Below, in pieces: positions 1 through 35,821 of a DNA stretch of 35,821 nucleotides. Source of the stretch: Chlorobiaceae bacterium (GTDB lineage: Bacteria > Bacteroidota > Chlorobiia > Chlorobiales > Chlorobiaceae); the NCBI GenBank assembly GCA_013334525.1, contig JAAXXK010000027.1, positions 1 through 35,821 of the forward strand. Direction: 5' to 3'. Positions within the stretch are counted from its first letter, which is position 1. Each line of letters begins with the position of its first letter. The notes below the pieces were generated by a model. The model was not told where the DNA came from and searched no databases. It saw only the letters and a program-made list of their open reading frames with translations. Both the position numbers and the translations under genes were made by a program.

Positions 1-259
1 CGACGATAACCTTGATCCTTTCGTCATCATACCTTAATTTTTCACAAGCCTTGTTTATATCGCATCCAACAAATAATTTTCCATTCCTGAAATACTTTGA
101 CCATAGTTCCAGTGAACCGCCGTTCTGGATACCTATCTCAAGAAGATTGACAGGCTCATCCCTGTAAGAATCAAATATCCGGTCATAAACATCCAGATAA
201 AGACGCCACTTGTCGCTAACCTTTCCCTGATGTTTATCATAAATCTCACCCAATTTCAT
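1..259 (-). CDS. Class I SAM-dependent methyltransferase, N-terminal part (cut by window edge)
   Basis: The first 86 codons of a protein reading leftwards out of the window. Translating the minus strand gives a start MKLGEIYDKH, a helical lead, then a glycine-rich motif I (LLEIGIQNGGS, about residues 38-48) followed by a second strand with an acidic residue (VGCDIN), the usual SAM-binding layout of small methyltransferases in O-antigen clusters. The ATG at 259 is chosen because GGAG lies nine bases upstream; ATGs at 274 and 283 are in frame and possible. It is the last visible gene of the polysaccharide operon, about 130 bases downstream of the GtrB-like glycosyltransferase, so it probably methylates a sugar. 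Substrate and full length cannot be seen. Confidence 0.75.
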   Translation of the reverse strand, partial: MKLGEIYDKHQGKVSDKWRLYLDVYDRIFDSYRDEPVNLLEIGIQNGGSLELWSKYFRNGKLFVGCDINKACEKLRYDDERIKVIV

Positions 260-387
260 CTTCGAAATCTCCATAGAATACATTAATCTGTTATATATCA
301 ATGCATATTCATGCCTATTTTACTCGCACCGAATTCAGTAGCTTTTTTCACCAGTTTGGCATCATGTATTTATCACAGATCCTTCAT

Positions 388-1323
388 TCAGAAATTGATT
401 CGTTCTGATTCAAAAACCCGTGGTCTTGCAAGTACCTGTGTATAGATGGCACCGACATACTCGCCGAGAATTCCTATAAAAAACAGAAGCACACCGAAAA
501 GAAAGAAATTTCCGATCAGCATAGGAGCAATTCCAGCCTGAAATGTGTTCCAGAATATCAACTTGCCCACAAGAAACCCGAGTCCGGCAAGAACGCTCAG
601 GAACGACAATATAAAACCGAAAAATGTCGCGATACGCAATGGCACCTTGGAGTTGCTGATAATTCCCAATATGCCCATGTCATACAGCGTATAAAAGTTG
701 TTTTTGGTGATTCCCCTCTCTCTCCTCGGTTGCGAGTATGGAATTTTCACCACCTTGAAGCCAATCTCGGCTATGATTCCCCTGAAAAATGGGTAGGGAT
801 CAGGAATGTTCTTCAAAATGTTGATAATTTTCTGGTCATACAGGCCAAAGCCGGTGTAGTTCTGGATGATGTCTACATCCGACAGATGTTTCAACAGCCG
901 GTAATAGAGCTTCCTCACCCTGAACATCAGGGGATACTCACTACTGTCCTTTTTAACCGCCACGACGATGTGGGCTCCAGACTCCCAATGTTTCACCAGT
1001 TCCGGGATCATTTCAGGGGGATCCTGAAGATCGGCAACGATGGAGATCACTGCGTCTCCATCCGCCTGGACCAAACCATGGTATGGAGACCTTATGTGAC
1101 CGTAATTCCTTGAGTTAACAATGACTTTAACATTACTATCAACGGCAGCCAAGCCTTTCAGGATCTTCACGGTATCGTCTTCAGAGGCATTGTCGATGAA
1201 CAGATGCTCATATGAATATCGGGAAAGCGTATCAGCGAAAACCGCCTTCACCCTGTCATAAACGTGCTTGATGTTCTCCTCTTCGTTATAGCATGCGGTT
1301 ACGACTGTTATAGTCTTCTTCAT
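388..1323 (-). CDS. GtrB/DPM1-like family 2 glycosyltransferase with two C-terminal membrane helices
   Basis: A 311-residue polyprenyl-phosphate glycosyltransferase. The GT-A fold starts with TVVTACYNEEENI (residues 6-18), has an FIDNASEDDT nucleotide-binding strand near 42-51 and the metal-binding DLQDPPE at 98-104, the signature of the GtrB/ArnC/dolichol-phosphate-mannose synthase group. Two hydrophobic helices follow at about 230-252 and 268-291, matching membrane-anchored GtrB proteins of 300-320 residues. The family moves a sugar from an activated nucleotide to undecaprenyl phosphate on the cytoplasmic face. A GtrA-like flippase gene lies 96 bases upstream in the operon, the standard partner. 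I infer that the sugar comes from the CDP-sugar genes encoded upstream. There is no clear Shine-Dalgarno sequence. Confidence 0.88.
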   Translation of the reverse strand: MKKTITVVTACYNEEENIKHVYDRVKAVFADTLSRYSYEHLFIDNASEDDTVKILKGLAAVDSNVKVIVNSRNYGHIRSPYHGLVQADGDAVISIVADLQDPPEMIPELVKHWESGAHIVVAVKKDSSEYPLMFRVRKLYYRLLKHLSDVDIIQNYTGFGLYDQKIINILKNIPDPYPFFRGIIAEIGFKVVKIPYSQPRRERGITKNNFYTLYDMGILGIISNSKVPLRIATFFGFILSFLSVLAGLGFLVGKLIFWNTFQAGIAPMLIGNFFLFGVLLFFIGILGEYVGAIYTQVLARPRVFESERINF

Positions 1324-1419
1324 AATGTTTTATTTTAACGACATAAGATCTCAATACCTGACATAGCGAAGCGTTTGAACTACATCAGGCTCGCCGCAGG
1401 ATAAAAAGGGCGTCCCAGG

Positions 1420-1830
1420 TCACTCTGTATGTTCATGCATTTTGAACGTAAACCGCTTATGAAAAATGTAACTGCTTATCACACTCAAAATAACAATTAA
1501 TGCCTGCGAGACGTAAGCGTTAAGTAAAAATACCCTCATAAGGAGAGGCAGCAGAATGATGTTGGCGACATAGGCCCCGCCGTATACCACATAAAATCGC
1601 AGATACTCTTTCAGCACATTACCTTTAGTCCTGAAGACAAAAACCTTGTATCCGATGTATGCGTTGGTTATGGCCAGCACATAACTGATGGTGAGGATAA
1701 GCGTTGAATTGAGGCTATGAGACAACAAAAGGTAGAGAATGGAGAAGGCTCCGTAGCCGAACAGGGTATTCCAACCACCAACGACCAGGTAGATGATTTT
1801 ACTCCTGTGCTCTTTGATCACCGTTTTCAT
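1420..1830 (-). CDS. GtrA-like polyprenyl-phosphate-sugar flippase
   Basis: A 136-residue protein with four predicted membrane helices (about 11-36, 42-60, 78-101, 106-124) and the GtrA hallmarks: YLVVGGWNTLFGY in helix 1, YKVFVFR after helix 2 and HKRFTF at the C-terminus. GtrA proteins flip undecaprenyl-phosphate-linked sugars to the periplasm and normally pair with a GtrB transferase, here the next gene. The ATG at 1830 overlaps the stop of the upstream epimerase gene as TGATG, so translation is probably coupled; a GTG three bases earlier is also in frame. Length and topology are typical of the family. Confidence 0.88.
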   Translation of the reverse strand: MKTVIKEHRSKIIYLVVGGWNTLFGYGAFSILYLLLSHSLNSTLILTISYVLAITNAYIGYKVFVFRTKGNVLKEYLRFYVVYGGAYVANIILLPLLMRVFLLNAYVSQALIVILSVISSYIFHKRFTFKMHEHTE

Positions 1831-2747
1831 CACTGCTGCCCCGTTACCCTGATGTTGTCGATAAAGGCATCCCTACGAACGGCATCAAGGTCCAGGCAGC
1901 CTGAATTCCTGGCGTAGTAATCGTAGAGCCGGGCTATGGCCGTAGAGTGAGGCATGAAATCGACCGGGCACTCTGCCAGGATCCGGCTGTTCGAGGAGGT
2001 GTATTCATGATTCAGGCCCGGGGTATCAACGACAATTTCAGAGGGACGATCCGACACCAGATTGACCAACCCGGCGAGGGTTAGCAGGTCTATGCCTGTA
2101 CCCCTGGTGAGATTGTAAACCCTATGGGCAGGAGTTGACTGCATCGCCCAGACAACCATCCTGACGAGGTCGTCAATGTAGACATAATCGAAATTGACGT
2201 TCTGGCGTATGGTTATGGGAAGGCCGAGAAGGTTCTTGACGATTGCGTTTGAGATGAACTTGTATCGGTAATCTTCATACTTGCCGTAACAGGCGAATAT
2301 CCTGAAATTGACGATGTTCCTGCCGGAGTGAGCGATATAGCGGGAACAAACCGACTTGTAAAAGCCGTAATCGTCCAGCGGAAGCACATTGTCGGCCTCA
2401 TCCTCCCCGACCATGACAATCGGCCTGTGTTTGCCATATTCTGCCCCTGATCCGAAATGAATGATCTTTTCGACCTTGTCGGAGTGCCTGACGACATTGA
2501 AAAACATCCTCAGGTTCGAATGGACCACATCCGTCATCCCAATCGTATCGCGCCCTCCACCCTTGTTGGCGGCATGGATGATGATATCGACCGGATGGCT
2601 GTCGAAATACCGGTCGACAGCATTCTGGTCGAGCAGGTCGAGTTCGCTGCTCGACGGGGCAAGTACCCTGTAGCCGAGCTCATCAAGCTTTTCGGCCAGG
2701 TTCCTGCCGACGAATCCTCTCCCGCCGGTAATAAAAACGGTTTTCAT
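1830..2747 (-). CDS. NAD-dependent epimerase/dehydratase (extended SDR)
   Basis: A 305-residue extended short-chain dehydrogenase. The N-terminal TGGRGFVG (residues 7-14) is the Rossmann dinucleotide motif; HFGSGAEYG near 97-105 supplies the catalytic serine and YGFYK (Y127, K131) the YxxxK pair. The overall pattern resembles WcaG/GDP-fucose-synthase and nucleotide-sugar reductase relatives. The open frame extends 30 codons further upstream, but that part lies inside the aldolase gene; the ATG at 2747 forms a TAATG junction with the aldolase stop and starts directly at the Rossmann strand, so I use it. A keto-sugar reductase or epimerase role at the end of the pathway is likely. In yersiniose synthesis the reductase YerF does such a step, but equivalence is only a guess. 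Confidence 0.85.
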   Translation of the reverse strand: MKTVFITGGRGFVGRNLAEKLDELGYRVLAPSSSELDLLDQNAVDRYFDSHPVDIIIHAANKGGGRDTIGMTDVVHSNLRMFFNVVRHSDKVEKIIHFGSGAEYGKHRPIVMVGEDEADNVLPLDDYGFYKSVCSRYIAHSGRNIVNFRIFACYGKYEDYRYKFISNAIVKNLLGLPITIRQNVNFDYVYIDDLVRMVVWAMQSTPAHRVYNLTRGTGIDLLTLAGLVNLVSDRPSEIVVDTPGLNHEYTSSNSRILAECPVDFMPHSTAIARLYDYYARNSGCLDLDAVRRDAFIDNIRVTGQQ

Positions 2748-3532
2748 TACCGGGCCAACCTCTTTTCCAGCATCTCGATCCGGTGTTCGTCTTCCGACTT
2801 GATCCGGTGGTAATACCTGCGTTTGCTCTTCAGCCACAGCAATTCAAACTCGACCGCCTTGAGAATGGCTGCCTCAGGATCACCAAGAATCGAATCAGCC
2901 CTGAAAACCACCTTACGGGTCTCGAATTTGTCAATCAACTTTTCGGCATGAAGTTTCCTGATGACCTCTATGGAGCCCGTCGAAATCGCCCCGCCAAGCC
3001 CGGTTCCGAGGTTATTTTCGCGCGCTTTCCTTAATATGGTTGTGCAGTACCCAAGGATTTCATCGTTGTCAACCATCTTCCTGTCATAACCCATTGACCC
3101 GACGAAATCGACCCGACCGATCGTCAACCCCTTCAGGAGATTGATCTTGGGCAGGTTCATGATATCGTCAAGATTCCTGAAGGCCGTGATGGTTTCGATA
3201 TTGATCGCAAAATCTATGTCGCGACGGTTGTCCTCCGCCACGAAGGTTTCAATGGCGCCAAGGAACTTCGATACAGCAAAAGCGGTCTCGGCCATAGGCG
3301 CGATAACGCCCTTGACACCAATAGTTATGGCGTTATAAATGTCAGTAACTGCTTCGACTCCGCCTATCTTAAGGATAATGGGCAGTTCAGCTTTGGAGGT
3401 CACATCCTTGAGCCGCATCATCTCTTCTATCCTGCTCCCCTCGGCTTCAAATTCCGCTTTTATCTCAAATACCCCATATACTTCCTTGAGTTCCCTGAGA
3501 ACTGAGAGCATCTGATATTCAACGCTGTTCAT
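2747..3532 (-). CDS. HpcH/HpaI (CitE-like) aldolase family protein
   Basis: A 261-residue TIM-barrel protein of the HpcH/HpaI aldolase/citrate lyase beta superfamily. The metal-site glutamate sits in INIETITAF (E113) and the family signature near the sixth strand is IGRVDFVGSMG (D142, S146). Known members cleave or form carbon-carbon bonds next to a pyruvate or acetyl-CoA enolate with a divalent metal. It follows the cyclase gene with no spacer (TAG then ATG), so the two are probably made together. In a nucleotide-sugar operon this is unusual: the classical CDP-3,6-dideoxyhexose pathway has no aldolase. The substrate cannot be read from the sequence. The C-terminal tail (about 225-261) is rich in K, R and E and may form a helical extension. 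Confidence 0.8.
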   Translation of the reverse strand: MNSVEYQMLSVLRELKEVYGVFEIKAEFEAEGSRIEEMMRLKDVTSKAELPIILKIGGVEAVTDIYNAITIGVKGVIAPMAETAFAVSKFLGAIETFVAEDNRRDIDFAINIETITAFRNLDDIMNLPKINLLKGLTIGRVDFVGSMGYDRKMVDNDEILGYCTTILRKARENNLGTGLGGAISTGSIEVIRKLHAEKLIDKFETRKVVFRADSILGDPEAAILKAVEFELLWLKSKRRYYHRIKSEDEHRIEMLEKRLAR

Positions 3533-4609
3533 CTAGTTTCTCTCCAATGTTTCTATTAATGTTTGTAACGCCTCATTAAATCCGCTCTCTTCAAGATCAT
3601 CAAACTTGCCCAGAACGAAGTCGTTATCCGAAAGCACAATGCTTAACCTGCTTCCAATCCGTTTCTTGTCGTTTTTCATGGCCAACAGGAGCAGATTCTG
3701 ATCGTAATGCCTTTTGTCATATTTAACTGGAAGACAGGATAAAATTATCGCTTTGATTCCTTCAAACACTGTGCGGCTCATCATACCCCGGTTGACCGAA
3801 ACCACCCCGGCAAAAAGGATCCCGATAGAAACAGCGATGCCGTGAGGAATCGCATAATCGGATGAGATTTCGAGAGCATGCCCAAAGCAGTGACCGTAAT
3901 TCAATAGATTTCTCCTGCCAAGATCAAACTCGTCGTTTTCCATGTAGTTGATCTTTACTGCCATGTTCTCCCTGATAACATCGTCAAGCGATTCGTGAAG
4001 CTTCACCTTCTTGATTTTGTTCCCGATATCATGCAGATCGGGCTTTACAAAAGGATTCATGAGCTGGAACTTGATCGTCTCACCGATACCGCTGTAATAG
4101 TCAATCTCCGTAAGGGTTGAAAGAAATGCAGGACAAAGACAGATCATTCCTGGCGGATAAAATGTACCGAGCAGGTTCTTCCTGTTCCGGAAATTCAATG
4201 ATGTCTTACTGCCGATACAACTGTCTGTCTGCGCCAGAAAGGTTGTCGGCACATAAGTCCAGTTAACTCCCCTGTACAGGGTCGAAGCAACGAAGCCGGT
4301 CACGTCCTGCGTAATTCCACCGCCAACAGAAACAAGATTGATGTTCCTTTTAGCGCTTCTGTCGATAAGAGCAGCATATAGTTCAACTACATGTTCAAGA
4401 TCCTTGTTGTCCTCAATGGACTCAAAAGTTATAATATCACCCTCTTCAGCCATGCACTCGATATCTTTGCGATAGATTTCCAAAACATTCGCATCGACGA
4501 CAAGCACCTTGTTAGACAAGGGTTCTATAGCCCGGGCAACACCTTCGATACTATTCTCGAACAGGACTTTGTAGTCTCTGATTTTTGATTTGATAATGAG
4601 TTCGTTCAT
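3533..4609 (-). CDS. Dehydroquinate-synthase-like sugar-phosphate cyclase
   Basis: A 358-residue member of the AroB superfamily. The NAD site is visible as SVGGGITQDVTGF (95-107), followed by VPTTFLAQTDS (120-130) and the SKTSLN strand. The three metal ligands appear as E177 (GIGETIKF), H240 (NYGHCFGHALE) and H256 (IPHGIAV), with the 16-residue spacing between histidines seen in dehydroquinate synthases. Sugar-phosphate cyclases of this fold use NAD+ and a metal to turn a phosphorylated keto-sugar into a carbocycle. Its place between an SDR (ATGA overlap) and an aldolase, inside an O-antigen-type operon, argues against the shikimate-pathway aroB, which I would expect elsewhere in the genome. 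Product type (dehydroquinate-, valiolone- or inosose-like) is unknown. Confidence 0.83.
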   Translation of the reverse strand: MNELIIKSKIRDYKVLFENSIEGVARAIEPLSNKVLVVDANVLEIYRKDIECMAEEGDIITFESIEDNKDLEHVVELYAALIDRSAKRNINLVSVGGGITQDVTGFVASTLYRGVNWTYVPTTFLAQTDSCIGSKTSLNFRNRKNLLGTFYPPGMICLCPAFLSTLTEIDYYSGIGETIKFQLMNPFVKPDLHDIGNKIKKVKLHESLDDVIRENMAVKINYMENDEFDLGRRNLLNYGHCFGHALEISSDYAIPHGIAVSIGILFAGVVSVNRGMMSRTVFEGIKAIILSCLPVKYDKRHYDQNLLLLAMKNDKKRIGSRLSIVLSDNDFVLGKFDDLEESGFNEALQTLIETLERN

Positions 4610-5271
4610 GCCAGAAACCCCCCGTCGACGATGAGCGTCTGACCGGTCATGTATGAATTGTTTTCACTGATCAGAAATGCGATTGATTCCGCGATTTCAG
4701 AGGGTTCTGCGAAACGCTTCAACGGAATCTCTTTCTTGATTATCTCCTGCTCTTCAGGAGTCACATTTCTTTGTGTGAGCGATGTATTCACATATCCCGG
4801 ACAGATAGAATTAACCAAAATATTGAACGGACCAAGCTCCCGGCAAAGTGATTTCGTAACACCGTTCAGTGCAAATTTGGTTGCCGAGTAAAGGGTTCTC
4901 TTCTCCTTGGAACGTACGCCCCAAATAGAACTGACATTGACGATCCGTCCAAACCGCTGCTGCTTCATGTGAGGTACGCACTTCTGGATGATCAACAAGG
5001 GTGCTACAAGGTTGATATTCAACGACGACTGAATGTGTTTGTCGACGATATCTTCTATACATTCCGGGAAATTGATCCCCGCGTTGTTAATCACAATATC
5101 GTAGACCGATGCCTCTGAAAAGTAGGCGTCGATAGACTCCCGGGACTCAAGATCAAGGTCCACCCTTGCTGGCGAGGACACTTCATATCGCGGGTCTCCC
5201 GATAGTCGTTCTACGATCGATTGGCCGATACCACCAGTCCCTCCGGTGACAAGTACTCTCTTTTTATTCAT
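4606..5271 (-). CDS. Classical short-chain dehydrogenase/reductase (SDR)
   Basis: A 221-residue classical SDR. Motifs in order: TGGTGGIG at 9-16 (cofactor), INNAG at 61-65, NVSS at 112-115 with the catalytic serine, YSATK at 128-132 (Y128, K132), CPGYVNT after the active site and the C-terminal GQTLIVDGGF. It overlaps the ThDP enzyme gene by eight bases and the cyclase gene by four (ATGA), so it belongs to the same translational unit. It is slightly shorter than the typical 245-260. A keto-group reduction on the branched or cyclic intermediate is a reasonable guess, for example the acetyl side chain made by the neighbouring ThDP enzyme. It resembles FabG-like enzymes in general, but context speaks against fatty-acid synthesis. 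Confidence 0.85.
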   Translation of the reverse strand: MNKKRVLVTGGTGGIGQSIVERLSGDPRYEVSSPARVDLDLESRESIDAYFSEASVYDIVINNAGINFPECIEDIVDKHIQSSLNINLVAPLLIIQKCVPHMKQQRFGRIVNVSSIWGVRSKEKRTLYSATKFALNGVTKSLCRELGPFNILVNSICPGYVNTSLTQRNVTPEEQEIIKKEIPLKRFAEPSEIAESIAFLISENNSYMTGQTLIVDGGFLA

Positions 5272-7054
5272 TAATAACCTCGACGATCATCTGTTTGTGG
5301 AAAACCTCCCTGTCCAGGAACGGGTACATGTCTTCGAGAGGCTTGGATACGATCCTGCCGTCGGGCTTGACCTCGGAAGAGAGCTTGGGCTCCATTTTCT
5401 CATCCGGGTTAAGCATCACTTCACAGAGCACCGGCCCTTCGGTCGAAAGGACATCCGCGATCCTTTCGGAGAAAGCTGCCTGGTTTTCGATCCTTGTTCC
5501 CCTGAATCCGTAAGCCCCGGCAATCCTGAGCGCATCTGGGCAACTGACGCCGCTTCCGGCGCCGCATCCCACGAAATGGCCCTTGAAAAAGCCTCGCTGG
5601 GTGTTGCGGATCGAAACATATCCTTCGTTGTTCAGCACGAACAGCTTCAACGGCAGTCGGTTGTGAACGATCGTCTGCAGCTCCTGGATGTTCATCTGCA
5701 TGCTGCCATCGCCAGTAACGCAGATTACCTGGCGATGCGGAGCGGCATAACAGGCGCCTATGGCGGCCGGAAGGTCGTAACCCATCGAAGCGCAACCGGA
5801 ATTCACTACGACATTCTGCGACGGTTTCAACCGCAGGCTCTGGTATGAGGAGACGCAGGCCGTCCCGTTGCCGAAGACGAAAACCGCGTCATCAGGGGCG
5901 ACATCGGAGAGCACGTCGAAAAAATTATAGGAATCAACCCTGCATTCAACCGCCTGCCTCTCGGGGACGATCGTCGGGAATGTCGCCCGGTACTGCCTGC
6001 AACGGTTCATCCAGTCAGGGCGCCCCTTCCATCCATTCATGACCGCCGAGAGCTCCCTGATGAAGGCACCGGCATCGGAACGGACCGGCAGGTCAATGTC
6101 GAGGGTGCGCTTCCTGAGTTCGTTCGCGTCGATGTCGACGACGATCTTCACTGCTTCGCGCCCGAAATACTCCCAGTTGTAGCTTACGGCACGAATGTTG
6201 AGCCTGGCGCCGATGGCCAGGACAAGGTCACTGTTCTGGACGGCGAAATTGCCTGCACGATGACCAACCGTACCAAAGCGACCGGCGTAAAAAGGATCGC
6301 CCTCCTTGACGATGTCATATCTGGCAAATGTCCCGAGCACGGGGATACTAAGCATCGAAGCAAGCTTCCTGAACTCATCGACCGCCCCGGAGAGCACGAT
6401 GCCGTTGCCTGCGACGATGACCGGTCGCTCGGCTTTGTTCAGCGCAACCAGCACCTCCTCCATCCGGAAATCATACTCCGGTTCCGGAGGCGTCTGAAAA
6501 CCTTCGAGCGTATCAGGATCGATCTGTGAACCCTGAATATCGAGCGGAACATCGATCCAGACCGGTCCGGGGCGGCCGTGCTTCGCCTCATACACCGCCT
6601 TTTCCAGATGGTACCTGACCCGCTGTTTATCGGTGACCATCACCGCATATTTCGTGATCGGCCTTACGATGTCGACAATGTTGATCTCCTGGTCGCCGAG
6701 CTGCCTGAGGCTAAGCTCGGGTTGCGACGAGATCGTGGTTTCAAACTTGACCTGCCCGGAAACCACCATCATGGGAATCGAATCCACCCATGCACCCATC
6801 ACGCCAGTAATGGCATTGGTTCCTCCAGGTCCGGTGGTTACGTAGGCTACCCCGATTTTGTTCGAAACCCTCGCATACCCCTCTGCCGCAACGGCGCACG
6901 CCTGCTCGTGGTGGTTGCATACATATTCGAGCTGTTCGTTTCGGCCGAGCGCGTCGATAAGGTGCATGTTGCCGCCGCCGGAAACCATGAAAACCGTTTT
7001 GGCTGTCTGCGGATGCTCAGCGATAAACCGGGCGATATAATCGGCTACCCTCAT
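5264..7054 (-). CDS. ThDP-dependent acetolactate-synthase-like enzyme (possibly YerE-type)
   Basis: A 596-residue thiamine-diphosphate enzyme with the three-domain acetolactate synthase layout. The N-terminal PYR domain carries the catalytic glutamate E50 (CNHHEQACAVAAEGYAR); the central domain spans roughly 190-340; the C-terminal PP domain has GDGS (448-451) and NN at 475-476, the metal/ThDP motif. It overlaps rfbH by four bases (ATGA). In Yersinia, YerE is such an enzyme: it adds an acetyl unit from pyruvate to C4 of CDP-4-keto-3,6-dideoxyglucose, giving the branch of yersiniose A. Direct linkage to rfbF/G/H here suggests a similar carboligation. No regulatory small subunit (IlvN) is present, which argues against valine/isoleucine synthesis. 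An IolD-like hydrolase acting on a cyclic diketone is an alternative, given the cyclase downstream. Confidence 0.85.
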   Translation of the reverse strand: MRVADYIARFIAEHPQTAKTVFMVSGGGNMHLIDALGRNEQLEYVCNHHEQACAVAAEGYARVSNKIGVAYVTTGPGGTNAITGVMGAWVDSIPMMVVSGQVKFETTISSQPELSLRQLGDQEINIVDIVRPITKYAVMVTDKQRVRYHLEKAVYEAKHGRPGPVWIDVPLDIQGSQIDPDTLEGFQTPPEPEYDFRMEEVLVALNKAERPVIVAGNGIVLSGAVDEFRKLASMLSIPVLGTFARYDIVKEGDPFYAGRFGTVGHRAGNFAVQNSDLVLAIGARLNIRAVSYNWEYFGREAVKIVVDIDANELRKRTLDIDLPVRSDAGAFIRELSAVMNGWKGRPDWMNRCRQYRATFPTIVPERQAVECRVDSYNFFDVLSDVAPDDAVFVFGNGTACVSSYQSLRLKPSQNVVVNSGCASMGYDLPAAIGACYAAPHRQVICVTGDGSMQMNIQELQTIVHNRLPLKLFVLNNEGYVSIRNTQRGFFKGHFVGCGAGSGVSCPDALRIAGAYGFRGTRIENQAAFSERIADVLSTEGPVLCEVMLNPDEKMEPKLSSEVKPDGRIVSKPLEDMYPFLDREVFHKQMIVEVINE

Positions 7055-8391
7055 GCCCTGCTCCTTATGAACCCGGTGATGGTCGAAGCCATGAAGTCGA
7101 TGGCATCATCGCCCATTCCGGGATAGACTCCGAGCCAGAAGCTGTCGTTCATGATCTTGTCGGTATTGGTTAACGCACCGGCGACGCGGTAATCGACGCC
7201 TTCTACCAGGGCCTGGAACATCGGGTGGCGGGTCATGTTGCCGGCGAACAGGTTCCTTGTCTGGATCCTGCTGTTTTCGAGATGCTCGACGATATCGTTT
7301 CTGCGGAACGGCGCTCCGTCCCTGATCGTCATCAGGAAACCAAACCAGCTGGGGTCGGATCCCGGGGTCGCCTCGGGCAGGGCAAGAAACTCACCGACAC
7401 CTTCCAGGGCGCTCCTGAGCCGACGGAAATTCTGCTTCCGCTTTTCAACGAAAGCCGGAAATTTCTCCAGCTGCGCCAGGCCTATGGCGGCCTGCATATC
7501 GGTCGCCTTGAGATTGAACCCGAAGTGGCTGTAGACGTATTTGTGGTCGTATCCGAGCGGCAGGGTGCCGAACTGCTGGCTGAACCGGTTGCCGCAGGTG
7601 TTGTCGCGCCCGCTGTCGCACCAGCAGTCGCGTCCCCAGTCACGGATCGAAAGCATGATGCGTTTAAGGAGATGGCTGCTTGTGTAGACTGCGCCGCCTT
7701 CGCCCATGGTCATGTGGTGCGGGGGATAGAAACTGCTGGTACCTATGTCACCCCATGTGCCGGTCAGCTTTCCCTCGAACGTGCTGCCCAGCGCGTCACA
7801 GTTATCTTCTATCAACCAGAGGTTGTGCCTGTCACAAAAAGACCTGACGGTGCGGAGGTCGAAAGGATTGCCGAGGGTGTGGGCAACCATGACCGCCCTG
7901 CTCTTCGGGCTGAGGGCCTGCTCCAGCAAACCGGCATCGATGTTGGCCGTCTTCAGCTCGACATCAATGAAAACCGGCACAGCTCCATACTGTATCGCGG
8001 GGGCAACCGTGGTCGGAAATCCGGCTGCAACCGTAATGACTTCGTCTCCTCTCCTGACCTGCCGTTCACCAAGCAACGGGGAGGTCAGCGAAAAGAAAGC
8101 GAGCAGGTTGGCCGAGCTTCCGCTGTTGACCAGGAATGACCATGGCACCCCGAGGTAAGCGGCCAGCTCCTGCTCAAACTTCCGCGAATAGTCTCCGTAG
8201 GTCAACCAGAAATCGAGCGAGGAATCGACGAGGTTGACCATCTCCTTTTCGTCGAACACCCTTCCCGCGTAAGCCACCCGGGACTGCCCTGGTACGAACT
8301 CACGTTCCTGCTCTGGCTTGTGGAGCAGTTTATAGTATTCTTTTGTCTTTTCCAGTATTTCCCGCTTAAGGTCGTCAACTTTTCCGCTCAT
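7051..8391 (-). CDS. rfbH: CDP-4-keto-6-deoxyglucose 3-dehydratase (E1, iron-sulfur PMP enzyme)
   Basis: A 446-residue DegT/DnrJ-fold dehydratase. Two features separate it from ordinary sugar aminotransferases: the Schiff-base lysine is replaced by histidine (SFYPPHHMTMGEGG, H225-H226), and four cysteines C198, C256, C258 and C266 show exactly the C-x57-C-x-C-x7-C spacing of the [2Fe-2S] site of Yersinia E1. The enzyme removes the C3 hydroxyl of CDP-4-keto-6-deoxyglucose using PMP and electrons passed through the cluster. GAGG four bases before the ATG is a good ribosome site. The usual reductase partner (E3, RfbI/AscD) is not encoded anywhere in the window. It lies between the metallo-beta-lactamase-fold gene (34-base gap) and the ThDP enzyme (overlap). 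Confidence 0.93.
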   Translation of the reverse strand: MSGKVDDLKREILEKTKEYYKLLHKPEQEREFVPGQSRVAYAGRVFDEKEMVNLVDSSLDFWLTYGDYSRKFEQELAAYLGVPWSFLVNSGSSANLLAFFSLTSPLLGERQVRRGDEVITVAAGFPTTVAPAIQYGAVPVFIDVELKTANIDAGLLEQALSPKSRAVMVAHTLGNPFDLRTVRSFCDRHNLWLIEDNCDALGSTFEGKLTGTWGDIGTSSFYPPHHMTMGEGGAVYTSSHLLKRIMLSIRDWGRDCWCDSGRDNTCGNRFSQQFGTLPLGYDHKYVYSHFGFNLKATDMQAAIGLAQLEKFPAFVEKRKQNFRRLRSALEGVGEFLALPEATPGSDPSWFGFLMTIRDGAPFRRNDIVEHLENSRIQTRNLFAGNMTRHPMFQALVEGVDYRVAGALTNTDKIMNDSFWLGVYPGMGDDAIDFMASTITGFIRSRA

Positions 8392-8425
8392 CAGTCCTCG
8401 TCGCTCCCTTGTTTGTCTTGTTGTT

Positions 8426-9172
8426 TCATATTTCCATCACCTGGTTGTCCATGACTGCTGTCGTATCCTGAAAAATAACCTTCGCGGCCGACTGCGCCGC
8501 AATACGACGTTCTGCATCCAGATACCTCGACGCGTCAAAGTGCACCAGGGCAAGTTGCTTTGCACCGGCATCGCGAGCCAGGCGGGCCGCGCTTTCCGGG
8601 TTCAGGTGCGGCCAGTGGGCACTCTGTTCGCCGGACCTGAACGCGCACTCGGCGATCAGCAGGTCGGCCGATTCTGCAAGCTGCACAGCGCTGTCACAAT
8701 AGCCGGTGTCCGGGCAATAAACGATGGTTTTACCCTCGATGGACAGGCGGAATCCGATTGTCGGGACGGAATGCATCATCGGGCCGGTCTGCACCGAATA
8801 ACCGTCGAGTTCGATTGTTCCACCGTCAAGTTCCACAATGTCGACCGGGTATGGCAGGGCTGAAAACGGCAACGAGAAGGGCGGGGCGATGATCGACTGC
8901 AGATGCGACTTGTCGCCCTTGCGGCAAAAAATGGTCAGCCCTTTTGCGAAATCGAATTTATTGAGCAGATGCAGGCCTATGATATGGTCGAGGTGCATAT
9001 GGCTCAGGAACATATGGACCGGCTTTCCATTGCCGATATGTTTGTCGACCTTGTGAAGCCCGCTTCCGGCATCAAGGATAATCGAAGCCCTTCCGGTATC
9101 GATCAGTATGCACACGGTATTTCCTGCAGGAGTGTCATACCAACCGTTCGTACCGAGAAAAACCACTTTCAT
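8426..9172 (-). CDS. RNase Z-like metallo-beta-lactamase-fold hydrolase
   Basis: A 248-residue metallo-beta-lactamase-fold protein. All seven usual metal ligands can be placed: H58, H60, D62, H63 (SHMHLDH), H134 (MMHSVP), D155 (CPDTGYC) and H211 (LVHFD), so it should be an active two-metal hydrolase. The order of motifs fits the RNase Z/PhnP branch (phosphodiester or cyclic phosphate hydrolysis), but the RNase Z exosite arm is not evident. It sits between rfbG (15-base gap) and rfbH (34-base gap), an unusual place because no hydrolase is known in the CDP-dideoxysugar pathway. A role in trimming a pathway intermediate, such as a phosphodiester of the nucleotide sugar, is possible but speculative. 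Confidence 0.8.
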   Translation of the reverse strand: MKVVFLGTNGWYDTPAGNTVCILIDTGRASIILDAGSGLHKVDKHIGNGKPVHMFLSHMHLDHIIGLHLLNKFDFAKGLTIFCRKGDKSHLQSIIAPPFSLPFSALPYPVDIVELDGGTIELDGYSVQTGPMMHSVPTIGFRLSIEGKTIVYCPDTGYCDSAVQLAESADLLIAECAFRSGEQSAHWPHLNPESAARLARDAGAKQLALVHFDASRYLDAERRIAAQSAAKVIFQDTTAVMDNQVMEI

Positions 9173-9187
9173 TCGCGTTTCTCCGAC

Positions 9188-10258
9188 TTAACGTTCGCTG
9201 ATGTAATCGCCGATCTGTCTCAGGCACAATTCATGAACCCTGTCGCATTTATACTCCCTGTACCAATTGACGGTTTCCAGGACGGCCCTCTCGATATCCC
9301 AGAGAGGAGACCATCCGAGAAGCGCCCTGGCCTTGGCGATATCGAGCTTGAGCAAATGGGCTTCGTGAACTGCGCCGGGCAAAGAACGATCTTCCCATGC
9401 ACCTGCCCCCCAGGCCTTCACGATGGAGTCAACGAGGGTGCCGACGTTGAGAAAGCTCGAATCTTCAGGGCCGAAATTCCATGCCCCGGCGTAGGGCGAC
9501 GGGTCGTTGAACATCCTGGCGGCCAGGAGAAGGTAACCGGAAAGCGGCTCCAGGACGTGCTGCCACGGACGTACGGCACTCGGGCTCCTGACAGGAACGG
9601 AGTGACCCCGTTCGAGATGCCTGATGCAGTCCGGCACGATACGGTCGACCTGCCAGTCTCCTCCCCCGAACACATTGCCTGCCCTGGCTGAAGCAAGGCT
9701 CTTGCCATGACGTGCAAAATCCCGGGGATCGAAAAATGATCTCCTGTAGGCCTCGGTCACCATTTCGCTGCATGCCTTGCTCGAACTGTATGGGTCGTGG
9801 CCGCCGAGCCTGTCGTTTTCACGATACCCCCAGACCCACTCCCGGTTTTCGTAGCACTTGTCGGTGGTCACGTTGACGATTACGCGTACTGAATCGCTAA
9901 GTCGGCAACACTCAAGAAGGTTGACTGTACCAAGAACATTAACATCGTAGGTTTCCCTGGGGGTTTTGTAAGATTCCCTGACAAGAGGCTGCGCGGCGAG
10001 GTGGAAAACGATCTCCGGCCTGAACGATTCAAAGCATCTACCCAGCCGCTGGAAGTCCCTTATGTCCCCGATTTCGTGGCGCATCCGGGCTCCGATGCCG
10101 GAGAGCACAAAATTGTCGTTCGAGGTCAACGGTTCAAGAGCATAACCGGCAACATCGGCACCAAGCATGTTGAGCCATATGGAGAGCCAGGATCCCTTGA
10201 ATCCGGTATGACCGGTGACAAGAACCTTTTTTCCTGCCCAGAAATCGTTGTTCAGCAT
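9188..10258 (-). CDS. rfbG: CDP-glucose 4,6-dehydratase
   Basis: A 356-residue extended SDR with the full-length pattern of RfbG/AscB. The NAD site is TGHTGFKG (15-22), typical of CDP-glucose dehydratases; TTDKCY at 131-136 supplies the threonine and the D-K pair used in water elimination, and YSSSK at 157-161 (Y157, K161) is the SDR catalytic pair. GNVFGGGDW and VRPWQHVLE further on are conserved in this subfamily. It oxidises C4 and removes the C6 hydroxyl of CDP-glucose, giving CDP-4-keto-6-deoxyglucose for RfbH. It is the second gene of the operon, 15 bases after rfbF. The length equals the family norm. Confidence 0.93.
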   Translation of the reverse strand: MLNNDFWAGKKVLVTGHTGFKGSWLSIWLNMLGADVAGYALEPLTSNDNFVLSGIGARMRHEIGDIRDFQRLGRCFESFRPEIVFHLAAQPLVRESYKTPRETYDVNVLGTVNLLECCRLSDSVRVIVNVTTDKCYENREWVWGYRENDRLGGHDPYSSSKACSEMVTEAYRRSFFDPRDFARHGKSLASARAGNVFGGGDWQVDRIVPDCIRHLERGHSVPVRSPSAVRPWQHVLEPLSGYLLLAARMFNDPSPYAGAWNFGPEDSSFLNVGTLVDSIVKAWGAGAWEDRSLPGAVHEAHLLKLDIAKARALLGWSPLWDIERAVLETVNWYREYKCDRVHELCLRQIGDYISER

Positions 10259-10273
10259 GAGCGCATTTATGGT

Positions 10274-11044
10274 TTACCAGACTTTCCACGGGGCATTGCC
10301 CGATTTCCATAGTTCCTCGAGGTAGAGCTTGTCCCTGAGCGTATCCATCGGTTGCCAGAAGCCGTGATGGGAATATGCGGCAAGGCTGCCTTCGCGGGCA
10401 AGGCGTTCAAGCGGCTCCCGCTCCCATGAGGTATGATCATCCGGAATATAGTCGATCACTTCAGGAGAAAGCACAAAAAAGCCGCCGTTGATCATCGCTC
10501 CGTCACCTTTAGGCTTTTCCCTGAAAGTCCTTACTTTGTGCTCAACTATTTCGAGCATACCAAACCGGCCGGCCGGCATGGTCGCCATCAGGGTCGCCTT
10601 GACCCCCTGAGAGCGGTGGAACGCCAGCAACTTGCTGATGTCGACATCGCTCACTCCATCCCCATAGGTAAAAAAGATCTCCTTTTCGTCCTTCACGTAA
10701 TCCTTCACGCGCTTCAGGCGGCCGCCGGTCATGGTCTCTTCGCCGGTATCCACCAGGGTCACCTTCCAGGGCTCGGCCTTGCGGTGGTGCACCTCCATAA
10801 GGTTGCGCTCCATGTCGAAGGTCACATCCGACATGTGCAGGAAATAGTTGGCGAAATACTCCTTGATCAGGTACCCCTTGTACCCGCAGCAGATGATGAA
10901 TTCGTTGACGTTGTAGGCCGAGTAGATTTTAAGGATATGCCAGAGAATCGGCATGCCGCCGATTTCGATCATGGGCTTCGGTTTGAGGTGGGTCTCTTCC
11001 GAAATGCGGGTCCCAAGCCCTCCGGCAAGAATTACGGCTTTCAT
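10274..11044 (-). CDS. rfbF: Glucose-1-phosphate cytidylyltransferase
   Basis: A 256-residue nucleotidyltransferase, matching the 257 typical of RfbF/AscA. The start is [13 protein letters not shown] with the signature [17 protein letters not shown] (about 9-25), and [10 protein letters not shown] carries the metal-binding aspartate. It makes CDP-glucose from CTP and glucose-1-phosphate, committing carbon to the CDP-deoxysugar route. The open frame continues 37 codons upstream, but the ATG at 11044 is chosen because the family motif begins there and because the predicted promoter would put the transcript start downstream of the longer alternative. It is the first gene of the operon. No strong Shine-Dalgarno sequence is seen. 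Confidence 0.94.
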
Positions 11045-11098
11045 AGTATGGTGGTCAGGCGAAAGAAAAGGAAACGGTCGTTGCGGAATAAAACTTTT

Positions 11099-11127
11099 AA
11101 TATACGTCACTGCTGAAACAGAGCCAA
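11099..11127 (-). promoter_or_regulatory. Sigma-70-like promoter for the CDP-sugar operon
   Basis: On the minus strand TTGGCT (11127-11122) and TATATT (11104-11099) are separated by exactly 17 bases. Transcription would start near 11092, leaving a leader of about 48 bases before rfbF at 11044. The surrounding 205-base gap to the preceding gene is the only gap of useful size upstream of the operon. The match is by eye; the -35 box is imperfect, the -10 box is five of six. Confidence 0.55.
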
Positions 11128-11249
11128 TAATTACCCGGGACAAATGACAGATCATATAACACGGGGATAGTTTACCATATCACCGCATAATCAGGGCACC
11201 AGACGCTCCTTACTGATGGCTCGGTGGCCACTGCCGGAACAAGCCCGGG

Positions 11250-12719
11250 CTAATCCGTCACATTTCCGGTCGAAGTGATCGACCTGGCGGACAAAAGATG
11301 AGGGTCGCCTTGAATAAACAGAAGATAACAGCAAAGACCGGAAGCGATGCCGACCAAAATGGAACCTGCGAAAAATATGATCCGGGCAAAAGTGGTGTGT
11401 CGTTTTCCCGCCCTGGAACCATCAGCCTCAACCAGATCCGACGGCAATAACGATTGGACAGCCTTTTGATCAAGCAATGATTTCAACCGTTTCGGATCGG
11501 GATATGGAATTCTTGCGTTCTTTTCATTGAGGACACTCTCATCGTGAGTCGCAAGATAGGTCCGGACTCTGCTCTCGCTTTCAACTCCCCTGGCTCCGGT
11601 TTCACTGAGGTCACGGGCAATGGAGGAAAGAAAAATACCGATACCTATAAAGAGGACCATCACCCAGGCAGAGAGTGGTTTGATACTCCATTTCAGGACT
11701 GGGTCCCGCATGTTCACCAGAAAAGCTGCAAGATTGGCCAGGATCCCGACAGCATACAAGTCCAGGTAACGTGAAGATAGCACCTGCCCATTCCCCCTGC
11801 CGTAGGCGATAACCGACATCTGGCCGAACAGCCATACACAGAGCGCAAAAAGGAACCAGGTCGGATCGTCGGCCTTCGGCTTTCGTTGCAGTTGCCTGAA
11901 CATAAAAACAAGGGAAGGAATATAGAACACCACTCCCCCCGTCATCTTGAACAATGCGAAGGCAAAATCAAGGATGGATCGGCTCTTGTATGGTGCGTGC
12001 CCCGGAATGGATGGCGTGAAATGAACGGCCACGCCTGTCATGACCGCCAGCACCAGGATCATGATGATCGTGTTGCGGTTTCTCTGGACACCCAACATCC
12101 ATTGCAAACCGAGAAACCCGACACCCGCGGCCAACGTCAACGCCCCGGAAGCAAAGGAAAGACAGGCCAAAAGCCCGCTGACCACCACGAGAAGATCCCA
12201 TAAACCTCCTCCTGAGCCCCTGCGCGAGATTGCGTACAGGAACAAAAAACTGAAAAGCAGGATGAAATAAAGTGACGAGTTGTTCATCAGAATGTTTTCA
12301 ACCGCCAAAGGGACAGAGAAGAGCAGGGTGGCGAAAATGACGGTCGCCATGCGGGTTCGCTCTTCGGGAATCATTTTGAGCAGGATATGAAGAAGCAGGA
12401 GCAGGGTGCCGGCATAAAGAAGCGCGTTGACGGCTATTTCGAGCATGGGGTTCAGTACCCTGCCGTTCAAAAGGAAAAGGGAAAGCGACAAGACCCTTCC
12501 GGTAAACACCCGATGCTCATTGTGGGGAGCGATGAGTTCCTGCCACTGAAGCGTCCCATCAATCCATGGACGGAGCAGGCGGTCGATTATCGCATCCCAC
12601 TGATCCCAATATGGAGTTATGTTGCCGTATGATGCCACGATCATGAACCGTGTCCCGATCACAAGGGCAGCAAATACCGCATAAAGGAGAAAAACGGGAG
12701 TGCGTACCTCTTTTGTCAT
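11250..12719 (-). CDS. Polytopic membrane protein, GT-C glycosyltransferase-like
   Basis: A 489-residue protein with about ten hydrophobic segments (first at 9-29, then a run from about 88 to 240 and from 255 to 375, last at 447-468). After the first helix comes a loop with acidic and aromatic residues (NITPYWDQWDAI) and PHNEHRVFTGR, a layout typical of GT-C transferases that use lipid-linked sugars outside the cytoplasmic membrane; the first loop aspartates would be the candidate catalytic residues. Between about 385 and 440 is a hydrophilic domain. I do not recognise a named family. Size and topology are like GtrC-type O-antigen modifying transferases, which would complete the GtrA/GtrB genes of the same strand downstream. 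It lies 205 bases upstream of rfbF and may be separately transcribed. Confidence 0.65.
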   Translation of the reverse strand: MTKEVRTPVFLLYAVFAALVIGTRFMIVASYGNITPYWDQWDAIIDRLLRPWIDGTLQWQELIAPHNEHRVFTGRVLSLSLFLLNGRVLNPMLEIAVNALLYAGTLLLLLHILLKMIPEERTRMATVIFATLLFSVPLAVENILMNNSSLYFILLFSFLFLYAISRRGSGGGLWDLLVVVSGLLACLSFASGALTLAAGVGFLGLQWMLGVQRNRNTIIMILVLAVMTGVAVHFTPSIPGHAPYKSRSILDFAFALFKMTGGVVFYIPSLVFMFRQLQRKPKADDPTWFLFALCVWLFGQMSVIAYGRGNGQVLSSRYLDLYAVGILANLAAFLVNMRDPVLKWSIKPLSAWVMVLFIGIGIFLSSIARDLSETGARGVESESRVRTYLATHDESVLNEKNARIPYPDPKRLKSLLDQKAVQSLLPSDLVEADGSRAGKRHTTFARIIFFAGSILVGIASGLCCYLLFIQGDPHLLSARSITSTGNVTD

Positions 12720-12813
12720 GTAAAACTTTGCTTTTGATGGGAAAATGAGCCTGGTTGTGACCTGCCCATAACCGGATACGGCCCGGCAAAACAGTTACCA
12801 TATCCATGTAATC

Positions 12814-13746
12814 TCAGCACCGCTTCCAGCGGTCGTGAAGCCAGAACCACTCTTCCGGCCACCGAAGGATGTACTCTTCGAGAACTTTGGTGTAACGGGA
12901 AGCCAGTGTGGCGATATCCTCTTTATTGAAGGTAAGGTCCGAAGTGTCGATCTCCTGAGTCTCGATCCTGTATCTTCCATCATCGCCATTTCTGCACATG
13001 CCGACAAAAAGCGGTACCCTTGCCTTGAGCGCAAAAAAGGCCGCACCGTGAAACATCGTGGCGCGCCTGCCGAGGAACTGCCCGAAATACCTCTCGTTCG
13101 AATCGGACTGGTCGCCGAGAATTGCAAGGATGCCTCCAGCTTCCAGCAACCGCAACCCCTCCCTGAGCGCATATTCGTCATAGACGATGCTATTTCCCCG
13201 CATGGTCCGGTACTCGTTCATCTTGAGATCAAGCCTGTTGTTGCGGAGACGCTTGACGATTATGGTCATCGGATGGACCATGAGGCCAAAAGCCAGGGCC
13301 ATGAGCTCCCAGTTGCCATAATGGGCAGAAACCAACACCGCTCCAGTCTGGCCGTTGCGGGTTCCGCGAAGGTATACCCCCGGGTCGAGATCGACCAGAT
13401 CGACGATGTCGCCACGGTTCCTGATGAGCGGAATACGAAGCACTTCAAGTAGAGTAGAGGCTACATTCCGATAGACGCCCCTGGCAATCCTGCGGATTTC
13501 GGTTTGCGATTTTTCGGGAAACGTTATACCGAGATTCCTGTGAACAAGCTCACGCCTGAGCCCCAGGACCCGGTAAATGAAATCTCCGAGCAGGCAGGCG
13601 ACCTGCTTTGCATGATCTCGACCAAGCCGCCGGATCATGACCCCAAGCAGGTTTACCGCATGGAACGTCAATGCCATGGAAGCTGCCCTGATCCTGCGCC
13701 GACTCCTGTTTCTCAATGCTTCCACTAACGAACTCATAGCAGACAC
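12814..13746 (-). CDS. Lysophospholipid/lipid A acyltransferase (LpxL/HtrB type)
   Basis: A 310-residue member of the LpxL/HtrB acyltransferase family. The catalytic H-x4-E motif is AHYGNWE (H142, E147). Further family blocks are RNLGITFP near 70-77, GGILAILGDQSD, ATMFHGAAFFALKARVPLF and the C-terminal PEEWFWLHDRWK, which closes most LpxL-type proteins (PEQYxWxHRRF/WK). These enzymes add a secondary acyl chain to lipid A or related lipids at the inner membrane; a basic N-terminal region with a hydrophobic stretch (about 20-40) probably anchors it. Length fits the family (about 290-320). It is 94 bases upstream of the GT-C-like gene. Which acyl position or lipid is used is unknown. Confidence 0.88.
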   Translation of the reverse strand: MSAMSSLVEALRNRSRRRIRAASMALTFHAVNLLGVMIRRLGRDHAKQVACLLGDFIYRVLGLRRELVHRNLGITFPEKSQTEIRRIARGVYRNVASTLLEVLRIPLIRNRGDIVDLVDLDPGVYLRGTRNGQTGAVLVSAHYGNWELMALAFGLMVHPMTIIVKRLRNNRLDLKMNEYRTMRGNSIVYDEYALREGLRLLEAGGILAILGDQSDSNERYFGQFLGRRATMFHGAAFFALKARVPLFVGMCRNGDDGRYRIETQEIDTSDLTFNKEDIATLASRYTKVLEEYILRWPEEWFWLHDRWKRC

Positions 13747-14171
13747 ATACTATCCATGTTCATTACCGTCATACAAACCAGATGATGGTTAACCTTACAG
13801 ACAACTACGGGGCAAACCTTTAGTAATTTCATAACCCCCTCCCATCTCCCTGCTGTCCATTGACATACATTTCCTGACATGCAGAAAAGAAAGATCGCTC
13901 CATTGCCTCACCTTAAAGTACAAAACCCGGATATTTCACCAATTCCCAAACATCAAAATCATTTTCATGATAGATGATGGTCATCAACAACAGAATGCGA
14001 CCCGTGTAGGTTAAAACAAGCCGGTTAAAATTGCGCTGCCGTTTAACAACAGGTCAGTAACGGTTTGATGAACCATTATCGATTGACTAGTTTAATACCA
14101 TATGAAACATATGGATACCTCTTTTTCGCGGTTATTTTCATTTACCCATAAAGTCCCCCATTCAACCATTC
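13747..14171. other. Long divergent intergenic region
   Basis: A gap of 425 bases between the acyltransferase (minus) and a methyltransferase (plus). I found no convincing gene. It is A+T-rich to the eye and contains a perfect 7-bp inverted repeat at 14098-14114 and a smaller TGATG/CATCA palindrome near 13975-13986. TTGACT at 14083-14088 resembles a -35 box, but no good -10 box stands at 16-18 bases. It should hold promoters for both flanking genes. Confidence 0.6.
14098..14114. promoter_or_regulatory. Perfect inverted repeat, possible operator
   Basis: CCATATG and CATATGG flank AAA, a 17-base perfect palindrome ending 57 bases before the methyltransferase start at 14172. It has no T-tract, so it is not a terminator; size and place suit a dimeric regulator. 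No regulator gene lies in the window. Confidence 0.4.
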
Positions 14172-15173
14172 ATGAACAACCTGGCATCAAACCATAAACC
14201 GCTCAGACTTGTCAAACCAATTGGATGGGCTGGCCATATACCTTTTGCGTTCTGGATTACCGAAACTCTGCGCCCGAATATATTTGTCGAATTGGGCACC
14301 CATTCGGGAAACTCGTATTTCGCCGTCTGCCAAAGTGTGGCCACCAACTCCCTGCCTACAATATGCCATGCTGTCGACACCTGGCAGGGGGACCCCCATG
14401 CTGGATTTTATGAGGAAAATGTCTACACAGAGGTCGCTTCGTACAATGAACAGCACTACCATGCATTTTCCCATTTGTTGAAAATGACGTTTGATGAGGC
14501 CCTGCCGCTTTTCAGCAATGGATCCATAGACCTGCTTCACATAGACGGGTTACATACGTATGAGGCGGTTCGACATGATTTCGAGACCTGGCTGCCGAAA
14601 ATGAGTGCGAAGGGCGTAGTCCTTTTCCATGATATCAGCGTTCGACATGAGGATTTCGGAGTATATCGATTATGGGATGAGCTATCAGCCCGCTACCCGC
14701 ATCTGGCATTCGATCATTCAAGCGGCCTTGGCGTTCTTGCTGTCGGCAACAAGATCGACCCTGTATTGGCCATGATGATCAATGTGTCTGGGTCTGAAGA
14801 AGGGGCATCACATATCAAAACGTTGTACTCCAGCCTTGGCCGCGTCCTGGAACTTGAATGGAGAAACAGGGAGCTCGAATGTTATGCCACTGAACTCGAC
14901 GCGATAAATCGATTTCACGTCGCGACAACATCAGCACATCGAAAACAACCCGGAACGCTGCCGGGAACATCCGGCGAGATTCAGCATTTTGCGGATGCGT
15001 TGAAACATGAAGCCGTCGTACAAGCAGCAAGGGTGGAGAACCTTCAACAAGCTATCGATCGAATCATCAATTCAAACAGCTGGAAAATAATGAAGCCGGT
15101 ACGGCGATTCTCAAAGTCGTTGAGAAAAAAATCACGCAAACTCCGCAAATCACTCACCTCATTTTTTCAATGA
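14172..15173 (+). CDS. Class I SAM-dependent methyltransferase with C-terminal helical tail
   Basis: A 333-residue protein. The SAM-binding motif I is FVELGTHSGNSY (38-49), followed by HAVDTWQGD (acidic end of strand 2) and LLHIDGLHTYEAV (about 123-135), the pattern of the Methyltransf_24 group common in capsule and O-antigen clusters. After about residue 220 the fold ends and a polar, probably helical extension follows, closing with NSNSWKIMKPVRR and a very basic tail (KKSRKLRKS). The N-S-W-x-I-x-K-P block is a tail often seen at the end of glycan-assembly transferases; its role is not known to me, membrane binding being likely from the charge. It stands alone on the plus strand behind the 425-base gap. 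Confidence 0.8.
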   Translation: MNNLASNHKPLRLVKPIGWAGHIPFAFWITETLRPNIFVELGTHSGNSYFAVCQSVATNSLPTICHAVDTWQGDPHAGFYEENVYTEVASYNEQHYHAFSHLLKMTFDEALPLFSNGSIDLLHIDGLHTYEAVRHDFETWLPKMSAKGVVLFHDISVRHEDFGVYRLWDELSARYPHLAFDHSSGLGVLAVGNKIDPVLAMMINVSGSEEGASHIKTLYSSLGRVLELEWRNRELECYATELDAINRFHVATTSAHRKQPGTLPGTSGEIQHFADALKHEAVVQAARVENLQQAIDRIINSNSWKIMKPVRRFSKSLRKKSRKLRKSLTSFFQ

Positions 15174-15250
15174 CAACATCGCCAAAAACAGTCGCCTCGA
15201 ACCTGAATCCGAGGAAAACGGGCGCTTTTCTGGTTCGGGAAAAAAGAGGA

Positions 15251-15751
15251 TCAATTGTTGGCAGGGCCATCAGGTTTCAACCACGCCGGCCATGACTCGG
15301 TCGACCATTCGGCGATCTGGAACGTCTTGTAGAGTATTGAAAGCCATTGCCGCAACTCTGAATGGGTGAAAGGCATCGCGGCAACCTCACCGTTCTGCAG
15401 GGGTATTCGCATCTGCACCTGTTCCGGGGTAAACGAGAGGTCAACCGTCACCGGGAAAAACGACCGTGACGGCCCCTCCTCCAACCTGACCGGTTCGGGA
15501 GACTTGTTGGCCCATTCGGCCTCGCGCTGCTGGCAGGAAAGCATCATGGGTTTATCGACGACAGAGGAGTTCCGCCTGGAATTCTCGCAATAGGTGCACA
15601 ACGCATCCGCGATGCGCCTGCTCAGTCGCTGGGTAAACCAGAATACGACCTTTTCCCCTCCCACCACATTCGCCGACATGCAGATACGATCTTCGACTTC
15701 GTTGTAGTGAAAGGTCACTTTTTCAACAACCATCATAATGTTTTGATTCAT
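15251..15751 (-). CDS. Hypothetical protein with conserved-looking N-terminal strand pattern
   Basis: I do not recognise this gene. From the ATG at 15751 it encodes 166 residues beginning MNQNIMMVVEKVTFHYNEVEDRI; the frame stays open to an ATG at 15844 (197 residues), but the extra 31 residues look unlike a conserved start. The region VTFHYNEVEDRICMSA followed by KVVFWFTQRLSRRIADAL suggests a beta strand pair and an amphipathic helix; the middle is polar and the C-terminus (MPFTHSELRQWLSILYKTFQIAEW) is helical and aromatic. No signal peptide or membrane segment is seen. It converges on the methyltransferase gene with 77 bases between, where only a weak imperfect hairpin is visible. A strong palindrome lies upstream at 15846-15869. 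Confidence 0.6.
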   Translation of the reverse strand: MNQNIMMVVEKVTFHYNEVEDRICMSANVVGGEKVVFWFTQRLSRRIADALCTYCENSRRNSSVVDKPMMLSCQQREAEWANKSPEPVRLEEGPSRSFFPVTVDLSFTPEQVQMRIPLQNGEVAAMPFTHSELRQWLSILYKTFQIAEWSTESWPAWLKPDGPANN

Positions 15752-15845
15752 CAGGGTAAATGCTTCAGCCCGGCACAGCAACATGAAAAAAAGAGCCTGA
15801 ACCCACTCTTCCGATCTTTGCAAAGCATCGGAATGACTCCGCAAT

Positions 15846-15869
15846 TTCAGGTAAACTGCGTTACCTGAA
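15846..15869. promoter_or_regulatory. Nine-base inverted repeat upstream of the hypothetical gene
   Basis: TTCAGGTAA (15846-15854) and TTACCTGAA (15861-15869) are perfect complements separated by ACTGCG; after one mismatch two more pairs extend it. There is no T-run on either side, so an operator or an RNA hairpin in the leader of the minus-strand gene is more likely than a terminator. It also lies within the 285-base gap before rfaE2; the rest of that gap shows a possible -10 box TATATT at 16077-16082 without a clear -35 partner. Confidence 0.45.
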
Positions 15870-16129
15870 TTTATATAAAGAGTACCTATATCAATACAGT
15901 TTTACAAATCTGCCATTATTTACGGCCCCCCTATATCGAAACCATGAACTGATCCTCAAATTCCTGGCAGCCTCCGGCAAGCATCTGGGCGTTTCGACCA
16001 GCCGGATCTGGACAAACAAGCGGTTACCGCCCTTCTGCAACAATTTTCAGGGAGCTGTCGAGTTAGTAATCCGCATTATATTTCTTATCTAAAAGGAGCT
16101 ACCCCAACGTAACGATCCTGAAGGACGAA

Positions 16130-16633
16130 ATGCCACCCAAACCGCTCACCCACGCAGATGCCCTGCTGAAAATTCGAAGCTGGCAGACCAGCGGAGAAAA
16201 GGTCGTATTCACGAACGGTTGTTTCGATATCCTCCATGCCGGCCACGTCCGTTATCTGGCGGCCGCACGCGGGCTCGGCGACAGGTTGGTGGTCGGGCTG
16301 AATACCGATGCTTCAGTCAGGAGGATCAAGGGGCCGAACAGGCCGGTATCATGCGAAGAAGACCGTGCGGAGGTGCTCTCGGCGCTGGCCGTGGTCGATG
16401 CCGTGACGCTGTTCGACGACGATACACCTGAAAAACTGATCGGTATGCTCCTGCCGGATATCCTGGTCAAAGGGGCCGACTGGCCTGTTGACAAAATCGC
16501 CGGCGCATCGGCCGTACTGGAGCACGGCGGATCGGTTCTGACCGTCCCCCTGCTGGAAGGACGATCTACTACCGGAATCATCGAAACCATCGTTCATCTT
16601 TACTGCTCACAGGCAACAGGTGGAAATAGTTAA
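16130..16633 (+). CDS. rfaE2: D-glycero-beta-D-manno-heptose 1-phosphate adenylyltransferase
   Basis: A 167-residue cytidylyltransferase-fold protein equal to the C-terminal domain of the E. coli HldE fusion. [17 protein letters not shown] (27-43) contains the nucleotide-binding HAGH (36-39); [13 protein letters not shown] and a closing GRSTTGIIE are further conserved blocks. It transfers AMP to heptose-1-phosphate to give ADP-heptose for the lipopolysaccharide core. The kinase domain is absent, so it is the split form, and no heptokinase gene is in the window. AAGGA four bases before the ATG is a good ribosome site. Its end overlaps the start of the next gene by 14 bases. Confidence 0.93.
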
Positions 16634-19600
16634 AAAATACACCCTGCTCATGATGGCCGGCATCACGGCGGCCATCATCGCGATCGTCGTCATTGCCGCG
16701 TTCGTACTGAACAGCGGCACCCTGGACCTTTTCGCAAAAAAACAGATGCTCTCGCTGTTCAACAATGAGTACCGGGGCAGGCTGGAAGTGCGTGAGATAC
16801 AGTTGCGGTTCCCTGACAGGGTAACCCTGCTTGCGCCGGCTGTTTTCGAGGAGGGAGCGACAGAGCCTGCGGCTACTGCCGACCAGGTCCGGCTGAGGTT
16901 CAATTTCCTCGGGCTCCTGAAACCGAGGATCACCATCCTTTCATTCAAGGAGGTCAATATCGAGGGGTTCCGGGGGCGCGTCATCCAGCGCCAGAACGGA
17001 CGGATCAACATCCAGGAGATCTTTACGAAAAGGCATCCCGAAAAACCGGAGGTCCTTGCTATCGGAAAGTTCCGCGCCAGGCGTTTGAGCGTCAGGAACA
17101 GCTCTCTCTACTGGACGGCGCGAAACGCGCCGGGCTATGACCTGCGCGGGCTCCGCCTGGACATGTCGAAGGTATTTGTCGAGAAATACCAGTTCATGGG
17201 CTCCATCGATCAGATGCAGTTTACGATGCCGGACCGGGGCTTCACTCTCAGGAAAGGGGCTGGAACACTGGCGCTCTCTTCAGTGAGAAGCGAAGTGATC
17301 GGACTGGAGCTCGAAACCGACAAAAGCAGCGCCAGGCTTTCAGTATCCATGGACGGCCTCGATATTTTTTCAGGCATTTCGACCGAGAGCGTGCTGAAAA
17401 ACCAGGCATTCGTGCACATCGAGTCCATCAGCCTCCATACCGACGACCTGAACCGATTCTATCCGATGCCGTCGCTCCCGACAGGCATTTACCGTTTAAA
17501 AGGCGATGCGAAAGGCACGCTCACCAACCTGCAGATCATGCCGGTGACCTTTGAGCACGGGGATAGCCGCATAGCGTTCAAGGGCGAGATGCTCAACGTA
17601 CTCGACAAAAAAAACCTGTCGTTCCACCTGCTGCTCGATAAATCGAAAATCTCTTCAGAATTTCTCACTCAGGCACTGAAAACCGACCGGTATAAAAATC
17701 TTGTCAGGGATGCCGCAGGCGTCGAGTTCAGTGGAACGCTGAGAGGCAGGCTCGACAAATGGCTGACAGACGTCGACTTCAAAACAGCCATCGGACAAGG
17801 CTCTCTGGCGTTTGAAACCACCCGGACCGGAGGCGACCGATACCAGGCCGACGGTAAGTTCTCGCTTGAAAAAATCGAGCCGCATCGATTTATCGGCATC
17901 GAAAAGGTGAAGAGCGGTTTTTCGGGATCAGGAACGTTCCGCGGGAATTTCGGAACCGACGGCGTAGCCTCCGGACACCTGGAATCTACCGTAAGAAATG
18001 CATTCTGGCAGCAACAGCCTGTCTCTTCAGGGTCGATCGTCATCGATTTCACCGGAAAGAAGCTCGACTTTTCGACCGATCTTCAGCAAACGGAGGGAAC
18101 AGCCATTATCGTGGCGGGTACCGTCGATCTGTCGTCTGCAACCCCATCTTACCAGGCCGGCGGCAGCATGAAAAGGGTGGACCTGTCGAAAGCCTCAGCG
18201 TTGCCTGAGTTCAAAACCGACCTTAACGGCTCCTTCGAAATGAAGGGGCAGGGGTTCGACCCTTCGTCCCTCAACATCAAGGCGAACATGGTGTTCGCCC
18301 CCTCCCTGGTCAACGATTTCCATATCAGGAACCAGTCCGCGGTCTCGGCAAGCATCGTCCAGTCACCGAACTCCTCTTCGATAACCCTTGCGAGCGATTA
18401 CATTGACCTCTCCCTGCAGGGCACTGCTTCGCTGACCCAGGTCATGAGTGCCTTGAAACAGGCATCCTCATGTATTTCGAAGGAGTTCGGCACTGTCCAG
18501 GCCAACCCGGCGACCCAGCCGTCCGCACCGTATGCTTTCGGCTACAAGGTTACCGTGCGCGACCTTGAACCGCTCAGGCCGCTGCTGCCGACAAAAGAGC
18601 TGCAGTTCCAGGGCACCGCTTCGGGCAAGGTATCCCAATCCGGCGGACTGCTCCTGCTCGATACCGACATCGCCATCGGATCGCTCTCCAACGGCACATC
18701 GTTCAGCATCGGCAGCGGCACATTGAAGTCCTCTGTAAAATGTGGCCTTTCCGGCGTCTCGGGAGCATCGGTTTCAGCCACCGCCACTTCGATGGCCATC
18801 GCAGGAAAGGAACTCAAAAGCCTTCACCTGCTATCGTCGTTTGACAACGGGCTGCTCAATACCTCCATGGATGTTGCCATGCCCCAGTTCGAGCAGAAGC
18901 TCTCGACCAGTTTCCATGCCCAGCGAAACGGCCAGTCGGCAACGGTGACCGTCGACAAGCTGCAACTCGCCAGTCCGCAGGGCACCTGGCAGACATCGCC
19001 GGGCACAACCATAGACCTTGCGCCGGCCTATACGCGATTCAACCACTTCAGGTTTAGCAAGGCCAACCAGTCCATCGAGCTGGACGGCATACTCAGCAGC
19101 ACCATGCCCGGGACGTTCCAGTGCACATTGACGAACATCGATCTTGGCGAAGCAAGGCACTTCCTGCTCAATCCCAAACTGAACCCGCTGTCAGGCCGCG
19201 CCAACGCACATCTGTCGGTAAGCGGATCGCCTGGCGCAAAAACGAGCGTTTTCGACCTGAAGGGCAACGATGTCGCCTACGACGAGATGAAGATCGGCAC
19301 CGTCCACATGACGGCAGACCACTCCGGTGATCGGGTTCGTTTCGACTTTGAAAGCCGGGGTTCACAGGCAGCGGCCGGTTCAGCCCAGGGTGCGTCAACC
19401 AATACGATCCGTGGAACGGGGTCGATACCGCTCGTCCTGAACTTCTCGCCGTTCCAGGTACAGATGCCGGAAAACCGCCCGATGCAGGTTTCGTTCCATT
19501 CAGACGACCTGTCTGCAAGGTTCATCGCCTATGTCGTACCGCTTTTCGACTATGCCGAGGGAATCATCCCGACCGACCTGCGCATCTCCGGCACCATGCC

Positions 19601-21119
19601 AAGGCCTGACATCTTCCTGACGACCCACCTGAACGACACCAAGATCCGTGTGGCTCCGACCCAGGTCGCATACCGGTTAAACGGCGAGGTGACAGGTACT
19701 CCATCCCGGATCGACATCGGCAGCATAAAAATAAGGGACAGCCTGCAGGGCAGCGGTTCGATCAGTGGCATGATCAGGCTCGAAGGCCTCAGCCCGAAAT
19801 CGGTCAACCTTGCCGGCACCTTCAGGAACCTTATGCTGTACAACAAAAAGGACCTGAAGGACGACACCTCCTTCGGCACCGTCACCGGTTCGACCGAAAA
19901 CCTGCGGTTCTACGGTGAGCTGTCCGCTCCGACCGCCGAAGGCGAGCTTACGCTCAGCGCTGCCGATTTCAGCCTCTACCGCAAGGGCTCCAGCGAAAGC
20001 GCCAAATATGTCGGCGTTGAGAAATTCATCCAGTTCGTACCGCGAAAGCCATCTGAAAAACCGCTCGAAACGGCAAAAGCAAAACCGGCAGGATACCCGC
20101 AGTTCCATTACAATCTGCTCGATATTATCCAGATCAAAAACCTCAGGCTCAACAGCAACGTCCCGCTGAAAGGAACCATGATTTTCGACCGTATCAGGGG
20201 CGAGCGGATCGAGGCCTCGATAAACAACCTTTCGCTCAACATCAACAAGACCGACCAGCACTTCAGCCTTTTCGGCTCGGTAGACATCGTCGGAGGCAAA
20301 TACACCTTTTCCAACTCGAGTTTCGACCTTGACAACGGCGGCAGGGTCGTATGGAACAACGAGGAGATCCGTGACGGCCAGCTTGAGAACATCTATGGCG
20401 GCAAACAGATCTCGGCCTACGACGCACAGACCGGCGAGAGGGACAACGTCAAGCTGCTCATCGCCGTCAGCGGTACTCTCGACACCCCGAACGTCCGGAT
20501 GGGCTACTACCTGAACGACGACCTCCAACCCTATTCGGCCGTGAACATGATCGGACGGTACTCGAGCCATATCGACCCGAACGCCGACCTGAACGTCGTT
20601 TCAATGCTTTTTTCGAAACAGTGGTACCTCAATCCCGAGCGTCAGGCAACAGGCGGCAACATCGCCGTATCGAGCGTCGGCGTATCGGCAGGGACCGGAC
20701 TGCTCTCGTCTCAGCTTTCGGGCATCGTACAGGAGATCGCCGGCCTGGAGAGCTTCAACGTCAACCTCGGCACAGGCACCAACGGCAACCTGAGCGGCCT
20801 GGAGCTCTACTTCGCCATGCTTGTGCCGGGAACCAACGGAAAAATAAGGCTCATCGGGACCGGCAGCACCCCCACCACCTCGAAAAACAACACGACGACG
20901 AACTACTATGGCACCTCCCAGAAAATCGAGTACCGCGTCAACCCGAAAGTTTACGTGGAGGGCTATCGTTCCTATGGAATGAACAACGACGCCGCCACAT
21001 ACAGCAACCTGCAGAAACCTTCCGAGAACTGGGGCGTCAGCGTCTCATACCGGGAGAAGTTCCATACCTGGAGCCAGTTCTGGGACCGCATGTTCGGCAA
21101 GAAGGAGAAAAAAGAGTAG
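16620..21119 (+). CDS. TamB-like (AsmA/DUF490 superfamily) envelope protein
   Basis: A 1499-residue protein with one N-terminal membrane helix (about 10-32) and then a long beta-rich periplasmic body without further membrane segments, full of short repeated strand patterns (GxxxLxxxxxxxxG) as in AsmA/TamB/YdbH bridge proteins. The last 350 residues ([48 protein letters not shown]) resemble the TamB C-terminal domain that faces the outer membrane. Such proteins span the periplasm and move phospholipids or help outer-membrane assembly. The start is GTG at 16620, inside the end of rfaE2; an ATG at 16650 is a less likely choice because it would shorten the basic cap of the helix. No TamA/BamA-like gene is adjacent. 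The DUF490 assignment rests on pattern, not on a search. Confidence 0.85.
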
Positions 21120-21175
21120 GGTTCCGATACCTGTATTTTTCATACATTTAATGATAATCCTTTATCCGTTTTACC

Positions 21176-22393
21176 GTGCTGACCGGCAAGAACATCATCC
21201 TTGGCATCTGCGGCGGCATAGCCGCATATAAAACACCTCACCTTGTCCGGCTGCTTACGAAATCAGGGGCCAATGTTAAGGTGCTCGCCACCGCGTCCGC
21301 CCTGAAATTCGTGAGCGAGCTGTCGCTCTCAACCGTCTCCAGGGGTCCGGTACTGGGCGACATGTTCGCTGCTGACCGATCAGCAGAAAGCGACCAGACC
21401 CTGCACATCACGCTCGGAGAGTGGGCTGACGCCCTGGTCATCGCGCCCGCGACGGCCAACACGATCGCCAGGCTGAGCGCCGGGATGTGCGACGACATGC
21501 TTTCGGTCTGCTTCATCGCGCTTCGTCCGGACAAACCGGTGCTTCTGGTGCCTGCCATGGACGGCCACATGTACGAGTCTCCTTCGGTGCGACGCAACCT
21601 TTCGGTGCTGGCGACGCAGGGATGCCGGATCCTTGAACCCGAAAGCGGTGAGCTGGCTTCGGGTCAGTGCGGGCTTGGGCGCATGCCGGAGCCGGAATTG
21701 ATCGTCGAGACGCTCGACGAAATGCTTGAACCTTTACCGGATTCGCGCCTCAAGGGCCGTCAAGTGCTGATCACAGCAGGACCGACAAGGGAAAAAATCG
21801 ACGATGTACGCTTCCTGTCGAACTATTCGTCCGGTAAGATGGGCTTCGCCATCGCCGCTGCCGCGGCCAGGCGCGGGGCCGTTGTACGAATCGTAACCGG
21901 ACCTGTAAGCCTTGCTACTCCATCCGGAGTTGAGCGTATTGACGTTGAGAGCGCAGTGGAGATGATGGAGGCTTCAAGCCGCTTCTTCGACGAATGCGAC
22001 ATCTTCATCGGTGCTGCAGCCGTGGCCGATTACCGTCCGGAAACGCCGGTCGAGGGAAAACTCAAGAAAAATGAGCCCACAATGGAGATCCGGCTGGTGA
22101 GGAATCCGGACATTATCGCAGCGTTCTCCGCCGGCAAAAGGCCTGCCCAGCTCGCCATCGGCTTCGCGCTGGAGACCGCAGGCGGCATCGGCTATGCAAA
22201 GGAAAAACTTGAAAACAAGGGACTGGATCTGGTTGCTTTCAACGTATACGACCGCAGCACTTCCGGGTTTGAAGTCGACACCAACGTACTGACGCTGCTG
22301 GATCGGGACGGCACGGTGTCGGAACTGCCCCTGCTCAGCAAGGAAGAAGCGGCCGGACGGCTTCTCGATGCCGTTGAACAACTGCTCCAATGA
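21176..22393 (+). CDS. coaBC: Bifunctional phosphopantothenoylcysteine decarboxylase/synthetase
   Basis: A 405-residue CoaBC (Dfp). The N-terminal flavin-dependent decarboxylase half has ICGGIAAYK (10-18), the active-site histidine in LHITLGEWADALVIAPATANT and PAMDGHMY, where most proteobacteria have PAMN; PAMD is what I know from Bacteroidetes-type enzymes. The GRMPEPE block follows. The synthetase half starts near residue 195 with VLITAGPTREKIDDVRFLSNYSSGKMG and includes GAAAVADYRP and IGFALET. Together they make 4'-phosphopantetheine from 4'-phosphopantothenate and cysteine on the way to coenzyme A. The start is GTG at 21176; no clear Shine-Dalgarno sequence is visible. Confidence 0.95.
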   Translation: MLTGKNIILGICGGIAAYKTPHLVRLLTKSGANVKVLATASALKFVSELSLSTVSRGPVLGDMFAADRSAESDQTLHITLGEWADALVIAPATANTIARLSAGMCDDMLSVCFIALRPDKPVLLVPAMDGHMYESPSVRRNLSVLATQGCRILEPESGELASGQCGLGRMPEPELIVETLDEMLEPLPDSRLKGRQVLITAGPTREKIDDVRFLSNYSSGKMGFAIAAAAARRGAVVRIVTGPVSLATPSGVERIDVESAVEMMEASSRFFDECDIFIGAAAVADYRPETPVEGKLKKNEPTMEIRLVRNPDIIAAFSAGKRPAQLAIGFALETAGGIGYAKEKLENKGLDLVAFNVYDRSTSGFEVDTNVLTLLDRDGTVSELPLLSKEEAAGRLLDAVEQLLQ

Positions 22394-22412
22394 CAGAAAC
22401 CCCTGAACTGGA

Positions 22413-23036
22413 ATGAAGCAGGAATCCCTTTTCGATCCCGTTCCGGAAAGCTCCGGGACGAACGGCCCAGCCATGCCGAACCTTGATGATCTGTGCAGGG
22501 TCACGATAGGGTGCCGGCAATGCCGCCTGTCGCAGACCCGCAAAAACGTCGTGTTCGGCGAAGGGAATCCGGAAGCAGGAGTTTTCGTTATAGGAGAAGC
22601 CCCCGGGGCCGATGAGGACGCCCAGGGCAGGCCTTTTGTCGGGCGCTCGGGCCAGTTGCTCGACAAGATCCTGCTTGCGATCGGATTCGAAAGAGAGGAG
22701 GTCTACATAGGGAACATCGTCAAGTGCAGGCCACCGGAGAACCGCAACCCCCTCGGTGACGAAATCGAATGCTGCAAGCCATGGCTGATGCAGCAACTCA
22801 GGATCGTCAAACCGAAAATAGTGCTCCTGCTGGGTCGGGTGGCGGCCAACACCATACTCGGCAACAATCTTTCGATGGGCGCCATGAGGGGCAGCATCAT
22901 CCGATGGGACCAGTTTGACTGCGTGGTCACCTACCATCCGGCGGCGCTGCTGAGGAACCCGAACTGGAAGAAGCCTTGCTGGGAAGATGTACAGATGCTG
23001 AGGGCTCATTACGACAAGGTCTGCCCGAAAGGCTGA
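22413..23036 (+). CDS. Family 4 uracil-DNA glycosylase (iron-sulfur type)
   Basis: A 207-residue DNA repair enzyme. The glycosylase motif 1 is GEAPGADEDAQGRPFVG (61-77), motif 2 is HPAALLR (175-181). Cysteines 34, 37, 105 and 121 (or 120) give the C-x2-C ... C-x15-C arrangement that binds the [4Fe-4S] cluster of family 4 enzymes. It removes uracil from DNA in the first step of base excision repair. The gene follows coaBC with a 19-base gap in the same direction. Residues 1-22 are a poorly ordered N-terminal extension; an alternative ATG (residue 21) would remove most of it. Confidence 0.93.
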   Translation: MKQESLFDPVPESSGTNGPAMPNLDDLCRVTIGCRQCRLSQTRKNVVFGEGNPEAGVFVIGEAPGADEDAQGRPFVGRSGQLLDKILLAIGFEREEVYIGNIVKCRPPENRNPLGDEIECCKPWLMQQLRIVKPKIVLLLGRVAANTILGNNLSMGAMRGSIIRWDQFDCVVTYHPAALLRNPNWKKPCWEDVQMLRAHYDKVCPKG

Positions 23037-23079
23037 CCGGGAAAACGAATTAACAGGCTATACGAGGAAAAGGACAGGG

Positions 23080-24609
23080 ATGAAGAAGCGCGAAGCACAG
23101 CTCGACCTGAGCCGTGACATAGATTTCAGCCAGGAAAGCAGGGTACCGCCCTACTCGCTGGAGGTCGAACAGGAGGTGCTTGCGTGCATCCTGCTGGAAG
23201 ACGACCCGATAGAGCAGGTGATCCAGATTTTCGGAGACAATGGAGAGTCGGTCTTTTACGAGAAACGACACCAGATCATTTTCAGGGCGATGATGCAGCT
23301 TTACCAGAAGCGCCAGGCCATCGACCTGATCACGGTGAGTGAAGAGCTGTCGAGAATCAACGAGCTGGAAAACATCGGCGGCAGGCCCTATCTCGGCGAA
23401 CTGTCCGGCAAGGTGATCAGCTCGGCCAACATCGAATACTATGCCCGGCTGGTGAAGGAGAAGTACCTGTACCGCCGCATGATTTCGATCTCATCGCACA
23501 TCTCCGGCGCGGCATACAACACCTCGATGGACATCTTCGACCTGGTCGAAAACGCTTCGCAGCAGTTCTTCAACATCTCGCAGTCGGGCATCAAGAAAAA
23601 GGCCACCAGCATCAAGGAGCTGCTGAAAACGGCGACAAGGATGATCGAAAACCTGAGTTCGTCGCAGTCCTCCGTCACCGGAATCGGATCGGGATTCTCG
23701 GACCTGGACGCCTATACGGCAGGCTTCCAGAACTCCGACCTTATCATCATTGCGGCACGGCCTTCTGCCGGAAAAACCGCTTTTGCCCTCGCCCTTGCAC
23801 GAAATGCGGCCGTGAACTTCAACACACCGGTACTGTTCTTCAGCCTCGAAATGGCCGAAATCCAGCTGGCTGTCAGGCTGATGTGCGCCGAGGCATACGT
23901 GGAGTCCCAGCTGGTCAGGCGCGGACAGATTTCGCCTGAAATGATGGGCAAGATCATCAACAGCATGGACGCCCTTGCCGAAGCGAAACTCTTCATCGAC
24001 GATACGCCGGGCATTTCGATCATGGAGCTGACGGCCAAAACGCGACGCCTGAAGCAGGAACACGGCATCGGCATGGTGGTGGTCGATTACCTCCAGCTGG
24101 TCACGCCGGTAAGGGATGGCCGGTCGAACCGCGAGCAGGAGATCGCACAGATTTCACGTTCGCTCAAGGCTCTCGCGAAGGAACTCAATATCCCGATCAT
24201 CGCCCTGGCTCAGCTCAACCGCTCGGTGGAACAACGCTCAGGCGACCGCAAGCCTCAGCTCAGCGACCTCAGGGAGTCGGGCTCGATCGAGCAGGACGCC
24301 GACATGGTCATGTTCCTCTCCCGGCCAGAGATGTATGGCACCAAGAACTTCGAGGACGGCTCCTCGACCAAGGACATCGCAGAGGTCGTCATCGGCAAAC
24401 AGCGAAACGGACCTATCGGTACGGTCAGGTTGCTGTTCCTGAAAAACTATGGCCGGTTCCAGTCCACGGCCAACTCATACCTGACAGCAGGCGATGACCA
24501 GCATCAGCCTGAATCTTCCGGAGGAGGTTACCATGAGGCTTTCCTGCCGGAACCGCCCCCCATGGACATGGACGGCTACATTAACAATTCTGACGCAGCA
24601 CCCTTTTAG
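23080..24609 (+). CDS. dnaB: Replicative DNA helicase
   Basis: A 509-residue DnaB. The N-terminal domain (about 22-125) starts with the conserved PPYSLEVEQEVLACIL; a linker leads to the RecA-like C-terminal domain with Walker A ARPSAGKTAFA (about 226-236), Walker B VVVDYLQLV, and the conserved LAQLNRSVEQR and SDLRESGSIEQDAD blocks. It unwinds DNA at the fork as a hexamer on the lagging-strand template. AAGGACAGGG just before the ATG is a strong ribosome site. The C-terminus carries a polar and proline-rich tail after residue 470 (GDDQHQPESSGGG, PEPPPMDMDG) not needed for the fold. No inteins are present. Confidence 0.97.
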   Translation: MKKREAQLDLSRDIDFSQESRVPPYSLEVEQEVLACILLEDDPIEQVIQIFGDNGESVFYEKRHQIIFRAMMQLYQKRQAIDLITVSEELSRINELENIGGRPYLGELSGKVISSANIEYYARLVKEKYLYRRMISISSHISGAAYNTSMDIFDLVENASQQFFNISQSGIKKKATSIKELLKTATRMIENLSSSQSSVTGIGSGFSDLDAYTAGFQNSDLIIIAARPSAGKTAFALALARNAAVNFNTPVLFFSLEMAEIQLAVRLMCAEAYVESQLVRRGQISPEMMGKIINSMDALAEAKLFIDDTPGISIMELTAKTRRLKQEHGIGMVVVDYLQLVTPVRDGRSNREQEIAQISRSLKALAKELNIPIIALAQLNRSVEQRSGDRKPQLSDLRESGSIEQDADMVMFLSRPEMYGTKNFEDGSSTKDIAEVVIGKQRNGPIGTVRLLFLKNYGRFQSTANSYLTAGDDQHQPESSGGGYHEAFLPEPPPMDMDGYINNSDAAPF

Positions 24610-24620
24610 CACTGCCGATC

Positions 24621-26423
24621 ATGCCATACAAAAAAGTGCGGAAAGCCGCCGGTAAACTCTCGCTGGAATCCTCTGGGAACACTGGACAGACAAATGACTT
24701 TTCCGTAATGGAACGGCGCTTTTTCGGCGTTGGAAGCACCAAAGGATTTGCCATCGGGGAGGCATATGAATTTGTCAGGGAGACCATCGAGCACGAGACT
24801 GCAGAGCTGAGCTACGACAATGTGGATGATGAGGTGGATCGCTTCCTTACCGCTCTGCACCGTTCAGAAAAGGAGCTGAAAAAAATCGAGCGGGTAACCA
24901 CGCGCAAGATAGGCAGACTCTATTCCGACCTGTTCCAGGCACAGATCCTGTTGCTCAAGGATCCTGTCCTGATCCAGTCCATAAGTCGACGGATCCGTAC
25001 GGAGCTTAAACCGGCACACCTGGTCATCGAACAGGAGTTCGGAAAGTACCTCGAAAATTTCATCAATTCCGATGACCTCTATTTCCGCGAACGAGCCTCC
25101 GACCTGCATGACATCAAGGACAGGATTGTAAGGAACCTCAATACCCGAAAGCTTCATTCGTGGGTACCCGAAGGGACCATCGTGGTGTCGCACCATCTTT
25201 CGCCGGCAGACATTATCCTGCTGAGCAGGAGCAACATCAAGGGATTCGCCACCGATACCGGTGGAAAGACTTCGCACATCTCCCTGATCTGCAAGTCACT
25301 CAACATCCCCATCGTGGTCGGTATGGGCAACATCTCGCAAAAGGTTGTCTCCGGAAGCCGCATCATCCTGGACGGCAACGAAGGGATGATCATCACTGAC
25401 CCGAAAAATGTTACTGTAGAAGAGTACCAGAAAAAAAAGGAGTCTGAAACCAAACGAGAGGCAGACGACTCGATGCTGGCGCACCAGCTTGCATTCACTC
25501 GCTGCGGGGTCAGGATATCGGTCTACTCGAACATCGATTTCAAGGAAGAACTCGAAAACCTTGATTCAACAGGTTCGGAAGGCGTCGGGCTTTTCAGGAC
25601 GGAAAACCTTTTCCTTGACGACCTCAAACCCCCTAAAGAATCGGTACAGCAGGACTATTACCTTGAAATGGCGGAAATGCTCACTCCGAAGCAGCTTGTC
25701 ATCAGGCTATTCGACATCGGTGGCGACAAGCTGCTCTACTCACCTGTCAAGGAGCCGAATCCGAACCTGGGATGGAGGGGTATCAGGATTCTTATCGACG
25801 TGCCCGAAATACTCGATGCACAACTTCAGGCGATCGTCAAGGCAAACGTCCACGGCAACATTGACATCCTCATGCCGATGATCTCATCTATCGAAGAGAT
25901 CGAATACATCAAGGCGGTACTCGACAGGCATTATACAAGATTCAAAAATGCGATGACGGAGCCGCTGGACAAACCTGGGCTCGGAGCCATGATCGAAATA
26001 CCGGCCGCCGTTGAGCTGATCGACGAAATCACCCGGATCGTAGATTTCATAAGCATCGGCACCAACGACCTGACCCAATACACCCTGGCTGTCGACCGCA
26101 ATAACCTTATCGTCCAGGATCTGTTCGAGAAATTCCACCCCGCCATCATCCGGCAGCTCCACAGGATCATATCCACAGGACACAAAAACCACTGCAGGGT
26201 ATCGCTTTGCGGCGACATGGGCTCGGATCCCATTGCCATGCCCTATCTGATAGGATGCGGCCTCAGGGAGTTCAGTATCGTCAGTTCAGACATTCCCTCC
26301 ATGAAGGCGGCCGTGAACAGATACACGATTGAGGAGTGCGAGGCGCTTGCCGCCGAATGCCTCATCATGCACAACGCCGTAACGATAAAAGCCCGCCTGG
26401 AAGAGTTTGCCCGTACGCATTGA
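24621..26423 (+). CDS. ptsI: Phosphoenolpyruvate-protein phosphotransferase (enzyme I)
   Basis: Enzyme I of the phosphotransferase system, 600 residues from the first ATG. The phosphorylated histidine is H219 in TDTGGKTSHISLICKS; the PEP-binding barrel carries GSEGVGLFRTENLFL, ISIGTNDLTQYTLAVDRN and the active cysteine C530 in SLCGDMGSD. The ATG at 24708 (MERRFFGVGSTKG) would give 571 residues, closer to the 575 of E. coli and placing the histidine near 190, so the real start may be there; neither start has a clear ribosome site. There is no GAF domain, so it is not PtsP. No HPr or EII gene is in the window. It is the last gene of the plus-strand run and is followed by two hairpins. Confidence 0.93.
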   Translation: MPYKKVRKAAGKLSLESSGNTGQTNDFSVMERRFFGVGSTKGFAIGEAYEFVRETIEHETAELSYDNVDDEVDRFLTALHRSEKELKKIERVTTRKIGRLYSDLFQAQILLLKDPVLIQSISRRIRTELKPAHLVIEQEFGKYLENFINSDDLYFRERASDLHDIKDRIVRNLNTRKLHSWVPEGTIVVSHHLSPADIILLSRSNIKGFATDTGGKTSHISLICKSLNIPIVVGMGNISQKVVSGSRIILDGNEGMIITDPKNVTVEEYQKKKESETKREADDSMLAHQLAFTRCGVRISVYSNIDFKEELENLDSTGSEGVGLFRTENLFLDDLKPPKESVQQDYYLEMAEMLTPKQLVIRLFDIGGDKLLYSPVKEPNPNLGWRGIRILIDVPEILDAQLQAIVKANVHGNIDILMPMISSIEEIEYIKAVLDRHYTRFKNAMTEPLDKPGLGAMIEIPAAVELIDEITRIVDFISIGTNDLTQYTLAVDRNNLIVQDLFEKFHPAIIRQLHRIISTGHKNHCRVSLCGDMGSDPIAMPYLIGCGLREFSIVSSDIPSMKAAVNRYTIEECEALAAECLIMHNAVTIKARLEEFARTH

Positions 26424-26462
26424 AAATTCTCGGAAAGCCGGGGAACACCCCTGACATTGAAT

Positions 26463-26491
26463 GGCGGACAGGAATGTCCGCCCTCTCTTTT
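26463..26491 (+). terminator. Hairpin terminator behind ptsI
   Basis: GGCGGACA (26463-26470) pairs with TGTCCGCC (26475-26482) around a GGAA tetraloop and is followed by CTCTCTTTT. It begins 40 bases after the ptsI stop. The T-run is short and interrupted, so efficiency may be moderate. Confidence 0.6.
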
Positions 26492-26520
26492 GCTACTGTC
26501 GGCAATACCGTATCGCAAAT

Positions 26521-26555
26521 AAAAAAGGCTGCCTCGTGTAAGGCAGCCTTTTTTT
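26521..26555. terminator. Bidirectional intrinsic terminator between ptsI and ppiD
   Basis: AAAAAAGGCTGCCT (26521-26534) is the exact complement of AGGCAGCCTTTTTT (26541-26554), with loop CGTGTA. The A-tract on one side and T-tract on the other make it a terminator for both converging genes; the ppiD stop lies 22 bases to its right. Confidence 0.9.
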
Positions 26556-26576
26556 ATGCTATGCACTCTCTTTCTT

Positions 26577-28712
26577 TTACTGCCTGAAATCTTCGATCTT
26601 GGCCGCTTTGCGGACTGCACCGAAATATTCCGAGAACAGCTGTTCCTGCTTGACTTTGAGGAACTGGGGAAGAATACGGCCTTTTTCGGCAGCCACATCC
26701 ACGCCCTGCGGAAGCTGGCGTCCGGTCAGCATCACGAGCGCATAACCTCCTGCGAACTGAACCGGAGGGGAGAGCTTGTTCAGTTTCATGCCGGCCATGG
26801 CTTCAACGAGCTGACGATCGGCTCCGGCTCCGGCGATAAACCCGTCGCGCCAGCGAATCTCGTTGGAGGTGAATATCTTGAGGCTCGGCTCCTTGGCGAC
26901 GATGGCCTCAAGCGAACCGCCGGAAGCAGCCGACAATGCGGCCAGCTTGGCTTTCAGGGCGGCACCCTGCTTCTCGCGCACCAACTCTGACTTGATCATG
27001 GCGTTAAGTTCGGTGTCCGGCTGGCGATATCCGGTATCGTTCTTCGAAAGGATTTTCATGACCGCGAAGCCCTTTTCGGTTTCAAGCACATCGGAGATAT
27101 CGCCCTCCTTCGACTTGAAGGCGAACTTGGTGACCTTGTCGTTCATGCCGATCACCGGTACGAGGCTCTGCCTTGAGAACTCGCCGCTCTTTACGACTTC
27201 GAGCTTCTCAAGCCTGGCGGCCTGTTCGAACCCCTTCGACTTTGCATCCGACTGGAAATTCATGGCTTTCCTTCTGATGGACTCGACAGTGTGGGATGAA
27301 GGCTTGATCTGCCTCGCCACTTCGGAACAGACGATCTGCTTCTGGTCAAATCCCTCAATCTTGATTATATGCAGGCCGAACTGTGTCCTGACCGGGCCAA
27401 GGATCTGGCCGGGTTTTCCGGCAAAGACAGCCTGGGAAAACTCGGGAACCATACGCTCTTTCGTAAACCAACCCACATAACCGCCACTCTTTGAGCTGAT
27501 GGGATCTTCTGAATATTTTGCCGCAAGCTCTGCAAATGGAACACCCTTCTTCAGCTCACCATAAATCTGCTCAACCTGGGCGAGCGCCCGGCCTGCAGCG
27601 GCCTGGTCAGCCGGATTGAACCGAATGAGGATATGAGATGCGGCGGCCGCCGGCTGACCTGAAGAGATGGCCTTGATCTTGAGCAGGCGGTAAAAGCCCC
27701 TGTCGGCAACCGGGCCGATAAGCTGTCCGGGAGCCAGTTTGGGAGAACCGAAAACCGCATTGCCGGCTGCCGGAGTAAAATCGGCTCTCGAATAGGCAAC
27801 GTTGACTGCACCCGGCCTGTCGCTCTGAACCTTGACAAACTCGCTGTCACTGGGAGCAGAAGCAAATTGCGAGACCAGGCCGTCGATCTCGTTCTTAACC
27901 TGAAGGCTATCCTGGGAAGAGGGAGTCTGCGGGAAATAGACAAACTGTCCGCTCCTTGTCGGTTCCTGCCTGAACTGCTCTTTGTGGGCAGCGTACCAAG
28001 CCTTGACCTCCTCATCCTTTACCGGAAACATGGACTCGGCACCGGCATAGCTGAGAGGGAACGGGATGAATGAGGCCGAGAAGGTGGTAAACTGGCGCTG
28101 GACGAGTTCGCCCACCTCCGGATCGGTAACGATAGTCATGGTCTTGAGAGCCATGAGCAGCTTGTCGACCTTGAGTTCACGCTTGACGACCTCCTGGGCC
28201 TTGATCCAGAAGGCTTTGGCCTTGGGATCTGCACGCACCTTTTCGAGCACCTGCCTGTCGATCTTTCCCGTACGGGGATCGGTGAAGTTCTGGCGGATGA
28301 TCATCGGGGGATTGATTTCGCTGTTGACAGCGGCAAGCACTTCACTGTCCTGCACCTTGATACCGTATTTCTCGAACATCTCCTCGACCAGCGCCTGATC
28401 GACGGAGACGTTCCATGCCTGTTCACGGAACCCGATCTCTACCTGCGGAGTAATCTCGGCACCAGGATTGGTTCGTCTGTATTGTTCGTTCAGTCCGTTG
28501 TATATCTCGTCGTATTGGACCGTGGTAACGGGACGGCCGTTCACTTTTCCTGCAAGCCCTGCTTTCTTGGTAGGCCCGGTAAAATTCATCCCCCATTCGA
28601 AAACGATCAACCCCAGAAAAGACGCTGAAACGATAATCAGCAGAATATGCGTCTTATCCCTCATTTTGCTCATTATTCCCATAACTCTCTTGTTCTTTAT
28701 TGAGTTGTTCAC
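26577..28712 (-). CDS. ppiD: Membrane-anchored peptidyl-prolyl isomerase (PpiD/SurA family)
   Basis: A 711-residue folding factor. One membrane helix near the N-terminus (about 23-42, HILLIIVSASFLGLIVFEWG) is followed by a SurA-N-like chaperone region and a parvulin domain at about 350-450 (ASHILIRFNPAD, KYSEDPISSKSGGYVGWF, GPVRTQFGLHIIKI), then a second helical region. PpiD acts at the exit of the Sec translocon on proteins bound for the outer membrane. The GTG at 28712 overlaps the pcm stop (GTGA), which suggests coupling; ATGs at 28682 (MGIMSKMRDK) and 28673 are also plausible, the latter resembling the start seen in related proteins. Length fits PpiD (about 620-700). Confidence 0.9.
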   Translation of the reverse strand: MNNSIKNKRVMGIMSKMRDKTHILLIIVSASFLGLIVFEWGMNFTGPTKKAGLAGKVNGRPVTTVQYDEIYNGLNEQYRRTNPGAEITPQVEIGFREQAWNVSVDQALVEEMFEKYGIKVQDSEVLAAVNSEINPPMIIRQNFTDPRTGKIDRQVLEKVRADPKAKAFWIKAQEVVKRELKVDKLLMALKTMTIVTDPEVGELVQRQFTTFSASFIPFPLSYAGAESMFPVKDEEVKAWYAAHKEQFRQEPTRSGQFVYFPQTPSSQDSLQVKNEIDGLVSQFASAPSDSEFVKVQSDRPGAVNVAYSRADFTPAAGNAVFGSPKLAPGQLIGPVADRGFYRLLKIKAISSGQPAAAASHILIRFNPADQAAAGRALAQVEQIYGELKKGVPFAELAAKYSEDPISSKSGGYVGWFTKERMVPEFSQAVFAGKPGQILGPVRTQFGLHIIKIEGFDQKQIVCSEVARQIKPSSHTVESIRRKAMNFQSDAKSKGFEQAARLEKLEVVKSGEFSRQSLVPVIGMNDKVTKFAFKSKEGDISDVLETEKGFAVMKILSKNDTGYRQPDTELNAMIKSELVREKQGAALKAKLAALSAASGGSLEAIVAKEPSLKIFTSNEIRWRDGFIAGAGADRQLVEAMAGMKLNKLSPPVQFAGGYALVMLTGRQLPQGVDVAAEKGRILPQFLKVKQEQLFSEYFGAVRKAAKIEDFRQ

Positions 28713-29380
28713 CCGTTATCATCCGGCCAGCCTTCCCTGCCGCAAAGCGGCACGAAGGCGAACCCTTGAAAATACTCATATTCAAACCTGTCGCCCCTGC
28801 GACGAATCACCGTCATCCGCTGGCAACCAAAATCGCCTATAGGCACGATCATCACTCCGCCTTCGGCAAGCTGGCCCATAAGGGTCAAGGGCTCATGCGG
28901 TGCGGCCGCCGTTACAATAATACCTTCAAAAGGAGCTTCCTCCTCCCAGCCAAGCGTACCATCACCAAGTCTCCTTGCCACCGTTATGCCCATTGAATCC
29001 AGCGCCCTGCCTGCCATTTCGTATAGCTCCGGGATGCGCTCGATCGTGAAAACCTGGTAACCAAGGGCATCAAGGATGGCGGCCTGGTAACCTGACCCGG
29101 TTCCTATTTCGAGAACCTTTCCTGATGGACAGCGCTCAACGAGGAGCGTTGTCATAAAGGCCACCGTATATGGCTGCGATATGGTCTGCCCGTATCCTAT
29201 GGGCCAGGCGCAATCGTTATAGGCAAACGTTCGATGGGATGCATCCACAAACAGGTGCCGCTGTACGGTCATAAAAGCCTCCAGCACCCCCGTATCGGTA
29301 ATGCCGCCAAGCTTCAGTTGCTCCCCCATCGCCTGGCGCTTCTGCACCTTATGCTCATCGTTTCGCATCCTTTTCATCAT
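28709..29380 (-). CDS. pcm: Protein-L-isoaspartate O-methyltransferase
   Basis: A 223-residue Pcm. The conserved early blocks are HLFVDASHRTFAYNDCAWPIGYGQTISQP (read in parts) with the active-site region, then SAM motif I KVLEIGTGSGYQAAIL, and VTAAAPHEPLTLMGQLAEGGVMIVPIG. It methylates isoaspartyl residues in damaged proteins for repair. The frame is open to a TTG at 29467, but the ATG at 29380 gives the usual length and avoids overlap with the divergent gene's promoter region. It is the first gene of a two-gene unit with ppiD (four-base overlap). Confidence 0.94.
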   Translation of the reverse strand: MMKRMRNDEHKVQKRQAMGEQLKLGGITDTGVLEAFMTVQRHLFVDASHRTFAYNDCAWPIGYGQTISQPYTVAFMTTLLVERCPSGKVLEIGTGSGYQAAILDALGYQVFTIERIPELYEMAGRALDSMGITVARRLGDGTLGWEEEAPFEGIIVTAAAPHEPLTLMGQLAEGGVMIVPIGDFGCQRMTVIRRRGDRFEYEYFQGFAFVPLCGREGWPDDNG

Positions 29381-29469
29381 CGATTCCACATCAGCACGCC
29401 CATATTTCTCCCTACCAGCAGGTTGAACGCTTGACACAGCTTCGCTAATATTGCATCTTATCCTCAATA

Positions 29470-30051
29470 ATGCAATTCCACTCTATGCAGTTTACCATTT
29501 TCGGACAGAATTCCCGCCAGGGCACCTACATCCTTCTCATCGACATTTGCGCGCCGGTCACGGTATCGTTCGGGAGATTTCTTGGGGGCAGGGCCATCGG
29601 GCTTGAGCCGGGGAAATACCTCTATGTCGGCTCTGCACTCGGCCATGCCAAAGGCTCGTTCCCTCTGGCCGGCCGGTTGCTGCGTCATGCGTCCAGAAGC
29701 GGCAACGGCGCAGTCCATGCCCTCCGGAGCGAGCTCCTCGAACTCTTTGTATCAATGGGATATTTGAGGCAGGCCAAATCAGGAGTGAAAAAGCTGCACT
29801 GGCACATCGACTATCTCCTTGACCTACCGGAAGCCGAAATCGTCCATGTTGTCATGCTCATGGGCCCATTGAAGGTCGAAGGGCCTCTGGCAGAGCTGGT
29901 GGCATCGATGCCTGAAGCCTCGGCTGTCGCCGACAGGCTCGGCGCGCAGGACGCCCGGTCGGGAACACACCTGTTCCGGATTGAAGACATGTCGAAGTTT
30001 CTCGCGAAACTAATAAAGTACCTTCCGTTGCTACTTTGCGAATATTCGTAA
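29470..30051 (+). CDS. GIY-YIG-like protein of the DUF123 family
   Basis: A 193-residue protein with the DUF123 variant of the GIY-YIG fold: GTYILLIDI (18-26), PGKYLYVGSALG (about 47-58) and KLHWHIDYLLDL (about 107-118), followed by two short acidic/hydrophobic elements. The family is found in archaea and some bacteria, sometimes fused to endonuclease III; nuclease activity has not been firmly assigned as far as I know. The second ATG (29485) may be the true start, since the fold begins right after it. It is divergent from pcm and converges on the HNH-like gene with 20 bases between. The last 25 residues (KFLAKLIKYLPLLLCEYS) look like an unrelated tail. Confidence 0.83.
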   Translation: MQFHSMQFTIFGQNSRQGTYILLIDICAPVTVSFGRFLGGRAIGLEPGKYLYVGSALGHAKGSFPLAGRLLRHASRSGNGAVHALRSELLELFVSMGYLRQAKSGVKKLHWHIDYLLDLPEAEIVHVVMLMGPLKVEGPLAELVASMPEASAVADRLGAQDARSGTHLFRIEDMSKFLAKLIKYLPLLLCEYS

Positions 30052-30071
30052 AATTGCAGCAATCGCTTTAT

Positions 30072-30647
30072 TCAATCTTGGGTGCCGTTAGAAAGCGCCT
30101 GTTTTCTGATTGCCCGGGCAATTAAAGGTGCCATTTCGTCAAGCACTTCAATGGATATCTTTTTGTCCTGATACATGGAATACCACTTTTGCCGTTGCCT
30201 GATCACCCGCTCATCATCACGCAAATGAAGTCCTGTGAGCGTATATTCGGCAAGTGATCGGCTCTCCTGCGGAATGGTGTCGGAAAGCACGAGTTGCAGC
30301 GACGGCAGAATAATCTCGAACCAGCCATCCTCGACTTTGAATGGATCGAGAACGACCTTGGTACTTTTACTGCTGTTGATCCAACCTGAAGCAAAACGAT
30401 AGTTGCTCCATTCATAGGTGAGGTGACGATGCGTATCGACGGGATGATAATGATCGACCGTACCAACCGGTTCATACATGGCACTGTATGCACAAAGGCT
30501 CCTGAAGCCGTCGGCCAAAGCCGATTTGCATTTCGACCAGTAATCTTTCGGCCTGCCCTCGGTATTGCTGGCGAGCCAGGCATTGCCGGGGTTTCGCACC
30601 TCGTTGTCAAAATCCGAAGGCGGTGAAGTGGCAACAAAGTGAATCAC
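30072..30647 (-). CDS. HNH-like nuclease, putative PtuB component of a Septu-type defence pair
   Basis: A 191-residue protein with a divergent HNH core: TVDHYHPV (D65, H66, H68), YEWSNYRF (N82) and INSSKS (N91, K94), then LDPF at 100-103. This order (H, W-N, N-x2-K, DPF) is that of PtuB/retron Ec78-type HNH nucleases. The zinc-binding CxxC of the usual form is degraded to C52-x2-S55 and the second cysteine pair is missing, so it may fold without zinc. The start is GTG overlapping the end of the ATPase gene (GTGA), so both proteins are made together. Septu systems consist of an ATPase (PtuA) and an HNH nuclease (PtuB) that stop phages. The pairing is clear; the defence role is inferred. Confidence 0.7.
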   Translation of the reverse strand: MIHFVATSPPSDFDNEVRNPGNAWLASNTEGRPKDYWSKCKSALADGFRSLCAYSAMYEPVGTVDHYHPVDTHRHLTYEWSNYRFASGWINSSKSTKVVLDPFKVEDGWFEIILPSLQLVLSDTIPQESRSLAEYTLTGLHLRDDERVIRQRQKWYSMYQDKKISIEVLDEMAPLIARAIRKQALSNGTQD

Positions 30648-31927
30648 GTCAACCGGGGTTTAGTACTGACAATCCATCTCGGCCAGAAGGGATCGTGGCC
30701 TGGAACGACACGCAATAGCTCCCGATGAATCTGCTCTTTGGACCTGAGGCCTTCAGGAAGCTGATCGACATCGTTCCTCATGAATGCCTCAGCAGCTTCG
30801 ATGGCGATCTCCGCATACTTCGAACGAGCCTGTTTGAGGCCGAAAACATCTGAAACCAGCCAACCAACCACATCCCCCTGCTTTGCCCATGGCATCTCTT
30901 CAAGCTTGACCGTCGAATCATGAAGCGAAAACAGAAACAGTTTATCGACGGACTCGTTGAACTCAGGCTCGACAGAGGCAAGAACAAGTGGAGAATGTGT
31001 AGTGGCGATAACCTGTGTTTTTATCTTTTGTTTCAGTCCCGTTGCAACATCCAGCATTGCCGGAAGAATGCTTCTTTGCCATTGCGGATGAAGATGGGAC
31101 TCCACCTCGTCAATAAGAAGAATGACCGTATCGGTTGGCGACTGATTCAGCAGTTCTGATGCCTGAACATGTTCATACCAGGTCCATACCAGCAGGTAAG
31201 AAAGCCCGAGGATCCTTTTCATTCCGGCTGATGCCTGAGTGACCGGAACAACACCATACGGCAGTTCAACGGTGGGAATATCCCGAACATCCTCAATTGA
31301 AACTCGCGTCGGCTTGCCTGGCTTCATCCATTCTTTTGGATGAGGCGATAGCCGCTCAATAACTTTTGACAACAGATTGAACGGAGACAAAGAGCCCTGA
31401 TCCGGTTGATTCTGCCAAGAAACCCAATCTCTGACAAGGCCGTTACAAAGTATTTTTTTTTCTTCTTCAAGTCCATTCCAGACTTTATCCTGGCTGAAAT
31501 GATAAGCACTTGGCCGGTCGGCCTGATCGTATCCTTTCGATTGATTGAATCGCCAATAATTGCGAGCAGGATCCCATACCGAAAAACTGCCGTCGACTCT
31601 TACATAAATTACAAGGCCCGGCATGACAGGTCTCGCCTGGGTGCGAGGCCATGACTGTTGCGAATAATCGAAACGGCTTTTCGTCGGCTCCCTGGTCAGC
31701 CCAGCTTTCCCTGACAAATGGTAAGTGATTTGTGGAACTTCACCTTTTTGACGCTGTGGTAAAACCGGTCCATTTGCCCAGGTGTTGGTCAAGGTCCACC
31801 AAATGATATCGAGTAGAAAGGTCTTGCCAAGCCCATTATCACCAGTAATAAGATTCAACCTCTCAGCAAATGACATGGATAATGAGGGAGTCGGACCAAC
31901 TCTATTCAGATGTAATTCGCGAATCAT
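30644..31927 (-). CDS. AAA/ABC-type ATPase, putative PtuA component of a Septu-type defence pair
   Basis: A 427-residue SMC/OLD-like ATPase (AAA_15/AAA_21). Motifs: Walker A GDNGLGKT (29-36), an ABC-signature-like VTQASAGMKR (229-238), Walker B VILLIDEVESHLHP (268-281) and the switch histidine H311 in IATTHSPLVL. The middle insert (50-215) is aromatic and specific. GGAGAGG six bases before the ATG is a strong ribosome site that lies in the last codons of ftsY, three bases upstream, so the pair rides on the ftsY transcript. The coding strand has nine consecutive A bases (31461-31453, codons for E-K-K-I), a possible slippage site. By eye the pair is more A+T-rich than ftsY, hinting at transfer. 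Other ATPase-HNH defence families are alternatives to Septu. Confidence 0.78.
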   Translation of the reverse strand: MIRELHLNRVGPTPSLSMSFAERLNLITGDNGLGKTFLLDIIWWTLTNTWANGPVLPQRQKGEVPQITYHLSGKAGLTREPTKSRFDYSQQSWPRTQARPVMPGLVIYVRVDGSFSVWDPARNYWRFNQSKGYDQADRPSAYHFSQDKVWNGLEEEKKILCNGLVRDWVSWQNQPDQGSLSPFNLLSKVIERLSPHPKEWMKPGKPTRVSIEDVRDIPTVELPYGVVPVTQASAGMKRILGLSYLLVWTWYEHVQASELLNQSPTDTVILLIDEVESHLHPQWQRSILPAMLDVATGLKQKIKTQVIATTHSPLVLASVEPEFNESVDKLFLFSLHDSTVKLEEMPWAKQGDVVGWLVSDVFGLKQARSKYAEIAIEAAEAFMRNDVDQLPEGLRSKEQIHRELLRVVPGHDPFWPRWIVSTKPRLT

Positions 31928-31930
31928 AGT

Positions 31931-32881
31931 TTACCTCTCCTTCTCCAATAGTGCCTCTACAAAACTTGTCCGATCGAACAGCTGGAGGTCGTCGATCTTT
32001 TCGCCCACGCCGATGTACTTGACCGGCAGGTTGAGTTCGCGCGAAATGGAAAGTACAATCCCCCCTTTCGAGGTACCGTCGAGCTTGGTCATGACAAGGC
32101 CGGTGACGTTGACGAATTTCGTAAACTCCCTGGCCTGCAGCACGGCGTTCTGTCCGGTTGTACCGTCAAGCACCAGCAGCACTTCGTGCGGGGCTTCGGG
32201 GATCTTCTTGCGGGCGACGCGCATGATCTTGGCGAGTTCCTCCATGAGATGGCTCTTGTTGTGCAGGCGGCCGGCCGTATCGACCAGCACCACATCGCTC
32301 CCCCTGGAAACAGCGGAACTGACGGAATCGAAAACCACCGATGCCGGGTCGGCGCCCTGACCCTGGCCGATAATAGGAACTCCAGCCCTGTCGGCCCATA
32401 TCTTGAGCTGTTCGTATGCGGCCGCCCTGAAGGTGTCAGCCGCCGCGATTACGACCCGCTTGCCCGCCTTTTCGTAGTTATGGGCCAGTTTCGCGACACT
32501 GGTGGTCTTTCCTGCGCCGTTCACCCCGACGATCATGATCACGTAGGGTTTTGCCGGAAGAGGGGCTTCGAACTCGACCGGGTGGTCGTGGCCGGATTCA
32601 GTCAGGAGCTTCCTTATTTCATCCATCACCATCGCGTTAAGCTCATCTTCCGACCGGTAGGTTTCGCTCTTCGATCGCTGGGTGACGGCGTCAACGATGT
32701 CGAGCGTGGTCTCTACGCCGACGTCGGCGGCCACGAGGACGTTCTCGAGCTCCTCAAGGAACTCGTCGTCCACCTCCGTCTTGCCTTTGGTGGCGAATGA
32801 GAGCTTGTCCCGAAAGGTATCGCGGGTCTTGCTCAGCCCATCTTTCAGGCGAGTCAACCCGAGCTTGTCAAAAAAACCCAT
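31931..32881 (-). CDS. ftsY: Signal recognition particle receptor FtsY
   Basis: A 316-residue SRP-type GTPase. After a short helical N-domain (MGFFDKLGLTRLKDGLSKTR) the G domain shows G1 GVNGAGKTTS (119-128), the DTFRAAA insertion-box block, DTAGRLHNK (G3) and TKLDGTSKGG (G4). It docks ribosome-SRP complexes at the membrane. The acidic N-terminal A domain of E. coli FtsY is absent, as in many bacteria. The frame is open 24 codons further upstream, but the family begins at MGFFDKL, so I use the ATG at 32881. No Shine-Dalgarno sequence is visible. It is divergent from thiL with an 89-base gap. Confidence 0.95.
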   Translation of the reverse strand: MGFFDKLGLTRLKDGLSKTRDTFRDKLSFATKGKTEVDDEFLEELENVLVAADVGVETTLDIVDAVTQRSKSETYRSEDELNAMVMDEIRKLLTESGHDHPVEFEAPLPAKPYVIMIVGVNGAGKTTSVAKLAHNYEKAGKRVVIAAADTFRAAAYEQLKIWADRAGVPIIGQGQGADPASVVFDSVSSAVSRGSDVVLVDTAGRLHNKSHLMEELAKIMRVARKKIPEAPHEVLLVLDGTTGQNAVLQAREFTKFVNVTGLVMTKLDGTSKGGIVLSISRELNLPVKYIGVGEKIDDLQLFDRTSFVEALLEKER

Positions 32882-32970
32882 GGAAAAAAAGAAATTGTCT
32901 ATGTTTGTGAACGGCGGGCACGGCACTGATGCCGGAATAAGCATGGCCAACAATCAATGTACATAAATAT

Positions 32971-34041
32971 ATGTCATTCAAACCTATTTCCGAGATCGGC
33001 GAATTCGGGCTTATCGAACAGCTTTCGGCCATTGCGGCCCCAACCATCAAAAACGCTCCCGGCCTCGTCGAGGGCATCGGCGACGACTGCGCCGTATACC
33101 GAACAGGCGGCCCGACCGTGCAGGTCGCAACGACCGACCTGCTGGTCGAACAGGTGCATTTCGACCTGTTGACCACCCCGATGCACCACCTCGGAAGCAA
33201 GGCGATCAGCGTCAACGTCTCCGACATCTGCGCCATGAATGCAGAACCGCGTTACGCACTGGTCTCGATTGCCGTACCTCGCAACGTACCGGTCGAGATG
33301 ATCGAGGAGCTCTATCGGGGCATGGCCCATGCCGCCTCACGCTACGGAGTGGCCATCGCCGGAGGAGATACATCGTCATCGCCATCCGGCCTCACGATTT
33401 CCGTAACCATGACCGGCGAGACAACGCAGGAGCGTCTCGCCCTTCGCAAAGGGGCCCGGCCGGGAGAGATCATCTGCGTAACGGGAACGCTCGGGGGCTC
33501 GGCGGCAGGCCTGAAAGTGCTGCTTCGGGAAAAGGCCATGATGCTGGAACAGTTGCGCAACAACGAGCCCTACAACAAGGATGTCATGGCCGAGCTGAAG
33601 GAGTATACCGGGGCCATCCGGTGCCACCTTCTGCCTGAAGCGCGCCACGACACGATCCGGTTCTTCCGCGACAGCAATATCGTGCCGACCTCTATGATCG
33701 ACATCTCGGACGGCCTGACCTCTGATCTCGGCCATATCTGCAGGCGCTCCGGGGTTGGAGCCCACATCGAGGAGGCGCGGATACCCGTAATGCCGGACGC
33801 GAGGGCAATAGCTGAAGAGTTCCAGGAGGACGCACTCACCTGGGCGCTGTCGGGCGGCGAGGATTACCAGTTGCTGTTCACCTTGCCGAAGGGGCGATAC
33901 GACGATATCGCCGGAAACCGCGACATATCGGTCATCGGCACGATCACCGAAGCCGAAGAGGGGTTGCTGCTGACTGACATTTACGGCATGACGATCGACC
34001 TGGCGGATACAGAAGGGGGATTCGACCACTTCAGGCAATAA
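32971..34041 (+). CDS. thiL: Thiamine-monophosphate kinase
   Basis: A 356-residue ThiL. Characteristic blocks are ISEIGEFGLIEQL at the N-terminus, GIGDDCAVY (about 36-44), the metal-binding TTDLLVEQVHF, SVNVSDICAMNAEP, AGGDTSSSPSGL and, in the second half, MIDISDGLTSDLGHIC and SGGEDYQLLFT. It phosphorylates thiamine phosphate to thiamine diphosphate, the cofactor needed, among others, by the ThDP enzyme encoded at 5264-7054. It is single on its strand between ftsY and the tRNA. Confidence 0.95.
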   Translation: MSFKPISEIGEFGLIEQLSAIAAPTIKNAPGLVEGIGDDCAVYRTGGPTVQVATTDLLVEQVHFDLLTTPMHHLGSKAISVNVSDICAMNAEPRYALVSIAVPRNVPVEMIEELYRGMAHAASRYGVAIAGGDTSSSPSGLTISVTMTGETTQERLALRKGARPGEIICVTGTLGGSAAGLKVLLREKAMMLEQLRNNEPYNKDVMAELKEYTGAIRCHLLPEARHDTIRFFRDSNIVPTSMIDISDGLTSDLGHICRRSGVGAHIEEARIPVMPDARAIAEEFQEDALTWALSGGEDYQLLFTLPKGRYDDIAGNRDISVIGTITEAEEGLLLTDIYGMTIDLADTEGGFDHFRQ

Positions 34042-34121
34042 CGGTTGCTCCCGGAAAACAGCCATCGTTTGTGTATTCGTCGCAAAGATGCTAAATTAGG
34101 CCGTTTCCGATCTGTAAGCTT

Positions 34122-34207
34122 GCCGAAGTGGCGGAACTGGTAGACGCCCGGGACTTAAAATCCCGTGTTCAGCAATGGACGTGCGGGTTCGATTCCCGCC
34201 TTCGGCA
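34122..34207 (+). tRNA. tRNA-Leu, anticodon UAA
   Basis: An 86-base class II tRNA. The acceptor stem pairs GCCGAAG (34122-34128) with CTTCGGC (34200-34206), discriminator A at 34207. The anticodon stem CGGGA/TCCCG encloses CTTAAAA, giving anticodon TAA; a long variable arm follows, as expected for leucine. The T arm is GCGGG-TTCGATT-CCCGC. CCA is not encoded. Confidence 0.97.
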
Positions 34208-34208
34208 C
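34198..34208 (+). repeat. tRNA 3'-end copy of an 11-bp direct repeat (possible attachment site)
   Basis: GCCTTCGGCAC at the tRNA-Leu 3' end recurs in the same orientation at 35550-35560. Tyrosine integrases often use tRNA 3' ends and leave such copies. No integrase is present between them. Confidence 0.35.
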
Positions 34209-34350
34209 TAAACTCATCGAACAATCCCGCCTCTCGCCGACAACCCCGATACCTGAAACATCTCATTGAAGCCGCCAGCCACTATTGAGTCATTATGAGG
34301 ATTTGGAAAAAAATCTGTGATTGACCGACTGATGGCATAACACCTCATGA

Positions 34351-35049
34351 TCATGGGATATTGACCGTCAGTGGCATATGGTCACTGAATTCTAACCATG
34401 CGGTCGGATTGCCCAGCTCGCAACTCGAGTTCTCCAGCAGTTTCGCCGATAAGAACGCATAATCGATGTGATATGCTCTATCAGGTTTGCGATGCATATA
34501 GAAGGTGGGCGTGGTCTCTTTTCCATGCGGCTCCCCGTGTACATGGTGATAGAGACTGGAGAGTCCAACACTTTGTAACTGTCGGACAACATCACCATGG
34601 TTTCACCAACGATCCCAAACGTCCCAACATGCATTGCTGTTCAGGTCGCCGATGAGAACTGCCAATTCAGCAGCCAGGAATTGCTCATGTTTTTGGAGAA
34701 ACTTCCAGAGTTGACCTATGTAATTAAATGTCGGAGAATTGGCTTCACGGTTCCAAGCAGCAAGCAGCGAGATGGAACCATTGACTTTGCAAGGCAGAAA
34801 TAGCTCCAAAGACATGGTATCCAGAGGAACAGCCTCTATGTATATGTCCGGTCTGGCAAAAATCCCCAGCCCTCGATTCTTGTTTGTGCCAACCCAGAGG
34901 TAATTTGTGGCCCATAACCTGTAGACTTCAGATGAACACCGCAATGGGTCTTCGCATTCTTGAATTATACACAAGTCCGTATTCAACGATTGAAGCTTGT
35001 GCAACTTATTTCGCAATGCTCCATTGCAGTTCCAACTGACGATTCGCAT
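34351..35049 (-). pseudogene. Endonuclease/exonuclease/phosphatase family gene with an in-frame TGA
   Basis: The frame from the ATG at 35049 begins MRIVSWNCNGALRNKL and has the EEP-family blocks IIQECEDP and VLIGDLNSN, then stops at a TGA (34605-34603) directly after DVWDRW. Reading on in the same frame gives a further 83 codons without a stop: NHGDVVRQLQS, TPTFYMHRKPDRAYHIDYAFLS and finally EFSDHMPLTVNIP, ending at TGA 34353-34351. SDHMPL is the family's terminal catalytic histidine motif, so one nonsense change (probably TGG to TGA) separates this from an intact 232-residue enzyme. No frameshift is needed. The truncated 148-residue product would lack the catalytic SDH and is probably inactive. 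A sequencing error is a possible alternative. Confidence 0.85.
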
Positions 35050-35160
35050 GTTTGAGAAAGTCCATAATTTACCGGACTGACCTGACTAAACAGGAATAAA
35101 CAGGCTGCTATTTTCTGATCTACACTTCTCCAAAGTTATTATAAGAAAACAGTAAGCTTC

Positions 35161-35418
35161 TCAGGCGCTTGTCTTCGCGGCGACTTCCCCGACAACCTGC
35201 CATCGTGCCTCGATCGTGTCCGCTGACAAATCAGCGCCACACTCCCATTCGATGAAGTATCCTCCATTACTCACCTTCATAAATTCCTCATGGTCTCGAA
35301 GCGCTTCAAACGCTTCAAATTCCAGAAATGGAGTGACATCAAACAGACCAACACGGCCATCATCCGTAATAACTGACAATACCCGATCTGTTTGTGGATG
35401 AAGTTCTGCTATTCTCAA
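35161..35418 (-). CDS. DUF2442 family small protein
   Basis: An 85-residue protein whose pattern RIAELHPQTDRVLSVITDDG, VGLFDVTPFLE, FEALRD and NGGYFIEWECGADLSADTI fits DUF2442. Function is not established; genes of this family often sit next to DUF4160 genes and have been suggested to be toxin-antitoxin-like. No DUF4160 gene can be found beside it here. The start must be TTG at 35418, since a stop codon lies two codons upstream in frame; GGGG eight bases before it supports this. It lies in the accessory patch between the tRNA and trpB2. Confidence 0.75.
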   Translation of the reverse strand: MRIAELHPQTDRVLSVITDDGRVGLFDVTPFLEFEAFEALRDHEEFMKVSNGGYFIEWECGADLSADTIEARWQVVGEVAAKTSA

Positions 35419-35708
35419 TGGTCAAGCCCCTTTATTGGAAATGGTTTCTTACCGTTTGTAGCCATCCTCGGGATCTGGAAAAAGGGGGGAAGGTTCCATT
35501 TGAAATGTAAACAACATTTGCAGGCCATCAAAAATACCGGGTCTAACCTGCCTTCGGCACCCATATCCTGACTCTTCCCCTTTTTATTTCTTCCTGAAAA
35601 CCCCTTTTCGTCGCTTTCCAGCATTGAAATACGCCCGCTCTCCTCTATTTTTCATAATGGCCTGAGACGAGAGCCAGTAAACTTCCATGTCAACCCAGTA
35701 ATACGAGC
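35419..35708. other. Non-coding stretch before trpB2
   Basis: About 290 bases without a convincing gene. A 69-codon minus-strand frame (35415-35624) ends in a TTGA overlap with the DUF2442 start, but its composition is not protein-like. The repeat of the tRNA-Leu 3' end lies at 35550-35560. No clear promoter for trpB2 was found. Confidence 0.5.
35550..35560 (+). repeat. Distal copy of the tRNA-Leu 3' end (possible attachment site)
   Basis: GCCTTCGGCAC repeats the last bases of the tRNA-Leu gene, about 1.35 kb downstream, same orientation. The preceding bases CGGGTCTAACCT only loosely resemble the T arm, so the perfect identity is limited to 11 bases. Confidence 0.35.
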
Positions 35709-35821
35709 ATGAGTACAGAGCCCACGAAGATCCTCCTCACCGAGGACGAGATGCCCCGCCAATGGTACAATATCCAGGCTGACCTTCCTGTTCCGTTGCC
35801 GCCCCCTGTTGGGCCGGACGG
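35709..35821 (+). CDS. trpB: Tryptophan synthase beta chain, TrpB2 type (cut by window edge)
   Basis: The first 37 codons of a gene running out of the window. The translation has [20 protein letters not shown] and [12 protein letters not shown], the characteristic N-terminus of the longer TrpB2 (TrpB-like, about 430-450 residues) subfamily of PLP-dependent tryptophan synthase beta chains, which turns indole and serine into tryptophan. TrpB1 proteins do not start this way. The ATG at 35709 follows no strong ribosome site. Confidence 0.85.

Follow-up and report, generated by a model that had tools for sequence, protein, structure and literature searches.

We describe an operon in which a shikimate-like pair of aldolase and sugar-phosphate cyclase may be built around a YerE-like ThDP carboligase. 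It lies in the window, the whole 35,821 nt stretch of DNA that was analysed, whose host is a Chlorobiaceae genome. In this proposal, which we hold to be evenly poised between right and wrong, the branch carried by a nucleotide sugar would be cyclised by the DHQS-type enzyme. A carbon-carbon bond would link a 3,6-dideoxyhexose to a polyhydroxycyclohexane in the product, whose formula would be C12H22O8 (294.131 Da) with a tetrose phosphate as the aldehyde. An interchangeable module would set the open or the ring form of the branch in many phyla.

The operon comprises 11 genes, all on the minus strand and without internal stops in a frame check of the window (Table 1). The three rfb genes passed their equivalog cut-offs, and the reading frames and family scores confirmed the operon of rfbF-rfbG-rfbH with a carboligase block reported in the preliminary description. 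The tight junctions were also as claimed there: rfbH overlaps the carboligase gene by 4 bases, the carboligase gene overlaps the SDR gene by 8, and the SDR gene overlaps the cyclase gene by 4; the aldolase ATG lies directly 3′ of the cyclase TAG, and the aldolase and epimerase genes have one base in common. All the genes listed earlier were found, but the metallo-beta-lactamase-fold gene between rfbG and rfbH had been missed, and the range given for the operon, 2747-11044, encloses every named gene except the epimerase. Past the epimerase gene, whose product may have a tailoring role, come GtrA and, 96 bases further, GT2 (together 388-1833); the best NCBIfam match of GT2 was PgfS, with 178 bits under a cut-off of 500. 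Promoter and terminator scans gave no more matches than shuffled sequence, and the transcription unit is therefore based on spacing and conserved synteny.

Table 1. Genes of the operon, their positions in the window and the matches on which each assignment is based.
Gene or product	Position	Strand	Basis
rfbF, glucose-1-phosphate cytidylyltransferase	10274..11044	-	TIGR02623 459 bits, cut-off 300
rfbG, CDP-glucose 4,6-dehydratase	9188..10258	-	TIGR02622 489 bits, cut-off 278
Metallo-beta-lactamase-fold hydrolase	8426..9172	-	PF12706 84.8 bits
rfbH, CDP-4-keto-6-deoxyglucose 3-dehydrase	7051..8391	-	PRK15407 722 bits, cut-off 423
YerE-like ThDP carboligase (predicted)	5264..7054	-	PDB 8rph E=2.7e-139; HHEQA, GDG...NN motifs
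SDR	4606..5271	-	adh_short_C2 150 bits
Sugar-phosphate cyclase, DHQS superfamily	3533..4609	-	TIGR04425 425 bits, cut-off 400
HpcH/HpaI-like class II pyruvate aldolase, distinct subfamily	2747..3532	-	PF03328 33 bits, cut-off 25
NAD-dependent epimerase/dehydratase family	1830..2747	-	PF01370 119 bits, ORF scanned with upstream start
GtrA-like membrane protein	1420..1833	-	PF04138 65.6 bits
GT2 family glycosyltransferase (PgfS/ArnC-like)	388..1323	-	PF00535 83 bits

The best PDB match of the ThDP enzyme, 8rph, was far better than its best acetolactate synthase match (E=9.2e-76), and its score against the biosynthetic acetolactate synthase profile was 351 bits, below the cut-off of 538. On these grounds we rejected its assignment as an acetolactate synthase, a distinction that was checked on the window enzyme. 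The YerE-like carboligase would add the decarboxylated chain of a 2-keto acid to a 4-keto sugar.

An AlphaFold model of the aldolase (pLDDT 94) had HpaI with pyruvate as its best PDB match (4b5w, E=1.1e-8, TM about 0.6); by sequence, the best solved relative was at E=0.0062. E113 and D142, which we take to be the Glu and Asp metal ligands of class II pyruvate aldolases, were invariant in 23/23 aligned rows and presumably bind metal. Two objections had been foreseen in the preliminary description, namely that the aldolase is a known catabolic enzyme or that the cyclase is the only aroB of the genome. Both were rejected, because the best equivalog of the aldolase, 2-keto-3-deoxy-L-rhamnonate aldolase, reached 24.6 bits against a cut-off of 441, and contig C24 of the host genome carries another PF01761 match.

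The window cyclase passed the cut-off of TIGR04425, which NCBI names a putative cyclizing phospholyase and nothing more specific, and failed that of the aroB equivalog (251 bits, cut-off 305). TIGR04425 was above its cut-off in 4/19 genomes scanned, which are the four with a cyclase in the locus; the related cyclases of L042 (G291, 398.7 bits) and L115 (299.4) fell under it. The operon cyclases formed a clade apart from 23 AroB-like rows, and in 13/13 operon loci they were paired with an SDR. We examined the columns of the metal ligands and of the substrate-site lysines, arginines and asparagines, placed by the Aspergillus nidulans numbering, and found 15/15 identical in all 13 operon cyclases and all 23 AroB-like rows. 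As every examined DHQS site residue is kept, nothing seen in the cyclase sequence marks a bulkier substrate, a point against ring closure on a nucleotide sugar.

Aldolase searches retrieved 27 further loci, which with the window make up a core set of 28 aldolase loci across many phyla. Every one of them contains a ThDP carboligase homologue and exactly one of two mutually exclusive modules, SDR plus cyclase in 10 and a HAD-family gene in 18 (one degraded, in L054), where the HAD queries were taken from the cyclase-less loci and HAD genes are common and promiscuous. The SDR was present in 10/10 cyclase loci and in 0/18 HAD loci. The cyclase gene lies at most 63 bp from the aldolase gene in 10/10 loci and the HAD gene at most 76 bp in 17/18; in the remaining one, L058, the distance is 1.8 kb. 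Homologues of rfbH were found in 22/28 loci, of the epimerase in 20/28 and of the metallo-hydrolase in 7/28 (the match in L040 covers only 90 residues). Since the epimerase and metallo-hydrolase genes occur in loci of both types, we rejected them as choosers of the open or the ring form.

The two modules have been exchanged repeatedly. The ThDP tree requires a minimum of 8 changes of module label, at least 6 of them by well-supported branches, and its labels cluster no more than expected by chance (64 and 79 shuffles out of 500 were as low); for the aldolase tree the minimum is 6 changes, at least 4 by well-supported branches. L033, a cyclase locus, and L043, a HAD locus, have sister ThDP enzymes (support 99/96) with 86.1% identity. 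In L043, from Chlorobaculum, nine genes follow the order of the window with a HAD gene in place of SDR and cyclase, and an additional 666-aa ORF lies between GtrA and GT2. The HADs in this slot belong to two subfamilies, IIA and phosphoglycolate-phosphatase-like IA, both of which are phosphatases. These results suggest a single assembly line that can be completed in either of two ways, by a phosphatase or by a ring-closing pair.

Several loci depart from this pattern. The HAD label of L056, L058 and L059 is a self-match backed by NCBIfam; L058 scored 23.0 bits against 23.3 for HAD-IA, and its ThDP enzyme is only 31% identical and forms a very long branch on the tree. HAD-IIA genes are also found elsewhere in some cyclase-type genomes (G318, G320 and G552), and L122, from the extended set, has ThDP and aldolase genes and neither module. 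Columns separating the two types were found in neither the ThDP enzymes nor the aldolases; shuffled labels gave none either, and thus the column test is without power. On plasmids, aldolases with 42.7% identity in two Novosphingobium humi records and 34.7% in Ilyobacter were detected, without a close ThDP enzyme (limit 1e-80, best 33.2%). In the Novosphingobium stretch, which has no listed genes, tblastn located rfbF and rfbG next to the aldolase gene and gave no ThDP, cyclase or HAD match. The stretches fetched around nine distant aldolases (34-39%; L092-L099 and L121) contained no ThDP match; the four of these loci that were scanned (L092, L094, L097 and L121) have cytidylyltransferase-like genes nearby. 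The aldolase-adjacent genes of L094 and L121, suspected from their sequence start to be HAD-like, matched no Pfam family and were left out.

From the gene identities and the exchange of modules, we infer the substrates, the sequence of reactions, the size of the ring and the product as follows; in our judgement, the scales tip modestly towards a CDP-activated 3,6-dideoxyhexose whose C4 carries a carbocycle as its branch. RfbF, RfbG and RfbH would produce CDP-4-keto-3,6-dideoxyglucose, and the aldolase would condense pyruvate with an aldose phosphate, of which a tetrose 4-phosphate is the simplest choice, to give a DAHP-like phosphorylated 2-keto-3-deoxy acid. The YerE-like carboligase would decarboxylate this acid and attach the resulting acyl group at C4 of the keto sugar, as in caryophyllose, leaving a tertiary alcohol, a C1′ ketone, a C2′ CH2 and a C6′ phosphate. 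DHQS-type cyclases eliminate phosphate, and the operon cyclase would handle the branch chain as DHQS does DAHP, by transient NAD oxidation followed by phosphate elimination, after which attack of C6′ on the C1′ ketone would close a six-membered ring. The SDR may then reduce the ring ketone left over from the cyclase. GT2 would transfer the CDP-sugar to polyprenyl phosphate, and GtrA may flip the polyprenyl-linked sugar, which would then be added to a surface glycan. In the relatives, a HAD phosphatase in lieu of the cyclase and SDR steps would leave an open hydroxylated chain resembling that of caryophyllose.

Because ring closure would use up the ketone needed by the carboligase, the latter probably acts between aldolase and cyclase. 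The idea of a shikimate-like aldolase and cyclase in the preliminary description survives, with the carboligase placed between the two steps. The suggestion that a carbocycle is joined to a branched CDP-sugar gains from the constant company of aldolase and carboligase in the core set and from the swap of cyclase and SDR for a HAD phosphatase, but its step order would need a change.

The cyclase might instead act on the free aldolase product before carboligation to form a dehydroquinate- or quinate-like acid, which would be joined to the sugar otherwise, while the carboligase would use pyruvate as in yersiniose. This direct mirror of the first two shikimate steps accords with the DHQS site residues kept in the cyclase, with the SDR-cyclase pairs of L034, L035 and L037 in stretches without a ThDP match, and with L116, where aldolase, SDR, cyclase and rfbFGH genes are found and no ThDP gene in 19.9 kb. 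We nevertheless consider it unlikely, as the carboligases would need different donors in the two locus types, yet the ThDP tree switches repeatedly between them and includes the 86.1% identical cross-type pair of L033 and L043. The presence of the aldolase in one locus with the carboligase throughout the core set also argues against it, and none of the 11 operon genes was recognised in profile searches as acyl-activating or acyl-transferring.

Our proposal could also hold up to the phosphorylated branched ketone, shared by both modules, with an aldehyde other than tetrose phosphate, and hence another ring size or position (e.g. a cyclopentane or another cyclitol). The aldehyde is not fixed by anything in the sequences, and the aldolase belongs to a divergent HpcH/HpaI subfamily, with a best solved sequence match of E=0.0062. 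DHQS-like chemistry, however, needs a six-carbon chain. The branch of caryophyllose, according to the available parts of two accounts (PMC7821131, PMC5706390), also has six carbons, and we regard a different aldehyde as rather improbable. An ordinary yersiniose-type operon that happens to adjoin an unrelated pathway containing the cyclase and aldolase is very improbable: RfbFGH and a YerE-like enzyme could suffice for such a sugar, because YerE alone adds the pyruvate-derived branch of yersiniose A (available part of PMC12247030), but the joint occurrence of these genes and the exclusion of one module by the other, seen in many phyla, the label changes on the ThDP tree and the overlapping reading frames speak against it.

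If the preferred pathway with its ring-closed branch is true, it would be a route to sugar-carbocycle hybrids with a carbon-carbon bond, and the substrates of sugar-phosphate cyclases would include nucleotide-sugar-bound ones besides the free sugar phosphates. The proposal offers TIGR04425 and some of the YerE-like enzymes a concrete predicted role. The natural swap of phosphatase and cyclase is a ready experiment, in which like aldolases and carboligases with two finishes have two predicted products.

The operon cyclase shares its superfamily and the 15 site columns with DHQS and other sugar-phosphate cyclases, and differs from AroB in its separate clade, its score under the aroB cut-off and its pairing with an SDR. 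To our knowledge, the substrates of known sugar-phosphate cyclases are free sugar phosphates, never the branch of a nucleotide sugar, which weighs against the proposed ring closure. In the KDO pathway, a phosphorylated 2-keto-3-deoxy acid is dephosphorylated by a HAD enzyme. This logic of aldolase-type synthase, HAD phosphatase and cytidylyltransferase has the acid and the HAD in common with the loci described here, but the keto acid would go to a carboligase, not to CMP-sugar activation. One ring of bradyrhizose is a carbocycle, and erwiniose is an open chain. We know of no aldolase, cyclase or HAD module in the yersiniose A pathway.

Bradyrhizose is a bicyclic O-antigen monosaccharide, and the available part of its description calls the genes unknown save for an 11-gene candidate cluster (PMC4743980); the words dehydroquinate, aldolase and acetolactate have 0 occurrences in the main text. 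The closest solved relative of the window carboligase, 8rph, is JanthE, which carries a CDG motif for ThDP where the window enzyme has the usual GDG, and whose physiological substrates are not identified in the available part of that report (PMC12188165). The vast majority of YerE-like enzymes are without a known sugar structure, as far as the available part of PMC12247030 states. The product of the block had been expected, if assigned in another organism, to undo the proposal; in the literature searched, judged by title and beginning of abstract and excluding subscription papers, we found no paper assigning a cyclase to a YerE-type pathway, and no sugar analysis of Chlorobium glycans.

Yersiniose A has in common with the proposed pathway the acceptor, CDP-3,6-dideoxy-4-keto-glucose, and a YerE-like carboligase, but YerE adds a branch derived from pyruvate (PMC12247030, available part), whereas here an aldolase accompanies the carboligase in 28/28 core loci. 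According to the same part, longer hydroxylated 2-keto acids are the donors of two YerE-like enzymes, Mycobacterium marinum MMAR_2332 for caryophyllose and ErwE for erwiniose; those of ErwE are 4-hydroxy-2-oxo acids (PMC12247030). The earlier view that an aldolase has no role in routes to branched CDP-sugars is probably too strong in the light of these donors and of the 2′-deoxy chain of caryophyllose, in which a CH2 lies beside C1′ as expected from a pyruvate aldol (PMC5706390, available part). The available parts of the caryophyllose and erwiniose accounts make no mention of a cyclase (PMC12247030, PMC5706390, PMC7821131). Caryophyllose, 3,6-dideoxy-4-C-(1,3,4,5-tetrahydroxyhexyl)-hexose in the part available, has the skeleton predicted by the RfbFGH, aldolase and carboligase steps and is by its name an open chain, unlike the ring branch proposed here (PMC5706390).

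On a 35,821-base contig of the host genome, a Chlorobiaceae assembly of 2.55 Mb in 79 contigs with 93.9% completeness, eleven consecutive genes lie on the minus strand: rfbF, rfbG, a metallo-beta-lactamase-fold gene, rfbH, and genes for a ThDP carboligase, an SDR, a sugar-phosphate cyclase, an HpcH/HpaI-like aldolase, an epimerase-family protein, GtrA and GT2. When the frames were checked, the starts, stops and overlaps agreed with the preliminary description, confirming the operon. RfbF, RfbG and RfbH passed their equivalog cut-offs. The metallo-beta-lactamase-fold product matched NCBIfam models including RNase Z, PhnP and cyclic-nucleotide phosphodiesterase, all below cut-off. The nearest solved structure to the carboligase is 8rph, identified as JanthE from PMC12188165. 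JanthE is a YerE-like enzyme that builds tertiary alcohols out of ketones and 2-keto acids. The aldolase is related to HpcH/HpaI but divergent, scoring 33 bits with Pfam and E=0.0062 against its best relative by sequence among solved structures; its AlphaFold model (pLDDT 94), however, found its top PDB matches in pyruvate aldolases of the HpaI type, at E about 1e-8 and a TM of about 0.6.

Coordinates of features in the window and in related loci (L numbers)
Feature	Location	Strand	Remark
Metallo-beta-lactamase-fold hydrolase gene	window 8426-9172	minus	between rfbG and rfbH
Lipid A acyltransferase-family gene	window 12814-13746		upstream of the operon
Genes for cytidylyltransferase-like protein, 1499-aa ORF, DFP/flavoprotein, uracil-DNA glycosylase, DnaB, PEP-utilising enzyme	window 16130-26423		
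SDR+TIGR04425 cyclase pair	L034:9267-11088, L035:9471-11301, L037:9404-11210		in another, surface-glycan-like cluster
Tandem aldolases after ThDP gene	L118:9356-10967, L119:8864-10492, L120:9113-10708		39-40% and 47-50% to the window aldolase
Extra genes in a HAD-type locus (example)	L050:6906-7400 and 10808-12998		

Scanning a genome collection of 84,980 species for the aldolase yielded at least 22 loci (L040-L061), a lower bound because the peptide patterns were strict; a later search of the Campylobacterota added loci absent from the scan. The contigs are titled Chlorobiaceae, Chlorobaculum, Sulfuricurvum, Campylobacter, Lentisphaerae, Patescibacteria groups, Omnitrophota, Elusimicrobia, SAR86 and other Gammaproteobacteria, Geobacteraceae, Desulfocapsa and others. 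Four Patescibacteria titles (L048, L049, L051 and L053; Gracilibacteria, Patescibacteria group, Nealsonbacteria and Parcubacteria) are odd for an LPS-type sugar, and these contigs may be misbinned. Searching whole genomes with the aldolase alignment gave matches in 7 of 86 Chlorobiaceae, 13 of 298 Campylobacterota (5 close, 8 distant), 6 of 237 Omnitrophota, 4 of 369 genomes from the L054 class and 2 of 247 from the L055 phylum. The query loci themselves are counted here, as are distant aldolases that lack ThDP matches. Four distant aldolases (L092, L094, L097 and L121; 34-39%) have cytidylyltransferase-like genes (PF02348) nearby, a setting that resembles a KDO-type ulosonic acid route.

We compared a core set of 28 loci comprising the window, L033, 21 of the 22 scan loci, L074 and L088-L091; L060 was left out, as its contig ends inside the aldolase. 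All 28 contain a ThDP homologue, though in L048 just 56 residues of one end are present, at the edge of the contig, and in L058 the identity is 31%; rfbH, rfbG and rfbF were found in 22, 21 and 20 loci, respectively, several contigs being short. Ten loci harbor SDR and cyclase genes and 18 a HAD-family gene, with none carrying both modules or neither; the SDR accompanies the cyclase in 10/10 loci and occurs in 0/18 HAD loci. HAD identity was checked for 16 of the 18 (seven by NCBIfam, nine more by Pfam) and, by Pfam, for L118; the L088 label comes from tblastn alone (59% to the L047 HAD), and the L054 gene is degraded. Such a perfect split would have a probability of 1 in 13 million if the loci were independent; because they are related, the trees weigh more than this figure. 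The metallo-beta-lactamase-fold homologue (7/28) and methyltransferase-like genes (12/28) occur with both module types. A GDP-mannose-mannosyl-hydrolase-like NUDIX gene and a radical SAM gene, each in 6/28 loci, are additions in several HAD-type loci.

On the ThDP tree, whose 32 rows are 27 core and five extended loci (one of the latter unlabelled), the module label must change at least eight times, at least six by starred branches; bootstrap trees give 7-8 changes (5-95%). For the aldolase tree, with 33 rows, the minimum is six changes, or four by starred branches. The clearest exchange is in L043, titled Chlorobaculum, which keeps the window gene order (rfbF, rfbG, metallo-hydrolase, rfbH, ThDP, HAD, aldolase, epimerase, GtrA, GT2) with HAD where the window has SDR and cyclase, and an extra ORF between GtrA and GT2; its ThDP enzyme shares 86.1% identity with the one in cyclase-type L033 and 79.2% with the one in the window. 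A second case is found in the Campylobacterota, with the cyclase in L044 and L090 and HAD in L047, L088, L089 and L091, and a third in tandem-aldolase loci of the Omnitrophota, with the cyclase in L119 and L120 and HAD in L118.

Genome-wide, among 19 scan-locus genomes, TIGR04425 exceeded its cut-off in the four whose locus contains the cyclase. No HAD-IIA gene above cut-off was detected in any of the five cyclase-type Chlorobiaceae genomes (the window genome, G063, G071, G213 and G291). In the HAD-type genomes G317 (L043; probably identical to G288) and G090, one such gene is present in each, inside the locus. Since cyclase-type G318, G552 and G320 hold HAD-IIA genes elsewhere, the exclusion applies to the locus and does not always extend to the whole genome. 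Three loci outside the core set, with aldolases 40-42% identical to that of the window, fit poorly: L122 has ThDP and aldolase genes with neither module, in L116, aldolase, SDR and cyclase genes and rfbFGH are present but no ThDP gene within 19.9 kb, and in L117 the ThDP homologue (31%) lies on the opposite strand, with HAD 5 kb away. An ORF near the L122 genes appears transposase-like by eye.

The window cyclase passed the NCBIfam TIGR04425 cut-off and failed that of aroB, and a second PF01761 gene in the host genome outscores it (149.6 vs 116.8 bits). In a quick tree built without bootstrap, 13 operon cyclases (10 core, three extended) and three TIGR04425 proteins of other clusters were split from 23 AroB-like rows with SH-aLRT 98. 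Fifteen columns, which we take to be catalytic-site positions by A. nidulans DHQS numbering, are invariant in 13/13 operon cyclases. The L115 (299 bits) and L042 (398.7 bits) cyclases score below the TIGR04425 cut-off. Because the operon cyclase is the sole match at E below 1e-30 in the genomes of L115 (G710) and L048 (G322), it may serve as aroB there. The SDR-cyclase pairs of L034, L035 and L037 had no ThDP match nearby in the 19.9 kb examined. Genes scanned around the L034 pair include SIS, Gfo/Idh, 2-hydroxyacid dehydrogenase, CTP_transf_3, DUF386 and PF04199, with similar genes by eye around the other two, and lysine at window cyclase position 180 is histidine in all three; these pairs possibly make another carbocyclic building block.

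DHQS-type cyclases and HAD phosphatases alike remove the phosphate of a sugar phosphate. The mutual exclusion of the two modules, and their replacement beside similar aldolases and carboligases, therefore suggest that a single phosphorylated product of those two enzymes is the substrate of both modules. The carboligase would convert R-CO-COOH to R-CO-sugar, retaining the carbonyl, exactly what a DHQS-type enzyme needs for ring closure; were the order reversed, the cyclase would use up the 2-keto acid required by the carboligase. Starting from a C4 aldehyde phosphate, the branch would have C1'=O, C2'H2, hydroxylated C3'-C5' and a C6' phosphate, the pattern of DAHP with the sugar in place of the carboxylate, and the SDR would reduce the ring ketone left by the DHQS chemistry. 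The branched sugar with a carbocycle proposed in the preliminary description is thereby partly supported, with the shikimate-like order of aldolase and then cyclase changed to place the carboligase between them. The operon represents a new version of the YerE-type route to branched sugars, in which the carbocyclic product is a bold proposal, though one open to test. No precedent for the ring closure was found in the literature searched. Formation of the branched ketone, in contrast, has precedents in the skeleton of caryophyllose, given as 3,6-dideoxy-4-C-(1,3,4,5-tetrahydroxyhexyl)-hexose in PMC5706390 and with a six-carbon branch in PMC7821131, and in the preference of ErwE for 4-hydroxy-2-oxo acids described in PMC12247030. 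Caryophyllose has the same skeleton as the proposed branched sugar, but without the ring or the terminal oxygen.
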